DNA of 64,000 nucleotides from contig NZ_CP119108.1 of the NCBI RefSeq assembly GCF_029094505.1, forward strand, positions 3,038,001-3,102,000, written 5' to 3'. Below the pieces are notes generated by a model. The model did no database searches and had not been told where the DNA came from. It was given only the letters and a program-made list of their open reading frames with translations. The DNA comes from Microbacterium horticulturae (GTDB lineage: Bacteria > Actinomycetota > Actinomycetes > Actinomycetales > Microbacteriaceae). Numbering within the stretch: position 1 is the first letter of the stretch; the number at the start of each line of letters is the position of its first letter. Both the position numbers and the translations under genes were made by a program. Positions 1 through 64,000 of the stretch are shown here, piece after piece.

Positions 1-634
1 GCAGTGTTCCGCCGCACAGAGCGAAGATGAAGGAGATGTTGGGATGTCGCGTCGTGATGCCCGAGAGACCCACCCGCAGTGCCGCCATGGCGATCTGAGT
101 GGTCGAGCCCAGCAACATGTTGAGACCGAACTGCTCGAGCCCCGGATGTGCGTTCGAGTCGGTCCCGACCGGGTGAACATAGACGGCGACCGAGCGAGGC
201 TTGCGCCCGAGGTGTTCCCACAGCGGCGCGTACGCCGCGTCGTCGATCGGCACACCGCCAACCAAGCACGGCAGCGCGATGCCCGCGAGCCCGAGCTCGT
301 CGATGGCACGGTCGGCCTCAGCGATCGCGGCGTCGACATGCGGTAGCGGCAGCGACGCGAAGCCCCCAAACCGACCGCCGGACTGAATAGCTATCGTCGC
401 GTATAGGTCGTTGATGTGCTGGGTGGCGGCGAGGGATGCCGCGGCGTCTTCAACCTCGGTGTTCAATCCGACGGCAGAGAAGAGCTGTACGTCTACACCG
501 AGCCGATCCATTTCGGCGAGCCGTTCGCCGAGATCGTTCTCCTGTCCGGCGAACGCGAGGTCGCGACGACCTGCGGCGACGAGCAGATCAATGTACGAGC
601 GCGCCCAGTAGTGCGCGTGCACGTCGATCCTCAT
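1..634 (-). CDS. Amidohydrolase of the ACMSD-like family, cut by the left edge
   Basis: The frame is open from an ATG at 634 to the window edge (about 211 residues seen). It begins MRIDVHAHYW, the metal-binding HxH strand typical of the amidohydrolase-2 family, which includes ACMSD and non-oxidative aromatic acid decarboxylases. The middle reads SLPLPHVDAAIAE and later YVHPVGTDSNAHPG, matching the family's PLPHVD and VHP segments. The start overlaps the stop of the TetR gene as ATGA, so it is the last visible gene of a four-gene minus-strand operon. A similar protein lies at 62295-63293. Inference: decarboxylation or hydrolysis of an aromatic acid or ring-cleavage product; the substrate cannot be told and the C-terminus is missing. 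Confidence 0.8.
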   Translation of the reverse strand, partial: MRIDVHAHYWARSYIDLLVAAGRRDLAFAGQENDLGERLAEMDRLGVDVQLFSAVGLNTEVEDAAASLAATQHINDLYATIAIQSGGRFGGFASLPLPHVDAAIAEADRAIDELGLAGIALPCLVGGVPIDDAAYAPLWEHLGRKPRSVAVYVHPVGTDSNAHPGLEQFGLNMLLGSTTQIAMAALRVGLSGITTRHPNISFIFALCGGTL

Positions 635-1224
635 TCTTCTTCTCCCTTCAGAATGAACCCCGCCATCGCACGGTCGAAGGCATCCTTCACCGGAGCGTCG
701 GGATCGAGCAGAATCAACGTCTGCAGTCCGTTGATGAGCGCCATGATCGCCGTCGCGGACGAGGCGACGGTCCATCCCGGCGCGAGGATGCCCAGTGCAT
801 CGGCGCGCTGCGCACGCTGGAAGATCTGGTCATGGATGACGCGGTTACGCTCGAGAATGAACGCCCGGGTGTCTGCGTCGCCGGCGATTGCCTCCCCTTG
901 CAGCACGTGCTGCAGCCGAATGCGCGCCCGCCCCTCTTCTCCGAGTCCGAGGAACCGGATCAGCGAGGCGAACGGCGAAGCGTCGTCGATGGATGCCGCC
1001 GCAATGAGCATTTGATCGGCCCAGTGACGGTCGCGGTCGAGCACGGCACGGAACAGGTCCCGTTTGCTGGGAAACCGTCCGAGCACGGACTGTCGGGTCA
1101 CGCCAAGCCGCTCGGCGACCTGGTCTAGCGTCGATGCCGAGAATCCGTTCGCGGCGAACACCTCAGCTGCCGCATCGATCACCGTCTCGGCTGCGAGTTC
1201 GTGGCCGCGGCGCGGCCGGGCCAT
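631..1224 (-). CDS. TetR-family transcriptional regulator
   Basis: The protein has 197 residues. The N-terminal helix-turn-helix reads from about residue 10 to 58, with AAAEVFAANGFSASTLDQVA and GVTRQSVLGRFPSKRDLF, the classic TetR recognition segment. The C-terminal ligand domain is not recognisable to a subfamily. Its ATG shares one base with the stop of the flavin oxidoreductase (TGATG), and its own stop overlaps the amidohydrolase start. It is therefore probably made with the operon it controls. The imperfect palindrome at 3708-3733 in front of the MFS gene is the likely operator. Ligand unknown. Confidence 0.88.
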   Translation of the reverse strand: MARPRRGHELAAETVIDAAAEVFAANGFSASTLDQVAERLGVTRQSVLGRFPSKRDLFRAVLDRDRHWADQMLIAAASIDDASPFASLIRFLGLGEEGRARIRLQHVLQGEAIAGDADTRAFILERNRVIHDQIFQRAQRADALGILAPGWTVASSATAIMALINGLQTLILLDPDAPVKDAFDRAMAGFILKGEEE

Positions 1225-2342
1225 CAGGCGACCCCTTTCGCCAGATGCAGCGGGTCGACCTCGTCATCGCGCAGCGCAGGGAACAACTCGTGGCCGATGT
1301 TGGGCAGCACTTCCCGGGTGAACAGCTCGTACGACTCGGCAACCAAGGCCGGGTCGGCGGTTCCCGCGGTGAACCGAATGTTGACATGTTCGACTCCCGC
1401 GGCCGCATACCCTCGGAACGTCTCGATGAGCTGGTCGGGGGTTCCTCCGGCCATCCACTCCTGCACGTGTCGAGAGTTCCGCGGAGCCGGGTCGCCTGTC
1501 AGATCCGCCTTCGACAGCTCGCGCAGACTGCGCCTGTCGACGGAGCGGTCCATCATCGGGTTGCGGCCGGCCAGTGCCTCGGCGATCTCCCACGCGCGCT
1601 CCTCCGTGCGGCCGCAGAACACGTGACGGGTCACCAGCGACAGGCGGGCGGCTTCTCTCCGCTGCTGCTCAGGAATGCCGGCCTCTTCCATCGCGGCGCG
1701 ATGCCGGGCGAGCTTCTCGGCCGCCGCCTCGGGCAAGCAGGGGCCGAGGAACAGCGGGTAGCCCCGGCGCGCGACGCCGTCGATCTTGACATCGGTGTTC
1801 GTGCCGATCGCCTTGAGAGGTCCGCGGACGCGCCATGAGGCCGGCATCATCCGCCCGGCCAGCTCGCCGTGGTCCCACTCCGAACCCAGCTGGAGCGGAG
1901 CATCCCCCGTACGTAGCGCATGGATGCGATTCACGTCGTCGAGCTTGGCGTTGAAGATCTCATCCTTACGCTCCATCGGCAGGTCCCACACCCGGAAATC
2001 CGGCACGGGGCCGCCGCGGCCCGAGCTCAACCCCATGATGAAGCGGCCGCGAGTGAGCAGATCGATGACGTTCGAGTCTTCTGCCACACGCAGGGGATGG
2101 TGGAACACGAGCGGGACGACGGTCGTGCCGAACCAGGTGTCACCCAGGTGCGGTGCCAGGCGTGCACCCATGAGGAACGGGTTGGCATACGGCTCGTAGT
2201 CGTTGAGGTGCTGCTCGCCGAACGTCACCATCGCGTAGCCGGCATCGGCGCAGGCGATGGCCTCGTCGATGCACAGATCGATCATCGCTTTGTCGAACGT
2301 GGGTCCGAGCGAGATGGGCCCCATAAAAACGGAAAGATGCAT
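1224..2342 (-). CDS. LLM-class flavin-dependent oxidoreductase
   Basis: This is a 372-residue luciferase-like (TIM-barrel) F420- or FMN-dependent oxidoreductase. It starts MHLSVFMGPISLGP; the family hallmark FHHPLRVAEDSNVIDLLTRG and the following GLSSGRGG (about residues 90-120) are clear. The start at 2342 is chosen because AAGGAG lies 8 bases upstream; the frame continues open further upstream without a better site. Members of this family act as monooxygenases or hydride-transfer enzymes on small organics. It sits between an MFS transporter and TetR, suggesting oxidation of an imported aromatic or heterocyclic compound (inference). No reductase partner is seen beside it. Confidence 0.85.
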   Translation of the reverse strand: MHLSVFMGPISLGPTFDKAMIDLCIDEAIACADAGYAMVTFGEQHLNDYEPYANPFLMGARLAPHLGDTWFGTTVVPLVFHHPLRVAEDSNVIDLLTRGRFIMGLSSGRGGPVPDFRVWDLPMERKDEIFNAKLDDVNRIHALRTGDAPLQLGSEWDHGELAGRMMPASWRVRGPLKAIGTNTDVKIDGVARRGYPLFLGPCLPEAAAEKLARHRAAMEEAGIPEQQRREAARLSLVTRHVFCGRTEERAWEIAEALAGRNPMMDRSVDRRSLRELSKADLTGDPAPRNSRHVQEWMAGGTPDQLIETFRGYAAAGVEHVNIRFTAGTADPALVAESYELFTREVLPNIGHELFPALRDDEVDPLHLAKGVA

Positions 2343-2370
2343 GATGGATTCTCCTTGTCTGGATGACGTG

Positions 2371-3690
2371 TCAGCGGGCACCGCGCACGCGAAGGACGGT
2401 GATGGCCGAGGCGATCGCGAACACGGCGCCAGCCATATACAGCACGGTGAAGTTCTGGTTTGCCTGTCCTGAGACCGACAGCACCGGCACTGCAAGGAAG
2501 AACGGTGCGATAGCCGGACCGACGAACTGCGGGATGAGATTCGACAGGTTGAACACGCCGATGTCCTTACCGGCGTCGCGTTCGCGGCTAGGCAGCACGT
2601 CTGTGACCAGCGCAAGGTCGACCGAGAAGTAGACGCCCTGGGCTGCTCCCACCAGCGCCATGGCGACGAAGTACATCGGCAGTGCTGTGGCGAAACCCAT
2701 CAGTGTGAACCCGACGACACCCACCAATGCTGCAAGCGTGACGAAAATCTTTCGCCGGCCGATCCGGTCACTCAGCGGCGCGAAGATGGCACTGACGAGG
2801 ATGACAGCGATCGTCTGGGCAGCCGTGCCCGCCGGCACCAGCGCTGTGGCGGTTGCTTCGGTGAAGCCGAGCTGGGCGACGAGGTAATACAGCTGGTAGT
2901 TGATCACCGTTGCAAGCCCCAGGAACATCAGGAACCGGCTGGCCCAGGCCCACGCGAAGTCTGGCGCGCGACGCGGGCTCACCCAGAAGCTGGCGAAGAA
3001 CGCGGCGAGGTCCAACGGAGGACGCTCAGCCCGCGTGATCCGGCGGTCTTTGAGGACGAACAGCACGATGACGATGGTGACGGCGGCGATCAGCGCGGGA
3101 ACAAGGAACGCAGGCAGCAGAGTCGGAGCCTGGCTGAGCCCGAAGGCGAGGCCGGCGCCGATGAGCCCGCCGAGGGCTTGGCCCACGCCCATCATCCCCG
3201 ACACGAGACCGCGCCGCCTTTCAGGAACGTGGTCGGGAACGAGGGCAGTAAGCACGGCTAGCAGGATGTTGAGCCCCACCATCGTGACGAGCCAGCCGGC
3301 GATGGCGAGGCCGAGGCCGCTCGATACGCCAATCATCACCGCGCCGATGACCAGGAGCACTGCACCGCCCAGCAACCAGGGTCGACGCATCCCGAATCGC
3401 GAGGTGGTGCGGTCCGAAAGACGCCCGGCGATCGGATTGACGACGATGCCTGCGACGGAGCCGACGACGAGGATGACCGAAAGAGCTCGCGGCCGGGCCG
3501 CGGCATCTGACACCAACTCGACAACCTTCAGCTGCAAGGTCACGATCACGGGAGTGAGCAGGGCGATCCAGATACCGAAGTTCGCCACGGCGAGGGCCAC
3601 GATGAACCCCACGCTCACGCGCCGGGGGCCGGGGGCGTCACCGACAGCGGAGAGCACGGTGTCCGCGGGATCGGGAGGGGTTGAGTTCAT
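2371..3690 (-). CDS. Major facilitator superfamily transporter
   Basis: The protein has 439 residues with about 12 hydrophobic segments. After the second segment it has GRLSDRTTSRFGMRRPWLL, an extended form of the MFS loop 2-3 motif, and a second copy in the middle, PLSDRIGRRKIF. The pattern is like the GPH/sugar-cation or metabolite-proton branches. AAAGGAG stands in front of the ATG. It is the first gene of the minus-strand operon with the LLM oxidoreductase, TetR and amidohydrolase, so it probably imports their substrate across the membrane. The exact substrate is not evident. Confidence 0.85.
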   Translation of the reverse strand: MNSTPPDPADTVLSAVGDAPGPRRVSVGFIVALAVANFGIWIALLTPVIVTLQLKVVELVSDAAARPRALSVILVVGSVAGIVVNPIAGRLSDRTTSRFGMRRPWLLGGAVLLVIGAVMIGVSSGLGLAIAGWLVTMVGLNILLAVLTALVPDHVPERRRGLVSGMMGVGQALGGLIGAGLAFGLSQAPTLLPAFLVPALIAAVTIVIVLFVLKDRRITRAERPPLDLAAFFASFWVSPRRAPDFAWAWASRFLMFLGLATVINYQLYYLVAQLGFTEATATALVPAGTAAQTIAVILVSAIFAPLSDRIGRRKIFVTLAALVGVVGFTLMGFATALPMYFVAMALVGAAQGVYFSVDLALVTDVLPSRERDAGKDIGVFNLSNLIPQFVGPAIAPFFLAVPVLSVSGQANQNFTVLYMAGAVFAIASAITVLRVRGAR

Positions 3691-3707
3691 GTGCGACTCC
3701 TTTGTCG

Positions 3708-3733
3708 ATAAACATACTGCGAAGTAGTTTTAT
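3708..3733. promoter_or_regulatory. Candidate TetR operator upstream of the MFS operon
   Basis: Read on the minus strand, arms ATAAAACTAC and GTATGTTTAT surround a 6-base centre (TTCGCA); 8 of 10 arm positions pair. The site lies 18 bases in front of the MFS ATG. A weak -10-like TATGTT lies inside the right arm with TTGAAT 15 bases further upstream. Position and symmetry fit repression by the TetR encoded in the same operon. This is a sequence inference only. Confidence 0.45.
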
Positions 3734-3857
3734 TCAAGAGTGCCGCGCAATGGTATGCCTGGCAATCAGAGATCTGTGATGCCTCACATAGACGCGAGTG
3801 ATGTGGACACGTCGGAGACGCGATCGAGTGACGCCTCGACCCCAGGGCCGCGGGGTC

Positions 3858-4625
3858 TCAGACCAGCCGCACCTCGGCGTCCACGGCAGCGGCGGTCTCC
3901 AAGAGCGCCGGCAGATACTCATCGCGCATGCGCTCTTCGCTGACCCGATTGGTGCTGGTCGAGACGTTCAACGCCGCGATGACCGCGCCCGACCGATCAT
4001 GCACGGGCGCGGCGACCGACCGCAGCCCCGGCTCGAGCTCACCGTCGACCATCGCCCAACCCTGTGTGCGCACGCTATCGAGTTCGGCGGCGAGCGCCTG
4101 CCCGGTGAGCGTCTTCGCGGTGGGGTGGAGATCAGTGGATGCCGCGACCGCGGCCTCGCGCGCAGCATCCGTCATCCCGGCCAGCAGTACCCGACCCATG
4201 CTCGTGGCGTGGGCAGGGAACCGGGTGCCGATCGTGATGCGCACGCTCATGATGCGGCGCGTGTGCACGCGGGCGACGTAGACGATGTCGGTGCCGTCGA
4301 GCACCGCCGCCGACACCGACTCGTCGAGCCGGTGCGACAACTGCTCGAGGTGCGGCTGGACGACCTCGGGCAGCGACAGTCCCGACAGATAGCTGAAGCC
4401 CAGCTCGAGCACGTTCGGGGTGAGCGAGAACGATCGACCGTCGCTGCGCACGTAGCCGAGTGTCTCGAGCGTGCGCAGAAAGCGCCGGGCCGCCGCGCGC
4501 GGCATGTCGGCGCGCACCGCGACCTCGCTGAGCGAGAGGTTCGCGTGGTCGGCGTCGAAGGCACGGATGACCGCGAGCCCGCGCGCGAGCGACTGGACGA
4601 AGTCGGGCGAGGCCGGTTCGCTCAC
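3858..4625 (-). CDS. pcaR: IclR-family regulator of the beta-ketoadipate pathway (PcaR type)
   Basis: The protein has 255 residues. It starts MSEPASPDFVQSLARGLAVIRAF, the characteristic opening of PcaR/PcaU/PobR-type IclR proteins, followed by a winged helix-turn-helix (about 20-80) and the effector domain with RIMSVRITIGTRFPAHATSMGR. Family members bind beta-ketoadipate, protocatechuate or related acids and control pca genes. The GTG start overlaps the vapC stop (GTGA), so translation is probably coupled to the toxin gene. It is the last gene of the pcaIJF-vapBC-pcaR series. The inverted repeat GTTCGC-N3-GCGAAC at 8052-8066 before pcaI is a likely target. PcaR identity is confident; activator or repressor role is not visible. 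Confidence 0.85.
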   Translation of the reverse strand: MSEPASPDFVQSLARGLAVIRAFDADHANLSLSEVAVRADMPRAAARRFLRTLETLGYVRSDGRSFSLTPNVLELGFSYLSGLSLPEVVQPHLEQLSHRLDESVSAAVLDGTDIVYVARVHTRRIMSVRITIGTRFPAHATSMGRVLLAGMTDAAREAAVAASTDLHPTAKTLTGQALAAELDSVRTQGWAMVDGELEPGLRSVAAPVHDRSGAVIAALNVSTSTNRVSEERMRDEYLPALLETAAAVDAEVRLV

Positions 4626-5026
4626 TCCCCGTACTCCTCGAGGGCGGAGCGGATGTCGGTGTGCGAGAAGTCGTCGCCGACGTAGAGCAGCGGGTCGTTC
4701 TCGATGTAGGCGAGGGCGTAGCTGAACGTGTCGCCGAAGTTGAGCCGGGCCGGATGCCCCGAGCCGCGACCGTATGCGAAGAATGCACCGGTGGCGACAT
4801 CAGCGGATTCGACGTCGACAGCAGCAACGTCGAGGCGAGCGCGCCGTATCAGGCCATCGAGTTCGCGTACGGCCGCGGGGCCGCCCTTGCCGAAAGCCAC
4901 CATCCGCGCTTCGACGAGCGTGGCTGCCGAGATGCGGCCGCCGTAGTCGCTCAGAAGCCGCCGGATGGCTGCGCCCTGAGGTTCATCTTCCATGACGGCG
5001 ATGAGCGCGGACGTGTCGACGATCAC
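4622..5026 (-). CDS. vapC: VapC-type PIN-domain ribonuclease toxin
   Basis: The protein has 134 residues and covers a single PIN domain. The expected acidic residues are all present: D4 (MIVDTSALIAV), E39 (ATLVEAR), D99 (NFGDTFSYALA) and D118/D119 (YVGDDFSHTDI). VapC proteins are Mg-dependent endoribonucleases that inhibit translation until bound by VapB. The GTG start overlaps the vapB stop (GTGA), and its own stop overlaps the pcaR start (GTGA). The toxin looks intact. Its placement between the antitoxin and a catabolic regulator is unusual. Confidence 0.9.
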   Translation of the reverse strand: MIVDTSALIAVMEDEPQGAAIRRLLSDYGGRISAATLVEARMVAFGKGGPAAVRELDGLIRRARLDVAAVDVESADVATGAFFAYGRGSGHPARLNFGDTFSYALAYIENDPLLYVGDDFSHTDIRSALEEYGE

Positions 5027-5325
5027 ACCGGCAGCCCTTGCTCGTCGTACAGCCAGTCACCGTGATCACTCATGGCCTCGCGTTGCTCCGCCGTGGTGAT
5101 CGATCTGAAGTGTTCTGCGATCCGCTCGATGTCTTTCAGGCGGCGTTCGGCCTCTTCGGGAGAATATCGCGGCGCCGGCCGGCCAGTGTGCTGCTCGGCC
5201 GCATTCAGCTGCTCGAGGCGCAGGCGCACCGCGGATTCGACCGCACTCGTCTGACTCATACCGGTGCGCTCGGCGAGCTCCCTTACGAGCGCGTGCGTGC
5301 GCTCGTTCTTGATGTTCAGACTCAT
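5023..5325 (-). CDS. vapB: VapB-type antitoxin (Rv0623-like)
   Basis: The protein has 100 residues. It starts MSLNIKNERTHALVRELAE, a short DNA-binding N-terminus typical of Rv0623-like antitoxins, and ends DWLYDEQGLPV, the conserved toxin-binding tail. There is no Shine-Dalgarno sequence before the ATG. Instead a TAGAAT hexamer ends 6 bases upstream, so a leaderless transcript is plausible. Its promoter region holds the TTCTACC/GGTAGAA operator at 5333-5370. It pairs with the downstream vapC by overlap. Confidence 0.88.
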   Translation of the reverse strand: MSLNIKNERTHALVRELAERTGMSQTSAVESAVRLRLEQLNAAEQHTGRPAPRYSPEEAERRLKDIERIAEHFRSITTAEQREAMSDHGDWLYDEQGLPV

Positions 5326-5332
5326 GGCGCCA

Positions 5333-5370
5333 TTCTACCCGGGTAGAAGTTTTGATTCTACCGTTCTACC
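5333..5370 (-). promoter_or_regulatory. vapBC promoter with autoregulatory operator
   Basis: A perfect 16-base palindrome TTCTACCCGGGTAGAA lies at 5333-5348. Two further half-sites TTCTACC follow at 5356-5362 and 5364-5370. On the minus strand TAGAAT occurs at 5337-5332, 6 bases before the vapB ATG, and again at 5360-5355. This is the usual build of a toxin-antitoxin autoregulated promoter: a palindrome across the -10 with extra half-sites for cooperative VapBC binding. Because pcaR lies downstream without a gap, it should be read from here too. Confidence 0.65.
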
Positions 5371-5421
5371 GTGTTCAGGATGTTGTCGTACGACTCGCCG
5401 CGTTCGCGGGGCGACCGGGTT

Positions 5422-6597
5422 CTACCGCTCGAGCACGACGGCGAGGCCTTGCCCGACGCCGATGCAGATCGCGGCGACCGCGACCCCACCGCCGCGGCGC
5501 GCGAGCTCGTGAGCCGCGTGTCCGAGAATGCGCCCGCCCGACGCGCCGAGCGGGTGCCCGATGGCCAGTGCCCCACCGTGGATGTTGACCTTCTCAGGGT
5601 GGAGCTCTGGCCAGCCCTTGATGTCGGCGAGCGACTGCGACGCGAACGCTTCGTTGAGCTCGACGACGTCGACCTCGGCCCAGGTGCGGCCAGCGCGCTT
5701 CAGCGCCTTGTTCGCGGCCTCGATGGGCGCCAGCGGGAAGACGTCGGGGTCGACGCCGTGCGCGCCGCGCCCGGTGATACGGGCGAGCGGTTCGACGTCG
5801 AGCGCGCCTTCGGCGCCGAGCAGCACGGCCGAGGCGCCGTCATTGATCGATGATGAGTTGCCGGCGGTGACCGTGCCCGCGTCATCGTTCGCGAACAGGG
5901 CCCGCAGCTTTCCGAGCTTCTCGAGCGAGCTGTCGTCGCGGATGCCTTCGTCGCGCGCCAACTCGGCGCCCGGCACCTGCACGATCTCGCGGTCGTAGAC
6001 GCCCTCGGCCCAGGCCTTGGCGGCGAGCTGGTGCGAGCGCAGCGCGAAAGCGTCCTGCTGCTCGCGCGTCAGCCCGGCTTGCCGGGCGACCTTCTCGGCT
6101 GACTGCCCGTTCGAGATCGTCCAGGCCGCCGGCAGGTTCTTGTTGACCATGCGCCAGCCGATCGAGGTGTTCCACATCGTCTGGTTGCCGGTCGCCGGCC
6201 ACGGCTTCGCCGACTTCTCGACGATGAACGGCGCACGGCTCATCGACTCGACGCCGCCGGCGAGCACGAACCGCGCATCGCCGACCTCGATCGCGCGCGA
6301 GCCCTGCACCACGGCCTCGAGCGACGACGCGCACAACCGGTTGACGGTGACGCCGGTCACGCTCGTCGGAAAGCCGGCCAGCAGCGCGCCCATGCGGGCG
6401 ACGTTGCGATTGTCTTCTCCCGCCTGGTTCGCGTCACCGAAGATCACATCGTCGATGGATGCGGCATCCACCCCCGTCCGCTCGACGATCGCCTTCATGA
6501 CGACCGCGGCGAGATCGTCCGGCCGGACGCCCGACAGTGCCCCGCCGGCACGACCGAACGGGGTGCGCACGGCGTCGTAGATGTAGGTGGCGGTCAT
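5422..6597 (-). CDS. pcaF: 3-oxoadipyl-CoA thiolase
   Basis: The protein has 391 residues, the usual thiolase II length. The active-site cysteine is in NRLCASSLEAV, the second catalytic pair in GHPLGASGGRI and AICIGVGQG near the end. MWNTSIGWRMVN (about residue 140) is typical of PcaF/PaaJ thiolases rather than acetoacetyl-CoA thiolases. The ATG at 6597 is preferred over a GTG two codons upstream because AGGAG lies 5 bases before the ATG but abuts the GTG. It cleaves 3-oxoadipyl-CoA to succinyl-CoA and acetyl-CoA, the last step of the pathway. It begins 2 bases after pcaJ. Confidence 0.9.
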   Translation of the reverse strand: MTATYIYDAVRTPFGRAGGALSGVRPDDLAAVVMKAIVERTGVDAASIDDVIFGDANQAGEDNRNVARMGALLAGFPTSVTGVTVNRLCASSLEAVVQGSRAIEVGDARFVLAGGVESMSRAPFIVEKSAKPWPATGNQTMWNTSIGWRMVNKNLPAAWTISNGQSAEKVARQAGLTREQQDAFALRSHQLAAKAWAEGVYDREIVQVPGAELARDEGIRDDSSLEKLGKLRALFANDDAGTVTAGNSSSINDGASAVLLGAEGALDVEPLARITGRGAHGVDPDVFPLAPIEAANKALKRAGRTWAEVDVVELNEAFASQSLADIKGWPELHPEKVNIHGGALAIGHPLGASGGRILGHAAHELARRGGGVAVAAICIGVGQGLAVVLER

Positions 6598-6599
6598 GG

Positions 6600-7274
6600 T
6601 CACTCCTTTGTGCGGGGGGATGCCGCGACATCCCCCGTCGCGTCGATGAGGGTCAGTCCGGTGAGCTCTTCGAGGCCCGCGATCGTCGTGTCACCGAACG
6701 CCTCGCGCACGGCGAAGCCGTCGGGCGTGACGTCGAAGACGGCGTGGTCGGTGTAGACCCGGGTGACGCAGCCGACGCCGGTCAGCGGGTAGGTGCAGGC
6801 CTCGACGAGCTTCGACTCGCCCTTCTTGGTGAGCAGGTCGGTCATGACGTAGACGCTCTTCGCGCCGATCGCGAGGTCCATCGCGCCGCCCACGGCGGGG
6901 ATCGCCCCGGGTGCGCCGGTCGACCAGTTGGCGAGGTCGCCGGTCTGCGACACCTGGAACGCGCCCAGCACGCACACGTCGAGGTGGCCGCCGCGCATCA
7001 TGCCGAAGGAGTCCGCATGGTGGAAGTACGCGGCGCCGGGAAGGGCCGTGACCGCCTGCTTGCCGGCGTTGATGAGGTCGGGATCCACGTGCCCCGGCTC
7101 GGGCGCGGGCCCCATGCCCAGCATCCCGTTCTCGGTGTGCAGGATGATCTCCTGGTCGTCGGGCAGGTAGTTCGCGACGAGGGTCGGGGCGCCGATGCCG
7201 AGGTTCACGTATGAGCCCTCGGGGATGTCGGCCGCGATACGCGCGGCCAGGTCGTTGCGGCTGATCGTGGTCAT
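6600..7274 (-). CDS. pcaJ: 3-oxoadipate CoA-transferase, subunit B
   Basis: The protein has 224 residues. It carries HTENGMLGMGP (about residues 44-54), in which the glutamate of ENG is the nucleophile of class I CoA-transferase beta subunits. GGAMDLAIGAK and the C-terminal DVTPDGF are also family segments. With PcaI it moves CoA from succinyl-CoA to 3-oxoadipate in the cytoplasm. Its start overlaps the pcaI stop (ATGA), which suits a 1:1 complex, and pcaF follows directly. SCO-type succinyl-CoA:acetoacetate transferase is an alternative reading; the pca neighbours argue against it. Confidence 0.9.
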   Translation of the reverse strand: MTTISRNDLAARIAADIPEGSYVNLGIGAPTLVANYLPDDQEIILHTENGMLGMGPAPEPGHVDPDLINAGKQAVTALPGAAYFHHADSFGMMRGGHLDVCVLGAFQVSQTGDLANWSTGAPGAIPAVGGAMDLAIGAKSVYVMTDLLTKKGESKLVEACTYPLTGVGCVTRVYTDHAVFDVTPDGFAVREAFGDTTIAGLEELTGLTLIDATGDVAASPRTKE

Positions 7275-8026
7275 CGCGCTGCCTCCTGCTGCTCGGCGTC
7301 TTCGAGCGGGTTGCCCTCGAGGTCGACCCCGCCGACGAACTCTCCGTCACGCAGCCAGCGCCGCTCGCCCACCGCGACGACGCGGTCGACGAAGATGCCG
7401 GGGGTGATCACCGACTCGGGGTCGAGGTCGCCGAGCGGCACGATCTCATCGACCTGGACGATGGTGGTGGATGCCGCGGACGCCATGATCGGGCCGAAAT
7501 TACGAGCCGTCTCGCGATAGACGAGGTTGCCCCAGCAGTCGGCACTGCGTGCGCTGACCAGTGCGAAGTCGGCGCGGATCGGGTACTCGAGCACATACTC
7601 GCGGCCGTCGATGGTGCGGTGTTCCTTGCCCTCGGCCAGCTGGGTGCCCACGCCCGTGGGCGAGTAGAAGCCGCCGATGCCGGCGCCGGCGGCGCGGATG
7701 CGCTCGGCGAGATTGCCCTGCGGCACGAGCTCGAGCTCGATCTCGCCGGCGCGGTACAGGCCGTCGAACACCCACGAGTCGACCTGGCGTGGGAACGAGC
7801 AGATGATCTTGCGCACGCGCTTCTTCGCCAGCAGCGCCGCCAGGCCGACGTCACCGTTGCCCGCGTTGTTGTTGACGATCGTCAGGTCTTTAGCGCCGGA
7901 CTCGATGAGCGCGTCGATGAGCTCGACGGGCTGACCGGCACGGCCGAACCCTCCGATCATGACGGTCGCGCCATCGGGGATTCCGGCCACGGCGGCTGCG
8001 ACATCCGCCACGGTCTTGTCGATCAC
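7271..8026 (-). CDS. pcaI: 3-oxoadipate CoA-transferase, subunit A
   Basis: The protein has 251 residues. The glycine-rich GGFGRAGQPVELIDALIESG and NNNAGNGDVGLAALL near the N-terminus are typical alpha-subunit segments. The start is the GTG at 8026, with GAGGAGG 5 bases upstream; the frame stays open upstream without another good site. It is the first gene of pcaIJF-vapBC-pcaR. A candidate IclR operator (8052-8066) and a -10-like TAAGAT (8091-8086) lie in the gap shared with the divergent MetE-like gene. Confidence 0.9.
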   Translation of the reverse strand: MIDKTVADVAAAVAGIPDGATVMIGGFGRAGQPVELIDALIESGAKDLTIVNNNAGNGDVGLAALLAKKRVRKIICSFPRQVDSWVFDGLYRAGEIELELVPQGNLAERIRAAGAGIGGFYSPTGVGTQLAEGKEHRTIDGREYVLEYPIRADFALVSARSADCWGNLVYRETARNFGPIMASAASTTIVQVDEIVPLGDLDPESVITPGIFVDRVVAVGERRWLRDGEFVGGVDLEGNPLEDAEQQEAAR

Positions 8027-8051
8027 GGGTCCTCCTCGGCTCTTGCGCCTG

Positions 8052-8091
8052 GTTCGCTCTGCGAACGGATGTGCGTCCTGTGTACATCTTA
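8052..8091 (-). promoter_or_regulatory. pcaI promoter with candidate PcaR/IclR operator
   Basis: GTTCGC (8052-8057) and GCGAAC (8061-8066) form a perfect 6-base inverted repeat with 3 bases between, a form seen in actinobacterial IclR operators. On the minus strand TAAGAT at 8091-8086 is the best -10 candidate, which would put the inverted repeat just after the transcription start. No clear -35 was seen. Confidence 0.45.
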
Positions 8092-8215
8092 GCGCGCTTG
8101 GCGCGTTTCGGGGAGGGCCGGATGTCGCTGTCACGGCGCGACATGCGCGGGCCGCGGCATCCCGTCCCTCGGTAGGCTCGCGAGCGAACCGCTGTTCGAC
8201 CACGAGAGGCGCACC

Positions 8216-9439
8216 ATGGCACAGATCGCGACGACCACCGCGGGCAGCCTGCCCCGCACGCAGGCGCTCATCGCCGCGAACGGCGCGCGCGAGCTCGCCG
8301 ACGACGGCTTCACCCTGAAGACCACTCCCGAGTTCGACGAGCTGGTCACAGCCGCGGTCGCCGACGTCGTCGCACGCCAGCGCGCCGCCGGCATCACGCT
8401 GGTCGGTGACGGAGAGTTCGGCAAGGCCATGTCGAGCGCGGTCGATTACGGCGCGTGGTGGTCGTACTCGTTCCAGCGCGTGACGGGTCTGTCGCTGACC
8501 GACGTCAACCCGATCATCGCGGCGCCCGAGGGCACCGACATGGCCGGCCAGCGGGCCGTGCGGTCAGAGCCCGGCAAGATCCGGCTCACCTCGTTCGTCG
8601 ACCGCCGCGACCGGCAGCGGTTCCCCGCCGTGTATCACGACGCCGAGACGGTGCCCCAGGGGCGCATCGCCACGGCGTTTCCCACGACGACGGGGGCGAT
8701 CTCGTATCGCGGACAGGATGCCGTTGCCGCCGACATCCGCCACCTCACGGCCGCGCTGCAGCCGGGCGAGCAGGGCTTTCTCACGGCGATCTCACCGGGC
8801 AGCGCCGCCCGCGTCGTGAACACGCACTATGGGAGCGAGCAGGAGCACATCGACGCGTGGGCCGACGCGTTGCGCGAGGAGTACACGGCGATCACCGACG
8901 CGGGCCTCATCGTGCAGATCGATGACCCGTCGCTCGCCGAGAACTGGGATCAGATCAACCCCGAGCCTTCGGTCGAGGACTACCAGGCGTTCACGAAGAT
9001 CCGCATCGATGCGCTGAACCGGGCCATCGAGGGGCTGCCGCGCGAGCAGGTGCGGCTGCACCTGTGCTGGGGGTCGTGGCACGGGCCGCACACCACCGAC
9101 ATCGAGCTGCGGCACATCCTGCCGGTCGTGCTGCAGGCGAACGTCGGCTCGATCTCGTTCGAGGCGGGCAACGTGCGCCACGAGCACGAGTGGGCGGTGT
9201 GGCGGGATGCCGCGGTGCCGGCAGACCTCGTCCTGGTTCCGGGTGTCGTCAGCCACGCGACGAACGTCGTCGAGCATCCCGACCTGGTCGCGGAGCGGAT
9301 CGGCCGGTTCACCTCGATCGTGGGACCGGAGCGGGTCATCGCCTCGACCGACTGCGGCCTGGGCGGGCGCGTGCACCCCGACATCGCGTGGGCGAAGCTC
9401 GAGGCGCTGGGCGAGGGCGCGCGGCGCGCGGGCGTCTGA
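8216..9439 (+). CDS. Cobalamin-independent methionine synthase II (MetE C-terminal) family protein
   Basis: The protein has 407 residues and corresponds to the catalytic C-terminal barrel of MetE without the N-terminal half. The zinc ligands of the family are all visible: HLC in RLHLCWGSWHG, the glutamate in SISFEAGN and the cysteine in STDCGLGGR. Such short proteins transfer methyl or alkyl groups between thiols or act in C1 metabolism; few have a proven role. It diverges from pcaI and shares its 189-base promoter gap, with a TAGGCT -10-like box at 8173-8178 and a GAGAGG ribosome site. A role in using methyl groups from aromatic O-demethylation is possible but only inferred. Confidence 0.75.
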   Translation: MAQIATTTAGSLPRTQALIAANGARELADDGFTLKTTPEFDELVTAAVADVVARQRAAGITLVGDGEFGKAMSSAVDYGAWWSYSFQRVTGLSLTDVNPIIAAPEGTDMAGQRAVRSEPGKIRLTSFVDRRDRQRFPAVYHDAETVPQGRIATAFPTTTGAISYRGQDAVAADIRHLTAALQPGEQGFLTAISPGSAARVVNTHYGSEQEHIDAWADALREEYTAITDAGLIVQIDDPSLAENWDQINPEPSVEDYQAFTKIRIDALNRAIEGLPREQVRLHLCWGSWHGPHTTDIELRHILPVVLQANVGSISFEAGNVRHEHEWAVWRDAAVPADLVLVPGVVSHATNVVEHPDLVAERIGRFTSIVGPERVIASTDCGLGGRVHPDIAWAKLEALGEGARRAGV

Positions 9440-9555
9440 CGGGGCTGCGGCATCCACCAACCGCACGGGCTGCTGCGCTTGGCCGCGCGGGCTCGGCGTC
9501 TTCGGCGTGCTCGGTGGCCTCGGGGCCCCGGGCAACTTCGGTGCCTTCCGCCCCC

Positions 9556-9859
9556 TTCGCGAGAACACGGTTGTGCACGCTCTGAGCGCGAAAAGGCGTG
9601 CACAGCCGTGTTCTCGCGGAAAGGGGCCGACCTCGCGGGATGGGGTCGAACTCGAGGGATGGGGTCGAACTCGCGAGGTGGATGACGACCTCGCGAAACA
9701 AGGTACGACCTCGCGAAACAAGGTGCGACCTCGCGAAAGAAGGTACGACCTCGCGAGAAAAGGTACGACCTCGCGGGAGAAGGTACGACCTCGCGGGATA
9801 AGGTACGACCTCGCGGGGCGGGCGGGGCGGGGCGGGGCGGGGCGAGGGCGGGGCAGGGC
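9556..9859. repeat. Composite repeat: hairpin, 20-bp tandem array and G-run
   Basis: This fills most of the 424-base gap between the MetE-like gene and pcaC. A near-perfect 23-base inverted repeat (9558-9580 with 9596-9618, 22 of 23 pairs) is built from CGCGAGAACACGG sequence. A tandem array follows, with a 20-base period around GTACGACCTCGCGAAACAAG: six regular units at 9701-9820 and degenerate units from about 9620. Then comes a run of GGGG blocks (9814-9859), which has the form of a G-quadruplex on the plus strand. No gene is seen. Related copies are at 14868-15166 and 17600-17746. Confidence 0.85.
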
Positions 9860-9863
9860 GGCG

Positions 9864-10250
9864 TCAGGCCTCGGCGAAGACCTGCTGCGCGATGCGGAAG
9901 GCCGTGTTCGCCGCGGGCACGCCCGAGTAGATCGCCGACTGCAGGATGACCTCCTTGATCTCATCGGCGGTCAGGCCGTTGCGCAGTCCGGCACGCAGGT
10001 GCATCGCGAGTTCCTCGTGATGTCCGTGCGCGATGAGCGACGTGATCACGGCGATCGACCGCGACCGGCGATCGAGCCCGGGCCGCGACCACACATCGCC
10101 CCACGCGGTGCGCGTGATGAAGTCCTGGAAGTCAGCCGTCAGGTCGCTGATCTTCGCGTTCGCGGCATCCACATGCTCATCGGAGAGCACCTCGCGGCGC
10201 ACGACCATCCCCTGGTCGAAGCGCTCCTGGTCAGACAGGCGGTCGGTCAT
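9864..10250 (-). CDS. pcaC: 4-carboxymuconolactone decarboxylase
   Basis: The protein has 128 residues, the normal PcaC length. It shows WGDVWSRPGLDRRSRS and then AHGHHEELAMHLRAGLRNG, with the family's conserved histidines and glutamate (about 72-92), and SAIYSGVPAANTAF near the end. It decarboxylates gamma-carboxymuconolactone to 3-oxoadipate enol-lactone. Its ATG overlaps the pcaD stop (ATGA), and it is the last gene of pcaHGBDC. The stop is only 4 bases from the G-run of the repeat element. Confidence 0.93.
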   Translation of the reverse strand: MTDRLSDQERFDQGMVVRREVLSDEHVDAANAKISDLTADFQDFITRTAWGDVWSRPGLDRRSRSIAVITSLIAHGHHEELAMHLRAGLRNGLTADEIKEVILQSAIYSGVPAANTAFRIAQQVFAEA

Positions 10251-11026
10251 CTCATGCTCCCGGTGAAGAAGTCGCGCAGAAGTCGCGCGGTCAGGTCAGG
10301 GTCTTCCGCGGGGGCGAGATGCGCGGCATCCAGCACCTCCGCCACGTCCCCGTTCTGCACGCCTCGCGCAATCTCGACGGCGCTCGCCTCCGGGCACACC
10401 TGGTCGAAGTGGCCGAAGACAGCGAGCACCGGTGCGGTGATCCGCCCGAGCCGGTCGCGCACGTCGTGGGCGGCCAGCGCCTCGCAGCACAGGGCGTAGC
10501 TTTCGTCGTCGGCGTCCTGCAGGGCATGCAACAGCCGCCCCGTGATGACGGGATGCCGCGACAGCGACTCGGGTGCGAACCAGCGCTGCGCGGAGGGCAC
10601 GACCAGCGACGAGGTGCTCTGCGCGCGCACGTGCGCGGCCCGGTCGTGCCAGCCGGCGGTCTCGGCGATCTTCGCTCCGGAGCAGATGATGGATGCTGCG
10701 GCCACGAGATCCGGGTGCCGCAGCATTAGTTCGAGCCCGACCGCGCCGCCCAGCGACACCCCGGCGTAGAGGATGCGCGAGGCCCCGAGCCTTGCGGCGG
10801 CGTCGGCGACGCCATCGGCGAGGTCGGCGACCGTGAATGCCGCCGTGGCCTTCGGCGACGCACCGTGACCGGGCAGATCCCACGCAGCGACCCGCCAGGT
10901 TTCGGACAGCTGAGCGGCGACCTCGTCCCACAGGATCGTCGAGGTGCCCAGCGACGGCCCGAGCAGCAGCAGCGGAGCGCCGGCGGGACCGACGGGTTCG
11001 GTGACGGCGAGGGCGGGGACGGTCAT
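10247..11026 (-). CDS. pcaD: 3-oxoadipate enol-lactonase
   Basis: This alpha/beta hydrolase has 259 residues. The oxyanion region is LLLLGPSLGTS, the nucleophile elbow is GVSLGG, and the acid and histidine are in FGHFDQVCPE and DAAHLAPAEDP. These are PcaD features, including the GTS segment at about residue 30. It opens 3-oxoadipate enol-lactone to 3-oxoadipate. The start at 11026 overlaps the pcaB stop and has AGGAGGAG upstream. In some actinobacteria pcaD is fused to pcaC (pcaL); here the two are separate but overlap by 4 bases. Confidence 0.9.
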   Translation of the reverse strand: MTVPALAVTEPVGPAGAPLLLLGPSLGTSTILWDEVAAQLSETWRVAAWDLPGHGASPKATAAFTVADLADGVADAAARLGASRILYAGVSLGGAVGLELMLRHPDLVAAASIICSGAKIAETAGWHDRAAHVRAQSTSSLVVPSAQRWFAPESLSRHPVITGRLLHALQDADDESYALCCEALAAHDVRDRLGRITAPVLAVFGHFDQVCPEASAVEIARGVQNGDVAEVLDAAHLAPAEDPDLTARLLRDFFTGSMR

Positions 11027-12354
11027 TTCTCCTCCTGGAGGGTGTCGACGAGCGGGCCCGCCAGGCCCGTGTAGCCCGACGGGTCGAGCAGCGCGTCGAC
11101 GTCGAGAGTGGATGCCTCGGGCAACGCCCGCACGAGGGTGGCGAGGTCGCCCCCGGCCGCGGCATCCCGAACCAGAGCGGTGACGCGCTCCTTGCCGATG
11201 AGCGGGGTGAGGACGAGCGAGAGGCGCTCCGACAGCACGAGGCCGCCGGTGAGATCGAGGTTGCGGCGGGCGGCGTCGACGTCGACGCGCAGGTGCGCGG
11301 CGAGGGAAGAGGCGTGCCACGAGGCGCCGAGCGCGAGCCGGAGCAGCTCGCGCAGCGTCTGCCACTCGGCATGCCACGCGCCATCGGGGCGTTCGTCTCC
11401 GGCAAGCGCGGCCGCGAGGTGCAAGGTGGCGCCGAGCTGCGGCGCGCGCAGCGCCGCCGAGCGGATCAGCACGGCCTCGGCCGGGTTCTGCTTCTGCGGC
11501 ATGGCCGAAGAGCCGCCGCCGGTCCCTTCGACGACCTCGCCGATCTCGGTGCGGCTGAGGGTGGCGACATCCGTCGCGAGCTTCCCCGCGGCATCCACCG
11601 CCTGCACCAGGGCGTCGCCCAGCTCGGTGACCGGCCACCGGGTGACCTGCCAGGGCGCGTCGGGCGTGGCCAGGCCGGCGCGGCCGCTGTACGCGGCGAC
11701 GAGGCGCTCCGCGGCATCCACCGATCCGGTGATCTCGACGAACGAGGCCAGGGTTCCGCCGGCCCCGCCGAGCTGTGCGGGGAACGTGAGCGCCTCGAGC
11801 CGCGTGATCGCGCGGTCGAGGCCGCGCGCCCAGGTCGCGGCATGCAGCCCGATCGTGGTGGGCACGGCGTGCTGGGTGAGTGTGCGCGCAACGGCGAGGT
11901 CGTCGCGGTGGGCATGCGCCAGCTCTCGCAGCCGCTGTGCGGCGTCTCCGAGCGACGCGCGCACCTGCTCGGTCGCGCGTCGGGCGACCATCATGATCGC
12001 GGTGTCCCAGATGTCCTGACTGGTCGCACCGCGGTGGACCCAGACGCGGGCCTCGGCGGGCACGGCGTCTTTGATCCGCGACACCATCGGGATCACCGGG
12101 TTGCCACCGCCGGTGGCGGCCTCGGCGATCTCGGCGACGTTGAAGCCCTTGCTGACCGCGCGGTACTTCTCGTCGAGGCCGAAAACGTGGTCGACGTCGC
12201 GCTCGACCTCGGGCGGCGCCACCCCGACGCGCGCATACGCGCCGACCAGAGCTCCCTCGGCGCGCACGAGCGCGTTGAGGAACAGTCGGTCACTCACGAG
12301 GTCGTCGTGGCCGGTGCTCACGGGGCTGAGCAGCCCCTCATCGATGGCGGTCAT
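11023..12354 (-). CDS. pcaB: 3-carboxy-cis,cis-muconate cycloisomerase
   Basis: The protein has 443 residues and belongs to the fumarase/aspartase superfamily. The signature loop GSSAMPQKQNPAE holds the catalytic serine, and HRGATSQDIWDTA and TLTQHAVPTT are the other two conserved regions. It forms gamma-carboxymuconolactone from 3-carboxymuconate. GGGGAGG precedes the ATG. The gap to pcaG upstream (about 210 bases) is the only large break within the pcaHGBDC series and holds a palindromic repeat (12426-12502). Confidence 0.92.
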   Translation of the reverse strand: MTAIDEGLLSPVSTGHDDLVSDRLFLNALVRAEGALVGAYARVGVAPPEVERDVDHVFGLDEKYRAVSKGFNVAEIAEAATGGGNPVIPMVSRIKDAVPAEARVWVHRGATSQDIWDTAIMMVARRATEQVRASLGDAAQRLRELAHAHRDDLAVARTLTQHAVPTTIGLHAATWARGLDRAITRLEALTFPAQLGGAGGTLASFVEITGSVDAAERLVAAYSGRAGLATPDAPWQVTRWPVTELGDALVQAVDAAGKLATDVATLSRTEIGEVVEGTGGGSSAMPQKQNPAEAVLIRSAALRAPQLGATLHLAAALAGDERPDGAWHAEWQTLRELLRLALGASWHASSLAAHLRVDVDAARRNLDLTGGLVLSERLSLVLTPLIGKERVTALVRDAAAGGDLATLVRALPEASTLDVDALLDPSGYTGLAGPLVDTLQEEK

Positions 12355-12425
12355 GGCACCTCCCCTGCGAAGCGTAGCGAACGGTGGACATGCGTGTCGT
12401 GTGCCCCGACCCGACCTCTACCGCG

Positions 12426-12502
12426 GCAAATTCATATGAGTCTGTCGAACGCACATCATCCCGACGCCGGTTTGATGTGCAAGGGACAAATCCATATGAA
12501 TT
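12426..12502. repeat. Palindromic intergenic element with CATATG cores, copy A
   Basis: Two degenerate palindromes centred on CATATG (CAAATTCATATGAGTCTG and CAAATCCATATGAATTCG) stand 60 bases apart. Between them a hairpin has arms GCACATCA and TGATGTGC (12451-12480). The same arrangement recurs at 40799-40880 with high identity. The element lies inside the pcaHGBDC series, between pcaG and pcaB, and is followed by a GGATGCCGC/GCGGCATCC hairpin at 12521-12552. It could attenuate or process the transcript; no gene is seen in the gap. Confidence 0.75.
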
Positions 12503-12563
12503 CGGTGGGGCGGGGCGGGCGGATGCCGCAGACCCACCGGGCCGCGGCATCCACTCTTCCCCC

Positions 12564-13118
12564 TCAGAACGTGAGGAAGACCGTCTCGCCCTCACCCTGC
12601 AGGTGGATGTCGTGCTGCAGCGAACCGTCGGGCAGGCGCGTGGCGACCAGGGTCGCGCGCTCGTCGGCGTCGAGCGAGGCCAGCAGCGGGTCGGCGGCGA
12701 GCGCCTGTTCGTCATCGGGCAGGTAGATGCGCGTGTGCAGCTTGTTCGGAAGCCCGCGGGCGAACACGATGGCGGCGAAGAACGGCGCCTTGCCCGCCGC
12801 GGCTCCGGGGTTGCGCGTCCAGAACTCGAAGTGCCCTTCGTCGCCCGTGAACGACCGGCCGAACCCGGTGAAGCTGTGGTCGTCGCGGCGGAGCGTTCCG
12901 CGCGTGCTCGGCACCGTGCCATCGCTGTCGGCACCGAAGATCTCGATCATCGCGTCGGGGATCGGCGATCCGTTGCCGTCGTACGCGGTGCCGCCCAGCA
13001 CGATGGCGCCGGGGCTGAAGGGATGGACGATCTCGTGCATCTTGGGAAAGACGGTCCCGTACGCGAAGAACGGGCCGATGGTCTGGCCGGGCGTGGGGTC
13101 CAGGGTCTTGTCGGGCAT
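12564..13118 (-). CDS. pcaG: Protocatechuate 3,4-dioxygenase, alpha subunit
   Basis: The protein has 184 residues. It starts with TPGQTIGPFFAYG, typical of the alpha chain, followed by VLGGTAYDGNGSPIPDAMIEIFGAD and the beta-sandwich LPNKLHTRIYLPDD. As expected of the alpha subunit, the iron-ligand set of PcaH is not complete here. It forms the (alpha-beta) oligomer that cleaves protocatechuate between the hydroxyls. Its ATG shares one base with the pcaH stop (TGATG). Confidence 0.92.
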   Translation of the reverse strand: MPDKTLDPTPGQTIGPFFAYGTVFPKMHEIVHPFSPGAIVLGGTAYDGNGSPIPDAMIEIFGADSDGTVPSTRGTLRRDDHSFTGFGRSFTGDEGHFEFWTRNPGAAAGKAPFFAAIVFARGLPNKLHTRIYLPDDEQALAADPLLASLDADERATLVATRLPDGSLQHDIHLQGEGETVFLTF

Positions 13119-13939
13119 CAGTGCTCGCCCTCCTCGGGCTCGTGCCAGGTGGCGTCGGGGCCGTCGACGACGATGTCCCAGCGGTAGCCCATCGAGAACT
13201 CCGGCACCGTGAGGTCGTGGTCGTAGGTGCTGACCAGATGGTCGCGGTCGGACTGCCGATGGATCGAGTTGTAGATCGGGTCGAGCGCGAACAGCGGGTC
13301 GCCGGGGAAGTACATCTGCGTCACGATGCGCTGCGTGAACGCGCTGCCGAACACCGAGAAGTGGATGTGCGCGGGGCGCCACGCGTTCTGGTGGTTCTTC
13401 CACGGATAGGCGCCCGGCTTGATCGTCGTGAAGAGGTACTCGCCGTCATCGTTCGTGACCGTACGGCCCGCACCGGTGAAGTTCGGGTCGAGCGGGGCCG
13501 GATGCTGGTCGCGCTGGTGGATGTAGCGGCCGGCCGAGTTGGCCTGCCAGATCTCGAGCAGCTGGTTCGCGACGGGGCGGCCCCACGAGTCGAGCACGCG
13601 CCCGCGCACCGTGATGCGCTCGCCGAGCGGCTCGCCCGCGTGCTGCAGCGTGAGATCGGACTCGATGGCCGCGACGTCTCGCTGTCCGTAGGCCGGCGAG
13701 TACAGTTCGATCGTCTCGGGGTCGACCAGGCGCGGATTCTTGGTGGGGTGGCGCAGCAGGCTCGAGCGGTAGGGCGGGAAGTCGTAGATCGTCGCCGGCA
13801 GCTTCTCGCCGTCTGCTTCGCGCCGCGCGTAGTCGGCGTGGATCTCTTGGATCTCACGCGTGATCTGCGACTGCGGCGGAAAGTCGGCGGACGCAAGCAG
13901 GCTCTCCGGCGCGGCTGCCGTGGACTGAGTGTCTGTCAT
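13118..13939 (-). CDS. pcaH: Protocatechuate 3,4-dioxygenase, beta subunit
   Basis: The protein has 273 residues. The four iron ligands of intradiol dioxygenases are visible: one tyrosine in IWQANSAGRY, one in PGAYPWKNH, and the two histidines in WRPAHIHFSVFG. The N-terminus is somewhat longer than in proteobacterial PcaH, as is usual in actinobacteria. The ATG at 13939 is chosen because AAAGGAG lies 6 bases upstream. It catalyses ring opening of protocatechuate to 3-carboxy-cis,cis-muconate. It is the first structural gene of pcaHGBDC, 83 bases after the IclR gene. Confidence 0.94.
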   Translation of the reverse strand: MTDTQSTAAAPESLLASADFPPQSQITREIQEIHADYARREADGEKLPATIYDFPPYRSSLLRHPTKNPRLVDPETIELYSPAYGQRDVAAIESDLTLQHAGEPLGERITVRGRVLDSWGRPVANQLLEIWQANSAGRYIHQRDQHPAPLDPNFTGAGRTVTNDDGEYLFTTIKPGAYPWKNHQNAWRPAHIHFSVFGSAFTQRIVTQMYFPGDPLFALDPIYNSIHRQSDRDHLVSTYDHDLTVPEFSMGYRWDIVVDGPDATWHEPEEGEH

Positions 13940-14022
13940 GGGTGTCTCCTTTGACCGTCCACGTGGTGACGGACCCTTCCAGCGTCGCAGGAACCCGGCC
14001 ACGCGACGGATGGATGTCGCAC

Positions 14023-14781
14023 TCAGTGAGAGGATCGCAGGTCATGGTGCAGGTCACGAGCGGCTTGCACGACCATCGGTGCAAGTCGGCGCTCGTCGGC
14101 GCGGTCGAGATGCACGACGACGCCGATCGCGATCGACGGCAGCCCCTGCACATGCGAGACGGGGGCGGCGACCGACACGTTGCCGAGAGTCATCTCCTCG
14201 CGCGTGGTCGCGTAGCCGCGCAGTTGCGCGCGCCGCAGCTCGCTGCGCAGCCGCTGCTCGTCGACGATCGACTGGGTCGTCTCGCGCTGCAGAGGAATTC
14301 GGAAGTATCGCTCGAGCCAGACCGCGTCGCGGGTGGACAGCAGCGCCTTGCCCACGCCGGTCGTGTGCAGGGGCTGGCGCCCGCCCATGCGGCTCAGGGT
14401 CGGGATGGAGCCCGAACCGGTGACCCGCCCGACGTACAGCGCGACCGACGCCTCGGGAGTCACCCCGTCGAGCACCGCGAGGTGGACGTTCTCGCCGGTC
14501 GCCTCGTAGAGCCGCGCCATGTGCGGCAGCGCGGTCTCGCGCAGACGCAACGACAGCGGCGAGAGCTCGCCGAGTTCCCAGAGCCGCGCGCCGATCGTAT
14601 AGGTGCGGCCGGGTGCGCGAGCGAGCAGCCCCTCCGCGACGAGGTCGGCGAGCAGCCGGTGCACCGTGGAGATCGGGATGCCGCTGCGCACGGCGATTTC
14701 GCCGGCACCGACGGCCGGTTCATCGGCCGAGAAGCATGACAGCACGCGCATGATGCGCGTGAGCATTCCGTCGTCCGGCAT
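14023..14781 (-). CDS. IclR-family transcriptional regulator
   Basis: The protein has 252 residues. A winged helix-turn-helix occupies about residues 5-65 (AGEIAVRSGIPISTVHRLLADL), followed by the IclR effector domain with GSIPTLSRMGGRQPLHTTGVGKALL. It is not of the PcaR opening type. Placed directly upstream of pcaH on the same strand, it probably controls the pcaHGBDC genes. The start at 14781 has GGGGAGG 4 bases upstream. The 395 bases upstream of it hold only repeats, so its own promoter is unclear. Confidence 0.88.
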   Translation of the reverse strand: MPDDGMLTRIMRVLSCFSADEPAVGAGEIAVRSGIPISTVHRLLADLVAEGLLARAPGRTYTIGARLWELGELSPLSLRLRETALPHMARLYEATGENVHLAVLDGVTPEASVALYVGRVTGSGSIPTLSRMGGRQPLHTTGVGKALLSTRDAVWLERYFRIPLQRETTQSIVDEQRLRSELRRAQLRGYATTREEMTLGNVSVAAPVSHVQGLPSIAIGVVVHLDRADERRLAPMVVQAARDLHHDLRSSH

Positions 14782-14867
14782 CCATCCTCCCCAGGGCTCG
14801 AGGGTAGCGCGTGTGTGCGCGCGTGCGCTTTTGCGCGCGCCTGCGCGCGCTGCGCTTGCGCTTGCGC

Positions 14868-15166
14868 CGAGGTCGTAGCCAATCTCGCGAGGTCGTAGCC
14901 AATCTCGCGAGGTCGTAGCCGACCCCGTCTCCCCGCTTTCGCGAGAACACGTCTCTGCACGCTTCTGAGCCGCAGGAGCGTGCACGGGCGTGATCTCGCG
15001 AAAGCTCGCGTCGGTGGGCGCGGCCCGGCGACGGAACGCCCCGGCCCAGAGGTCGCGCAACAGGTACGACCTCGCGAAAACACGTACGACCTCGCGCGCA
15101 ATAGGTACGACCTCGCGAAAACACGTACGACCTCGCGGGAAAGGGGAAGGGGGGGGCGGGGGCGGG
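14868..15166. repeat. Composite repeat: inverted 20-bp units, hairpin, 20-bp array and G-run
   Basis: Three units of GAGGTCGTAGCCAATCTCGC (14868-14928), the 20-base repeat in reverse orientation, precede a hairpin with arms of about 27 bases (14937-14964 and 14975-15003). Four forward units around GTACGACCTCGCGAAAACAC follow (15063-15142), then a G-run (15137-15166). The gap 14782-15176 has no gene. At 14811-14867 it also has a stretch of alternating GC/TG steps that would favour Z-DNA. Layout matches 9556-9859. Confidence 0.85.
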
Positions 15167-15176
15167 ATGCCGCGGC

Positions 15177-15620
15177 TCAAGCACCCGCCGACAGCAACGC
15201 GCGCAGCGCGGCCTCGAGCGCCGCGACCTCTTCGCCCGTCATACCGGCAGCCAGTTCTTGCTGCACCTGCTCGACGAGCGGGCGCAGGCGACGGCGCTCG
15301 GCGAGACCAGCAACGGACAGCGTCACGACATTGCGCCGCGCGTCGCCCGCGGCCCGCTGCCGCGTGACCAAGCCGCGCCGCTCCATGCGGGCGAGCAGAT
15401 CGGCCACCGTCGACCGGTCGAGGTCGACCTCGTCGCACAGCTCCCGCTGGCTCGCCTCGCCGCACCGGTCGAGCACCGCGAGAATCGCATACTGCACGCT
15501 CGTCGTCTCGGTCGAGGCGACCCGCGCCCAGGTCGCGACGTGCCGCTGCTGCGCCCGGCGGATCAGATACCCCAGGTGGCGCTGCGGTTCGACATCGAGC
15601 ACGTCGACCGGCTCGCTCAT
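15177..15620 (-). CDS. MarR-family transcriptional regulator
   Basis: The protein has 147 residues with a central winged helix-turn-helix (about 55-100: ASQRELCDEVDLDRSTVADLLARMERRGLVTR) and the basic wing GDARRNVVTLS. The start at 15620 overlaps the stop of the 3-hydroxybenzoate hydroxylase-like gene (ATGA), so the two are co-transcribed. A long inverted repeat over the -10 of that operon (17543-17577) is the likely operator. Ligand is probably the hydroxylase substrate or product (inference). Confidence 0.88.
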   Translation of the reverse strand: MSEPVDVLDVEPQRHLGYLIRRAQQRHVATWARVASTETTSVQYAILAVLDRCGEASQRELCDEVDLDRSTVADLLARMERRGLVTRQRAAGDARRNVVTLSVAGLAERRRLRPLVEQVQQELAAGMTGEEVAALEAALRALLSAGA

Positions 15621-17497
15621 CGCGCGGCCTCGAGCAGGAATCCGCCGAAGAACGCCGTGAGCTCTTCGCGTGCTTCCAGCGGCAGCACGTGCGCGACGTA
15701 CTGGTCGGGGCGCACGATGACGATGGCACCTTCGGGCGCGATACCGCGCGCCGCGAAGATGTCGGCGTCCTCGCCGGTGGCCCAGACCTTCTCCCAGTCC
15801 TGTAGACCCAATGGCCCGGTCCGCGGCAGCAGGATCTCGGGCAGAGCGCCCAGCTCGACGTCGTGATGGTCCGTGCGGAGCACCGCACGCACGTCGATCA
15901 CGCTGTCGACGTCGGCATCCGCCGAGGTGAACCGCGCAGTCGGGGCGTCTGCGGCATCCGTCAGCCACTGCGCCAGCGACCTCAGACGCCGGCCGCCCTC
16001 GTCGCCGAACGCGTAGAGGCGCCAGCGTCCGTCGGCGCGGTGCACGTGGCCGAGTTCGCCACGAGAGGCGTCGGCGACGCGGACGGCCGGTGACGAGTGG
16101 AAGCGGGTGCCGATTTCGAACCCGGATGCCAGAGCCTGGTGCTCGTCGGTTCCGGTGAGCGACGACGGCTCGTACCTCGTCGCGAGCCCCGCGGTGTACC
16201 GCCCCTGCCGGGCGAATTCGGCCTGCATCTGCGCCGCGGTGACACCGCCGCGTTCGGGATGCTCGGGGTCGACGCTCGGCTGAGCGATGAAGTCTGACCA
16301 GAAGCGGTCGAAGTCGATGAGGTCCTTCGCGACCGTCTGCCGTTCGCCCGAGTAGGTGTGCAGCAGCGCGGGTGCCGAGCGACCCTGCAGCACGGCGGCG
16401 AGCTTCCAACCGAGGTTGAACGCGTCTTGCATCGACACATTCATGCCCTGACCGGCCTTCGCCGAGTGAGTGTGGCACGCATCGCCCGCGATGAACACGC
16501 GCGGGGTGCGACCGTCGTCATCCTCGACATCATCGAACCGGTCGGTCAGGCGCTGCCCGACCTCGTAGACGCTCGACCAGGCGACCTGCTTCACGTCGAT
16601 CGCATAGGGATGCAGGATCGCGTTCGCGGTCGCGGTGAGCTGCTCGGCGGTGGTGGCGCGGATCGTGCTGTCGCCGGCCGGAATCTCGCCCAGATCCACG
16701 TAGCAGCGCACCATGTTGCCGCCCTCGCGCGGGATCATCAGCAGGCTGCCCTTGCCGGCCGACTGCACGACGTTCTTGGTGCGCCAGTCGGGAAAGTCGG
16801 TGGTCGCGAGCACGTCCATCACTCCCCACGCGTGGTTCGCGGCATCCCCCGCCAGTTCCCGTCCGATCGCGCTGCGCACTCTGCTGCGCGCCCCGTCGCA
16901 CCCGACCACGTAGTTCGCCCGCACGGTGAACTGCTCGTCGCCGCGCTGCAGCACGACCTCGACCGGGTGATCGTCGCCGCTGCCGACCGTCAGGGTCACG
17001 AAGGAGACGCCGTACTCCGCCTCGAGGCGGCTCGCCGAGCGCGCGGCGTGCTGCAGCAGGAAGTGCTGCATGCGCGCCTGGTTGACGATGACGTGCGGAA
17101 ACTCGCTGAGCCCGTCGGGGGTGTCCTGCACCCAACCGGTGCGCACGATCTTCGAGCGATCGTCGTCGCTCGGACCCCAGAAGCGCACCTCGTTCACCCA
17201 GTACGCCTCGCGCATCAGTTCGTCGGCCAGACCGAACGCCTCGAACATCTCGACCGTGCGGCATGCGACGCCGTCGGCGTGGCCGAGGGCGAGAGGCGCA
17301 TCGCGGCGCTCGACGATGCGGGTGGTGATGTCGGGGAAGGCCGACAGCTGAGCCGCCAGCACCGTGCCGGCGGGGCCCGTGCCGACGATGAGGACGTCGA
17401 CGTCGGAGGGGATGTCGGCGGTGCGGGATGCCGCTTCCGGCGCCGCGGGCTGCAGGTCGGGGTCCCCGGGCCGATACCCGTCGCGGTAGTACTGCAT
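15617..17497 (-). CDS. mobA: 3-hydroxybenzoate 4-monooxygenase-like flavoprotein (MobA/PheA/TfdB family)
   Basis: The protein has 626 residues, the length of MobA-type hydroxylases (about 640). The FAD dinucleotide fold VLIVGTGPAGTVLAAQL lies at about 35-52. The DG segment is VGCDGARSRVR and the GD segment is IAGDACHTHSAKAGQGMN. A C-terminal thioredoxin-like domain (about 440-626) is present as in phenol hydroxylases. ADGVACRTVEMFEAFGL is typical of the MobA branch. It would convert 3-hydroxybenzoate to protocatechuate with NAD(P)H and oxygen, feeding pcaHG next door. Phenol 2-monooxygenase is an alternative. GAAGGAG precedes the ATG. Confidence 0.8.
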   Translation of the reverse strand: MQYYRDGYRPGDPDLQPAAPEAASRTADIPSDVDVLIVGTGPAGTVLAAQLSAFPDITTRIVERRDAPLALGHADGVACRTVEMFEAFGLADELMREAYWVNEVRFWGPSDDDRSKIVRTGWVQDTPDGLSEFPHVIVNQARMQHFLLQHAARSASRLEAEYGVSFVTLTVGSGDDHPVEVVLQRGDEQFTVRANYVVGCDGARSRVRSAIGRELAGDAANHAWGVMDVLATTDFPDWRTKNVVQSAGKGSLLMIPREGGNMVRCYVDLGEIPAGDSTIRATTAEQLTATANAILHPYAIDVKQVAWSSVYEVGQRLTDRFDDVEDDDGRTPRVFIAGDACHTHSAKAGQGMNVSMQDAFNLGWKLAAVLQGRSAPALLHTYSGERQTVAKDLIDFDRFWSDFIAQPSVDPEHPERGGVTAAQMQAEFARQGRYTAGLATRYEPSSLTGTDEHQALASGFEIGTRFHSSPAVRVADASRGELGHVHRADGRWRLYAFGDEGGRRLRSLAQWLTDAADAPTARFTSADADVDSVIDVRAVLRTDHHDVELGALPEILLPRTGPLGLQDWEKVWATGEDADIFAARGIAPEGAIVIVRPDQYVAHVLPLEAREELTAFFGGFLLEAAR

Positions 17498-17542
17498 GCG
17501 ATCTCCTTCGATCCCGACGTGAGGTGCGCTCCTGTGCGCGTG

Positions 17543-17577
17543 TCCACTATATCGTCAGTACCCCAACGATTCTAGTG
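17543..17577. promoter_or_regulatory. Candidate MarR operator before the MobA-like operon
   Basis: On the plus strand CCACTATATCGT and ACGATTCTAGTGG form a long inverted repeat around a 10-base centre; the arms match apart from one inserted base and one mismatch. On the minus strand TATAGT, a good -10, lies inside the arm nearest the gene. Binding by the MarR encoded in the operon would block this promoter. Confidence 0.5.
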
Positions 17578-17599
17578 GGGGATGCCGCAGACCTGTGCG

Positions 17600-17746
17600 A
17601 TTTGGCGAGGTCGTGCCGGATCTCGCCAGGTCGTCTTCGCGCCACGGCCGGCCGAGGTGCGACCTCGCGAGAACACGTACGACCTCGCGAAAACACGTAC
17701 GACCTCGCGAAAACACGTACGACCTCGCGAGAACACGTGCGACCTC
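17600..17746. repeat. Composite 20-bp repeat array, third copy
   Basis: Two reverse-orientation units (GGCGAGGTCGTGCCGGATCT and a variant, about 17604-17640) are followed by five forward units around GTACGACCTCGCGAAAACAC (17656-17746). Unlike the other two copies it lacks a clear central hairpin and a long G-run. It ends only 19 bases before the start of the IclR gene at 17766, so it occupies that gene's promoter region. Confidence 0.8.
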
Positions 17747-17765
17747 GGCGTGAGAGGGTGGGCGC

Positions 17766-18512
17766 ATGGCCAACTCCCCCACCGGCGACTCGGTCACCGA
17801 GCGGCTGCTGCGGGTGCTCGAGACCTTCACGCCGACGCGCACGGTGCAGAGCGCCGCCGAGATCGGGCGGCGCGCGGGTCTGCCCTCATCCACCGTGCAC
17901 CGCTTCATCGGTGAACTCGTCGAGACAGGCCTGCTCGAGCGCGATGAAGACCGGCGCATCCGCGTCGGCATGCGCCTGTGGGAGCTCGCGACGCGCTCCT
18001 CCGCCGCACTGCGTCTGCGCCAGGCGGCGATGCCCGCGATGGAGCGCGTGCAGGCAGCCGTCGGCGAGCACACCCAGCTGGCGATCCTCGAGCAGGACGA
18101 GGCCCTCTTCCTCGAGCGGCTGTCGAGCCGCGATGCCACCTCCAACATCACCCGCATCGCCGGGCGCCTTCCCCTGCACGCGTCGAGTTCGGGACTCGTC
18201 CTGCTCGCGTACGCACCGCCGGACCTGCAGGAACGGGTGCTGGCCGGACCCCTGCACGGGCTGACCCGCGCCACCATCACCGATCCGACGGCTCTGCGCC
18301 GCAAGCTCGCCGAGGTGCGCCGGCTCGGGCATGCCGTGGCCCCCGGATCCATCGAAGATGTCGCGACGGGTCTGGCCGTGCCGGTTCGGGATGCCGCGGG
18401 CCGGTGCGTCGCGGCACTGTCGGTGGTGGTCGCGCGCGATGCGGCGGTCGAGGCGCCGCTTGCCGCGCTGCATCGCGCGGCCCGCGACATCCACTCCACT
18501 CTCGGGGCCTGA
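17766..18512 (+). CDS. IclR-family transcriptional regulator
   Basis: The protein has 248 residues. The helix-turn-helix is at about 25-60 (AAEIGRRAGLPSSTVHRFIGELVETGLLE), and the effector domain carries SNITRIAGRLPLHASSSGLVLLA. It lies 231 bases upstream of pobA on the same strand and is the obvious candidate for a PobR-like regulator, though it lacks the PcaR/PobR opening sequence. GAGAGGGTGGG precedes the ATG. The tandem repeat array at 17600-17746 abuts its start. Ligand unknown. Confidence 0.88.
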   Translation: MANSPTGDSVTERLLRVLETFTPTRTVQSAAEIGRRAGLPSSTVHRFIGELVETGLLERDEDRRIRVGMRLWELATRSSAALRLRQAAMPAMERVQAAVGEHTQLAILEQDEALFLERLSSRDATSNITRIAGRLPLHASSSGLVLLAYAPPDLQERVLAGPLHGLTRATITDPTALRRKLAEVRRLGHAVAPGSIEDVATGLAVPVRDAAGRCVAALSVVVARDAAVEAPLAALHRAARDIHSTLGA

Positions 18513-18743
18513 CGGGGTTCCTGATCCGGCGCCCGCACCCTCGCTGCGATGGCTCTCGCCCGAGGCGAGGAGATCTGCCCGGGCGAGGGCCGATCCACCC
18601 GATTCCATCCTCGCCTCGACAGATCCCCTCGGCTCAGGCGAGGAGCCTTGCCACGACCGGCCGTGACTCCTATTCAACGGGAAGAACAGGCCCTCGGCAT
18701 CTCGCCTCATCCACAATGGGGAGCGAAGTCGAGGGAGACGCAC

Positions 18744-19931
18744 ATGACCACCACCGTCCAGACCCGGGTCGCCATCGTCGGAGCCGGGCCCGCCGGGCTG
18801 CTGCTCGCGCAGTTGCTGCGCAACGCCGGCATCGACTCGATCGTCGTCGACAGCCGCTCGCGCGATGACATCGAGCAGACCATTCGCGCCGGCATCCTCG
18901 AAGAGGGCACCGTCCAGGCTCTCGTGGCCGCCGGGGTCGACACGCACGCGCACCAGGTGGGCATGCGCCACGACGGCATCGAGCTGCGCTTCGACGGCGT
19001 CGGGCACCGCATCGACTTCGCCGACCTCGTCGGTCGGGGCGTATGGCTGTACCCCCAACACCTCGTGCTGCAGGATCTGCTGGCCACCCTCGTCCCGGCT
19101 GGTGCCGACATCCGCTTCGAGCACACGGCGGTGCGCGTCGACGATGTGACGGGCGACCGCCCGCGCGTGGTCGTGACCGACGCCGAGGGCGCCGAGACCG
19201 AGATCGCCGCCGAGATCGTGATCGGCGCCGACGGCTCGCACTCGGTCGTGCGCAAGGCCATGTCCGGGCCGCGCGCCGGCCTGTACCGGGAGTACCCGTT
19301 CGCGTGGTTCGGCATTCTCTGCGAGGCGCCCCCGAGCGCCCCCGAGCTCATCTACAGCAACTCGCCCAACGGCTTCGCGCTGATCAGCCAGCGCAGCGAC
19401 ACCGTACAGCGCATGTACTTTCAGTGCGACCCCGACGTCGACCCCGAGGCCTACACACAGGAGCAGCTATGGGAGACCCTCCAGTCGCGCGTGCCGGGCA
19501 CGACGCTGCACGAGGGGCCGATCTTCCAGTGCGACGTGCTGCAGTTCCGCAGCTTCGTCGCGCGTGAGCTGCGTCGCGATCGCATCGTGCTGGTGGGGGA
19601 TGCTGCGCACACCGTGCCCCCGACAGGCGCGAAGGGCATGAACCTGGCGATCGCCGACGTGCTGCTGCTGGCCGGCGCCCTGCGGGCGTTCCTGCTCGAG
19701 AACGACGCGCGACTGCTCGACGGGTACGAAGAGACGGCCCTGCACCGCATCTGGAAGGCGCAGAACTTCTCGTGGTGGATGACGAGCATGCTGCACCAGA
19801 TGCCCGATGCGTCGGACTTCGACCGGATGCGGCAGCTCGGCGAGCTGCGCAGCGTCACCGACTCGCACGCCGGGCGCACCTACCTCGCCGAGGCGTACAC
19901 GGGCTGGCCGATGGAGCCGATCGGTCGTTGA
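18744..19931 (+). CDS. pobA: 4-hydroxybenzoate 3-monooxygenase
   Basis: The protein has 395 residues, the standard PobA length. It has VAIVGAGPAGLLLAQLL at the N-terminus (FAD), the PobA-specific IRAGILEEGTVQAL, the DG segment VIGADGSHSVVR and the GD segment LVGDAAHTVPPTGAKGMNLA. It hydroxylates 4-hydroxybenzoate to protocatechuate with NAD(P)H. GAGGGAG lies 7 bases before the ATG. The 231-base gap upstream holds no gene; CACAAT near 18712 is a weak -10. The stop codon is provided by the start of an intergenic repeat (GGTCGTTGAGCGAG), so the last few residues may have been set by repeat insertion. Confidence 0.94.
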   Translation: MTTTVQTRVAIVGAGPAGLLLAQLLRNAGIDSIVVDSRSRDDIEQTIRAGILEEGTVQALVAAGVDTHAHQVGMRHDGIELRFDGVGHRIDFADLVGRGVWLYPQHLVLQDLLATLVPAGADIRFEHTAVRVDDVTGDRPRVVVTDAEGAETEIAAEIVIGADGSHSVVRKAMSGPRAGLYREYPFAWFGILCEAPPSAPELIYSNSPNGFALISQRSDTVQRMYFQCDPDVDPEAYTQEQLWETLQSRVPGTTLHEGPIFQCDVLQFRSFVARELRRDRIVLVGDAAHTVPPTGAKGMNLAIADVLLLAGALRAFLLENDARLLDGYEETALHRIWKAQNFSWWMTSMLHQMPDASDFDRMRQLGELRSVTDSHAGRTYLAEAYTGWPMEPIGR

Positions 19932-20074
19932 GCGAGGTGGCGCGAACGTCGTTTCGACTCGCTTCGCTCGCTCAACAGCCGGAAGCAGACACACGCCGGT
20001 CGTTGAGCGAGGCGGCGCAGCCGCCGAGCCGAAACGAGGCGCGTTTCGACTCGCTTCGCTCGCTCAACGACCGG
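19922..20074. repeat. Two tandem copies of the GGTCGTTGAGCGAG palindromic repeat
   Basis: Each copy runs from GGTCGTTGAGCGAG to TTCGCTCGCTCAACGACC or a close variant, with CGTTTCGACTCGCTTCGCTC inside (19922-19982 and 19996-20074). The ends are inverted repeats, so each copy can fold into a long hairpin. From memory, this type of element is very common between genes in Microbacteriaceae and related actinobacteria. It lies between the convergent pobA and peptidase genes and may act as a bidirectional terminator. Confidence 0.8.
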
Positions 20075-20087
20075 GAGCACGCCTCCC

Positions 20088-22001
20088 CTACTCCGCCAGC
20101 CAGGCCGCGTAGGCGTCGAAGGTGTAAGGGCGACCGAGGAAGTCGGCGACGAGGTCGGCGGCATCTCCCGATCCGCCGCGGGCGAGAACGCGGTCGCGGT
20201 AGCGCGACGCCACGTCCGGCGCGAACAGGTCGGCGCGGTCGAAGGCGCTGAACATGTCCTTCGCGATCACGAGCGACCACATGTAGGTGTAGTAGCCCGA
20301 GCTGTATCCATCGAGATGACCGAACGCGCAGTGGAAATGCGTGTCGTCGATGTACGGGAACACCGAGTACTGCGCCTGCGTCTCGCGCACGGTCGTGGTC
20401 AGATCGTCGGGCACCTGCTCGTGGATGCGCAGCGACAGCGCCGCGTAGAACATCTGCGTGCGCGCGTGGAAGCCCTTGCCGAAGTCGTCGGCCGTGCGCA
20501 TGCGCTCGACCAGGTCGGCGGGGATGACCTCACCGGCCTCGTTCGTCGCGAAAGTCGCCAGGACCGCGGCATCCCACGCCCATTCTTCGAGCATCTGGCT
20601 CGGGGCCTCGACGAAGTCCCACTCGGTGGCGACGCCTGAGAAGCGCACCCACTGCTGGTCACCTCCGAGCACGTGGTGAATGAGGTGCCCGAACTCGTGG
20701 AAGAGCGTGACGACCTGACTGTGCTCCATGAGCCCGGTGCCGAAGTTGCACACAAGCACGCCCTCGGGCAGCTGGCGACCGCGCACTCCTGAGACCAGGT
20801 CGAACTGCGCGGCGTGCTTGTACTTGCCCTCGCGCGGGTGCAGGTCGAGGTGGATACGCCCGATCCGCTCGCCGTCGCGCAGCACGTCGTACGAGGCGAC
20901 GTCTTCGTGCCAGGTCGACGCGTCCACGCGCTGCCAGCTCAGGCCGAACAGGCGCCCGGTGACATCGAGCAGTCCCTGACGCACCTTCTCGAACGCGAAG
21001 AACGTGCGCGTCAGCTGCGCATCGACGGCGAACTGCTCCTTGCGGACGAGCTCGGAGTAGTAGGGCACATCGGCCGTGTCGATGTCGGTCGCGCCCGGCA
21101 CGTCTTGCTGCAAACGCTGCAGCAGAACCCTCTTGTCGCGCTGCGCGGCGTCGGCGGCGGCATCCGCGATCCTGTCGATGAATGTGCCGATCGCCCGGCC
21201 GTCGCCGATCATCTTGACCTCGGCGTCGTAGTCGGCCCAGTTAGCGTAGCCGAGCAGCCGCGCGTGCTCGGCGCGCAGCGTGAGCAGGCGGTGCAGCACG
21301 GCATCGTTCTCGGGCCAGGCGATGTTCTGGCGCTCGTGAGTCATGGAACGGCGAGTGGATGCCACGGAGCAGTACGTCGCCAACGGCACCGAGTCGGGAT
21401 AGTCGGTCGAGACGGCGATGAGTCCGTCGTCGTCGGGTTCGTGCGCCGCCATCCAGTCGCTGGGCATGCCGGCCAGCTCTTCGGGCCGCACCCGGATCGT
21501 GCGCACGCCCGCACGGATGTTGCGGCTGAACTCCTGACTGGCCTGCAGCTCTTCCTGCGCAAGCTCGCGCAGGCGCGAGCGCGTGGCCTCGTCTCGGTCG
21601 ACGCCTGCGCGGCGGAAGTCGCGCAGCACCCGCTCGAGCAGCCGCGACGCGTCGGCGTCGAGCCCCGACCCGTCGACCGCGCTGACGATCTCGAACAGCT
21701 CGCGGTCGAGCGCCAGCTCGGTGTGGAAGGCATCGATGCGTTGCTCGGCCTCGTCTGCGGCATCCCGAACCGCCTCGTGAGGATTGGTCTGGGAGGAGAC
21801 GGACGCCGCGGCCGCCGCGTTCGATACGGCGATCTCGATGTCGTTCCAGGCGTTCAGCACGGCGAGCGCGTCGGTCGGCCGGTCGGCGCGCAGCTGTGTG
21901 ACGAGCTCGCGGGCCCGGTCGAGCTGGCCGTCGCACCGGGAGCGGATCCAGTCGAGGGTGTCAGCAGGGGCGGGAAGCGTCAGCGGTTCGGGAGTCGTCA
22001 C
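20088..22001 (-). CDS. M3-family zinc metallopeptidase (peptidyl-dipeptidase or oligopeptidase)
   Basis: The protein has 637 residues. The zinc site HEFGH is at residues 435-439 with the third ligand downstream in DFVEAPSQMLEEW, the exact pattern of thimet oligopeptidase/Dcp/PepF-like M3 enzymes. There is no signal peptide, so it should act on short peptides in the cytoplasm. It starts with GTG at 22001. It is not obviously connected to aromatic catabolism and follows the MFS gene by 61 bases; it may be a housekeeping gene at the border of two catabolic blocks. Confidence 0.9.
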   Translation of the reverse strand: MTTPEPLTLPAPADTLDWIRSRCDGQLDRARELVTQLRADRPTDALAVLNAWNDIEIAVSNAAAAASVSSQTNPHEAVRDAADEAEQRIDAFHTELALDRELFEIVSAVDGSGLDADASRLLERVLRDFRRAGVDRDEATRSRLRELAQEELQASQEFSRNIRAGVRTIRVRPEELAGMPSDWMAAHEPDDDGLIAVSTDYPDSVPLATYCSVASTRRSMTHERQNIAWPENDAVLHRLLTLRAEHARLLGYANWADYDAEVKMIGDGRAIGTFIDRIADAAADAAQRDKRVLLQRLQQDVPGATDIDTADVPYYSELVRKEQFAVDAQLTRTFFAFEKVRQGLLDVTGRLFGLSWQRVDASTWHEDVASYDVLRDGERIGRIHLDLHPREGKYKHAAQFDLVSGVRGRQLPEGVLVCNFGTGLMEHSQVVTLFHEFGHLIHHVLGGDQQWVRFSGVATEWDFVEAPSQMLEEWAWDAAVLATFATNEAGEVIPADLVERMRTADDFGKGFHARTQMFYAALSLRIHEQVPDDLTTTVRETQAQYSVFPYIDDTHFHCAFGHLDGYSSGYYTYMWSLVIAKDMFSAFDRADLFAPDVASRYRDRVLARGGSGDAADLVADFLGRPYTFDAYAAWLAE

Positions 22002-22062
22002 CGGACGAGACTACGTCAGGGCGCCGACAGCGGCGAGCGCGGTCGTTTCCGCTGCAGCTCGC

Positions 22063-23268
22063 TCACCGGGCGGAACCGCGCGCCGGCGTGCGCAGATGCC
22101 GCGCGACGGCAAGACCCGGAAAGAGGAACAGCAGCACGGCCACGAGCTCGACGAGCAGCGGCACGGTCCATGCGCCGGTCGCCTCGTGCAGCGCGCCCAG
22201 CAGCAGCGGACCCGACGCTGCGACCGCGTAGCCCAGCCCCTGCACGATGCCCGAGCGCCCGGCGGTGGTGTGCTCGTCGTCGCCGAACGCATTGATCATG
22301 ATGAAGACGATCGTCACGCCCCCGCCCTGGGCGAGACCGCCGATCACGCACCACGCCAGCCACAGTCCGGGCGCGAACAGAAAGCCGAGGGGCACGGTCA
22401 GCCACCCGATGCCGACGCAGAGGACGCCGATGAGGATCGACGAGCGCAGTGTCACGACGGGCAGGAGCAGGCTGCCGATCATGCCGCCGACCTGGAACAG
22501 CGCCGCGATCGCGCCGGCGGCGCTGCTGCTGAAGCCCTGGTCGCCCAGCAGCGTCGGCAGCCACGCCGTGATCGCGTAGAACGCGAACGCCTGCCCGCAG
22601 AAGGCGGCCGCCAGCAGCCAGGTCGGTCCATGCCGCAGCACCGAGACGCGCGGCGCGTCGGCGTCACGACGGGGGCCTGGCCTCGGGGCGAAGGCCGCAC
22701 GTACGCCGCGCAGACCGACCCAGACCACGAGCGCGATGAGCGCGAACACCGACCACGAGGCGATGGCCCAGCGCCATCCGACCACATCCGACAGCGGCGC
22801 GGTACCGAGCGTCACCGTCATCGTGCCGACGTTGAGCGCGGCCGTGTAGACGCCGGTCATCGTGTGCGCGCGCCGCGCGCTGAACTCACGCGCGATGATG
22901 ATCGGCAGCACGACGTTGCCGATCGTGACGAACGCGCCCAGCACAGCCGTGCCGACCATGGCCATCGCGATGCCGTCGACGGATCGCAGGATGCTGCCCA
23001 GCACGACTCCGCCGAGGGTCAGCGACAGCGCGACATCCGCCCCCGCCCGTCGGATGATCGCGATCGCCAGCGGCGCGCACACGGCGAAGCAGAGCACGGG
23101 GATCGTCGTCAGCAGCCCGATGACGCCGGCGCCGACGCTCAGATCGGCGCCGATCGTGCGCGCGACGGGCGCGACCGAGAGGATCGGGCCGCGCAGCATC
23201 GCCGCCGACAGCACGATCACGACGATGAGCACCGGGAGGGAGCGGGATGCTGCGGGGCGGTCAGGCAT
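22063..23268 (-). CDS. MFS transporter of the CynX/NimT-like type
   Basis: From the ATG at 23268 the protein has 401 residues and about 12 membrane segments. Its LRGPILSVAPVARTIGADL opening segment and short loops fit the CynX/NimT branch of small-anion and metabolite transporters. The ribosome site at 23268 is weak; the frame continues 28 codons further upstream, so the start is uncertain. It lies downstream of MarR on the same strand and opposite the Cou-like operon, and could be its importer or exporter (inference). Confidence 0.8.
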   Translation of the reverse strand: MPDRPAASRSLPVLIVVIVLSAAMLRGPILSVAPVARTIGADLSVGAGVIGLLTTIPVLCFAVCAPLAIAIIRRAGADVALSLTLGGVVLGSILRSVDGIAMAMVGTAVLGAFVTIGNVVLPIIIAREFSARRAHTMTGVYTAALNVGTMTVTLGTAPLSDVVGWRWAIASWSVFALIALVVWVGLRGVRAAFAPRPGPRRDADAPRVSVLRHGPTWLLAAAFCGQAFAFYAITAWLPTLLGDQGFSSSAAGAIAALFQVGGMIGSLLLPVVTLRSSILIGVLCVGIGWLTVPLGFLFAPGLWLAWCVIGGLAQGGGVTIVFIMINAFGDDEHTTAGRSGIVQGLGYAVAASGPLLLGALHEATGAWTVPLLVELVAVLLFLFPGLAVARHLRTPARGSAR

Positions 23269-23381
23269 GATCAGCAACGGTACTCGCGCCCGGCGCGTTT
23301 CACTATCTGCGTAGTGATCGGCGGGCGGGTCGTGGTCGCGCCACCGCGCCATGCACCCACGGGCCGCACCGCCGCGGCGCG

Positions 23382-23843
23382 CTACTCCCCCGCGCCGGCG
23401 AGGCGCCGCAGCAGCGCCGTGAACATCTCAGCCTCTTCAGCGTCGAGCACGGCGAAATGTGCGCGCTGCGCATCCTCGACCGCCGAACGCGCCCGCGCGC
23501 ACGCCTCGCGGCCGGCGTCGGTCGCAACCACGACGTTGACCCGCCGGTCGCGCGGGTCGGGTTCGCGGCGCACCCATCCGCGGCGCTCGAGGTCGTCGAG
23601 CACACTCACGATCTGACTGGGATCGAGCCGCAAGAACTCACTGAGCTCGCGCTGCGTGGGCCGCGCATCGGCGGCGGCGAGCGCGAGCACCGAGTACGAG
23701 CGCACCTTGAGCCCGAGCGGAGAGAGGGAGGCGGTCGCGTCGGCGAGCGAGAGCGCGTTGGCCCGCGCCAGCAGGAACGCCGGGTCGCTGCCGACCGTGG
23801 TCGCCCACAGCGGCGACCTCGTCGTCTGCGTCGTCTCGCCCAT
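23382..23843 (-). CDS. MarR-family regulator, divergent from the Cou-like operon
   Basis: The protein has 153 residues. The winged helix-turn-helix is at about 60-105 (TQRELSEFLRLDPSQIVSVLDDLERRGWVRR) followed by the wing DPRDRRVNVVV. Divergence from the SDR gene across 127 bases with a perfect palindrome (23879-23899) fits autoregulation plus control of that operon. In Rhodococcus jostii the hydroxycinnamate genes are controlled by the MarR protein CouR, which responds to the CoA thioester; the same logic is likely here but not proven. Confidence 0.88.
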   Translation of the reverse strand: MGETTQTTRSPLWATTVGSDPAFLLARANALSLADATASLSPLGLKVRSYSVLALAAADARPTQRELSEFLRLDPSQIVSVLDDLERRGWVRREPDPRDRRVNVVVATDAGREACARARSAVEDAQRAHFAVLDAEEAEMFTALLRRLAGAGE

Positions 23844-23878
23844 TCACCCTCCTCGTGCGCCTATCCTGCCAGAAGGCA

Positions 23879-23912
23879 ATCATTGACAATCTCAATGATC
23901 TGCGATTGCATC
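23879..23912 (+). promoter_or_regulatory. Promoter and perfect MarR-type operator of the Cou-like operon
   Basis: ATCATTGA and TCAATGAT form a perfect 8-base inverted repeat with 5 bases between (23879-23899). A consensus -35 TTGACA (23884-23889) lies within it, and the best -10 at 17-base spacing is TTGCAT (23907-23912). A repressor bound here would cover the -35. It sits midway between the MarR gene and the SDR gene. Confidence 0.6.
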
Positions 23913-23970
23913 GGTGTAGCGCAAGAGCGTTGCATGAGCGCACACGCGCAGCACGAGCGAAGGAGCAGGG

Positions 23971-24888
23971 ATGTCACTCGAGGGCAAGGTCGCCATCGTC
24001 ACCGGATCGGGTCGCGGGCTGGGTCTCGCATACGCGCAGGAACTCGCCCGCCAGGGCGCGGCGGTCGTGGTGAACGACGTCGACGAGAACACCGCGACGG
24101 CGGCCGCGGCATCCATCACCGACAACGGAGGCCGCGCAACGGCCGTCGTCGCGCCGGTCGGCTCCACCGAGACCGCCGAACAACTCGTGCAGGCTGCGGT
24201 CGAGGCGTACGGACGGCTCGACATCCTCGTGACCAACGCGGGAGTGCTGCGCGACAAGGTGCTGTGGAAGATGAACGACGACGACTTCGACACCGTCGTG
24301 AACGTGCACCTGCGCGGCACCTTCACGTGCGTGCGCGCCGCCGCCGCGTACATGCGCGAGAACGAGATCGCCGGACGCATCATCTGCATCGGCTCGCCCG
24401 CCGGCCAGCGCGGCAACTTCGGCCAGACCAACTACTCGGGCGTCAAGGCCGCCATCGTGGGCATGGTGCGCACCTGGTCGATGGAGCTGCGCAAGGCCGG
24501 CATCACCGCGAACGCCGTGATCCCCGTGGCCGCCACCGCGATGACGGCGACCATGCCCTACTTCGCTGCGGCGGTCGAGGCCGAGCAGAAGGGCGAGGCG
24601 ATGCCCCCGTTCTTCCGGCACGACCTGGGCTTCGGCACGGCCGACGACGTCGCCGGGCTCGTCGCGTATCTGGCGTCGGATGCCGCGGCCGGCGTCACCG
24701 GTCAGGCCATCGGCGTCGGCGGCGACCGCCTGCAGGTCTGGTCGCACCCCGAGCCCGTGTTCAGCGCTTACCGCGAGGGCGGCTGGAGCGTCGCCGCACT
24801 CGACGAGGCTTTCGGCGACATCATCGATGCGCATCGCCAGTCGGTGGGCGAGACCTTCCCGCCGCTGCCGGACGAGCTGCAGCGGTAG
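23971..24888 (+). CDS. SDR-family 3-hydroxyacyl-CoA dehydrogenase-like oxidoreductase
   Basis: The protein has 305 residues. The nucleotide site is VTGSGRGLGLAYAQ, followed by NAG and the catalytic YSGVK with serine upstream in CIGSPAG. The sequence resembles the dehydrogenase part of multifunctional enzyme 2 (VLRDKVLWKMNDDDFDTVVNVHLRG). A C-terminal extension of about 50 residues follows the SDR core. In the operon with hydratase, CoA ligase and amidohydrolase it would oxidise the 3-hydroxyacyl-CoA to the 3-oxoacyl-CoA (CouN-like role, inferred). AAGGAG precedes the ATG. Confidence 0.85.
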   Translation: MSLEGKVAIVTGSGRGLGLAYAQELARQGAAVVVNDVDENTATAAAASITDNGGRATAVVAPVGSTETAEQLVQAAVEAYGRLDILVTNAGVLRDKVLWKMNDDDFDTVVNVHLRGTFTCVRAAAAYMRENEIAGRIICIGSPAGQRGNFGQTNYSGVKAAIVGMVRTWSMELRKAGITANAVIPVAATAMTATMPYFAAAVEAEQKGEAMPPFFRHDLGFGTADDVAGLVAYLASDAAAGVTGQAIGVGGDRLQVWSHPEPVFSAYREGGWSVAALDEAFGDIIDAHRQSVGETFPPLPDELQR

Positions 24889-24895
24889 GGCGAGG

Positions 24896-24962
24896 GCGTT
24901 TCGACTCGCCACCCTCGCTCAACGACCGGAGCCGCCGCTCAAACTGCGCCGCCAACGACCGG
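24896..24962. repeat. Degenerate GGTCGTTGAGCG-type repeat remnant
   Basis: The sequence CGTTTCGACTCGCC...CTCGCTCAACGACCGG, followed by a second GCCAACGACCGG, matches the inner half of the repeat at 19922-20074. It lies between the SDR and amidohydrolase genes and ends right at the ribosome site of the latter. Confidence 0.55.
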
Positions 24963-24972
24963 AAAGGTACCC

Positions 24973-25860
24973 ATGACCCGCTACGCACCCACAATCGACG
25001 TCGACGGCATCGATGCGATCGACACGCACGTGCACATCGAGGTCGATGCGCACGGCCACTCGTCGATGCCGGCCGAGCTGAGCGAGGCGGCGTCGAAGTA
25101 CTTCAGCACGAGTGGGCCGCGTCCCGACCTCGACTCGATCGCCCAGTACTACCGCGAGCGCAAGACGGCGGCGGTCGTGTTCACCGTCGACGCCCAGACG
25201 CAACTGCACCATGCGCCGGTCGACAGCGCCGACATCGCCGCGGGCGCCGCTCGCAACAGCGACATCCTCATCCCCTACGGCTCGGTCGACCCGCGCCGCC
25301 CGGATGCCCTCGACCGCATCCGGCGGCTGGTCGACGACAGCGGCGTGCGCGGCTTCAAGTTCCACCCGACGGTGCAGGGCTTCGACCCGAGCGACGAACA
25401 GTTCTATCCGCTGTACGCGGCGATCTCCGAGGCCGGCGTTCCTGCACTGTTCCACACCGGGCAGACCGGGATCGGGGCCGGGATGCCGGGGGGCTACGGC
25501 TTTCGCCTCGCGCTGTCGAACCCCATGCTGCTCGACGGCGTCGCCGCCGACTTTCCCGATCTGCAGATCATCATGGCCCATCCCTCGGTGCCGTGGCAGG
25601 ACGAGGCGATCTCGGTCGCCACGCACAAGCACAACACCTGGATCGACCTCTCCGGCTGGAGCCCGAAGTACTTCCCGGCAGAGCTCGTGCGGGCGGCGAA
25701 CTCGTTTTTGCGCGAGCGGGTCCTGTTCGGCTCGGATTTTCCCCTCATCACACCCGACCGCTGGATCGCCGACGCCGAGAAGGCCGCCCTGTTCAAGCCC
25801 GAGGTGCTGCCGGGGATCATGAAGGCCAACGCCGTACGGCTGCTGGAACTGGGCGGCTGA
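24973..25860 (+). CDS. Amidohydrolase-family protein, candidate 3-oxoacyl-CoA C-C hydrolase (CouO-like)
   Basis: The protein has 295 residues of the amidohydrolase-2 family: IDTHVHIEVDAHGH (metal HxH), GFKFHPTVQGF, IIMAHPSVPW, and the final metal aspartate in LFGSDFPLITPDRW. The family includes decarboxylases and hydrolases. Its position between the SDR and the acyl-CoA dehydrogenase matches the actinobacterial hydroxycinnamate pathway, where such a protein hydrolytically removes acetate from the 3-oxoacyl-CoA in place of a thiolase. That role is inferred from context. No thiolase is present in this operon, which supports it. Confidence 0.72.
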   Translation: MTRYAPTIDVDGIDAIDTHVHIEVDAHGHSSMPAELSEAASKYFSTSGPRPDLDSIAQYYRERKTAAVVFTVDAQTQLHHAPVDSADIAAGAARNSDILIPYGSVDPRRPDALDRIRRLVDDSGVRGFKFHPTVQGFDPSDEQFYPLYAAISEAGVPALFHTGQTGIGAGMPGGYGFRLALSNPMLLDGVAADFPDLQIIMAHPSVPWQDEAISVATHKHNTWIDLSGWSPKYFPAELVRAANSFLRERVLFGSDFPLITPDRWIADAEKAALFKPEVLPGIMKANAVRLLELGG

Positions 25861-25861
25861 G

Positions 25862-27052
25862 ATGGCCGCGTTCGAGCTGGACCCGACGATCGGAATCGAC
25901 CCCTACGGCTTCGCGCAGACGCACCTGAGCGCGCCGGCCCGTGCCGCGCTGACCGAGCTGCGAGAGGTGCTCGAGCGCGACGTGCGCCCGCTCATGAACG
26001 ACGCGTGGGAGACGGCGAGCATGCCCGACGGCGTGCTCGGCGCACTCATCCCCCTGCATCTCATGGATCCGGACGGGGTGGATGCCGCAGAAGCCGCCTC
26101 GAGCATGTTCTCGGGCTTCCGCACCTACCTGCTCGCCCGCACCGACGTGTCGGTTGCGACGATGTACAACGCGCAGTCGGGCCTGTTCCGTGCGGCCGTG
26201 GCGCTCGGCGGCTCACCCGAGCAGGCGGCCGAGCTCGAGCCACGCATCCGCTCGTTCGACCTGAAAGGCGTGTTCGCTCTGACCGAGCCCGAGCATGGCT
26301 CGGACATCGCCGGAGGCCTTGCCACATCGGCTCGCCGAGACGGTGACGAATGGGTGCTCGACGGAGCCAAGCGGTGGATCGGCGGCGCCGTCAGCGCAGA
26401 TGTCATCGCGGTGTTCGCGCGCGATGATGCCGATGGGCAGGTCAAGGTCTTCGTCGTGCCGCGCGACGCGGACGGCGTGACCGTCTCGACCATTCGCGGC
26501 AAAGTCTCACTGCGCCCCATGCAGAACGCGCAGATCACGCTCGAGGGCGTCCGGGTGCCGGAGCGCGCCCGGCTGCAGCGCGTGGACGGATGGCGCGATG
26601 TCGCGGGAATCCTGCGCGTGATGCGCTCGGACGTGTCGTGGATCGCCGCGGGTCTGCAGGCCGGGGCCGTGGAGGCGGCGGTGCGCTACGTGCGCGAGCG
26701 CGAGCAGTTCGGCCGCCCGATCGGGGCATTCCAGCTCGTGCAGGAGAAGCTCGCCCGCATGGCCGGCAACCTCACCGCGTCGCTGGCGATGGCCGTGCAG
26801 CTGTCGGCCCGGCAAGACGCCGGCGTCTTCTCCGACGAGAACTCGGCCCTGGCCAAGATGCAGACCGCCCGTCTCGCACGCGAGACGGTGGCGCTGGGCC
26901 GCGAGGTGTGCGGCGGCAACGGCATCCTGCTCGAGAACGACGTCGCGCGTTTCTTCGCCGACGCCGAGGCCGTGTACTCGTACGAGGGCACGCACGAGGT
27001 GAACGCCCTGATCGTGGGCCGGGCCCTGACCGGCTCATCCGCATTCGTCTGA
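25862..27052 (+). CDS. Acyl-CoA dehydrogenase (glutaryl-CoA dehydrogenase-like)
   Basis: The protein has 396 residues. FALTEPEHGSDIAGG is the flavin/substrate segment, REQFGRPIGAFQLVQEKLARM the central one, and the catalytic glutamate lies in SYEGTHEVNALIVGRAL near the C-terminus, as in glutaryl-CoA-type dehydrogenases. It starts one base after the amidohydrolase stop. It would let the operon accept saturated arylpropionates by forming the enoyl-CoA (inference). Electron transfer flavoprotein must come from elsewhere; none is seen here. Confidence 0.88.
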   Translation: MAAFELDPTIGIDPYGFAQTHLSAPARAALTELREVLERDVRPLMNDAWETASMPDGVLGALIPLHLMDPDGVDAAEAASSMFSGFRTYLLARTDVSVATMYNAQSGLFRAAVALGGSPEQAAELEPRIRSFDLKGVFALTEPEHGSDIAGGLATSARRDGDEWVLDGAKRWIGGAVSADVIAVFARDDADGQVKVFVVPRDADGVTVSTIRGKVSLRPMQNAQITLEGVRVPERARLQRVDGWRDVAGILRVMRSDVSWIAAGLQAGAVEAAVRYVREREQFGRPIGAFQLVQEKLARMAGNLTASLAMAVQLSARQDAGVFSDENSALAKMQTARLARETVALGREVCGGNGILLENDVARFFADAEAVYSYEGTHEVNALIVGRALTGSSAFV

Positions 27053-27084
27053 CAATTGATCCACCGGAGAACGGAGACAACACC

Positions 27085-27537
27085 ATGACCACCACCGTCG
27101 ACTACGCCGACCTTCCCTCCCTCGTCGGCAAGGACCTGGGCTACAGCGAATGGCGCGAGATCACGCAGGATCAGGTGAACACCTTCGCTGACGCGACCAG
27201 CGACCACCAGTGGATCCACACCGACCCCGAGCGCGCCAAAGACGGCCCCTTCGGCGGTCCGATCGCGCACGGGTTCCTCACGCTGTCGCTGACCATTCCG
27301 ATGTGGACCGAGCTGCTCGACGTCACCGGCGTGACGACGAAGGTCAACTACGGCCTCGACAAGGTCCGGTTCGTCTCGCCGGTGAAGGTCGGCGCGCGGA
27401 TCCGCATGAACGCGGTCATCGCCGATGTCGCCGAGGTCGCCGGCGGGTACCAGATCACCGTCGACCAGACCATCGAGGTCGAGGGGGGCACCAAGCCCGC
27501 CGTCGTCGCGCGCGGGCTCAGCCGCTTCTACGCCTGA
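27085..27537 (+). CDS. MaoC-family enoyl-CoA hydratase
   Basis: The protein has 150 residues with a single hot-dog fold. The hydratase-2 pair D40 and H45 lies in FADATSDHQWIHTDPERA, followed by GGPIAHGFLTLSL, the standard MaoC motif. GGAGACAACACC precedes the ATG at 27085. In this operon it would hydrate the hydroxycinnamoyl-CoA double bond, the job of CouM in Rhodococcus (inference). Crotonase-type hydratases are absent from the window. Confidence 0.88.
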   Translation: MTTTVDYADLPSLVGKDLGYSEWREITQDQVNTFADATSDHQWIHTDPERAKDGPFGGPIAHGFLTLSLTIPMWTELLDVTGVTTKVNYGLDKVRFVSPVKVGARIRMNAVIADVAEVAGGYQITVDQTIEVEGGTKPAVVARGLSRFYA

Positions 27538-27602
27538 TCCGGCTCGGGCTGCGCCGGCCGCGCGGGCCCGCGGCATCCCCTCTTCAATGACGAAGGAGAC
27601 AC

Positions 27603-29123
27603 ATGCTCAACCACGGCATCGGCACCTGGGTGAACCGGCGCGCCCAGCGCATGCGCGAAGACAGCGCCATCGCGTTCCGCGACCGGCGCATCGGTTACGA
27701 AGAGCTCGACGAGCGCATCCTGCGCCTCGCTGACGCGCTGCGCACACGGGGCGTGCGCGCCGGCGACCGCGTCGCGTACCTGGGCAACAACCACCCCTCG
27801 TTCCTCGAGTCGCTGTTCGCCACCACGATGCTGGGCGCGATCTTCGTGCCGCTGAACACGCGGCTCGCGCCCCCCGAGATCGAGTTCGCGGTCGACAACT
27901 CGGGTGCGACGACGCTCATCTTCCAGGACGTGCTGCTCGACCTGGCGCGCGCCGGCACCTGGTCGACGTCCGCGCAGCGACGCATCTGCGTCGGAGGGGA
28001 CGACATCCCGGGCGTCGAGGACTACGACGCGGTCGTGGCTTCAGGCGCCGACGAGTACGTCGACGTGCCGGTGACGCTCGACGATGCGGCGCTCATTCTC
28101 TACACGTCGGGCACGACCGGGTACCCGAAGGGCGCCGTGCTCACGCACGGCAACCTCACCTGGAACACGTTCAACGCGCTCGTCGACTACGGCATCGGGT
28201 CGGGCGAGCGGGTGCTGCTGATCTCGCCGATGTTCCATGTGGCCTCGCTCGGCATGGGCGCGCTGCCGATCCTGCTGCAGGGCGGCACCGTGATCTTGCA
28301 CGAGCGCTTCGACCCGGGCGAGGTGCTGCATGCCATCCAGAGCGAGCAGGTCACCATGCTCTCGGGGGTGCCGACGACCTACCAGCTCATCGAGGAGCAT
28401 CCCGACTGGGCCACGACCGACTTGTCGAGCCTGCGGCACCTCACCTGCGGCGGCTCGTCGATGCCCAAGCGGATGCTCGAGGCCTATGAACAGCGCGGCC
28501 TGCATTTCTCCTGCGGCTACGGCATGACCGAGACCTCACCCGGTGCCACGGCGATGCCGCCGCACATGAGTATGGAGAAGATGGGGTCGTCGGGTCTGAA
28601 GCAGTTCTTCACCGACGTGAAGATCGTGGGTCCGGAGGGCGGGATGCTGCCGCCCGGCGACGTCGGCGAGATCCTCGTGAGCGGACCGAACGTGATCAGC
28701 GAGTACTGGCGGCGCCCCGAGGCGACGGCTGAGGCGATCGTCGACGGCTGGCTGCACACCGGTGACCTCGGCTACCTCGACGAGGACGGCTACCTGTTCA
28801 TCGTCGACCGGCTCAAGGACATGATCATCTCCGGCGGTGAGAACATCTACTCGGCCGAGGTCGAGGGCGCGATCATGCAGATCCCCGAGATCTCAGCGGT
28901 CGCGCTCATCGGAGTGCCCGATCCCAAGTGGGGCGAGGTGCCGCTGGCCGTGGCGACGCTCGACGAGGGCGCGCATCTGACGGCGGCCGACGTGATCGCG
29001 CGCCTGGACGGGCGCCTCGCGAAGTACAAGATCCCGCGCGATGTGGTGTTCGTCGACGAGCTGCCGCGCACCGCGAGCGGCAAGATCCGCAAGGGCGACC
29101 TGCGCGAGCAGTACGCGCGCTGA
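27603..29123 (+). CDS. AMP-dependent acyl-CoA ligase (candidate hydroxycinnamate-CoA ligase)
   Basis: The protein has 506 residues. The AMP-binding motif is YTSGTTGYPKGAVLTHGN (about residues 165-182). YGMTETSPG, TGDLGYLDEDGY and the catalytic lysine in RTASGKIRKGDL complete the ANL-family set. AAGGAG lies 6 bases before the ATG. As last gene of the operon it would activate the aromatic acid (CouL-like role). Substrate inferred from context; fatty acids are possible. Confidence 0.85.
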   Translation: MLNHGIGTWVNRRAQRMREDSAIAFRDRRIGYEELDERILRLADALRTRGVRAGDRVAYLGNNHPSFLESLFATTMLGAIFVPLNTRLAPPEIEFAVDNSGATTLIFQDVLLDLARAGTWSTSAQRRICVGGDDIPGVEDYDAVVASGADEYVDVPVTLDDAALILYTSGTTGYPKGAVLTHGNLTWNTFNALVDYGIGSGERVLLISPMFHVASLGMGALPILLQGGTVILHERFDPGEVLHAIQSEQVTMLSGVPTTYQLIEEHPDWATTDLSSLRHLTCGGSSMPKRMLEAYEQRGLHFSCGYGMTETSPGATAMPPHMSMEKMGSSGLKQFFTDVKIVGPEGGMLPPGDVGEILVSGPNVISEYWRRPEATAEAIVDGWLHTGDLGYLDEDGYLFIVDRLKDMIISGGENIYSAEVEGAIMQIPEISAVALIGVPDPKWGEVPLAVATLDEGAHLTAADVIARLDGRLAKYKIPRDVVFVDELPRTASGKIRKGDLREQYAR

Positions 29124-29225
29124 GGCCGCGGGCCGTGGCATCCACTCGTCTGCGCGCGGTGGGACGAGGGTGTTGTCGCGCCGGGAACCCACCGGGCGGA
29201 CGCGGCACGACGACTGAGCGATCAC

Positions 29226-29352
29226 TCAGTCGTCACAGATGACCGCTCTGCCGCCGAAAAGCCGTCATTCGTGACGACTGAAATCGGAGTCGACTTTTGG
29301 GTCGTCACAGATGACCGTTCTGCCGCCGAAAAGCCGTCATTCGTGACGACTG
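29226..29352. repeat. GTCGTCAC-type palindromic repeat, two tandem copies
   Basis: The 357-base gap between the CoA ligase and MarR genes holds two hairpins. Copy 1 pairs 29227-29243 with 29264-29280 (15 of 17), copy 2 pairs 29301-29315 with 29336-29350. Both share arms CAGTCGTCACAGATGAC or nearly so and an identical loop (TCTGCCGCCGAAAAGCC). The same family recurs at 34685-34817 and 36434-36492. The genes on both sides converge on it, so it may end transcription; the rest of the gap shows nothing recognisable. Confidence 0.8.
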
Positions 29353-29480
29353 AACGAGGGAGGGGATGCCGCGGGCACGCCTCACGGCGCTGCAGACGCC
29401 GCCGGCGTCGGAGTTCGGCACCGCCGGCGAGCGCCGACGGCCACCGCCGCCGACCGCCCCGCCGCGCTCCCAGCGCCCGC

Positions 29481-29954
29481 TCAGCGGCCCGCGGCGTCGG
29501 CGAGCGCGACGCGGCACGACTGCAGCATCGCGCTCAGGACGTCGACATCGCCCGCGTCGAGCATCGCCGTCATGTCGTGCTCGATCTCGGCGGCGGGATC
29601 GCGCATGCGGTCGAGCAGCTCGTGCCCGGCGGCGGTGAGGAAGATGCGCAGCTGCCGTCGCGACGACGGATCGGGCGTGCGTTGGATGAGCTCGCGCCGC
29701 TCGAGGACGTCGAGCAGCTGCGTCATGCTCTGCGCGCGCACGAAGGAGGTACGGGCCAGCTGCGCCGCGATCGCGCCCGGGTGCCGCTCGAGCACGGTCA
29801 GCGCCGTGTATTGGATCGTCGTGATCCCGTGCGCGGCGGCGAGCTCGTCGAGCCGCGACCGTACCGCGAGCTCGACCTGCTTGATGAGGTAGAGCAGCGT
29901 CACCGGAGGCGCATCGGTCGTCGCGGTGACGGTCGACCGTGCGCTATCGGGCAT
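29481..29954 (-). CDS. MarR-family regulator at the end of the Liv-type ABC operon
   Basis: The protein has 157 residues. The helix-turn-helix is about residues 55-100 (IAAQLARTSFVRAQSMTQLLDVLERRELIQR) and the wing is DPSSRRQLRIFLT. The start at 29954 overlaps the last 11 bases of the livM gene, placing it in the importer operon. It is the best candidate for the protein that binds the shared operator TATCAGGTTGCCTGATA before livJ and before the secreted hydrolase (inference). Confidence 0.85.
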   Translation of the reverse strand: MPDSARSTVTATTDAPPVTLLYLIKQVELAVRSRLDELAAAHGITTIQYTALTVLERHPGAIAAQLARTSFVRAQSMTQLLDVLERRELIQRTPDPSSRRQLRIFLTAAGHELLDRMRDPAAEIEHDMTAMLDAGDVDVLSAMLQSCRVALADAAGR

Positions 29955-31011
29955 CGACGCGTTCCTCCTCAGGCTCGTCGGCCTCATGATCGGTGGCGGG
30001 ATTCGGCGGCAGATGGCGTCGCGTGGCCCACCGGTCCACGGCATCCCCCACCGACGGCACGATACCGCGCGGCAGCAGCAGCAGGAAAACGACGAGCACC
30101 ACGCCATAGCCGGCGTACTGCAGTATCGGCCCCGCCGTGGGCGGCAGGCCTGGCAGCGAGGCCACGGCGCTGAGCAGCTGCAGCCACAGACTCAGCGCGA
30201 CGGCTCCCACGACGCCCCCCCACAGGGTTCCGAGGCCACCGACCATCGCCATGATGACGTATCCGAACGAGGCGAAGGGCGGGTAGGTGTCCTGGCTGAC
30301 AAACGGCGTGAAGAACGCCCCGATGCCACCTGCGAGCCCCGCGAAGGCCCCGGCGATAGCGAAGACGACGACCTTGCTGCGCAGCACCGGCACGCCGCTG
30401 GACGCCGCCGCGCTCTCGCTGCCGGCAAGGGCGCGGATGCCGCGCCCGAACCGCGAGTTCACCAGGTTGTGCGCGACCGCCATGGCGCCGGCGAGCGCCG
30501 CGAGCGCCAGGTACGCGTAGGGCAGCTGGCCGCTGAGCACGAGAGGGCCGACCGACAGCGGCGGGATGCCGAAGATGCCGATTCCCCCGCCGAGGAACGG
30601 CACGGTGGCCATGACCGTCTGGATGATCAGCAGCACGGCCAGCGTGCCGAACGCGAGATAGTGCCCGCGCAGCCGCAGCAGCGGCCAGCCGATCAGCGCC
30701 GCCACCGCCGCCCCGAAGATCGGTGCGAGCACGAGCGTCAGAAGCGGCGGAAGGCCGAGATTGACGGTGAGCGCGGCCACCGTCAGTCCCCCGACCGCGA
30801 CGAATGCGCTCTGCCCCAGCGACACCTGGCCGGCGTAGCCCATGAACAGCGACAGTCCGGTCACGACGACCGCCGCCAGCACGGTCTGCACGAAGAAGGT
30901 CAGGTCGTTCAGCAGCAGCGGGACCACCGCGAGGACCACGAACACGGCGATCGCCGCGATCCAGCGTGCGCGTCCCAGACCCGGACGCACCCGAACAGCA
31001 CTGGTGCTCAT
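29944..31011 (-). CDS. livM: Branched-chain-amino-acid-type ABC transporter permease (LivM)
   Basis: The protein has 355 residues with 9-10 hydrophobic segments. GYAGQVSLGQSAFVAVG is the LivM hallmark and RFGRGIRALAGSESAAASSGVP the cytoplasmic coupling loop. Its start overlaps the livH stop (ATGA). The C-terminus carries an extra acidic tail. Liv-type importers close to aromatic genes often carry aromatic acids; the substrate is inferred. Confidence 0.88.
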   Translation of the reverse strand: MSTSAVRVRPGLGRARWIAAIAVFVVLAVVPLLLNDLTFFVQTVLAAVVVTGLSLFMGYAGQVSLGQSAFVAVGGLTVAALTVNLGLPPLLTLVLAPIFGAAVAALIGWPLLRLRGHYLAFGTLAVLLIIQTVMATVPFLGGGIGIFGIPPLSVGPLVLSGQLPYAYLALAALAGAMAVAHNLVNSRFGRGIRALAGSESAAASSGVPVLRSKVVVFAIAGAFAGLAGGIGAFFTPFVSQDTYPPFASFGYVIMAMVGGLGTLWGGVVGAVALSLWLQLLSAVASLPGLPPTAGPILQYAGYGVVLVVFLLLLPRGIVPSVGDAVDRWATRRHLPPNPATDHEADEPEEERVDAR

Positions 31012-31862
31012 TTCGCCTCCTCCGTGGCCATGGCGCCCGCGCGCACGATCATGATGACGAGCATCATCAGCAGCGCGACGGGCGTCTGGTACGACCCGTT
31101 GCCGTAGGCGGCGACGAGTTGCCCGACCACGCCGAGGATCACGGCGCCGAGGAACGTCATCCAAGGGCTGCGCAGTCCGCCGAAGATCGCCGCCGCGAAA
31201 CCGCTCAGCACGAGCGGCAGGTCCGACGACACCGAGACCGCGGTCGTCGGCGCGACCAGCACGCCGGCAAGACCGCCGAGCGCGCCCGCGATGGCGAACG
31301 CCACCAGGCCCATGGCCAGCGGGTGGATGCCGACCAGCCGCGCCGCTCGCGGGTTCGCCGCAGAGGCGGTGAGGGCCTTGCCGATGTCGGTGCGCGCGAA
31401 GAACAGGCTCAGCAGCGCGAAGGTCACCAGCGCCACGACGAACACGAGCAGGCGCTGGGTGGCGAGGTTGACACCGAGGACCTGGATGCTGCCGCGAATG
31501 CCCGGCGGCGACACGGGGTCCTGCCCCCAGATCGCCACCACCACCGCCTGCGCGATCATGCCGATGCCGAGTGTGATCAGCAGCGAGATCATCGGCGGCG
31601 TGCCCGGCTTGCCGATCGCGATCACGCCGATCGCGAGACCGATGACCGCGCAGCCGATCACGGCGACCAACTCGGCGACACCGTGCGGCAGCATCCCGCC
31701 CAGCAGCGAGTACGAGATCATCGCGCCGAAGACCGCGAGCATGCCCTGGGCGAAATTGAGCACGTGGGTGACCCGGTAGACGACGACCATGCCGCTGCCG
31801 ATCAGGGCGAACGAACCCGCCAGGGCGAGCCCCGAGATCACATAGGTGAGAAAGGCCTGCAT
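31008..31862 (-). CDS. livH: Branched-chain-amino-acid-type ABC transporter permease (LivH)
   Basis: The protein has 284 residues and 7-8 membrane segments. It starts MQAFLTYVISGLALAGSFAL, with VYRVTHVLNFAQGMLAVFGA, the conserved LivH entry segment, and TDIGKALTASAANPRAARLVGI as coupling loop. It forms the membrane channel with LivM. The start codon begins one base after the livF stop region. Confidence 0.9.
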   Translation of the reverse strand: MQAFLTYVISGLALAGSFALIGSGMVVVYRVTHVLNFAQGMLAVFGAMISYSLLGGMLPHGVAELVAVIGCAVIGLAIGVIAIGKPGTPPMISLLITLGIGMIAQAVVVAIWGQDPVSPPGIRGSIQVLGVNLATQRLLVFVVALVTFALLSLFFARTDIGKALTASAANPRAARLVGIHPLAMGLVAFAIAGALGGLAGVLVAPTTAVSVSSDLPLVLSGFAAAIFGGLRSPWMTFLGAVILGVVGQLVAAYGNGSYQTPVALLMMLVIMIVRAGAMATEEAK

Positions 31863-31863
31863 G

Positions 31864-32541
31864 TCAGTCCGCCGTCCCCGTGAGGTCGAGCCCGCCGAAG
31901 TAGGCGTCCTGCAGCTCGGGGGCGTCGCGCAGCTGGGCCGTCGAGCCCTCCGCCTTGATGCGTCCCGACTCGAGCACATAGGCACGCGAGCACAGTTCGA
32001 AGGCCAAGCCGATCTCCTGTTCGATGAGCAGCACCGCCGTGCCGCGCGTGCGGTTGAGCGTGGCCAGATGCTCGACGAGCTGCGCCGCGACCATCGGCGC
32101 CAGGCCCAGCGACAGCTCGTCGACGACGAGCAGGTCGGGCTGCGCCATCAGGGCGCGGCCGACCGCGACCATCTGCTGCTGCCCGCCGGAGAGTGTGTCG
32201 GCCCGCTGCCGGCGCAACCGGCGCAGGTCGGGCAGCAAATCGTAGACGGGCGACGGGTCTTTGGGCCGGTGCCGCCAGGCACCCAGCCGCAGGTTGTCTT
32301 CGACGCTGAGCTCACCGAACATCTGCCGCCCCTCGGGCACCTGCGCCACGCGGCCGCCGACCTCGATCCGCCCCGACACGGGTTTGACGATCCCCGAGAC
32401 AGCGTTCACCAGCGAGGTCTTGCCTGCGCCGTTGGGGCCGACGAGGGCGACGAGCTCGGCGTCGTCGACGTGCAGCGACACGCCGTCGAGGGCGGTCGCC
32501 GCGCCGTAGCGAACGACGAGGTCGTCCACCGAGAGCATCAT
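31864..32541 (-). CDS. livF: ABC transporter ATPase (LivF)
   Basis: The protein has 225 residues. Walker A is GPNGAGKTS, the signature LSGGQQQMVAVGRAL and Walker B LLVVDELSLGLAP. VPEGRQMFGELSVEDNLRLGA is typical of LivF. ATGATG at the start gives two possible initiators; the first overlaps the livG stop. It energises the Liv-type importer. Confidence 0.9.
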   Translation of the reverse strand: MMLSVDDLVVRYGAATALDGVSLHVDDAELVALVGPNGAGKTSLVNAVSGIVKPVSGRIEVGGRVAQVPEGRQMFGELSVEDNLRLGAWRHRPKDPSPVYDLLPDLRRLRRQRADTLSGGQQQMVAVGRALMAQPDLLVVDELSLGLAPMVAAQLVEHLATLNRTRGTAVLLIEQEIGLAFELCSRAYVLESGRIKAEGSTAQLRDAPELQDAYFGGLDLTGTAD

Positions 32542-33299
32542 GCGGCAGCCTGCTTTCCGAGATAGGCGGAGATCACGCGCGGGTCGCGGCGGATCTCATC
32601 GGGCGTGCCGTCGGCGATGACCTCGCCGAGGTCGAGCACCGTGATCCGGTCGGCCAGACTCGTCACCATCGCCACGTCGTGCTCGATCAGCATGATCGTC
32701 ATGCCGTCGCGACGCAGCTCGCGAATGAGGTGCGCCAGGTCGCGGCGCTCGTTCGCACGCAGACCCGAGGCGGGCTCGTCGAGCAGCAGCAGCGACGGCC
32801 GTGCGGTCAGCGCGCGCGCCAGCTGCAGGCGCCGCTGCTGCCCGAGGGGCAGCTGCTCGGCATCCCGATCCGCCCAGTCTTCAAGCCCGACCCGTGCCAG
32901 CGCCTCGTGCGCGTCGGCGAAGATCTCGCGCTCTTCGCGCCGATGCCGCGGCAGCCGCAGCGCGGCGCTGACCGCACCGGCGCGGGTGCGCGCGTTCGCG
33001 CCGACCGCGACATTGGCCAGCACCGACATTCCGGGGAACAGGCGTGCCCCCTGGAAGACTATGGCCACACCGAGCCGCGCCCGGCGGTGCGGGGGCAGCC
33101 GGTCGATGGGCTGCCCGTCGAGGACGATACGACCCGACTGTGCGTGCAGGTGTCCGCTGATCATCGTGAACAGCGTCGACTTGCCCGCCCCGTTCGGGCC
33201 GATCACCCCGCGCAGCTCGCCGTCGGCGACGGAGAGGGTGACGTCGCGATTGGCGTACACCCCACCGAACGCCCGCGAGAGCCGGTCCACCTCGAGCAT
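32538..33299 (-). CDS. livG: ABC transporter ATPase (LivG)
   Basis: The protein has 253 residues. Walker A is GPNGAGKST, Walker B LLLLDEPASGL, and the extended Liv loop VFQGARLFPGMSVLANVAVGA is present. The signature is LPLGQQRRLQLARAL in place of LSxGQ, a tolerated variant. The ATG shares bases with the stop of the substrate-binding protein gene (TAATG). Confidence 0.9.
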   Translation of the reverse strand: MLEVDRLSRAFGGVYANRDVTLSVADGELRGVIGPNGAGKSTLFTMISGHLHAQSGRIVLDGQPIDRLPPHRRARLGVAIVFQGARLFPGMSVLANVAVGANARTRAGAVSAALRLPRHRREEREIFADAHEALARVGLEDWADRDAEQLPLGQQRRLQLARALTARPSLLLLDEPASGLRANERRDLAHLIRELRRDGMTIMLIEHDVAMVTSLADRITVLDLGEVIADGTPDEIRRDPRVISAYLGKQAAA

Positions 33300-34513
33300 T
33301 ACTTCGGGGCGTCCGTCTTGAACTTGTCGATCTGCCAGTCGGTGGCCTTCCACACGCCGTCCTTGACCACCATGATGCCGATCGCGCTCGAGTCCAGTCC
33401 CATGTGGTCGGTCTTGCTGTAGTGGTAGTGGCCGTTCGGGGTCAGCAGATCCGTCTGCTCCAGCGCATCGCGGATCTTGTCGCGATCGGTCGACCCGGCC
33501 TTCTCGATCGCGTTCTTGACGAGCTCGATCGCCGTGGCCCCGCCGTAGGCGAACTCGGGCGGATTGACTCCCTTGTTCGCGTCGCGCCAGGGCTTCGCGA
33601 CCGCCATCACCAGATCCTTGTACGCGCCGTCGGGCAGCGCATCAGGATCGAGAGCTGCGGTGGTCGCGCCGATGACGCCCTCAGCGGCATCCCCCGACGG
33701 CTCCAGCCACAGGTTCGATGCCTGCGACCCGGTCACGTAGAAGTCGACGCCCTTGCCCGCGATCTGCTTCGTGATGATCACTGGCGCCGGTCCCGAGCCC
33801 CACTGCACGAAGGCGTCGGGCTTGGCTGCGACGACCTTGGTGATCAGCGGGGTGAAGTCGGTGGCAGCCGGGTCGTATGACTCATCGAGCACGATCTTCA
33901 TGCCGGCGGCCTCGGCCAGCTGCTTGGTGGACTTCTCGCCGGTCTGCCCGTAGAGATCGGTGCCTGTGTAGGCGACCGCGACCGTCTTCACGTCCTGGGT
34001 CTTCCAGTAGTCGACCAGGGCCTGCGCGTAGATCTTCGTGCTGCCGGGCGAGGTGAACGCGTAGGCGTTGCTGCCGTCGACGTACTGGTCGACCGGGCTG
34101 AGTGCGATGGTCGGGACCTTGTACTGCAGGATGCTGGAGCTCACGGCGGCAGCGGCCGAGGTCATCGAGCTCGCGAGCATCGCCGAGTAGCTCGAGTCGG
34201 AGGCCATCTGATTGAACTGCTTGACCGACTCGGTCGGATCGGTCTTGTCGTCGGCGACCGTCAGCTCGACCTTCTGTCCGTTGATGCCGCCGGCCGCGTT
34301 GATGTCGGCGACCGCCTGCTCGGCGGCCTCCTTGTCGCCCGCGCCGAGAGCCGAGAGTGGACCGGTCAGCGGCATGACCGCGCCGATCTTGATGGGACCG
34401 CCGGCGCTGCCGGACGGTGAGGCGCTGCCGCCGCCGGAACACCCGGCCAGTGCGAGCGCCGTGACGGATGCCACAGCGAGGGCCGCGGCGGCATGCAGGG
34501 TCTTGGACTTCAT
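33299..34513 (-). CDS. Liv-type ABC substrate-binding lipoprotein
   Basis: The protein has 404 residues. A lipoprotein signal MKSKTLHAAAALAVASVTAL ends at the lipobox LAGC, followed by a Gly/Ser linker and the periplasmic-binding type I fold (IKIGAVMPLTGPLSALGAGDKEAAEQAV). The ATG at 34513 is chosen over a GTG two codons upstream because GGAG lies 5 bases before the ATG. It would be anchored outside the membrane and capture the substrate. First gene of the operon, behind a strong promoter with an operator (34555-34607). Confidence 0.9.
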   Translation of the reverse strand: MKSKTLHAAAALAVASVTALALAGCSGGGSASPSGSAGGPIKIGAVMPLTGPLSALGAGDKEAAEQAVADINAAGGINGQKVELTVADDKTDPTESVKQFNQMASDSSYSAMLASSMTSAAAAVSSSILQYKVPTIALSPVDQYVDGSNAYAFTSPGSTKIYAQALVDYWKTQDVKTVAVAYTGTDLYGQTGEKSTKQLAEAAGMKIVLDESYDPAATDFTPLITKVVAAKPDAFVQWGSGPAPVIITKQIAGKGVDFYVTGSQASNLWLEPSGDAAEGVIGATTAALDPDALPDGAYKDLVMAVAKPWRDANKGVNPPEFAYGGATAIELVKNAIEKAGSTDRDKIRDALEQTDLLTPNGHYHYSKTDHMGLDSSAIGIMVVKDGVWKATDWQIDKFKTDAPK

Positions 34514-34554
34514 CGTCACTCCGATTCGTCATTGAATGCAGGAAGCCGGGCGGG

Positions 34555-34607
34555 TATCAGGTTGCCTGACTATCAGGAAGTATGAAGGCCGGGTTCCGCC
34601 CCGTCAA
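34555..34607 (-). promoter_or_regulatory. Promoter and operator of the Liv-type importer operon
   Basis: Read on the minus strand, -35 TTGACG (34607-34602) and -10 CATACT (34584-34579) are separated by exactly 17 bases. The operator TATCAGGTTGCCTGA (34555-34569), with a further TATCAGG at 34571-34577, covers the expected transcription start. TCAGG-TTG-CCTGA is a perfect inverted repeat. The same sequence occurs in the promoter at 34971-34998. Confidence 0.7.
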
Positions 34608-34684
34608 CCCCTGATTCACGATCGATGCCGGGACGTGATCGAGCCGCGGGCGGGCGTCGGGCCAGGGGCAGGACCGGCTGCCAT

Positions 34685-34817
34685 ATTCGGTCGTCACGGA
34701 TTACGGTCTGCGCGCGAGAAAACGGTCATCTGTGACGACCGAACCGCGTACGCAGTTTTTGGGTCGTCGCAGATTACCGTCTTGGCGCGAGGAAACGGTC
34801 ATCTGTGACGACCGAAC
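34685..34817. repeat. GTCGTCAC-type palindromic repeat, two tandem copies
   Basis: Copy 3 (34686-34743) pairs GGTCGTCACGGAT with GTCATCTGTGACGACC, and copy 4 (34760-34815) does likewise; both have CGCGAGAAAACGGTC-like loops. They are followed by a GGATGCC/GGCATCC hairpin (34825-34847). This, with the two operators, is all that can be seen in the 520-base gap 34514-35033 between the divergent importer operon and secreted hydrolase. Confidence 0.8.
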
Positions 34818-34970
34818 GAGAGGGGGATGCCACGGGCCGCGGCATCCATCCGACTGCCGAATCCGCCCACTGACTGCCGAACGGAGGGAGCCAGGTCGCC
34901 CCAGGCCTCCGCGCGCACCGCACCGCGCCCCTGCGCGCACGCTGCCCTGCCGCTCCGCAGCATCCACCCC

Positions 34971-34998
34971 TTGCGCAATTATCAGGTTGCCTGATACT
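34971..34998 (+). promoter_or_regulatory. Promoter and operator of the secreted hydrolase gene
   Basis: TTGCGC (34971-34976) and GATACT (34993-34998), 16 bases apart, make a plausible promoter. The perfect 17-base palindrome TATCAGGTTGCCTGATA (34980-34996) lies between and across them. It is the same operator as before the importer operon, so both units should answer to one repressor. Confidence 0.65.
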
Positions 34999-35033
34999 CC
35001 TGACTGCGTCACCCACCGGACGAAGGAGTTCGC

Positions 35034-36416
35034 ATGACCAGAAGGATCACACGCGCCCTCACCACGATCGTCGCCTCATCGGCGCTCGTGCTCACCGGCG
35101 GCATCGCCGCCCAGGCTGTCGAGACGACGGCCGATACGTCCACCCACTTCAGTGGCGCCCTCGCGGACGGCGCCACCTGGATCGCCGACAAACCCGCGCA
35201 CTGGAACGGGGTGCTCGTGCTCTACAGCCACGGGTTCGGTTCGCTGAGCCCGGCGGATGCCCCGAACGACGCCACGAAGGATGCCCTGCTCGACTCGGGA
35301 TACGCCCTCGTCGGCTCGTCGTACAGCGGACCGACGCTGTGGGCCCTCGCCTCGGCGACCGACGACCAGTTCGCCGCCCTCACCGCCGCCAAGAAGGTGA
35401 TCGGGCACCCGCGCGAGGTGCTGGCTCTCGGCACCTCGATGGGCGGCCTGATCAGTGCGCAAGAGGCCGAGCGCGGCCACGGCCGCATCGACGGAGCGCT
35501 GACGACGTGCGGTCTGCTCGGCGGCGGCGTCAATCTGAACAACTATCAACTCGACGGCGAACACGCCATAGCGCAGCTGCTGGCGGAAGATCCCGACATC
35601 CAGCTCGTCGGCTATGCCGATGCGGCCGCGGCGCAGTCCGCCGCTTCGGCACTGACGGATGCCGTGAACGCCGGGCAGCAGACCGCTCAGGGCCGGGCCC
35701 GCATCGCACTGGCGGCGGCGCTCATGCAGGTGCCCGACTGGATCAGCGGCGACCAGCCGCCGACCACCTTCGCCGAGCAGGAGGCACAGGAGGCTGCCTG
35801 GATGCCGATGATGCTGGGCTTCATGATCTCGGGTCGACCCTCGATCGAGGCCTCGGCCGGAGGCAACGCCTCGTGGAACGTCGGAGTCGACTACGCGAAG
35901 CTGATCCGAAAGTCCGAGCACTACACGCAGATCCGGGCGCTGTACCGCCAGGCCGGGCTCAACCTCGACAAGGATCTGCGCACGTTGACCCGCACCGCCG
36001 ACGTCGCACCCGATACGGACGCGCTGCGGTCGCTGACCGCGACATCGACCGTCACGGGGCGGATCACCGTTCCCGAGCTGACGCTGCACACCATCAGCGA
36101 CCAGCTCGCACCGATCGCGTACGAGAACCTGTACCGCAAGCAGGTGCAGCGCGCCGGCCGCGCGTCGCTGCTGCGCCAGGCGTTCACGCAGTCGATCGGG
36201 CACTGCAACTTCACGGCGGCCGAGATCGTGGGCGCCCTGAACACGCTGCACACGCGCGTGGTGACCGGTCACTGGTCCAGCACCACGGCCCGGGCCCTCA
36301 CCCGCGCCGCCGACAGGACCGGCTACGGCGACAGCGGCTTCATCGACTATCGCCCGCCGGTGTTCGTCAATGCCCGCAGCTACACGCCTTGGCACCACGG
36401 GTGGTCGCGCCGCTGA
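35034..36416 (+). CDS. Secreted alpha/beta hydrolase, candidate esterase
   Basis: The protein has 460 residues. A Sec-type signal peptide runs to about residue 30 (TIVASSALVLTGGIAAQAVE). The hydrolase fold shows VLVLYSHGFGS, the nucleophile elbow GTSMGG, an aspartate in TISDQLAP and a histidine in SIGHCNF. Length and layout fit secreted esterases or peptidases of actinobacteria; no exact family is recognised. The operator shared with the aromatic-type importer suggests it releases the importer's substrate, for example from hydroxycinnamate esters (inference). AAGGAG precedes the ATG. Confidence 0.75.
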   Translation: MTRRITRALTTIVASSALVLTGGIAAQAVETTADTSTHFSGALADGATWIADKPAHWNGVLVLYSHGFGSLSPADAPNDATKDALLDSGYALVGSSYSGPTLWALASATDDQFAALTAAKKVIGHPREVLALGTSMGGLISAQEAERGHGRIDGALTTCGLLGGGVNLNNYQLDGEHAIAQLLAEDPDIQLVGYADAAAAQSAASALTDAVNAGQQTAQGRARIALAAALMQVPDWISGDQPPTTFAEQEAQEAAWMPMMLGFMISGRPSIEASAGGNASWNVGVDYAKLIRKSEHYTQIRALYRQAGLNLDKDLRTLTRTADVAPDTDALRSLTATSTVTGRITVPELTLHTISDQLAPIAYENLYRKQVQRAGRASLLRQAFTQSIGHCNFTAAEIVGALNTLHTRVVTGHWSSTTARALTRAADRTGYGDSGFIDYRPPVFVNARSYTPWHHGWSRR

Positions 36417-36433
36417 GCGTCACCCGACGGCGT

Positions 36434-36492
36434 TGCGTCGTCACGGATGACCGTCCCAGCGGGAGAAAACGGTGATCCGTGACGACCGAACG
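36434..36492. repeat. GTCGTCAC-type palindromic repeat, single copy
   Basis: GCGTCGTCACGGATGACCGT pairs with the later GGTGATCCGTGACGACC around a GAGAAAAC loop. It is the fifth copy of the family in the window and begins 18 bases after the hydrolase stop, so it may form that gene's terminator. Confidence 0.75.
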
Positions 36493-36609
36493 AAGGGTGT
36501 GGATGCCGCGGGCCACAGTGCCAGCGCATACCGGTCAGGCTCGGGGCCACATCGCGGTGAGCGCGAACGAAGAAGAGCGCGGGCCGCGGCATCCACTTTC
36601 CCTCTTGTG

Positions 36610-36631
36610 TTTACCTATGGGCATAGTTAAA
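36610..36631. promoter_or_regulatory. Candidate operator before the metF-purU-ligM operon
   Basis: Arms TTTACCTATG and CATAGTTAAA pair at 9 of 10 positions around a GG centre, an AT-rich palindrome in GC-rich surroundings, 50 bases before metF. TAGTTA inside it could be the -10. The PadR-type regulator at 40148 is the likely partner; from memory, the PadR-type VanR of Corynebacterium also uses an AT-rich inverted repeat. Confidence 0.5.
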
Positions 36632-36680
36632 GTGGCGAACGAGCGCAGAGCAGCGCTCCTGTGACCCGGAAGGATCCGCC

Positions 36681-37556
36681 GTGGCAGCGCACAGCCCCGC
36701 ACCCGACACGACCGCAGCCATCGAACTGGTCGACGGCTTCTCGCTCGAGATGACCGGCAAAGACGTCCCCGCCCTCGACGAGGCCGCCCGCGCCATCCCG
36801 GCCGGCACGAAGATCAACGTGACCTTCCTCGGCAACGAAGACCTCGAGATGCGCGTGACCGCGGCCCGGCGCGTCGCCGAGCTCGGCTTCACCCCGGTGC
36901 CGCACATCTCGGCCCGCCGCATCCCGTCACAGCAGTACCTGGAGGAGTTCCTCAGCGCGCTGCGCGAGGCAGGCGCGATCGAGCACGTGTTCTGCGTGGG
37001 CGGCGACCCGGCCGAGCCCGAGGGGCCGTACCCCGATGCGCTGAGCATCATCCGCACCGGCATCCTTCCGGAGTACGGCGTGAAGGAGGTCTCGATCGCG
37101 GGGTACCCCGAGGGCCACCCCGACATCGCGACCGATGTGCTCTGGCAGCACCTCGAAGACAAGTCGGCGGCGTTGCAGGAGCAGGCGCTGGATGCCGTCA
37201 TCCTGACTCAGTTCGCGTTCGACACCGACCCGGTCGTGACCTGGATCGACGCCGTGCGCGGGCGCGGCATCGACACGCCGATCCGCATCGGCACCCCCGG
37301 ACCCGCGGGGATCAAGCGACTCCTCGGCTTCGCCCGGCGCTTCGGCATCGGGGCGAATGCGATGATCGTGAAGAAGTACGGATTCAGCCTGACCAACCTG
37401 ATGGGAACGGCCGGCCCCGACCGGTTCGTGACCGACCTGTCGGCCCTGCTCGCGCAGGACTCGGCATCGGGTAGCGTCAAGCTCCACTTCTACACATTCG
37501 GCGGACTGCTGGCGACGGCTCAGTGGGCCGACCGCTTCATCGCAGAACGATCCTGA
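36681..37556 (+). CDS. metF: Methylenetetrahydrofolate reductase
   Basis: The protein has 291 residues, a TIM-barrel flavoenzyme of the MetF family: VTFLGNEDLEMRVTAA, HISARRI, VGGDPAEPEGPYPDAL and IAGYPEGHPD match the conserved strands. It starts with GTG at 36681 behind AAGGATC. In this setting it would run toward methylene-THF, recovering methyl-THF made by aromatic O-demethylation. In Sphingobium SYK-6 metF is likewise joined to ligM. It is followed by purU and ligM on the same strand with 12- and 51-base gaps. Confidence 0.9.
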   Translation: MAAHSPAPDTTAAIELVDGFSLEMTGKDVPALDEAARAIPAGTKINVTFLGNEDLEMRVTAARRVAELGFTPVPHISARRIPSQQYLEEFLSALREAGAIEHVFCVGGDPAEPEGPYPDALSIIRTGILPEYGVKEVSIAGYPEGHPDIATDVLWQHLEDKSAALQEQALDAVILTQFAFDTDPVVTWIDAVRGRGIDTPIRIGTPGPAGIKRLLGFARRFGIGANAMIVKKYGFSLTNLMGTAGPDRFVTDLSALLAQDSASGSVKLHFYTFGGLLATAQWADRFIAERS

Positions 37557-37568
37557 GGAGGCCCCTCT

Positions 37569-38444
37569 GTGACAGTCCACAACGAAGCCCTGCGCGATCA
37601 CGCGTGCCTCATCGTGCACGGCCCCGATCAGCCGGGCCTTGTCGCCGCGGTCACCGCCCTGGTCACCCGCAACGAGGGCAACATCGTCTCCCTCGACCAG
37701 TACTCCGACAACCCCGCCGGCGGCGAATTCTTCCAGCGCGTCGTGTTCCACCGCCCCGATCTGGCCGCGGCAACCCCCGACATCGACGCCGACCTGACCG
37801 CGACGCTCTCCCCGTACGGGGTGTCATGGAAGCTCACCGACCAGTCCATCCCCAAACGGATGGCGATTCTGGCCTCCACCTCCGACCATTGCCTGCTCGA
37901 ACTTCTCTGGCGGCACCGCCGCGGCGAGCTGCCCGTGACGATCCCGATGGTCATCAGCAATCACACGAACACGGCCGAAGACGTGCGCACGTTCGGTGTG
38001 CCCTTCTTCCACGTTCCCTCGCAGGGCCCCGACAAGAGTGACGCCGAGGCGAAGATCCTCGAGCTGGTCACCGGCAACGTCGACTTCGTCGTCCTGGCGA
38101 GGTACATGCAGATCATCAGCGAGGACTTCCTCGACAAGGTCGGCGTGCCCGTGATCAACATCCACCACTCCTTCCTGCCCGCGTTCATCGGGGCGGCCCC
38201 GTACCGCAAGGCGAAGGAGCGCGGCGTGAAACTCATCGGTGCCACCAGCCACTACGTGACGAAGGAACTCGACGAGGGCCCGATCATCGAGCAGGACGTC
38301 GCCCGCGTCGACCACTCCATGACGGCCGCCGACCTGCAGGCGCGCGGCGCCTACGTCGAGCGCGAAGTGCTCGCCCGCGCTGTGCAGTGGCACGCCGAAG
38401 ACCGCGTGATCCGATCGGGTAACCACACGATCGTCTTCACCTGA
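37569..38444 (+). CDS. purU: Formyltetrahydrofolate deformylase
   Basis: The protein has 291 residues. An N-terminal ACT domain (about 1-85: ACLIVHGPDQPGLVAAVTAL) precedes the formyltransferase-like catalytic domain with VVLARYMQIIS, NIHHSFLPAFIGAAPY and GATSHYVTKELDEGPII, which hold the catalytic N, H and D. It hydrolyses 10-formyl-THF to formate and THF. Placed between metF and ligM it would return the folate carrier and vent the methoxyl carbon as formate (inference). GTG start with GAGGAG upstream. Confidence 0.93.
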   Translation: MTVHNEALRDHACLIVHGPDQPGLVAAVTALVTRNEGNIVSLDQYSDNPAGGEFFQRVVFHRPDLAAATPDIDADLTATLSPYGVSWKLTDQSIPKRMAILASTSDHCLLELLWRHRRGELPVTIPMVISNHTNTAEDVRTFGVPFFHVPSQGPDKSDAEAKILELVTGNVDFVVLARYMQIISEDFLDKVGVPVINIHHSFLPAFIGAAPYRKAKERGVKLIGATSHYVTKELDEGPIIEQDVARVDHSMTAADLQARGAYVEREVLARAVQWHAEDRVIRSGNHTIVFT

Positions 38445-39899
<1,455 letters not shown>

Positions 39900-39906
39900 G
39901 CGGGAG

Positions 39907-39933
39907 GTGGATGCCGCGGCCCGCGGCATCCAC
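39907..39933 (+). terminator. Strong hairpin after ligM, possible terminator
   Basis: Perfect 12-base arms GTGGATGCCGCG and CGCGGCATCCAC surround a 3-base loop, 7 bases after the ligM stop. There is only a weak pyrimidine run (TCTCCCTC) after it, so it would be a high-GC, U-poor terminator. Confidence 0.45.
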
Positions 39934-39971
39934 TCTCCCTCGCTGCTCCTCACCCCGAGCGAGCCGAATCG

Positions 39972-40040
39972 GTGAGAGTGCAGCTGGTGGACGAGGAAGC
40001 GGTTGGTTCCCTATCTCTCGGCGACCAGCTGCACTCTCAC
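39972..40040. repeat. Perfect 17-bp inverted repeat with 35-base loop
   Basis: GTGAGAGTGCAGCTGGT (39972-39988) and ACCAGCTGCACTCTCAC (40024-40040) are exact reverse complements. It sits between ligM and the PadR gene. It resembles a small non-coding palindromic element; no second copy was noticed in the window. Confidence 0.7.
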
Positions 40041-40147
40041 GGGTCAAGGGCGGGGCGAGGCTGGTGCCGGGCGACGCGGGCGACGCGGTGCGTAACGGTC
40101 GGGTGCCTTCGCGAGCACACCGCTAACCTCGATGCGGAAGGAGTGGT

Positions 40148-40753
40148 ATGAGTCTGCGCTACGCGCTCTTGGCGATCCTGCGGGTCGGACCTCTTTCGGG
40201 CTATGACCTGCAGAAGCAGTTCTCGCAGTCGGTCGGCCACGTCTGGCACGCGCCGGATTCGCAGATCTACCCCGAACTGCGCAAGATGCAGAACGAGGGG
40301 CTCATCGAGGGCGAGGAGCAGCGGCGCGGCGAGCGCGGCATGCGCCGGGTCTACCACGTGACCGAGGCCGGCGACCGCGCGTACCGGGAGTGGATGGCCA
40401 CGCCGCTGGACTACCAGCGGGTGCGCGACCCCGCGCATCTGCGCGCCGCGTATCTTGAGAACACGACGCCCGAGGCGGCGCGCGACTTTCTGCACGGGCA
40501 CATCGCCTATTGGGAGAGCGAACTCGAGGCTTTCCAGGGTGAGCTCGACCACATCGAGCGGATGGACAGCGCGATGCTCAACCGCAGGCTCGAGGTGACC
40601 CCGGACGGCGAGCGCGAGGCGACCATCGAGTACAAGCGCTTCGCGTACGAGGGGCTCGCCGAGCGCGCCCGCGGCGAGATCGATTGGGCCCGCCGCGGGC
40701 TGAAGCTCGTCGACCGCCTCGCGTCGCGGGTGGATGCCGCGGCCGGCATCTGA
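40148..40753 (+). CDS. PadR-family regulator (VanR-like candidate)
   Basis: The protein has 201 residues. The N-terminal winged helix (about 1-90: YALLAILRVGPLSGYDLQKQF, and QIYPELRKMQNEGLIEGEE) is of PadR type, followed by the helical dimer domain of the PadR/AphA subclass. In Corynebacterium glutamicum vanillate genes are repressed by the PadR protein VanR. Its position behind the O-demethylase operon, with a palindrome before metF, suggests the same job. GGAAGGAG precedes the ATG. Confidence 0.85.
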   Translation: MSLRYALLAILRVGPLSGYDLQKQFSQSVGHVWHAPDSQIYPELRKMQNEGLIEGEEQRRGERGMRRVYHVTEAGDRAYREWMATPLDYQRVRDPAHLRAAYLENTTPEAARDFLHGHIAYWESELEAFQGELDHIERMDSAMLNRRLEVTPDGEREATIEYKRFAYEGLAERARGEIDWARRGLKLVDRLASRVDAAAGI

Positions 40754-40798
40754 GCGGGGCGGCCGGCCGGGCACGGTGCGCCGCCATCGCCCCCGCCC

Positions 40799-40880
40799 GT
40801 TCGACAAATTCATATGAATCTGTCGAACGCACATCAAACAGGCCGTCGGTTTCATGTGCACAGGACAAATTCATATGAAT
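40799..40880. repeat. Palindromic intergenic element with CATATG cores, copy B
   Basis: A 30-base palindrome (40799-40828, 14 of 15 pairs) has outer arms GTTCGACA and TGTCGAAC and the core ATTCATATGAAT. A hairpin with GCACAT and ATGTGC and a second ATTCATATGAAT core (40869-40880) follow. Copy A is at 12426-12502. It lies between PadR and a CoA ligase, both on the plus strand. Confidence 0.8.
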
Positions 40881-40934
40881 CCGCCGAGGGGAGGGCGGGA
40901 GGGGGCCCCCGCACCCGACGCGTAGGCTTGACCG

Positions 40935-42650
40935 GTGCAGATGAACGAGGCGCGCACCTGGAACCGCTTCTACGCCCCCGGAACCCCCGTCGACATCGAG
41001 ACGGCGACCGGCTCGCTGTGCGACCTGCTCGATGAGCGCGTCGCCGAGTTCGCCGACCGCGATGCGATCAGCTTCTTCGGCGCCACGGTGACCTACCGGC
41101 AGCTCGCCGACCGGGTCGCGCGCACAGCGAACGGCCTGCGCGAGCTGGGCGTCAAGCCCGGCGACCGGGTCGCACTGGTCATGCCCAACGCCCCGCAGCA
41201 CGTCATAGCGTTCTACGCCGTGCTGCGCGTGGGCGGCATCGTCGTCGAGCACAATCCGCTGTACACGCCCGACGAGCTCGAGGTGCAGTTCCGCGACCAC
41301 GGCGCCCAGACCGTCATCGCCTGGGACAAGGTCGCCCCCACAATCCAGGCCCTGCCGGCCGAGCTGGGCATCCGCACGGTCGTCTCGGTCGATGTCACGC
41401 GCGCGATGGCGTTCAGCACCCGCCTGGCACTGCGGCTGCCCATCGCCAAAGCCCGCGCATCGCGTGCAACACTGACCGCGCCCGCCCCCGGCACGGTGCC
41501 GTTCGCCCGGCTCGAGCGCAGCGCCCCGCTTGCGGCATCCCATCCCCGTCCGCAGGTTAGCGACACCGCGTGCCTGCAGTACACCTCGGGTACGACCGGC
41601 ACGCCCAAGGGCGCGATCATCACGCACGGCAACCTCTGGTCGAACGCCCGCCAAGGAGCAGCGTGGATGCCGCAGTTCGAACGCGGCAGCGGAAGCATCT
41701 ACGGCCTGCTGCCGATGTTCCATTCGTTCGGGCTGCTGCTGTCGGTGATCTACTCGGTCGAGACCGGCTCGCGGGCCGTACTCTTCCCCACCTTCGACCC
41801 CGATCTGGTGGCGCAGGCGGCCCGGCGCTTCCCGCCGACGTTCATCCCGGCAGTCCCGCCGATGTTCGACCGGCTCGCCCGCGTCGCCCGCGACGGAAAG
41901 CTCGACCTCAGCCAGGTCGTGTACTCGATCTCCGGCGCCATGACGCTGACCCCCGCGATCGTGGGGCGCTGGGAAGACCTCGCCGGCTCCATGCTCAACG
42001 AGGGCTATGGGATGACCGAGACCAGCCCCGTGGCGCTGGCGAACCCCTTCAGCGACGTCCGCAAGATCGGTGCCATCGGCATCCCGTTCCCCTCCACCGA
42101 CATCCGCGTCGTCGACCCCGAGCAGCCCACCCGCGAGGTTGCGCAGGGCGAGGTCGGCGAGCTGCTGATCGCCGGACCCCAGGTCTTCGGCGGCTATTGG
42201 AACCGCCCCGACGAGTCAGCCGCCGCCATGGTCGACGGACGCTGGCTGCGCACCGGTGACCTCGTCGTGCAAGACGAGGACGGTTTCGTCACCGTCGTCG
42301 ACCGCAAGAAGGAGCTCATCATCACGGGCGGCTTCAACGTGTCGCCGAGCGAGGTCGAGCGGGTCGTGAACGGCGTGCCGGGCGTGGCCGAGTCGGCGGT
42401 CGTGGGCGTGCCGCGCGGTGGCGGAGCCGAGGTCGTCACGGCGGTCGTCGTGCTCGATCCCGGTGCCGCGTTCGATGAGGATGCCGCGCGCGCCGCCGCG
42501 CGCGAGAGCCTCGCCGAGTACAAGCGTCCGACCTCGTACCTGGTGTGGGAGGAGCTGCCGAAGTCCCTGATCGGCAAGGTGCTGCGCCGCCGGGTGCGCG
42601 ACACGCTCATCGCCGACCGCAAGGCAACGCGCGCGGCCGACGAGGAGTAG
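40935..42650 (+). CDS. AMP-dependent acyl-CoA ligase
   Basis: From a GTG at 40935 the protein has 571 residues; an ATG two codons later is equally possible. The motif YTSGTTGTPKGAIITHGN, YGMTETSPVALANP, RTGDLVVQDEDGF and the lysine in LIGKVLRRRVRD define the ANL family, closest to long-chain acyl-CoA ligases. There is no Shine-Dalgarno sequence. A TAGGCT box (40923-40928) ends 6 bases before the GTG, suggesting a leaderless mRNA. Substrate unknown; fatty or aromatic acid. Confidence 0.85.
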   Translation: MQMNEARTWNRFYAPGTPVDIETATGSLCDLLDERVAEFADRDAISFFGATVTYRQLADRVARTANGLRELGVKPGDRVALVMPNAPQHVIAFYAVLRVGGIVVEHNPLYTPDELEVQFRDHGAQTVIAWDKVAPTIQALPAELGIRTVVSVDVTRAMAFSTRLALRLPIAKARASRATLTAPAPGTVPFARLERSAPLAASHPRPQVSDTACLQYTSGTTGTPKGAIITHGNLWSNARQGAAWMPQFERGSGSIYGLLPMFHSFGLLLSVIYSVETGSRAVLFPTFDPDLVAQAARRFPPTFIPAVPPMFDRLARVARDGKLDLSQVVYSISGAMTLTPAIVGRWEDLAGSMLNEGYGMTETSPVALANPFSDVRKIGAIGIPFPSTDIRVVDPEQPTREVAQGEVGELLIAGPQVFGGYWNRPDESAAAMVDGRWLRTGDLVVQDEDGFVTVVDRKKELIITGGFNVSPSEVERVVNGVPGVAESAVVGVPRGGGAEVVTAVVVLDPGAAFDEDAARAAARESLAEYKRPTSYLVWEELPKSLIGKVLRRRVRDTLIADRKATRAADEE

Positions 42651-42786
42651 GGGCGGGATGCCGCGGCCAGGTCTCTGACCGCGACGCAGCGGCGCGCCGC
42701 GGCTCGAGTGGCCGCGATCCCGTACGAGGGACGCCTGGACGCAGATCTGCGCCCACTCCGCGGGGCCGGGTCCGCGAGGAGGAGCC

Positions 42787-43755
42787 TCAGCGCCGCCGCG
42801 CGCGGCTGCGCTCGCGCGCCGGCGGCAGCTCGGGCGCCGCGACCTGCGGCCCGACCGCACCCACCAGCTCGCCGATCCCTTCCACGACCAGCCGCACGAC
42901 ATCGCCGGTCTGCAGCGCCGGCAGCTCAGACCCCCGCCCCCACAACTCGCCGAGGCACCCGCCGTTGCCGACGGTCCCCGAGCCGAGCACGTCGCCGGGC
43001 ACGACCCGCGAATTGCGCGATGCGTACGCGATCAGCTCGGGCAGCGGCCACCCCATGTTCGAGACGAGGTCTTCGCCCACGAGCCGGTCGCCTACCCACG
43101 CCTCGGCCCGCACCGCAAGAAACCCGTCGGCATCCAGGTACGGTTCGAGCTCGTCGGCCGTGACGATCCACGGGCCCAGGCTGAGCCCGAAGTCCTTGCC
43201 CTTCGCCGGCCCGAGCCGCACCTTCATCTCGCGGGACTGCAGGTCGCGGGCCGACCAGTCGTTCATGATCGTGTACCCGAAGAGAGTGGATGCCGCCTCC
43301 GCCGCCGTCAGGTTCGCTTCGCCGACACCGGCGGCAGCTCCCACGACCACGGCGATCTCGAGCTCGAAGTCCAGCCGCTGTGTGACCGGCGGCGAGACAG
43401 GCTCGCCGGGGCCGAGCACGGTGTGCGGATTGGTGAAGTAGAAGGTGGGCGCCTTGTACCACTCCGGCACGACCTCGCTCTTGCCGTCCACCGAGGCGCT
43501 CACGCCCTCGACGTGCTCTTCGAACGCCACGAAGTCGCGGATCGAGGCCGGCTGAACGGGCGCGAGCAGCCGCACGTCCGAAAGCGGGGTGCCCGCGGCA
43601 TCCTTCACCCGGTCGTATATGCCGTGCGCGGCATCCAGACCCTGCGCCAGCACGTCGGCGACGGTCAGCCCATCGGGGAAGGGCACCACGCGGTCGTCGA
43701 TGATGAAGCCGTCGGACGGCTCAGCGACCGGGGTCTCCCACCGCGCGATGCGCAT
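42787..43755 (-). CDS. Fumarylacetoacetate hydrolase (FAH) family protein
   Basis: The protein has 322 residues. The FAH catalytic domain shows YKAPTFYFTNPHTVLGPGE, the metal ligands in LDFELEIAVVVG, and GYTIMNDWSARDLQ and KGKDFGLSLGPWIV. These enzymes hydrolyse or hydrate diketo acids from ring cleavage (fumarylpyruvate, fumarylacetoacetate, 2-hydroxypentadienoate-type). It is the last gene of the minus-strand operon that begins with the flavin monooxygenase at 47940 and starts 1 base after the C-C hydrolase stop. It would act late in the pathway. Confidence 0.87.
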   Translation of the reverse strand: MRIARWETPVAEPSDGFIIDDRVVPFPDGLTVADVLAQGLDAAHGIYDRVKDAAGTPLSDVRLLAPVQPASIRDFVAFEEHVEGVSASVDGKSEVVPEWYKAPTFYFTNPHTVLGPGEPVSPPVTQRLDFELEIAVVVGAAAGVGEANLTAAEAASTLFGYTIMNDWSARDLQSREMKVRLGPAKGKDFGLSLGPWIVTADELEPYLDADGFLAVRAEAWVGDRLVGEDLVSNMGWPLPELIAYASRNSRVVPGDVLGSGTVGNGGCLGELWGRGSELPALQTGDVVRLVVEGIGELVGAVGPQVAAPELPPARERSRARRR

Positions 43756-43756
43756 G

Positions 43757-44935
43757 TCAGGCCAGCTCGGCGAAGGTCTCGGCCACCCAGTCGGCGGTCC
43801 ACTGCGACACGTACGGCATGTTGTCGAGGCCGATGTGCTCGGCGCCGCCCTCTTCCTGGGTGAAGATGCGCAGCTCGCGCTTGGGCGAGTTCACAGCCGC
43901 CTCGTACTCCTTGTGCGCGTACGCGACCGGAATCTGCCGGTCGCCCTCGCCGTGCGTGACGAGGAACGGCACCGTGATGTTCTCGACGACGCCTTCGAGC
44001 CGCATGTTCTTCGTCTTCTCGATGAAGTCGTCCATGTCGCTCGCGCCGAACACCCAGTGCACGTGGTCCCAGTAGTGCGGCACGGGGTTCTCACCCTCGC
44101 GGTTCCGGCGGGCTTCTTGCACCGCAGCCCAGTCGTAGTTCGCGCCCCACGCCACGGCCAGAGCGATGCGCTTCTCGAACGCCGTCGCGCGCGGCACGTA
44201 GTATCCGCCCAGCGACCACCCGACGAGACCCACGCGAGCGGCATCCACCCCCAGCTCGTCCGCGTGCGCCTCGATCCAGTCGAGCGTCGACGCGGCCCAC
44301 ACCTCGGTGTCGTAGCGGGCGCGCAGATCGCGCATGCGCAGCGCCTCGCCCGACCCGGGCGGGTCCATCATGAGCGTCGAGATGCCGCGGGCGGCCAGTT
44401 CCTGAGGGAAGCCCGAGGTGTACATCATCTCCTTGGTCGAGTCCAGGCCGTTCCAGATCACGATGAGCGGGTGCGGCGCTTCGCCGGGCGCCCGGTAGAA
44501 GTAGCCCGGCAGCGCGGCGCCCTCAGGCGCATCGTCGCCCGTGTAGGGGATGTCGACGGTGCTCAGCGGCACGTCGCCCAGCTCGACGTGCTTGAGCAGC
44601 AGGTCGATGGACTTCTGGTAGGCGGCCTTGCGGCCTTCCCACTTGGGCGACTGCAGCCGCTCGGCCTGCGAGGTGTACAGCGCTGCGCGGTAGTACTTCT
44701 CGGCGGCGCCCTTGCGCCAGCCGCGGGCCTCGTCTTCCTGCGCCGACGCGAGCAGCCGGTCGGCGACGGCCTGCCACGAGCCGTACAGCAGCTCCGTGCC
44801 GACGTCGTCGCCCTGCTGCGACGCCTCGAGCACGGGCCGCGAGGCCTTGTCGACATCGTCGATGAGCCCGCCGTTGTTCAGCGTGGCAACGACCGACATG
44901 CTCCACACATAGTTGGTCGGGAAGTACATGTACAT
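43757..44935 (-). CDS. Alpha/beta hydrolase of the C-C bond hydrolase (dihydropseudooxynicotine hydrolase-like) type
   Basis: The protein has 392 residues. A helical N-terminal domain (about 1-140, RGWRKGAAEKYYRAALYTSQAERL) precedes the hydrolase fold with VIWNGLDSTKEMMY, the elbow GWSLGGYYVPRATA, and a C-terminal acid and histidine (THGEGDRQIPV, GGAEHIGLD). This architecture matches 2,6-dihydropseudooxynicotine hydrolase and FrsA-like enzymes, which cleave C-C bonds of diketones. Here it would cleave a ring-opened product. AAGGAG lies 5 bases before the ATG at 44935. Exact substrate unknown. Confidence 0.8.
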   Translation of the reverse strand: MYMYFPTNYVWSMSVVATLNNGGLIDDVDKASRPVLEASQQGDDVGTELLYGSWQAVADRLLASAQEDEARGWRKGAAEKYYRAALYTSQAERLQSPKWEGRKAAYQKSIDLLLKHVELGDVPLSTVDIPYTGDDAPEGAALPGYFYRAPGEAPHPLIVIWNGLDSTKEMMYTSGFPQELAARGISTLMMDPPGSGEALRMRDLRARYDTEVWAASTLDWIEAHADELGVDAARVGLVGWSLGGYYVPRATAFEKRIALAVAWGANYDWAAVQEARRNREGENPVPHYWDHVHWVFGASDMDDFIEKTKNMRLEGVVENITVPFLVTHGEGDRQIPVAYAHKEYEAAVNSPKRELRIFTQEEGGAEHIGLDNMPYVSQWTADWVAETFAELA

Positions 44936-44967
44936 GGGGACTCCTTCGGGAGGGGTGGATGCCGCAG

Positions 44968-45747
44968 CTACGCGCGCACGGCATCGGAAAGGTAGGTGGC
45001 CACGCCCGACGTGAACTGCCCGCCGTCGACGGGCACGTCGACTCCGGTCACGTAGGACGCGGCTTCTGACAGCAGGAACGCCACGACGTTCGCGACCTCC
45101 TGGGGCTGTCCGCCGCGGTGGAGCGGAGAGACGGCCTCGTTGGCCGCGAGGAACGCCGCTGGGGCGCTCGCGGTCATGTCGGTGTGGATGTAACCCGGGT
45201 GCACGAGGTTGACTCGGATGCCACGCGGCCCGAGCTCGGTCGCGCACGAGTGCGACAGCCCGCGGATCGCCCACTTGCTGGCGGTGTACGCGGCCGTGTA
45301 GTGGCCGGTCATGCCGGCGGCCGAGCCGACGTTCACGATCGCGGACCCCTCACCCATGAGCGGAAGGAGGGCCTGGATGCCGAGCATGGGGCCCGTGACG
45401 TTGATGGCGAGCACGCGATCCCAGTCCTCGCGCACGACGGCTCCGATCCGCGTGCGCTGGGTCACCCCGGCGTTGTTGACGAGACCCTTCACCCGGCGCC
45501 CGTCGAGCGCGTCGGCGAGCGCCTGCCACCCCGCCTCGTCGGTGACGTCGAGCGTGCGGTAGGTCACCGTGCCGGGCAGCGGTGCGGCCTCGTCGAGAAG
45601 CTCGGGCGCTTCGTCGCGGATGTCGGCGGCCACGACATCGGCCCCCTGCGCCGCCAGCAGGAGCGCTTCTTGGGCGCCCTGGCCGCCGGCCGCTCCGGTG
45701 ACGACGAAGAGGTTGCCGGCGATGCCCGGCAGCTGGTACTCGCTCAT
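44968..45747 (-). CDS. SDR-family oxidoreductase
   Basis: The protein has 259 residues. It has the nucleotide site VTGAAGGQGAQEALLL, NNAG, and the catalytic YTASK with serine upstream in VGSAAG, ending VDGGQF. It looks like a classical NAD-dependent dehydrogenase of 3-hydroxysteroid or diol type. Its start overlaps the VOC gene stop (ATGA) within the catabolic operon. It could rearomatise a dihydrodiol or oxidise a side-chain alcohol; not determinable. Confidence 0.87.
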   Translation of the reverse strand: MSEYQLPGIAGNLFVVTGAAGGQGAQEALLLAAQGADVVAADIRDEAPELLDEAAPLPGTVTYRTLDVTDEAGWQALADALDGRRVKGLVNNAGVTQRTRIGAVVREDWDRVLAINVTGPMLGIQALLPLMGEGSAIVNVGSAAGMTGHYTAAYTASKWAIRGLSHSCATELGPRGIRVNLVHPGYIHTDMTASAPAAFLAANEAVSPLHRGGQPQEVANVVAFLLSEAASYVTGVDVPVDGGQFTSGVATYLSDAVRA

Positions 45748-46160
45748 GCGGTCACCGGCCCTTTCCGATCGAGGAGTTCGATGAAGTTGCCTTCGGGGTC
45801 CGTCAGGTAGGCGAACCGCACACCGGGCTCGGGTGACGGTCCCGGTTCGGCCACCACCCGCGCGCCCGCAGCCACCAGGCCCGCGAACGTCTCGTCGATG
45901 TCGGCGACGCGCAGGCAGAGATGCCCCCAGCCCTGCGCGAGCAACTCATCGGGAGGGGTGGATGCCGGGGCCCGGTGCGTGGACCCGCGGCGCTCAAGAA
46001 GTTCGATGGAGATGCCGTCGGGGCCGAGCAGGAACACCCCGCGCAGTCCCGCGCCGGGCACGTCGAACGCGCCCGCGGTGCCGAACCCGAAGGCGCGCTG
46101 ATACCAGTCCCGCTGGGCGTCGAGATCGCCCACCGACAAGCCGATGTGGTCGACGTGCAT
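45744..46160 (-). CDS. VOC-superfamily (glyoxalase/dioxygenase fold) protein
   Basis: The protein has 138 residues with two paired beta-alpha-beta-beta-beta units. HIGLSVGDLDAQRDWYQRAFGF, HLCLRVADI and DPEGNFIELLDRKG supply the usual metal ligand positions (H, H, E). It could be a small isomerase, lyase or dioxygenase acting on a pathway intermediate. It overlaps the SDR start and is 2 bases downstream of the cupin gene. Confidence 0.82.
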   Translation of the reverse strand: MHVDHIGLSVGDLDAQRDWYQRAFGFGTAGAFDVPGAGLRGVFLLGPDGISIELLERRGSTHRAPASTPPDELLAQGWGHLCLRVADIDETFAGLVAAGARVVAEPGPSPEPGVRFAYLTDPEGNFIELLDRKGPVTA

Positions 46161-46162
46161 GG

Positions 46163-46816
46163 TCAGTCCCCCTGGTCGGCGGACACGGTGACGCCAGCGG
46201 GTGCGTCCGACGCCGGCTTCGCCCCTGTGCCGGCCCGAACATCGTGCGGTCCCTGCGTCATCAACTCGTCGCGCACGTCGGCGGGCAGGGTGCTGAGCAA
46301 GCCCTCGTCGAAGCGGCCGTCGATGAGGATGAACGCCATCCGGCACACCTCATCGGTCCGGTTCGCCCACGCATGGTCTGTGCCCCGCTGGATGCAGATG
46401 TCGCCGGTGCGCAGCGTCGTCTCGCTCTCGTCGAGGATGAGCACGATCTCTCCTTCGAGCACGATCCCGTAATCGACGGACTCCGTGCGGTGCACCGGAG
46501 ATTGACGCCCCTCCGGACCGAGGTGTCCGGGGAAGAACTCGTTGATCCGGACCTTGGTGCCCTCCACCGGTGGGGGCACACGGATCGCGTCGACCGTGGG
46601 GTCGGGCTCATCCGCAGAGATCGGGGCGGGCGCACCACTGGTCTGCCACACCTCGTAGAATCCGACGCCGTCTTCAGGCATGACCCGGTGGACGGGCACG
46701 ACGCCGTCCGAGACGACGATCGACAGCCCGTTCGCATCGTGGCCGGTGACCACCCGGCGAGGGATGTTGCCCTGCGGCATCCCGTCTTCACGCCCCCCGG
46801 TCCGTGGTGCCGTCAT
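46163..46816 (-). CDS. Cupin-domain protein
   Basis: The protein has 217 residues with one cupin domain (about 125-175): HRTESVDYGIVLEGEIVLILDESETTLRTGD and QRGTDHAWANRTDEVCRM. The histidine and glutamate positions typical of cupins are seen as HRTES and DHAW. Such proteins act as isomerases, decarboxylases or ring dioxygenases. The ATG at 46816 overlaps the monooxygenase stop (ATGA). Its exact reaction is unknown. Confidence 0.82.
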   Translation of the reverse strand: MTAPRTGGREDGMPQGNIPRRVVTGHDANGLSIVVSDGVVPVHRVMPEDGVGFYEVWQTSGAPAPISADEPDPTVDAIRVPPPVEGTKVRINEFFPGHLGPEGRQSPVHRTESVDYGIVLEGEIVLILDESETTLRTGDICIQRGTDHAWANRTDEVCRMAFILIDGRFDEGLLSTLPADVRDELMTQGPHDVRAGTGAKPASDAPAGVTVSADQGD

Positions 46817-47940
46817 GGCGCGGGCACCAGCGCGACCAGCGCGTCGTTCATGACCCGCTCGGGTTCGGCGTCGCGCGAGCCGGGGTTCTGCTCCCACTTC
46901 GCCAGGAGCAGGGAGGCGTCCACGACACCCTTGATGCGCGGGATGCGTCGGTCATGGAAGTCGCTGAGCTGCTGCTGAAGATCACCCTCGCCCGTCACGT
47001 ACTCGGCGAACAGCAGGGCATCCTCCACGCACAGCGCGGCGCCCTGGGCGATCAACGGCGGAACCGCGTGCACGGCCTCGCCGAGCGCGACGACGCGGCC
47101 TGAGTGCCAGGGCCCCTCGACGAAGATCCATTCGATCTCTTGATGGTTCAAGAACGTGTCGGGCCCGATCGACTCGCGCAGCTCGTCGAATTCCCCGTGG
47201 TAGTTCTCCATGAGGCGCCTGACCTCTTGCCAATCCTCAAGCCCGTTGTCGGGGCGATCGGGATGGCAGAGCACGAAGACGTAGCAGTGGGTGGGGCTCA
47301 CCGGTGTGTAACCGACCTTGTACGCTCGCCCGTCGTTCTCGGTGGGGAACGCTATTCCCCCGCTCATGTCGGGGCGCCGGGTCGTGACCGCCCGCCAGAT
47401 CCCCAGACCGCTGGGCGCCCGGTCTTCGGTGATGCCGAGCTTTGCGCGGTTCTGCGACTTGATGCCGTCGGCGATGACGATGAGGTCCCACGATGCAGTC
47501 GTGCCGTCGGTGAGCACCGAGGTGGCCGAGTCGTCATGAGACTCGAACGATGCCAGCTCGACGCCCAGCCGAATCTCCACACCCAGATCTTCTGCCTTTG
47601 CGACGAGGATCTCGTGCAGATCCGGTCGCAGCGCACCGATGGTGGGGGGCAGATCGTCGCCGCCGGTGCGGGGCGTGTGCATCTCGGCCAGCACGTGACC
47701 GTTGGCCAATGCCAGCTTCAGCCCCTCTTCGGGCTGCCCCACGGCGAGCACCTCGTCGATGACGCCGATCTGCGCGAACACACGCAGCGCGTTGCCCTGA
47801 ATCGTCAAGCCGTGGCCGACACGGGCCCATGCCTGCGCCTTGTCGACGAGAGTGACCCGCACGTCGCGCTGTGCCAGCGCGATGGCCGCGGTCAAGCCGG
47901 TGAATCCCCCGCCCACGATGAGCACATTCCGAACCGACAT
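46813..47940 (-). CDS. FAD-dependent aromatic monooxygenase, class A
   Basis: The protein has 375 residues, the size of salicylate or 6-hydroxynicotinate monooxygenases. The FAD fold is VLIVGGGFTGLTAAIALA (6-23) and the DG segment VIADGIKSQNR. The GD segment, normally GDAAH, reads GEAVHAVPP (287-295), an Asp-to-Glu change at the ribose-binding position. GAGGAAGGG precedes the ATG at 47940. It is the first gene of the operon down to 42787 and likely hydroxylates the starting aromatic ring, perhaps with loss of carboxylate (inference). Confidence 0.85.
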   Translation of the reverse strand: MSVRNVLIVGGGFTGLTAAIALAQRDVRVTLVDKAQAWARVGHGLTIQGNALRVFAQIGVIDEVLAVGQPEEGLKLALANGHVLAEMHTPRTGGDDLPPTIGALRPDLHEILVAKAEDLGVEIRLGVELASFESHDDSATSVLTDGTTASWDLIVIADGIKSQNRAKLGITEDRAPSGLGIWRAVTTRRPDMSGGIAFPTENDGRAYKVGYTPVSPTHCYVFVLCHPDRPDNGLEDWQEVRRLMENYHGEFDELRESIGPDTFLNHQEIEWIFVEGPWHSGRVVALGEAVHAVPPLIAQGAALCVEDALLFAEYVTGEGDLQQQLSDFHDRRIPRIKGVVDASLLLAKWEQNPGSRDAEPERVMNDALVALVPAP

Positions 47941-48025
47941 CCTCGCCCTTCCTCTCACGGCGCGTCATCACGCCTCACCGCTCGAACGTATGAGGGAACG
48001 GCGGCCGAAACCAATCGTCGTGCGC

Positions 48026-48038
48026 GATGACTGCTATC
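48026..48038 (-). promoter_or_regulatory. Candidate LysR box before the 47940 monooxygenase operon
   Basis: On the minus strand GATAGCAGTCATC, that is GATAG-N5-ATC, lies 85 bases before the monooxygenase start. The same layout occurs at 48961-48973 and 56010-56022, each beside a gene of the same LysR subgroup. Confidence 0.4.
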
Positions 48039-48044
48039 GGGAGG

Positions 48045-48959
48045 TCACGCAGCGAACAGTCCATCGGCGCGGGCACGCGCGACAAGGGCGCGGAACCACG
48101 TGTGGGCGGGATCATGGGCGCGGGCGGGATGCCACCACAGCCGTTCAATCAGCTCCACGGGCGCGAACGGAGTGGGCACGATGACAGTGCCGGTGACCGC
48201 CGCGTTCTGCTCAGCCAATCGCCGCGGCACGATGCCGATGAGCCGGGTGCCGCGCACGACGAGCGGGATCGACAGCAGCGTGGAGGTCGTCACGCGCACA
48301 GCCGGCCACAGATCGAGCTCACGCATGCGCCGCTCGACGGGAATGATGTGCGCGTGCCCGAACTCGCACCGCACGTAGGGGCTGGCAGCGAAATCCTCCG
48401 CTGAGATCTCGCCCGACGCTACGACCGGGTTGCCGCGGTCGGCGACGACGACATACTCGTCGCGGAACAGTTCGACGCTGTCGAGGTCGAGGCCGATCGC
48501 CGGCGGGGCCACGACGAAGTCGTGCACCAGCAGATCACGGTTCGCCTCGGCGGGGATCACGTCGAGCTTGGAGAGTTCGACGCTGATGCCGGGCGCCGCG
48601 GCGGAGGCCAGTCCCAGCAGCGGCCGCAGCTCGATCGCGGCGTAGTCGGTCATCTCCATTCTGAAGCGTCGCTTCGCGGTGGCCGCGTCGAACGGCTCCG
48701 TCTGCCCGAGTGCGGTGGCCACCAGCGGAAGCGTGAGCTGCACCTGCGGCAGCAGCTGCCGCGCCAGGGGCGTCAGCTCGTAATCACGCCCGACGCGTAC
48801 CAACAGTTCATCGTGGAACACCGCCCGCAGGCGTGACAGTGCCGACGACATCGTCGATTGGCCGATGCCGATCCGCTCGCCCGCGCGCGTCACGTTGGAC
48901 TCTTCCAGCAGGGCGCGCAAGGCGACGAGCAGGTTCAGATCGGGTTCATCATCGACCAC
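48045..48959 (-). CDS. LysR-family transcriptional regulator
   Basis: From a GTG at 48959 the protein has 304 residues. The helix-turn-helix is at about 8-65 (LRALLEESNVTRAGERIGIGQSTMSSALSRLR) followed by DELLVRVGRDYELTPLARQLL, typical of the NodD/NahR-like LysR branch that responds to aromatics. It lies between the two catabolic arms: downstream on its strand is the monooxygenase operon, and divergent is the extradiol dioxygenase. It probably activates both. Confidence 0.88.
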   Translation of the reverse strand: MVDDEPDLNLLVALRALLEESNVTRAGERIGIGQSTMSSALSRLRAVFHDELLVRVGRDYELTPLARQLLPQVQLTLPLVATALGQTEPFDAATAKRRFRMEMTDYAAIELRPLLGLASAAAPGISVELSKLDVIPAEANRDLLVHDFVVAPPAIGLDLDSVELFRDEYVVVADRGNPVVASGEISAEDFAASPYVRCEFGHAHIIPVERRMRELDLWPAVRVTTSTLLSIPLVVRGTRLIGIVPRRLAEQNAAVTGTVIVPTPFAPVELIERLWWHPARAHDPAHTWFRALVARARADGLFAA

Positions 48960-48960
48960 A

Positions 48961-48973
48961 GATGCATGGTATC
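48961..48973. promoter_or_regulatory. Candidate LysR box between LysR and the extradiol dioxygenase
   Basis: On the minus strand GATACCATGCATC, matching GATAS-N5-ATC, lies directly at the LysR start and about 100 bases before the dioxygenase gene. Autoregulation and activation of the divergent gene are both possible. Confidence 0.35.
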
Positions 48974-49071
48974 CCGTGGGCGCATGGCAGCCGCGCCGCG
49001 GTCGACTTACTCTCGAGACACAAGCCTCGGGCCGCGGCATCCCTCCGCGCCCCTCCGATGAAGGGTCGACG

Positions 49072-50007
49072 ATGACACAGCGACTGGTCTCACATCTGCG
49101 CTACGCGGCACTCGCGGTGCCGAACTTCGACGAGGAGCGCGACTTCTTCATCCGGCACTGGGGCCTGACCGAGGTGCACGGCGAAGACGGCCTGAGCTAC
49201 CTCGCCGCCGAGGGCTCGACCGAGCCGTTCATCCTGCGCCTGCGTCGCGACGAGAAGCGCGTCGACCTGGCCGGATTCGGCGTACGCAATCGCGCGGACG
49301 TCGACGCTCTCGCCGCCAAACTGCACGCCGACGACGTGCAGTTCGTGCACGAGCCGCAGGAGCTGACCGGGTTCAGCGGCGGCTACGGCTTCCGCATCTT
49401 CGACGGCGACGGCCGCGTGCTCGAGTTCTCGACCGGGTACCAGACGCGGGAAGCCCGCAAGATCCGCGAGCGCGAGCCCATCCCGGCCAAGCTCTCGCAC
49501 ATGGTCTTCAACTCGCAGGACCTCAACAAAACCGCGCGGTGGTACATCGACCATCTCGACTTCACGATCTCGGACTCGCTCGTGCGCCCCGACGGCGCCG
49601 AGATGATGCATTTCCTGCGCTGCAATCCGAACCACCACTCGATCGCCGTGGCGATGGGCCCGCACCACTCACTGCACCACCTCTCGTTCGAGATGCGCGG
49701 CATCGAGGAGTGGATGCGCGGTGCCGGCAAGATCCTCCGCTCGGGCGCCCGCATGATCTGGGGTCCCGGTCGGCACAACGCGGGCGACAACACGTTCGCG
49801 TACTTCCTCGACCCGGCCGGCAACACCATCGAGTACACGACCGAGCTGGCGCTGGTCGACGACGACCTGTGGGAGGCCCACCGCCACGACATCAGCGAGT
49901 TGTCCACGCAGGATCAGTGGGGCACGGCCCAGGAGATGAGCGAGCTCGTCGCCCGCGAATCGTTCAACGACATCGACAAGGGCCTGTTCGTCGCACCGCC
50001 GGTGTGA
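49072..50007 (+). CDS. Type I extradiol ring-cleavage dioxygenase (VOC fold)
   Basis: The protein has 311 residues, the two-domain length of catechol 2,3-dioxygenase and 2,3-dihydroxybiphenyl dioxygenase. The iron ligands are H143 (LSHMVFNSQDL), H202 or H203 (LHHLSFEMRG) and E254 (GNTIEYTTE). The fingerprint DPAGNTIEYTTEL matches the family signature. It would open a catecholic ring by meta cleavage. The start at 49072 is the only good ATG at the domain start, though its ribosome site is weak (GAAGGGTC). Substrate not determined. Confidence 0.85.
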   Translation: MTQRLVSHLRYAALAVPNFDEERDFFIRHWGLTEVHGEDGLSYLAAEGSTEPFILRLRRDEKRVDLAGFGVRNRADVDALAAKLHADDVQFVHEPQELTGFSGGYGFRIFDGDGRVLEFSTGYQTREARKIREREPIPAKLSHMVFNSQDLNKTARWYIDHLDFTISDSLVRPDGAEMMHFLRCNPNHHSIAVAMGPHHSLHHLSFEMRGIEEWMRGAGKILRSGARMIWGPGRHNAGDNTFAYFLDPAGNTIEYTTELALVDDDLWEAHRHDISELSTQDQWGTAQEMSELVARESFNDIDKGLFVAPPV

Positions 50008-50049
50008 CCGGGCTGCGGCATCCACCCATTCGTTGAAAGAGGACCGACA

Positions 50050-50565
50050 ATGACACGCATCCACTTCGCCGTCGACCACGGCGGGTACGAACTGGGCCGG
50101 GCGCTCGAGCAGCGGGCGACCGACGGCCGCTTCGAGGTCGTCTGGCACGGCGCTGATGAGCTCGATCCGGGTGACGACTACCCGGTGTACGCCATCGCCG
50201 TCGCGCAGGCGGTCGTGAAGGACCAGGATGCCGGTATCGACGCGTTCGCGGTGCTCGTCGTCGACGAGGCCCTCGCCGGGGTCGTCGCCGCGAACAAGGT
50301 GAACGGCGCGCGCGCCGTCACGACGACATCGCCGCGTGCAGCGGCCACGGCCCGCGCGGTCGTCGATGCCAACGTGCTCGTGATCGACGGTGTGGCGTTC
50401 GAGGAGTCGGCGTGGCTGAACATCTACGCGTTCGTCTCGAGCGGCATGGACCAGACCGTCGAGCGCGGCCGGCAGATCCTGCAGATCGAGGAGTATGAGA
50501 ACGCCGGCACCATCGAGGGATGGGCCGTGCAGCTCGAGCCCGAGCAGATTCTGCGCACCTACTGA
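50050..50565 (+). CDS. RpiB/LacA/LacB-family protein lacking the usual active-site loop
   Basis: The protein has 171 residues. The opening IHFAVDHGGYELGRAL and the later AANKVNGARAV and DANVLVIDG match RpiB/LacAB sugar-phosphate isomerases. The CGTGxG loop that binds phosphate and carries the catalytic cysteine is replaced by LVVDEALAG (69-77), so isomerase activity is doubtful. It follows the extradiol dioxygenase by 42 bases and precedes a quinone oxidoreductase. It may have a new role in this pathway or bind another acid. Confidence 0.78.
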   Translation: MTRIHFAVDHGGYELGRALEQRATDGRFEVVWHGADELDPGDDYPVYAIAVAQAVVKDQDAGIDAFAVLVVDEALAGVVAANKVNGARAVTTTSPRAAATARAVVDANVLVIDGVAFEESAWLNIYAFVSSGMDQTVERGRQILQIEEYENAGTIEGWAVQLEPEQILRTY

Positions 50566-50593
50566 CCTTTCGCCAGAGACCTGGAGGTTTCAC

Positions 50594-51508
50594 ATGCCCC
50601 GTGCCGCACTGTACGACCACACCGGAGGACCCGATGTTCTCTACATCGGCGAGGTGCCCGAGGCCGAACCCGGGCCCGGAGAGGTCGTGCTTCGCGTGCG
50701 CGCCGCCGGCCTGAATCCGTTCGACAGCAAGATGCGCAGCGGATTCGTTCCGCTGGACGCGCCCTTTCCCCGGCGCACGGGCAGCGATGTCGCCGGCACC
50801 GTGACCGCCGTCGGGACGGGCGCCTCATACGCGGACGGCACTGATGTCGCCGTCGGCGACGAGGTGATGGGCCGTGCCGCCGGCGCGGTCGCCGAGCAGG
50901 TGGTCGCGGCGGCCGCCGAGGTGACGCGTCGACCCGACGGCGTGAGCATCGAGGTCGCCGGCAGTCTCTGGGTGGCCGGGCTGACCGCCGTCTCGTGCCT
51001 TGTCACCGTCCCTGTCTCCGCCGACGACACGGTGCTCGTCGGCGGCGCGACCGGTGCTGTGGGCCTGATCGTCTCGCAGCTGGCCATCGCAGCGGGTGCG
51101 CGGGTGATCGGCACCGCGAACGAACGGAACCATGAGTTGCTGCGCTCGCTCGGTGTGGAACCTGTCGCGTACGGAGAAGGTCTCGCCGACCGCGTGGCGG
51201 CGCTCGGACAGGTGACCGCTGTCGTCGACGCGCACGGCCGCGAAGCCCTCGACGCCGGCGTGGCACTGGGTGTCCCCGTGAAGCGCATGGTGGCGATCGC
51301 CGCGTACGGCGTCGCCGAAGAGCTGGGCACCCTCGAAGCCGAACGCGAGGCGCGCACCGCGGAGAACCTCGCGAAGCTCGCCGACGACGTCGCGGCGGGT
51401 CGGCTCGCGCTGCCGATCGCGGCCTCCTTCCCCCTCGACGACGTGGTCGCCGCCTACACGGCACTGGACGAGTCGCACGACCCGGGAAAAGTCGTCGTCA
51501 CGCCCTGA
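50594..51508 (+). CDS. NADPH:quinone oxidoreductase (zinc-free MDR family)
   Basis: The protein has 304 residues. RAAGLNPFDSKMRSG and RTGSDVAGTVTAVG are the quinone oxidoreductase N-terminal motifs, with the nucleotide site VLVGGATGAVGLIVSQLA (about 155-172). No zinc ligands are seen. GGAGG lies 6 bases before the ATG at 50594. Within the ring-cleavage cluster it could reduce a quinone made by the flavin monooxygenases or an enone intermediate. Confidence 0.87.
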   Translation: MPRAALYDHTGGPDVLYIGEVPEAEPGPGEVVLRVRAAGLNPFDSKMRSGFVPLDAPFPRRTGSDVAGTVTAVGTGASYADGTDVAVGDEVMGRAAGAVAEQVVAAAAEVTRRPDGVSIEVAGSLWVAGLTAVSCLVTVPVSADDTVLVGGATGAVGLIVSQLAIAAGARVIGTANERNHELLRSLGVEPVAYGEGLADRVAALGQVTAVVDAHGREALDAGVALGVPVKRMVAIAAYGVAEELGTLEAEREARTAENLAKLADDVAAGRLALPIAASFPLDDVVAAYTALDESHDPGKVVVTP

Positions 51509-51565
51509 CGGCGACGCGGCAGTGTCGCCATCTCACGCAGGTGGGAGGGCGACAGGCGGAAAGGA

Positions 51566-52693
51566 ATGACGGTGAGACTCGATTCCGCCCTCATCGTCGG
51601 CGGCGGGCCGGCCGGTCTCGTCGCGGCCACCGCGCTGGCTCGGTCGGGCACCCGCGTACACGTCGTGGAGATCGAGCCGGAGCTGACCACGCGTGGCGTG
51701 GCGGTGAACATCCAGAACTCGCCGTTGCGCGCGCTGGCGACTCTCGGGGTGATCGACGAGGTCGTCGCCCACGGCCACACGACCGGCCGTGTCAACATGC
51801 TCACCGCGGACGGCACGCCGATCATGCCGCCGCTGGAACCTGAGTCTCTGGTGCCGGGCTACCCGGCCTCTGTCGAGCTGTACCGACAGACGCTGTCGCG
51901 CATCCTCGAGAGGACGGCGCTCGACGCCGGGGCGACCGTCCAGTACGGCACCACAGCGACGGCGCTGGAGGATGCCGGTGCAACGGTGCATGCGACGCTT
52001 TCCGACGGGACGCATGCCGACCATGACCTCGTCATCGGCGCCGACGGCATCCACTCCATGATCCGCGACCTCGTCTTCGGCGACGATGCACCACGTCCGC
52101 TCTACAGCGGCCAGTGCATCTGGCGTGCCGAAGCCGAGCGCGGCGATGTGCCCGAGCTCATGATGCTCCACGGCCCGCACGGCAAGCTCGGCATGCTGCC
52201 ACTGAGCGACACGCGGATGTACGTCTACCTGCTCAAGGCGTTCGAGACGGTGCCCACGCGGGACCAGATCGGAGACGTGGATGCCGGTCTGCGCGCCGCG
52301 CTGGCCGAATACACCGGGCCGGCGACCGGGGTCGCCGACCGCCTCCTCCCCTGCGCCGACTTCCGTGCGCTCACGAGCATGCTCCTCCCCCACCCGTGGT
52401 ATCGCGGGCGCGTGCTGCTGATCGGCGACGCCGCCCACGCCACCACTCCGCACCTGGCCTACGGCCTGGGGCTCGCCGTCGAGGACGGCGTCGTCCTGGC
52501 CGAGATCCTCTCCGCTGCCGACACGCTTGCGCAGGCCCTGGCCGCCTTCATGGCACGTCGGTTCGAGCGTTGCCGGCTCGTCGTCGAGAACTCCCGCCAG
52601 ATCTCCGAGTGGGAGCAGCACCCGCCGCCAGACCCGCGTCTGCAGGGCCGCCTCATGGGCGAGTCGATGATCACACTCACACAGCTGCCCTGA
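51566..52693 (+). CDS. FAD-dependent aromatic monooxygenase, class A
   Basis: The protein has 375 residues. It has LIVGGGPAGLVAATALARSG at the N-terminus, the DG segment VIGADGIHSMIRD and a normal GD segment LIGDAAHATTPHLAYGLGLAVED. It is a paralogue of the enzyme at 46813 but with an intact GD site. An ATG at 51566 abuts AAGGA; a GTG two codons later has better spacing and may be the true start. It would hydroxylate a phenolic ring in the same pathway. Confidence 0.86.
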   Translation: MTVRLDSALIVGGGPAGLVAATALARSGTRVHVVEIEPELTTRGVAVNIQNSPLRALATLGVIDEVVAHGHTTGRVNMLTADGTPIMPPLEPESLVPGYPASVELYRQTLSRILERTALDAGATVQYGTTATALEDAGATVHATLSDGTHADHDLVIGADGIHSMIRDLVFGDDAPRPLYSGQCIWRAEAERGDVPELMMLHGPHGKLGMLPLSDTRMYVYLLKAFETVPTRDQIGDVDAGLRAALAEYTGPATGVADRLLPCADFRALTSMLLPHPWYRGRVLLIGDAAHATTPHLAYGLGLAVEDGVVLAEILSAADTLAQALAAFMARRFERCRLVVENSRQISEWEQHPPPDPRLQGRLMGESMITLTQLP

Positions 52694-52742
52694 CCTCAGC
52701 GCCCGGACCGATCGCGGCCGTCGCGCCGTCGTCGGCCGGGCG

Positions 52743-53384
52743 TCACTCCGACGGCGTCAACAGCACCATGCGCGCGACCGCCGGCATCCGTTCGTCCGGT
52801 GGCGGGCCGAGGGCGCCTGCTTCGCGAAATTCACCGCCGAAGGCGATATCCCACGAGATCGCTTCGAACACCATGCCGAACACGCTCCGCACGGCGCTGT
52901 CGGGGTCGGCGTGCGGGTAGTCGACTGCGCGATCGAGCAGACGCGTCGTGAACGCATCGGCCATCCGGCGGATCGCTCGGGCCCCCGACGCGCGCATGAC
53001 GGGGTCAACGGCCGCACGCAGCACTATCGCGCGCACGATCTCAGCGCGTGTTCTGATGTGATCGGCCAGCAGGCGCACGGCTCGCTCGATGAGCGCCGGT
53101 GTGGCCAGCGCGTCCCACGCCGGGCCCGGTGAGTACATCGCGGTGACGGCCTCGACCATTTCGGTCATGACGTGGTCGTGGATGGCGCGCACGAGAGCGT
53201 CCTTGTTCTCGAAACGCGTGTACACGGCACCCGTGGAGCTCGACGCCCGCCGGCAGACCTCCGCGATCGTGAGCCCGTCGTAACCCCCGGCGGCGAAGAC
53301 GGCAGCACCCGCGTCGAGCACCCGCTCGAGAGTGCGTTGCGACCGTGCCTGACGAGGCGGCCGCACGCCCGAGGACTCCTGCAT
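52743..53384 (-). CDS. TetR-family transcriptional regulator
   Basis: From the ATG at 53384 the protein has 213 residues. The helix-turn-helix is at about 12-60 (GAAVFAAGGYDGLTIAEVCRRASSSTGAVYTRFENKDALV). It diverges from the second LigM-like gene across 135 bases, which hold a 25-base palindrome over a promoter (53441-53475). It probably represses that gene and itself. Confidence 0.87.
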   Translation of the reverse strand: MQESSGVRPPRQARSQRTLERVLDAGAAVFAAGGYDGLTIAEVCRRASSSTGAVYTRFENKDALVRAIHDHVMTEMVEAVTAMYSPGPAWDALATPALIERAVRLLADHIRTRAEIVRAIVLRAAVDPVMRASGARAIRRMADAFTTRLLDRAVDYPHADPDSAVRSVFGMVFEAISWDIAFGGEFREAGALGPPPDERMPAVARMVLLTPSE

Positions 53385-53440
53385 GGTCTCAGTTTCGCAG
53401 GGCGTCCGCCTGGTCACACCCGATACCTCACATCACCGGA

Positions 53441-53475
53441 ACAGGGTTCAGACTCTGGATTCTGTTTCATAGGCT
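53441..53475 (+). promoter_or_regulatory. Promoter and TetR-type operator of the second LigM-like gene
   Basis: -35 TTCAGA (53447-53452) and -10 TAGGCT (53470-53475) are 17 bases apart. A 25-base imperfect palindrome (53441-53465, arms ACAGGGTTCAGA and TCTGGATTCTGT, 9 of 12 pairs) covers the -35. It fits control by the divergent TetR. Confidence 0.55.
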
Positions 53476-53519
53476 CAGGCCACGGCATCCCCCGCCGTTC
53501 CACGTCGAAGGAGACAGTC

Positions 53520-54932
53520 ATGAGCCAGAGCCTTGAGTCGTTGCTGCAGGAGGCCGGCGGGCCGCTGAACCTGTTGCGTGCGCACAAGTTCGACCGGCCC
53601 GATGCGAAGCCGGAGTACCGGCCTCAGCAGATCGTTCCCGTGCTGCCGCAGGAGTTCTCACTGTGGGAACGGGAGACCCGCTCCTGGCGTGAGAGCGTGG
53701 CGTTGTTCGACCAGACGCATCACATGTCGGGACTGTTCTTGGAAGGGCCGGATGCCCGCCGCCTGCTGTCCGACCTCGCGATCAACGACTTCGCAAGCTC
53801 TCGGCCCGGCGTCGCACGCCAGATCGTCTGTGTCAACGACGACGGCGACCTCATCGGCGACAGCATCGTCTTTCACCTCGACGACGAACGCTTCTCCACC
53901 TACGGCTCCGGTTTCGTGCAGAACTGGCTGATGTACCACGCGCAAACGGGCGGTTACGACGTGCACGCCGAATTCGACGCGAAGGCGCCGGTGTATCCGA
54001 ACGGCTTCGCCAACACGCGACCCGACTGCCGCTACCAGATTCAGGGGCCTCTCGCCGGTGCCCTCATCGAAAAGCTCAACGGCGGTCCGCTCGGCGACGT
54101 GAAGTTCTTCCACATGACCGAGATCACAATCGGCGGACACCGTTGCCGAGCGCTGCGCCACGGCATGGCCGGGGCGGCCGGCCTGGAGGTCTGGGGGCCC
54201 TACGAGCACCGGGAGCAGATTCGGGATGCCATCATCGAGGCCGGCCGTGAGTTCGGGCTTCAGGTGGTCGGTGGTATGGCCTACCTCATCGGCGCCATTG
54301 AATCGGGGTGGTACCAGGCGGTTCTCCCCGCCATCTACACCGCACCGGCGCTCCGCGGCTACCGCGAGTGGCTGCCGGCAGGCGAGGGCGAGGGGATGAT
54401 CCGGTTGGCGGGAAGCCAGGAGTGCCCGCGCATCGAGGACTACCACCGCACACCGTTCGACCTCGACTATGGCAAGCTCATCCGCTTCGAACATGAGTTC
54501 ATCGGTCGCGATGCGCTGCGACGGCGACAGGAGGAGCCCGCGCTGCGCAAGGTCACGCTGCAGTGGAACCCGCAAGACGCGGCATCCCTCTTCTCCGAGA
54601 TGCTCACTCCGGACGGCCGCAATGTCCGCTTCCTCCACCTTCCGGCGATGTGCGACAAGCTCGACAAGCACTACGACACCCTCACCCTCGACGGACGCTC
54701 GGTCGGGAACTCCGCCTACACGGCGTACACCGCAAATGAGCGGTCGATCCTGTCGCTGGCGCTCGTCGACGACAGCGTGCAGATCGGCGACGAGGTAGTC
54801 ATCGGATGGGGCGAGGCCGGCGGCGGCTACGGAGCGAATGTGACGCCGGCCACCGACATCTTCGAGATCCGCGCGACGGTCAGCCCGGCGCCGTTCGCCC
54901 GCGTGGCCCGGGAGGAGTATCGCGCCGGGTGA
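53520..54932 (+). CDS. Second tetrahydrofolate-dependent O-demethylase (LigM/DesA-like)
   Basis: The protein has 470 residues and shares with 38496-39899 the segments [64 protein letters not shown] and YTAYTANERSILSLA. It differs in its N-terminus and in the region 290-330, so it may prefer another methoxyarene such as syringate, 3-O-methylgallate or guaiacyl compounds. It is not beside metF but has its own TetR and promoter. AAGGAG lies 6 bases before the ATG at 53520. Confidence 0.83.
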   Translation: MSQSLESLLQEAGGPLNLLRAHKFDRPDAKPEYRPQQIVPVLPQEFSLWERETRSWRESVALFDQTHHMSGLFLEGPDARRLLSDLAINDFASSRPGVARQIVCVNDDGDLIGDSIVFHLDDERFSTYGSGFVQNWLMYHAQTGGYDVHAEFDAKAPVYPNGFANTRPDCRYQIQGPLAGALIEKLNGGPLGDVKFFHMTEITIGGHRCRALRHGMAGAAGLEVWGPYEHREQIRDAIIEAGREFGLQVVGGMAYLIGAIESGWYQAVLPAIYTAPALRGYREWLPAGEGEGMIRLAGSQECPRIEDYHRTPFDLDYGKLIRFEHEFIGRDALRRRQEEPALRKVTLQWNPQDAASLFSEMLTPDGRNVRFLHLPAMCDKLDKHYDTLTLDGRSVGNSAYTAYTANERSILSLALVDDSVQIGDEVVIGWGEAGGGYGANVTPATDIFEIRATVSPAPFARVAREEYRAG

Positions 54933-54998
54933 TCGCCGTGGGGCGGCGCTCGCCGACGCGGCAGAGAACAGGCATGACCACCGGGAGGGGCTACCGCA

Positions 54999-55958
54999 TC
55001 AGAGCCCGGAAGAGCCGTCCTGTGCGTTGGGGTCCGGCTCGCCTGCCCCGGCACGCTCGCGCAGCTGCGCGATCATCCATTGCAGTCCGGGGTCGGCGTC
55101 CCTGATCGCGTGCCAGGAGAGGTAGTGCGCGATGGGGACCTCGCCGAAGGGCGGTTCGAGAACAGTGATGCGGTCGGTCCACGGTCCGTCCTGCGCGAGG
55201 CGTTCGGGCGCGATGGCGACCAGATCGGTGTCCGCGACAAGATGCAGAGCCGTCGCGGGGCTCTCGACCTCGACCCGCGGATGGATCTCATGCCCGCGGC
55301 GCAGCAGCGCCTGGCGAAGCCTGCCGTCGATGTCGGCTCCGCACTCGCCGAGCACGAACTCGGCCTCTATGAAGTCAGGCCACTCCATCGCGCCTCGGCG
55401 GGAGAGCGGGTGCTCACGCCCGACGACGCAGACGAACCGGTCCTGGAAGATCAAGGCCGAACGACACTCGGGCAAACCCACGGTCGATGCGAGCACGAGA
55501 TCGTGGTCGAGCCAGAGCCGCTGCGGCTCGGTCGGAACCGTCTGTCCATTGATCACGTCCACGCGGATCGCCGGGGCTCTCTGGACCACGGGAGACAGCA
55601 CCGTGTGGAGCAGATGTGCGCCGTACCCCGCTGTGAAGATCGTGAACGATCGCGCGCTCTGCGCAGGGTCGAACACACGCGGGGACGCCCCCAGCAGCCG
55701 TTCGATCGAGGCTGTCGCCTCCTGCACGTGCGGCAGCAGCGCGCGAGCCAACGGCGTGGGTTCGTAGTCGCGACCGAAGCGGACCAGCAATTCGTCGCCG
55801 TAGTGGGTCCTCAGTCGGGAAAGGATGCCGCTCATGGCCGGCTGGCCCACACCCATCCGCTCCGCCGCCCGGGTCACATTGAGCTCTTCGAGCAGCGCAC
55901 GCAGGGCGAAGAGCATGTTCACGTCCCGAGACGCGGGGAGCATCGTCGATGCGGACAT
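54999..55958 (-). CDS. LysR-family transcriptional regulator
   Basis: The protein has 319 residues. Its helix-turn-helix LRALLEELNVTRAAERMGVGQPAMSGILSRLR is very close to that of the LysR at 48045, so the two are paralogues. GAGAGG lies 6 bases before the ATG at 55958. It diverges from the peptide-type ABC operon across 219 bases with a candidate box at 56010-56022, and probably controls uptake genes of the same pathway. Confidence 0.88.
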   Translation of the reverse strand: MSASTMLPASRDVNMLFALRALLEELNVTRAAERMGVGQPAMSGILSRLRTHYGDELLVRFGRDYEPTPLARALLPHVQEATASIERLLGASPRVFDPAQSARSFTIFTAGYGAHLLHTVLSPVVQRAPAIRVDVINGQTVPTEPQRLWLDHDLVLASTVGLPECRSALIFQDRFVCVVGREHPLSRRGAMEWPDFIEAEFVLGECGADIDGRLRQALLRRGHEIHPRVEVESPATALHLVADTDLVAIAPERLAQDGPWTDRITVLEPPFGEVPIAHYLSWHAIRDADPGLQWMIAQLRERAGAGEPDPNAQDGSSGL

Positions 55959-56009
55959 GGATTCACCTCTCCGCCATGACTCTACCGTCGCGGCCCAGGC
56001 GCTTCCGAT

Positions 56010-56022
56010 GATAGAACCCATC
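56010..56022 (+). promoter_or_regulatory. Candidate LysR box before the ABC importer operon
   Basis: GATAGAACCCATC (GATAG-N5-ATC) lies within the wider palindrome TGATAGAACCCATCA, 52 bases before the divergent LysR gene. It matches the boxes at 48026-48038 and 48961-48973. Confidence 0.4.
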
Positions 56023-56177
56023 ACGAGATGACTCCCCGGGGCCGTTGCGACCGCGATTAGCCTCGGATCAATCGCCGCGCCTCCCGATGCGGCCTGGTGA
56101 TGCAAACCCGTCGTCGCTCGCGTCCGACACTGCTCGTTCGCGGCCGGGACACCGAACCATTGACGAAGGAGTCACCC

Positions 56178-57728
56178 ATGGTAAAGCTCTCCGCGTTGGC
56201 CCGAGGCGCAGCCCTGGCGGTTGCCACGGTGCTGTTCGCCGGCACCGTCACGGCTTGCTCGACCGAGGGCGCCACCTCGCCCGAGGCCACCGGCAGCCGG
56301 GGTGACGTTCTCACGATCGCGGTGCGCCAGCCGGAGAGCCTCAACCCGGCACTCGTCGACAAGATGAACGTGCTCCCCCGTCTGGCCTACCAGTCCCTCC
56401 TCGGCGTCGACGACGACGGCGGGTACGTCGGCGTCCTCGCCGAATCCTTCGCGTGGGAGGGCGACACCTTCACCTCGCTGAAGATCGATCTGAAGACCGG
56501 GCTCACGTTCTCGGACGGGGATGCGCTGAATGCCGACGCCGTCGTCAAATCGTTCACATACTTCCAGTCTGCAAAAGGGCCGACGAGCGCCCTCTACAGC
56601 GATGTGTCCGTCGAGAAGGTCGACGACATGAGCGTGCGCTTCATCTCGAAGACTCCGAACCCCGACCTCGAATTCCTTCTCACGGACGTCGACTACGGCG
56701 GCACTGTCATCAGCCCGACAGGGGTCGACCATCCGGACTCGCTCGAGACCGAATCCCATGGCATCGGCCCGTACGTCTACGGCGACGTGAAGACCGGAGT
56801 GACGTACACGCTGAAGGCGAACCCCGACTTCTACGACCAATCAGCCATCCACTTCAAAAGCATCGACTTCCCCGTCCTCGCGACCGAGGCCGCACAGACC
56901 CAAGCGATCATGGGCGCACAGGCCGACATGACGTTCTCGACCGTGTCCGCCTCCTGGGCGGACACGGTCGCGGCGAACCCCGATCTCTCGATCACCGTCG
57001 CGGGGCCGGCATGGAACGGGCTCGAGCTGCTCGACACCCAGGGCAAAGTCGTGCCCGCGCTCGCCGACCAGCGGGTGCGGCAGGCCATCATGTACGCCGT
57101 TGACCGCAAGGCCATCACCGCCGCCGTCTACGGTCCCGATGCGCAGGCGAGAGTGCAGGCGGCGAACAGCACCTGGCTCGGCTTCGACAAGGGCCTCGAG
57201 TCGACCTATCCCTACGATCCCGACCGCGCACGCCAATTGCTTGACGAAGCCGGCTACTCCGACATCGTCATCCCCGTCGCCATCACCGCCGGCGATGTGG
57301 GAGAGACCTTGCTGCAGGCCATGTCGGGCTACCTCGAGAAGGTCGGGATCACCCTGGACATCAAGACCGCAACGGATGTCGGAGCGGTGATCGGCCTCGT
57401 CTACTCGGGAACCGTCGCGGGCATGGCGCTCCCCAATGCGCAGCGCAGCGTCTACCAATTCCTCTCGGACTTCTTCCTTCCCGATTCGGGCCTGAACCCG
57501 ATGAAGCAGGAGCACCCCGAGCTTCAGGCCCTGCTCGACACCGCCCTGCACAGCAATTCACAGGCGGACTGGGCCGCGATCATCCGCTACCTGAACGACC
57601 AGGCCCTGACCATCCCGATCAGCAATGCGCCCGACATCTGGATCTCTCGGAGCACCGTCGATCTCTCCCGCGCCTACAACGCAAAGGCGGGGGTCTTCGA
57701 CCTGACAAAGGTGACGGCGGCGCGCTGA
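56178..57728 (+). CDS. Peptide/nickel-type ABC substrate-binding lipoprotein (SBP family 5)
   Basis: The protein has 516 residues. The lipoprotein signal MVKLSALARGAALAVATVLF ends at the lipobox VTAC. The family 5 fold follows with LTIAVRQPESLNPALVDK, FSDGDALNADAVVKSF, VRQAIMYAVDRKAI and YDPDRARQLLDEAGY. GAAGGAG precedes the ATG. It captures peptides or, in catabolic clusters, glycosides or acids; the LysR and pathway neighbours suggest an aromatic-linked substrate (inference). Confidence 0.88.
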   Translation: MVKLSALARGAALAVATVLFAGTVTACSTEGATSPEATGSRGDVLTIAVRQPESLNPALVDKMNVLPRLAYQSLLGVDDDGGYVGVLAESFAWEGDTFTSLKIDLKTGLTFSDGDALNADAVVKSFTYFQSAKGPTSALYSDVSVEKVDDMSVRFISKTPNPDLEFLLTDVDYGGTVISPTGVDHPDSLETESHGIGPYVYGDVKTGVTYTLKANPDFYDQSAIHFKSIDFPVLATEAAQTQAIMGAQADMTFSTVSASWADTVAANPDLSITVAGPAWNGLELLDTQGKVVPALADQRVRQAIMYAVDRKAITAAVYGPDAQARVQAANSTWLGFDKGLESTYPYDPDRARQLLDEAGYSDIVIPVAITAGDVGETLLQAMSGYLEKVGITLDIKTATDVGAVIGLVYSGTVAGMALPNAQRSVYQFLSDFFLPDSGLNPMKQEHPELQALLDTALHSNSQADWAAIIRYLNDQALTIPISNAPDIWISRSTVDLSRAYNAKAGVFDLTKVTAAR

Positions 57729-57770
57729 CGGCGCCCACCGTACTGAGCCCGCTTCCAGAAAGGATCGCCG

Positions 57771-58718
57771 ATGCCACGACTTCTCGGTCGCACCGCCCTG
57801 CAGATCGTCGCGCTGCTGTTCATCGTCACGGCGCTGGTGTTCGCGCTGCAATCGCTGGTCCCAGGCGATGCAGCGCGTGCGATCCTCGGGTCGTCCGGAG
57901 ATGAACAGCTCTATCTTCAGCTCCGCGAGAAGCTCGGCCTCGACACGCCGTTATGGCAGCAGTACCTCGGGTACTGGGGACAGGTCTTCCACGGCTCGCT
58001 CGGCACGACGCTGACCACAGGTGTGCCCGTGCTGCAGACGCTGATCGACCGTCTGCCGATCACGCTCTCGCTCGTCGTCCTGTCCGTCCTCGTGTCGGGC
58101 ACCCTGGGCGTACTGCTCGGCGTCGCAGCCGCACGCGGTCGGCGCTGGACACGCACGCTCGCCGATGTCGCCTCGTTGGCCGGCACGGCGTTCCCGAACT
58201 TCTGGCTCGCCATCCTGCTCATCCTGGGCTTCGCCGTCGCGATCCCGCTGTTCCCCGCAACCGGGTACGCCGACTTCACCGACTCGCCCGCCGACTGGGC
58301 GCGCTCGCTCGTGCTGCCGGTGATCGCCCTCTCGGTCGGAGGCGTGGGCCTGATCGCCAAGACCACAAGGGACGGGATGCTGCGCGCCCTGCACAGCGAT
58401 TTCGCTCGAACCCTGCGCGCCAACGGCGTCACGGAGCGTCGCGTCGTCTGGGCACACGCGTTGAAGAACAGCGCGCTGCTGGTCCTGCCCGCGCTCAGCG
58501 TCAGCTTCATCGCGTCCCTCGGCGGAGCCGTGCTCATCGAGAACGTGTTCGCGCTCAACGGACTGGGGAGCCTCGTCGTCAGTGCCGTCGCGGCGCACGA
58601 GATCTATCAGGTGCTGGGCGTCGCGATCCTGTTCACTGTGATCGTCGGCATCGTCAATCTGCTGGTGGACGTGATGCACGGGCTCTTCGATCCGCGACTC
58701 CGTGGAGGTGCCTCATGA
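57771..58718 (+). CDS. ABC transporter permease (DppB-type)
   Basis: The protein has 315 residues and six membrane segments. LVPGDAARAILG and LGLDTPLWQQYLGYWGQVFHGSLGTTLTTGVPV are DppB/OppB segments, with the coupling loop DFARTLRANGVTERRVVWAHALKNS. AAAGGATC precedes the ATG. Its stop overlaps the start of the fused permease-ATPase (ATGA). Confidence 0.9.
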   Translation: MPRLLGRTALQIVALLFIVTALVFALQSLVPGDAARAILGSSGDEQLYLQLREKLGLDTPLWQQYLGYWGQVFHGSLGTTLTTGVPVLQTLIDRLPITLSLVVLSVLVSGTLGVLLGVAAARGRRWTRTLADVASLAGTAFPNFWLAILLILGFAVAIPLFPATGYADFTDSPADWARSLVLPVIALSVGGVGLIAKTTRDGMLRALHSDFARTLRANGVTERRVVWAHALKNSALLVLPALSVSFIASLGGAVLIENVFALNGLGSLVVSAVAAHEIYQVLGVAILFTVIVGIVNLLVDVMHGLFDPRLRGGAS

Positions 58719-60508
58719 CACAGTCGTCGACGCTCACATTGCCGGTGGTGACCGAGCGGGCGAGTTCTCGCCTCTTCCTGTGGCGCCTGTACCGCCGGCC
58801 GATCGCGATCGCCAGCTCTGCGGTGCTTCTGGTCATCGTCGTGACGTGCGCCTGCGCGCCCTTCTTCCCGCTGGCTGATCCCTTGGCCCAGGATCTGTCG
58901 GCGGTTCTGCAGTTACCCAGTGCCGCCCATCTTCTCGGCACCGACGCCCTCGGCCGGGATGTGCTCAGCCGGCTTCTCTCCGGGGGCATGCTCACGCTCT
59001 CAGCAGTGCTGGTCGCTCTCATCGTTGCAGGCGTCATCGGCCCCCTCCTCGGCATCTTCGCCGGCTATTTCGGAGGAATCGTCGACCGGCTCATCTCCGG
59101 GGCGATCGCCACCATGCTCACGATTCCGGTCATCATCATTCTGCTGGCCGTGCTTGCCGTGTTCCCGACCAACATCGATGCGGCGATGATCACGCTCGGC
59201 GTGCTCGGCGCCGCCCCGATAGCGCTCGTCGTGCGGACCGCGACGCGCTCGATCAAGCAGGACTCCTTCATCGCCGCGGCTGAGCTGGCGGGGGTCAGTG
59301 ATCTGCGTATCATCCTCCGCCACGTCCTCCCCCGCCTCACCGGCGTGCTGATCGTCCAGCTGGCCCTCTTCGCGTGTGTCGCGCTCGTCATGCAGGGCGG
59401 CCTGGCATACCTGGGGCTGGGCATTCCGCAGCCCCAGCCCAGCTGGGGTGGAGGGATCGCCGAGGCGCAGAAGGTGATCTTCCGCTCACAGTGGCTGTTC
59501 GTGCCGTACGGCGGCATCCTCGCCGTCACGATCCTCTCCATCGCGCTGCTCGGCGATGCCGCACGCGACACGGCGGCCGAGCTCTCCACCATGGAGCAGC
59601 GCCTCCCACGCCGCCGCGCCACGCCGCGGCAGAAGGTCCCGCTCGTTGCGGCCACCGCCGCATCGACGTCGCACCCGCCCGTGCGCAACTCGCTGCTCAC
59701 CGTCCGCGACCTTTCGGTGGGCTTCGACGGCCGCCCGGAACCGGTCGTCTGCGATGTCAGTCTCGAGGTCTTACCCGGCGAGGTCGTCGGGGTGGTCGGG
59801 GAGTCCGGCAGCGGCAAGAGCACTCTGATGGTCGCCTTGCTGGGGCTCCTCCCCGGGTCGGCCCGCGTGATCGGCGGATCTGCCATGCTCGGCGACCGGG
59901 AGCTGCTCTCGCTCGACGACCGCAGGATGCGGAAGGTGCTGGGACGCGAGATCGGGCTGATCGCTCAGGATCCCATGGCTGCGCTGGACCCTGCCTTCAC
60001 GGTGGGCACGCTCATGGACGAGATCGTCCGCGGTCACGGGGTGCCGCGTCGAGCGGCGCGCGAGCGCACGCTGGATCTGCTCGCCGAGGTCGCACTCCCG
60101 GACCCGGAGCGCGTCTGCCGGCTCTACCCGCACGAGCTCTCTGGCGGGATGGCGCAGCGGGTGTGCATCGCGATGGCAGTGTCAGGTCGGCCACAGGTGC
60201 TCATCGCGGATGAGGCGACCACCGCCCTCGACGTCACCGTCCAGGCGCACATCCTCCACCTGCTCCGGCAGTTGGCCCAGACGAAGGGTATGGGGGTCCT
60301 GCTCGTGACGCACAACCTCGGCGTCGTCGCGGACATCTGCGACCGCGTCGAGGTGATGCGGGACGGCCGCGTCGTGGAGAGCGGCACCGTCGACCACGTC
60401 TTCTACGACAGTACGGTGCCTTATGTCGCCGAGCTGCTGGCTGCGACCCCTTCGCTCGTCCCGCTCGAATCGTCACCGACCGATCGCGAACCGCTGGAGG
60501 CCTCGTGA
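58715..60508 (+). CDS. Fused ABC permease (DppC-type) and ATPase (DppD-type)
   Basis: The protein has 597 residues. Residues 1-290 are a DppC permease (HLLGTDALGRDVLSRLLSGG and coupling loop ELAGVSDLRIILRHVLP). Residues about 325-597 are a DppD ATPase with Walker A GESGSGKST, signature LSGGMAQRVCIAMAV and Walker B VLIADEATTALDV. The linker (about 290-325) is rich in Arg, Pro and Ala. No stop or frameshift separates the two. Such fusions are known in some actinobacterial importers and fix a 1:1 ratio. Confidence 0.9.
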   Translation: MTQSSTLTLPVVTERASSRLFLWRLYRRPIAIASSAVLLVIVVTCACAPFFPLADPLAQDLSAVLQLPSAAHLLGTDALGRDVLSRLLSGGMLTLSAVLVALIVAGVIGPLLGIFAGYFGGIVDRLISGAIATMLTIPVIIILLAVLAVFPTNIDAAMITLGVLGAAPIALVVRTATRSIKQDSFIAAAELAGVSDLRIILRHVLPRLTGVLIVQLALFACVALVMQGGLAYLGLGIPQPQPSWGGGIAEAQKVIFRSQWLFVPYGGILAVTILSIALLGDAARDTAAELSTMEQRLPRRRATPRQKVPLVAATAASTSHPPVRNSLLTVRDLSVGFDGRPEPVVCDVSLEVLPGEVVGVVGESGSGKSTLMVALLGLLPGSARVIGGSAMLGDRELLSLDDRRMRKVLGREIGLIAQDPMAALDPAFTVGTLMDEIVRGHGVPRRAARERTLDLLAEVALPDPERVCRLYPHELSGGMAQRVCIAMAVSGRPQVLIADEATTALDVTVQAHILHLLRQLAQTKGMGVLLVTHNLGVVADICDRVEVMRDGRVVESGTVDHVFYDSTVPYVAELLAATPSLVPLESSPTDREPLEAS

Positions 60509-61311
60509 ACCCGCTTCTGGAACTCGAAGGACTGTGCGTCGACTACGGCCGGGGGCGCCACGCCCGCCGTGTCGTCGATGACGTATCGCTGACGATAGAC
60601 AGCGGTGAGACCCTGGCGCTCGTCGGCGAGTCGGGCTCGGGCAAGACCACGATCGGGCGCGCCGTGCTCGGGATGATCCGGCCCGCTTCCGGCCGGGTAC
60701 GCATCGACGGCGTCGACCTGGCCATCCGGTCGTTGCGGGAGCGGCGACGCTGGGCCGGCACGATGCAGGCGATCTTCCAGGATCCTTACCGATCGCTCAA
60801 CCCCTCGCTCAGGGTCGGCGTGTCGATCGGCGAACCGCTCTCGGTGAGCTCGGGGGTCTCCGCCCGCGAACGGGCGCGCGTCGTCGCCGACGTCGTGGAG
60901 CGGGTGGGGCTGCCGCCCGACACCCGGGCGCGGTTCCCGGTCAGCTTCTCCGGCGGGCAACGGCAGAGGATCGGCATCGCGCGGGCGTTGTCCGTGCGCC
61001 CCAGGCTCATCGTCTGCGACGAGCCCACCAGCGCGCTCGACGTGTCGACTCAGCGTCAGGTGTTGGATCTGCTCGCCGAAATCCAGCAGCAGACCTCTGT
61101 CGGCTATCTGTTCATCAGCCACGACCTCGCGGTCGTGCGGTCGTTCGCCGATCGCGTCGCGGTGCTGCAGAGCGGCCGGATCGTCGAGATCGGCTCCGCC
61201 CGCCAGGTCTGTGAGGATCCACAGCACGCCTATACGAAGGCTCTCGTGGCGGCGGCTCCGGTACCGGATCCGCGGATCCAACGGCGGCGGCGGATCGAAG
61301 CCGCGGCGTGA
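60505..61311 (+). CDS. ABC transporter ATPase (DppF-type)
   Basis: The protein has 268 residues. Walker A is GESGSGKTT, signature FSGGQRQRIGIARAL and Walker B LIVCDEPTSALDV; QAIFQDPYRSLNPSLRVG is the DppF/OppF Q-loop region. It starts with GTG overlapping the stop of the fusion gene (GTGA). It pairs with the fused ATPase domain to drive import. Confidence 0.92.
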   Translation: MNPLLELEGLCVDYGRGRHARRVVDDVSLTIDSGETLALVGESGSGKTTIGRAVLGMIRPASGRVRIDGVDLAIRSLRERRRWAGTMQAIFQDPYRSLNPSLRVGVSIGEPLSVSSGVSARERARVVADVVERVGLPPDTRARFPVSFSGGQRQRIGIARALSVRPRLIVCDEPTSALDVSTQRQVLDLLAEIQQQTSVGYLFISHDLAVVRSFADRVAVLQSGRIVEIGSARQVCEDPQHAYTKALVAAAPVPDPRIQRRRRIEAAA

Positions 61312-61352
61312 GCGCCGTCCGACACAGGGGCGATCGGTGACGATCCTGCTGC

Positions 61353-62276
61353 TCAGCCGCCCAGTCCCGATGCCGTGACCGCGTCTCGTACCAGCCCAAC
61401 GAGCCAGGCGATGGCCGGATCCGTCTTCTTGGAGGGATGCCAGTGCGCCGCCTCGATCAGCGGCACCCTCCGAAGCGGAGTCTCGGCGATCACCAGGTGG
61501 CGTCGCCGCGCCGTCATCTCGACGAGCCGGCGGGGCACGACTCCCAGGAAATCGCTGCCCGCGACGACATCGGGGATCGCCTGATCCGATGCCGCATTGA
61601 TGGCGATCCTCGGGATGTCGGAGATCCCCTGGAACATCTGTTGGACGAGGGGCGGGATCGTCTGCCCGCCGGTGCCCGACACCAACCGCATCGAGGAGAT
61701 CGCCGCCAGATCAAGCCGCCCGTCGCGCAGGGCGGGATGATCAGCGGCCACGACGACGACCAGCTCGTCCTCGAACAGGATCTTCCGCGGGCCCGTGACG
61801 TGCCCGCCGATGTGGGCCAGCACGATGTCGCGACTGAACAGCGTGTCGAGCGTGAAGCCGTCTGCATCCAATGACGTCATGCGCAGTCTCACCCCCGGCG
61901 CACGGCCGCGGACGAGGCGCGCCAGCGCCGCACCGAGTTGCGCCTGGGCGTATCCCGACGCCGAGATCCAGAACGTCCGGTCGCTCTGCCGCGGGTCGAA
62001 GTGGGGCCCGCCCTCGAGTGCCCGGTTGATCGAGCTCATCGCATCATGCACCAGGGGCAACAGCTCGCGAGCCAGCGGGGTCAGCTCGTGCTGGCCACCG
62101 GAGCGCACCAGAAGACGATCTCCGGTGATTCGGCGCAACCGTCTCAGCGCCGAGGTCGCGGTCGACTCGCCGACATGGAGGCGCGCAGCCACCCGGGGAA
62201 CTGAGCGCTCCACCAACAACGCCTCCAACGCGACGACCAGGTTGCCGTCGACGCGGGTGTCAAGGCCGTCCGACAT
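61353..62276 (-). CDS. LysR-family transcriptional regulator
   Basis: The protein has 307 residues. The helix-turn-helix (about 10-66, LEALLVERSVPRVAARLHVGESTATSALRRLR) and GDRLLVRSGGQHELTPLAREL place it in the same branch as the LysR genes at 48045 and 54999, but more distant. It begins 18 bases after the amidohydrolase stop on the same strand, so it may be the last gene of that operon. It converges on the ABC operon; the 41-base gap shows no clear terminator. Confidence 0.88.
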   Translation of the reverse strand: MSDGLDTRVDGNLVVALEALLVERSVPRVAARLHVGESTATSALRRLRRITGDRLLVRSGGQHELTPLARELLPLVHDAMSSINRALEGGPHFDPRQSDRTFWISASGYAQAQLGAALARLVRGRAPGVRLRMTSLDADGFTLDTLFSRDIVLAHIGGHVTGPRKILFEDELVVVVAADHPALRDGRLDLAAISSMRLVSGTGGQTIPPLVQQMFQGISDIPRIAINAASDQAIPDVVAGSDFLGVVPRRLVEMTARRRHLVIAETPLRRVPLIEAAHWHPSKKTDPAIAWLVGLVRDAVTASGLGG

Positions 62277-62294
62277 ACCCCCTCGCCAAGCCGA

Positions 62295-63293
62295 TCACTC
62301 GGACACGAGCAGTCCGGTGAGCAAAGCCTCGGCATTCCGGTCGAGGATGGCCACCTTCTGATCGCTGTCGAGATACTGCGATTCCGCCACGTACGATACC
62401 GCAGCTGTCGCCGACGAGCCGTCCCGGGGGAAGTCGCTGCCCAACATCAGGCGATCAGCGCCGAAGCGCTCGCTTGCAAGACGCAGCGCCTCGGGCTCCT
62501 CCAGCACGCTGGTGTCGTAGTAGAAGCGTCGCAGATTTCGAGGAAAACCACCGAGTTCGGCGTGGAGTTCGGGGTACTCCTGGCGCAGCCCATGATCGTA
62601 ACGGCCCGCTAGGAACGGAAGAGCGCCGCCGAGCGTGGCGAGGATGATCTTGACGTTCGGATAGCGATCCAGCATGCCGGTGACGACCAGTCGGGCAGCG
62701 GTGATGGCGATCTCGGACGGGCTGACGAAATCGGGCCCGAGGTGGAACTGCTCCGCACCGGTGATGCTGCCGACGGAGGCACCGGGATGGATGTACACCA
62801 CCGCCCCGCGACGGTCGAGTTCCTCCCACACCGGGGCGAGACGCGCGTCGTCGAGAGTGATGCCCTCGGCCGAGCAGCCCAGGTTGATGCCCAGGAACGA
62901 CAGCTCGTCCAGGCAGCGTTCGATCTCGGCGAGGGTCTCGTCGACGTGCGGCAGCGGCACGGTGCCGAAGGCGTTGAGTCGAGTCGGGTGCTGCCGCATC
63001 AACTCGGAGAAGTCATCGTTCGACACCCGGGAGGCGATCACCGCCTTCTCCGCGTCCGGGAAGTAGGGCTGCCCACCGCCGAGACTCAGCACCTGGAGAT
63101 CGACTCCTCCGGCGTCCATGTCCGCGATGCGCTCGGAGACGTCTTCGTCGTGCCGCCGCGTCGCCTCATCACGGGGCCGCAGCGTCTGCTCCTTCATCAT
63201 CCGGTAGACCTCGATCTCCTCGAATGCTCCGAGCTGCGTGAGCGTCTCCATGAATCGGGGAGAACGGTAATGGGAATGGACGTCGATGCGCAT
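62295..63293 (-). CDS. Amidohydrolase of the ACMSD-like family
   Basis: The protein has 332 residues. It opens MRIDVHSHYRSP with the metal HxH. It has VPLPHVDETLAEIERCLDEL, INLGCSAEGITLDDARLAPVWEEL, YIHPGASVGS and the metal aspartate in MLGSDFPRDG. This is the ACMSD and aromatic-acid decarboxylase family. AAGGAGG lies 5 bases before the ATG at 63293. With the two-component monooxygenase upstream it resembles the gamma-resorcylate route, where a decarboxylase and a resorcinol hydroxylase work together; other decarboxylase roles are possible. Confidence 0.82.
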   Translation of the reverse strand: MRIDVHSHYRSPRFMETLTQLGAFEEIEVYRMMKEQTLRPRDEATRRHDEDVSERIADMDAGGVDLQVLSLGGGQPYFPDAEKAVIASRVSNDDFSELMRQHPTRLNAFGTVPLPHVDETLAEIERCLDELSFLGINLGCSAEGITLDDARLAPVWEELDRRGAVVYIHPGASVGSITGAEQFHLGPDFVSPSEIAITAARLVVTGMLDRYPNVKIILATLGGALPFLAGRYDHGLRQEYPELHAELGGFPRNLRRFYYDTSVLEEPEALRLASERFGADRLMLGSDFPRDGSSATAAVSYVAESQYLDSDQKVAILDRNAEALLTGLLVSE

Positions 63294-63306
63294 GGCGCCT
63301 CCTTGG

Positions 63307-63819
63307 TCAGTGCCAACGGCTGGTGGGCAGGTCGGGAACGGGGATCGTGCGATGGAACGCGCGACGAAAGAACAGAAGCGGCGCGCTGGGGACCTCGTCC
63401 ACGCGCAATCCGACCACGCGGGCCACCACGATGAGGTGGTCGCCCGCCACGTGCTCGGCCTGGATCTCGGCGTCCAACGCCGACACGCAACCGGCGACAG
63501 CCGCCCCTCCGGCCTCGGTCTCATCCCAGTCGATGCGTGAGAAGCGGGCGTCGGAACGCCCGGCGAGTCCGGCCACGATCTCGCGCTGATCGGCGGCGAG
63601 CACGCTTGCGGTGAAGCGGCCGGTCGCCGCGACCCGGCGCCAGGTGGACGACGAGCGCTTCGGCAGCACGGCCACCAGGGGCGGATCCTCGGAGACCATG
63701 GTGAGCGTGCCCATGACCATGGCAACCGGCGAACCCGACTCCCGCGACGCGACGACCGTCACCGCCGTCGCCAGTGCAGACATGGCCGCCTTGAACGGCT
63801 CCGCCTCGGTCGCCGTCAT
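63307..63819 (-). CDS. Flavin reductase (HpaC-like) of a two-component monooxygenase
   Basis: The protein has 170 residues of the flavin reductase-like FMN-binding split barrel: FKAAMSALATAVTVVAS, VAMVMGTLTMVSEDPPLVAVLPKRSSSTW and FTASVLAADQREI. The ATG at 63819 shares one base with the oxygenase stop (TGATG), so the pair is translated together. It supplies reduced flavin to the upstream oxygenase. Confidence 0.85.
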   Translation of the reverse strand: MTATEAEPFKAAMSALATAVTVVASRESGSPVAMVMGTLTMVSEDPPLVAVLPKRSSSTWRRVAATGRFTASVLAADQREIVAGLAGRSDARFSRIDWDETEAGGAAVAGCVSALDAEIQAEHVAGDHLIVVARVVGLRVDEVPSAPLLFFRRAFHRTIPVPDLPTSRWH

Positions 63820-64000
63820 CACCGGTGACCAGGACGATCCGATACCAGTCCCAGCAGCGCGGCGCCGTGGGCTGCGTAGTTCTGGTCGCTCACGAGGATG
63901 TGCGCCTGCGCCGCCAACGCGTCGCGAAGGGTGCGTTCGAGAGCGTTCGGCATGTACAGCGCACGTCCGCCCCCACGCCGAAGTGCGAACCCCGCGCACT
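63819..64000 (-). CDS. Oxygenase component of a two-component flavin monooxygenase, C-terminus only
   Basis: Only the last 59 codons are inside the window, ending TGA at 63819. The sequence LRRGGGRALYMPNALERTLRD and QNYAAHGAALLG fits the C-terminal helices of acyl-CoA dehydrogenase-like group D monooxygenases (HsaA type). Coupling to a flavin reductase by TGATG supports this. A true acyl-CoA dehydrogenase cannot be excluded without the rest of the gene. Confidence 0.65.
   Translation of the reverse strand, partial: CAGFALRRGGGRALYMPNALERTLRDALAAQAHILVSDQNYAAHGAALLGLVSDRPGHR

Follow-up and report, generated by a model that had tools for sequence, protein, structure and literature searches.

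Which compound is taken apart by a set of ring-cleavage genes that matches no textbook pathway? The question is raised by about 12 kb of Microbacterium horticulturae DNA (42787..54932), which lies within a stretch of 64,000 nucleotides (contig NZ_CP119108.1, positions 3,038,001 to 3,102,000), here called the window, whose numbering is used throughout. The initial annotation described 13 genes there, reading out in two arms from a LysR gene; each of the 13 corresponds to an open frame lying at, or close to, the position first given, with family calls that agree. Its view that no standard pathway fits holds as well, as do the enzyme families from which it had read hydroxylation, type I extradiol cleavage, C–C hydrolysis and FAH-type processing.

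Genes of the two arms

The minus strand carries an FAH-family hydrolase, fumarylacetoacetase or acylpyruvase-like (42787..43755; PF01557, 154 bits), whose relatives in the PDB are of the fumarylacetoacetate hydrolase and 2-hydroxyhepta-2,4-dioate isomerase types. Beside it lies an alpha/beta C–C hydrolase of the Ayg1 / 2,6-dihydroxypseudooxynicotine hydrolase family (43757..44935), with its triad Ser241/Asp332/His367 intact and identical in all 35 rows aligned (the window gene counts twice in this and the other catalytic-residue alignments); the rows include neither Ayg1 nor the DHPON hydrolase, so that the likeness to those two is that of the PDB matches (8qd7, 80 bits; 2jbw, 59 bits). The same strand holds an SDR oxidoreductase (44968..45747; PF13561), a small single-domain VOC protein of 138 aa (45744..46160; PF00903), a single-domain cupin of the superfamily shared with IfcD (46163..46780; PF07883), in which His97, Thr99, Asp103, His136 and Trp138 are invariant in 34 of 34 rows, the flavin monooxygenase FMO1, a proposed A-ring hydroxylase (46813..47940; best PDB match 4bjy, 86.6 bits), and the LysR regulator (48045..48959; PF00126/PF03466).

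The plus strand opens with the type I extradiol dioxygenase, EDO (49072..50007; PF00903; PDB 3b59, 195 bits), whose metal ligands His143, His203 and Glu254 are identical in 83 of 83 rows, followed by an RpiB-fold protein, RPI (50050..50565), a quinone oxidoreductase-like MDR protein (50594..51508; PF08240) and a second monooxygenase, FMO2 (51566..52693). FMO1 and FMO2 both belong to the group A flavin monooxygenases (PF01494, PDB matches); GxGxxG can be read directly in both sequences, and G[DE]AxHxxxPxxxxG is present in the two and in 66 of the 71 FMO1-cluster members. A TetR regulator on the minus strand (52743..53384, with an alternative start preferred at 53321) and a plus-strand LigM-like tetrahydrofolate-dependent demethylase (53520..54932) complete the set. 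From FAH to FMO2 the gaps between neighbours range from -4 to 57 bp, except at the two lysR flanks (104 and 112 bp).

RPI falls in the Pfam RpiB family (PF02502, 62.8 bits), but scores below the cut-offs of the more specific models (80 versus 168 for TIGR02133, 72 versus 135 for NF004051 and 69 versus 88 for TIGR00689). The canonical GGSGxGE-type loop and the HNN histidine are missing, the window gene having VDEALAG and VVDAN, and GGxGxxE is kept in 9 of 31 RPI cluster members, the deeper ones. The gene is linked to EDO across genomes, the adjacent pair being missing in G234, G273 and G138. This RpiB-like partner of EDO, lacking the canonical motifs, is the oddest part of the cluster.

Next to the lysR start, in the gap facing EDO, lies a conserved element, GATGCATGGTATCC (48961..48974), a possible LysR site that may be partly coding, because the start of lysR is uncertain. 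GGTATyC is retained in 15 of 15 aligned gaps, and 12 of the 22 loci also fit a stricter pattern. The element has one exact match in the window, where the remaining matches carry 3 mismatches. A second copy, as a sign of one regulator driving several promoters, was rejected, as a search allowing up to 3 mismatches gives 3 matches against 3.3 expected by chance in the window.

Conserved core and variable additions

The EDO loci fetched for comparison span up to 10 kb on either side of EDO. The type tally comprises 77 entries, the window and 76 of 80 loci; L007, L018, L082 and L086, in which EDO is not among the clustered frames, stand outside it, though core genes are present in the first two. 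Type A consists of the window and 22 fetched loci in which EDO and hydrolase occur together (n=23). FMO1 and SDR are present in 23/23 of its entries, the cupin in 22/23, the RpiB-like gene in 20/23, VOC and LysR in 19/23 each, and an FAH gene belonging to this cluster in 13/23. Hydrolase, SDR, VOC, cupin, FMO1 and LysR, divergent from EDO and the RpiB-like gene, form a conserved unit, the core, whose co-occurrence exceeds chance. Type A clusters are also found in small genomes (1.3–2.0 Mb) of probably freshwater lineages. In a Streptomyces locus (L103) hydrolase and EDO stand about 19 kb apart, and the K84 locus L101 carries a second kind of EDO; in the EDO tree, which was built by a quick method after omission of 24 of the 35 B-labelled rows, its row (L101_K84b) is a misplaced long branch.

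The remaining genes are distributed differently. The quinone oxidoreductase is found in 10 of the 23 type A entries and the TetR family in 3, the LigM-like gene is absent from the 22 other type A loci within 10 kb of EDO and among these entries is seen in the window only, and FMO2 lies outside the conserved core, with no close relative in the other loci (best 31%, in L048). The finding is therefore not a single 13-gene pathway. Among 119 genomes of the genus, a demethylase orthologue of at least 85% identity exists only here and in G105, in both within 3.6 kb of EDO, and a 72% TetR orthologue adjoins the demethylase orthologue in L105. TetR and the LigM-like demethylase are an add-on to the core, paired in two genomes.

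Candidate substrates

The closest published gene sets, as far as the excerpted reports go, are those for flavonoids. In Variovorax, mutants and recombinant enzymes link the monooxygenase IfcA, the glyoxalase-type dioxygenase IfcB (whose in vitro activity was weak) and the cupins IfcD1/D2 to the breakdown of daidzein; the cluster, which the excerpted account places in Pseudomonadota alone, also holds a DHPON-like hydrolase (PMC11069340). The present locus shares with it a group A monooxygenase, a glyoxalase-type dioxygenase, a cupin, a DHPON-like hydrolase, further oxidoreductases and regulators, and the logic of A-ring cleavage, the likeness being one of gene families; it differs in that its EDO is probably of another subfamily and in its RpiB-like partner, of which the excerpts make no mention. 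In the Herbaspirillum fde cluster for naringenin, the monooxygenase FdeE and the dioxygenase FdeC likewise act on the A ring (PMC11069340, PMC11303751), a likeness by description and not by Fde sequence. Also compared by description, not sequence, the lumichrome pathway of Nocardioides (LumE/LumW/LumY) has extradiol cleavage to a pyrone followed by a hydrolase and a cupin hydratase in common, but its upstream enzymes are of P450, Rieske and xanthine oxidase types in the excerpted source (PMC12746152).

Comparable sets are found on plasmids. A Sphingomonas R1 stretch carries FMO, EDO (39%), hydrolase (49%), cupin (51%) and FAH; Burkholderia anthina and Diaphorobacter stretches carry hydrolase, EDO, FMO, cyclase, cupin and FAH; a plasmid of Bradyrhizobium elkanii, from soybean nodules, carries EDO (32%), FMO, cupin, FAH, OCD (43%), DHDPS-like (61%) and ALDH (36%) genes; and Massilia, Croceicoccus and Deinococcus stretches hold parts of the set. 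The 12 stretches were fetched through hydrolase (6), cupin (5) or EDO (1) matches, and what they have in common therefore in part reflects how they were chosen; of the six not picked by hydrolase, three have one (L088, L089, L090) and three, Bradyrhizobium among them, do not. The cupin is 41–51% identical to the plasmid-cluster cupins, IfcD itself not being among the compared sequences, and FMO2 is 34–38% identical to their monooxygenases, FMO1 being slightly less like them. At 25–32% identity to the EDOs of the B. anthina, Massilia, Diaphorobacter and Bradyrhizobium stretches (the comparison includes neither IfcB nor FdeC), EDO is not an orthologue of the Burkholderiales/Bradyrhizobium type. 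Two Variovorax plasmid loci (L087, L108) were considered as ifc itself and rejected, because FMO and EDO are both lacking there, although OCD, DHDPS-like, ALDH, cupin and FAH genes are matched.

The surrounding island adds further genes. At 8–17 kb to the right of the window lie OCD (77%), DHDPS-like (84%), cyclase (91%) and ABM (78%) genes of the type A accessory set, and a cinnamate-type CoA set and the genes of a protocatechuate branch are also part of the island. To the left of the window, the CGDB and GMC oxidase assignments are borne out by Pfam; the C-glycoside-deglycosidase beta genes are situated 50–80 kb left of EDO here and 9–31 kb from it in G099, and GMC/CGD relatives lie within 10 kb of EDO in 8 of 80 loci, one of which (L009) is apparently on the same contig as those of G099. 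Across the genus genomes, presence of CGDB and of EDO is not associated (2/4 versus 26/115, Fisher p=0.24), and the tie between them is one of co-location. The known Microbacterium CarABC and Paenarthrobacter PurABC systems correspond in the CarA-like GMC oxidase and the CGD genes, which here share the island and in some relatives are near EDO; they differ in that the excerpted reports cover deglycosylation and leave the fate of the aglycone undescribed (PMC8563793, PMC12724307, PMC10807413).

Taken with the catalytic residues and synteny, these likenesses make it probable that the conserved core (42787–50565) is an actinobacterial gene cluster which degrades the aglycone of flavonoid-type polyphenols from plants by A-ring meta-cleavage, a relative of a pathway known in bacteria of soybean roots. 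Besides the distant EDO, the lesser likeness of FMO1, the selection among the plasmid stretches and the missing CGDB association, further observations count against this reading: daidzein is still degraded by Variovorax when its DHPON-like gene is disrupted (PMC11069340, in the excerpted account), flavonoid glycosides seem a less obvious food for the probably freshwater small-genome lineages with type A clusters, and the GATGCATGGTATCC search gave no evidence for co-regulation of the two arms.

A-ring type cleavage of the aglycone of another aromatic polyketide or C-glycoside (an anthraquinone such as kermesic acid, a xanthone or a chromone) is an unlikely alternative. Type A loci repeatedly carry members of the Ayg1-type hydrolase, SnoaL, ABM and FAD-linked oxidase families, and carminic acid was the compound on which a Microbacterium CGD was discovered, but the published gene sets nearest to this one are the flavonoid ones noted above, and the cinnamate-type CoA set and protocatechuate branch suit a flavonoid B ring.

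The substrate favoured by the initial annotation, a syringate or methoxyhydroquinone processed by LigM-like demethylation, decarboxylative hydroxylation to a hydroquinone and extradiol cleavage, now appears very improbable. It drew on the LigM-like demethylase and the quinone-reductase-like gene, which are neighbours in the cluster, and the decarboxylative vanillate hydroxylase 8x38 is indeed matched by FMO1 (70 bits) and FMO2 (46 bits). The demethylase, however, scores below the NCBIfam cut-offs for LigM (493 versus 580) and DesA (419 versus 800). The arginine of the GRAP segment (Arg122 of LigM, presumably a carboxylate ligand) is replaced in it (GSGF) and in its G105 orthologue (GAGF), while GRAP is retained in LigM and in a separate gene of this genome (38496..39899, plus strand); in this alignment no row was obtained for L005, and those of L093 and L094, being incorrect open frames, were disregarded. 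The protein is distinct from LigM, and the separate gene, outside the cluster, is a true vanillate/3-O-methylgallate demethylase (858 bits versus the cut-off of 580). Upstream of the latter are an MTHFR-like gene (36681) and a formyltransferase-domain gene (37569). As the 22 other type A loci have no LigM-like gene, the demethylase cannot define the substrate of the core. Syringate–gallate routes via DesZ/DesB/LigAB need a LigB-type dioxygenase, and the LigB family (PF02900) has 0 matches in the genome, the control search being positive in 4 of 14 genomes. Syringate and gallate are rejected on LigB, the scores and the lost arginine; the LigB argument leaves the methoxyhydroquinone variant untouched, and that variant is made only unlikely.

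Weakest of all, and set aside, is a resorcinol-type substrate (orcinol, alkylresorcinol), hydroxylated to a trihydroxybenzene before extradiol cleavage and trioxo acid hydrolysis: such pathways likewise combine a monooxygenase, an EDO and 1,3-diketone hydrolases, but the literature matches listed include no described orcinol cluster to compare, and both the C-glycoside genes and the OCD/DHDPS-like/cyclase set common to the plasmid clusters would be left unexplained.

Proposed route and its implications

For a flavonoid-type aglycone, supplied by the C-glycoside oxidase and deglycosidase genes left of the window, FMO1 (or FMO2) would introduce a second ortho-hydroxyl on the A ring, which EDO would then open; substrate, order and chemistry are all conjectural here. 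With a 5,7-dihydroxy-type A ring, the cleavage product would be a 1,3-diketone (acylpyruvate) that the Ayg1/DHPON-type hydrolase and FAH could cut, and the remaining pyranone might be handled by cupin, VOC and SDR together with the genes that lie to the right of the window. The B-ring acid would pass to enzymes encoded elsewhere in the island by its CoA-ligase/amidohydrolase, LigM, PobA and protocatechuate genes, and the methyl group of methoxylated variants may be removed by the LigM-like protein.

A bolder proposal, possible but doubtful, holds that the RpiB-fold protein has lost its sugar-phosphate site and become a dedicated partner of EDO (an isomerase/tautomerase or hydratase acting on the cleavage product), that an Ayg1-type hydrolase cuts the acylpyruvate of 5,7-dihydroxy A rings by a retro-Claisen reaction, that a LigM paralogue demethylates a non-carboxylated polyphenol, and that together these steps would form a complete actinobacterial pathway leading from flavonoids that are C-glycosylated and methoxylated into central metabolism.

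The initial claim of an undescribed system stands in part: ifc/fde clusters are known in Pseudomonadota, from which the literature searched describes the flavonoid A-ring cleavage genes, but the matches listed include no actinobacterial counterpart and no description of the present cluster. Correcting the lignin-monomer interpretation matters, as it could have led experiments to the wrong substrates. The RpiB-fold protein and the LigM paralogue are flagged as having probable new functions, and the cluster offers, with its enzymes named, a concrete Actinomycetota candidate for the missing half of the pathway, the fate of the aglycone.

Gene content and conservation of the cluster

All 13 genes named by the initial annotation are genuine open reading frames, with the places and families that it had given them. 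The minus arm reads, in order, LysR (48045), the group A flavin monooxygenase FMO1 (46813), a cupin (46163), a VOC protein (45744), an SDR (44968), an α/β C–C hydrolase of the Ayg1/DHPON family (43757) and an FAH protein (42787); from FMO1 onward, neighbouring genes are −4 to 32 bp apart. The plus arm consists of the type I extradiol dioxygenase (EDO, 49072), an RpiB-like gene (50050), a quinone oxidoreductase (50594) and a second group A monooxygenase, FMO2 (51566), separated by 28–57 bp. The genome of Microbacterium horticulturae is a single contig of 3.65 Mb, and the named close relatives of the cluster proteins come mostly from Microbacterium. The hydrolase is related in sequence to Ayg1 and 2,6-dihydroxypseudooxynicotine hydrolase, which cleave C–C bonds adjacent to ketones, and its Ser-Asp-His residues are kept in 35/35 aligned rows. 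The same holds for His143, His203 and Glu254 of the EDO (83/83) and for His97, Asp103 and His136 of the cupin (34/34), the window gene being entered twice in each alignment. The cluster is real, conserved and coherent.

When the genome_contigs collection was searched with the EDO alignment, 91 relatives were found, from which 80 loci were retained, and EDO loci sort by gene order into two kinds. Type A, defined by the EDO plus the hydrolase, comprises the window and 22 loci (n = 23); FMO1 and the SDR are present in all 23, the cupin in 22, the RpiB-like gene in 20, the VOC protein and LysR in 19 each, an ALDH gene in 14, the FAH gene in 13 and the quinone oxidoreductase in 10. Type B, defined by the EDO plus an amidohydrolase without the hydrolase, comprises 40 loci, many of them in Actinomadura, Nonomuraea and relatives, with two different FAH genes (39 and 33 loci), FMO1 (38) and a cyclase (37); one of its amidohydrolases matches ACMSD structures with 185 bits. 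In the tally of 77 entries (the window and 76 of the 80 loci), hydrolase and amidohydrolase never occur together in one locus, and 14 entries belong to neither type. The cluster is rare in the genus, the EDO being present in 4 of 119 Microbacterium genomes; in the family sample it is found in 14 of 299. Records of Stenotrophomonas maltophilia P13 (L014) and Planococcus sp. APC 4015 (L017) bear Microbacterium-like EDO loci, and these assemblies are probably mislabelled or contaminated. EDO clusters, mostly of type A, also occur in Aurantimicrobium, Rhodoluna and other Microbacteriaceae or actinobacterial MAGs (L028–L036, L081). Some of these host genomes are small and probably freshwater, a hint that the substrate may be a plant phenolic in dissolved form.

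The RpiB-like protein and the LigM-like demethylase

RpiB-like matches at E ≤ 1e-20 are found in 252 of the 299 family-sample genomes, most of them looking like ordinary RpiB by their level. The best 11 all lie in EDO-positive genomes, followed by one in an EDO-negative genome (G379) and then one in an EDO-positive genome (G130), and in 11 of the 14 EDO-positive genomes the gene lies within about 2.3 kb of the EDO on the same contig. The GGxGxxE motif is kept in 9 of the 31 RpiB-like proteins of the loci, these 9 being deeper members, several of them also with the HNN histidine; the Microbacterium forms, including that of the window, have lost both. In the EDO tree, RpiB-bearing type B loci of Microbacterium are nested within the type A clade, on branches of 15 and 21 rows with SH-aLRT support of 99 and 100%, so that the EDO gene appears to have been transferred between the two kinds of cluster together with the RpiB-like gene. 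Linkage to the EDO, motif loss and this joint movement suggest that the RpiB-like protein works with the EDO rather than as a sugar-phosphate isomerase. Microbacterium-type type B loci with the EDO–RpiB-like pair (L013, L016, L017, L019) also carry a CarA-like GMC oxidase and an oxidoreductase-type gene (C40).

Beyond the plus arm, next to a TetR gene (52743, minus strand), the LigM-like demethylase (53520, plus strand) scores under both the LigM and the DesA cut-offs. The true LigM-type demethylase lies at 38496–39899 (858 bits vs. a cut-off of 580), downstream of an MTHFR-like gene (36681) and a formyltransferase-domain gene (37569), and these three are the normal folate-linked vanillate demethylation set. 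The LigM-like gene occurs in 2 of the 4 EDO genomes, this one included, vs. 0 of the 115 others (Fisher p = 0.0009), at 3.5 kb from the EDO in the window and 1.6 kb in the genome (G105) of its sole relative of at least 85% identity; no other match in the genus sample exceeds 51% identity. Being near the EDO and confined to EDO genomes, it is therefore tied to the cluster in some strains. The GRAP arginine of LigM, which is presumed to bind the carboxylate, a role that the literature consulted did not confirm, is substituted in both proteins; because of this replacement, the enzyme probably acts on a methoxylated substrate lacking the benzoate carboxylate.

Likeness to flavonoid and C-glycoside degradation genes

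The isoflavone cluster of Variovorax (PMC11069340), which is similar to the fde naringenin genes, encodes a glyoxalase-type dioxygenase, a DHPON-like hydrolase, a group A monooxygenase for the 8-hydroxylation of isoflavones, and cupins that act on a 4-pyranone formed during the breakdown. Twelve plasmid stretches were taken for comparison, six via hydrolase, five via cupin and one via EDO matches. Sphingomonas R1 has the FMO, EDO, hydrolase, cupin and FAH genes in close proximity; Burkholderia anthina and Diaphorobacter have the set plus a cyclase, with an EDO that is more distantly related. No matching cupin is found in the Massilia stretch or in that of Deinococcus, which has a second kind of EDO, no FMO of this cluster's kind in that of Croceicoccus, and no hydrolase match in those of Bradyrhizobium elkanii and two Variovorax. 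Wherever present, the hydrolase is 44–51% identical, and the adjoining EDOs come from different subfamilies. OCD, DHDPS-like and ALDH genes are common to the Bradyrhizobium and Variovorax stretches and type A; relatives of the first two lie to the right of the window (3110413–3119724), with cyclase, ABM and FAH genes. A similar mixture is present on Novosphingobium aromaticivorans pNL2 (L090:6274–23409), with cupin (44%), hydrolase (45%), FMO, several VOC proteins and FAH. This plasmid may house the uncharacterised structure 3b59, which we take to be from that organism.

To the left of the window, the C-glycoside deglycosidase beta domain (PF19906) occurs three times; the copy closest to the window edge is 1.1 kb away from it. 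One copy neighbours a second extradiol dioxygenase and a monooxygenase, along with a GMC oxidase, a TIM-barrel partner and an amidohydrolase. A second polyphenol-type cluster of this genome (L115:7303–17027), also left of the window, holds a C-glycoside deglycosidase, a GMC oxidase, an MFS gene, an ACMSD-like amidohydrolase, a monooxygenase and another extradiol dioxygenase, and a single 499-aa frame (L116:16575–18074) fuses the beta and TIM-barrel domains, two domains that the enzymes described in PMC8563793 carry on separate subunits. The GMC gene of L013, related to that of this genome, matches structures 8qve, 7qf8 and 7dve, the latter two being PsPOx and MtCarA (PMC10807413). GMC or deglycosidase relatives lie at most 10 kb from the EDO in 8 of the 80 loci, among them L009, seemingly the contig of genome G099, where C-glycoside genes lie 9–31 kb from the EDO. 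Deglycosidase-type genes are also found on the Deinococcus and Croceicoccus stretches, with a 46% GMC oxidase in Deinococcus. Co-occurrence of the beta domain and the EDO across the genus genomes is not significant (p = 0.24).

Proposed chemistry

With a 5,7-dihydroxy A ring, 8-hydroxylation followed by extradiol cleavage would produce a 1,3-diketone, the type of substrate on which both the Ayg1/DHPON and the FAH families act. Intermediate X3 of the Variovorax pathway is a 2-hydroxy-4-pyranone (PMC11069340), which we read as loss of A-ring carbons 5–8. Cleavage of the 5-deoxy compound daidzein would yield no 1,3-diketone, which could account for the finding, in the same source, that the Variovorax hydrolase mutant still degraded daidzein.

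Between 5 and 40 kb, the window holds protocatechuate 3,4-dioxygenase, PcaB- and PcaD-like, thiolase, PobA-like, CoA ligase, MaoC, SDR, acyl-CoA dehydrogenase, MTHFR-like and LigM genes, which would presumably suffice to carry a cinnamate-type B-ring fragment into the β-ketoadipate route. At 23971–29123 lie SDR, amidohydrolase, acyl-CoA dehydrogenase, MaoC and CoA-ligase genes, resembling the phenylpropanoid side-chain sets CouLMNO/Phd; relatives of all but the acyl-CoA dehydrogenase adjoin type B EDO clusters in five Actinomadura loci (L042, L043, L070, L071, L073). Among the matches listed from the open-licence PMC literature, none describes such a cluster in Actinomycetota. The reading that fits the cluster best is flavonoid A-ring catabolism, in a variant found in actinobacteria.
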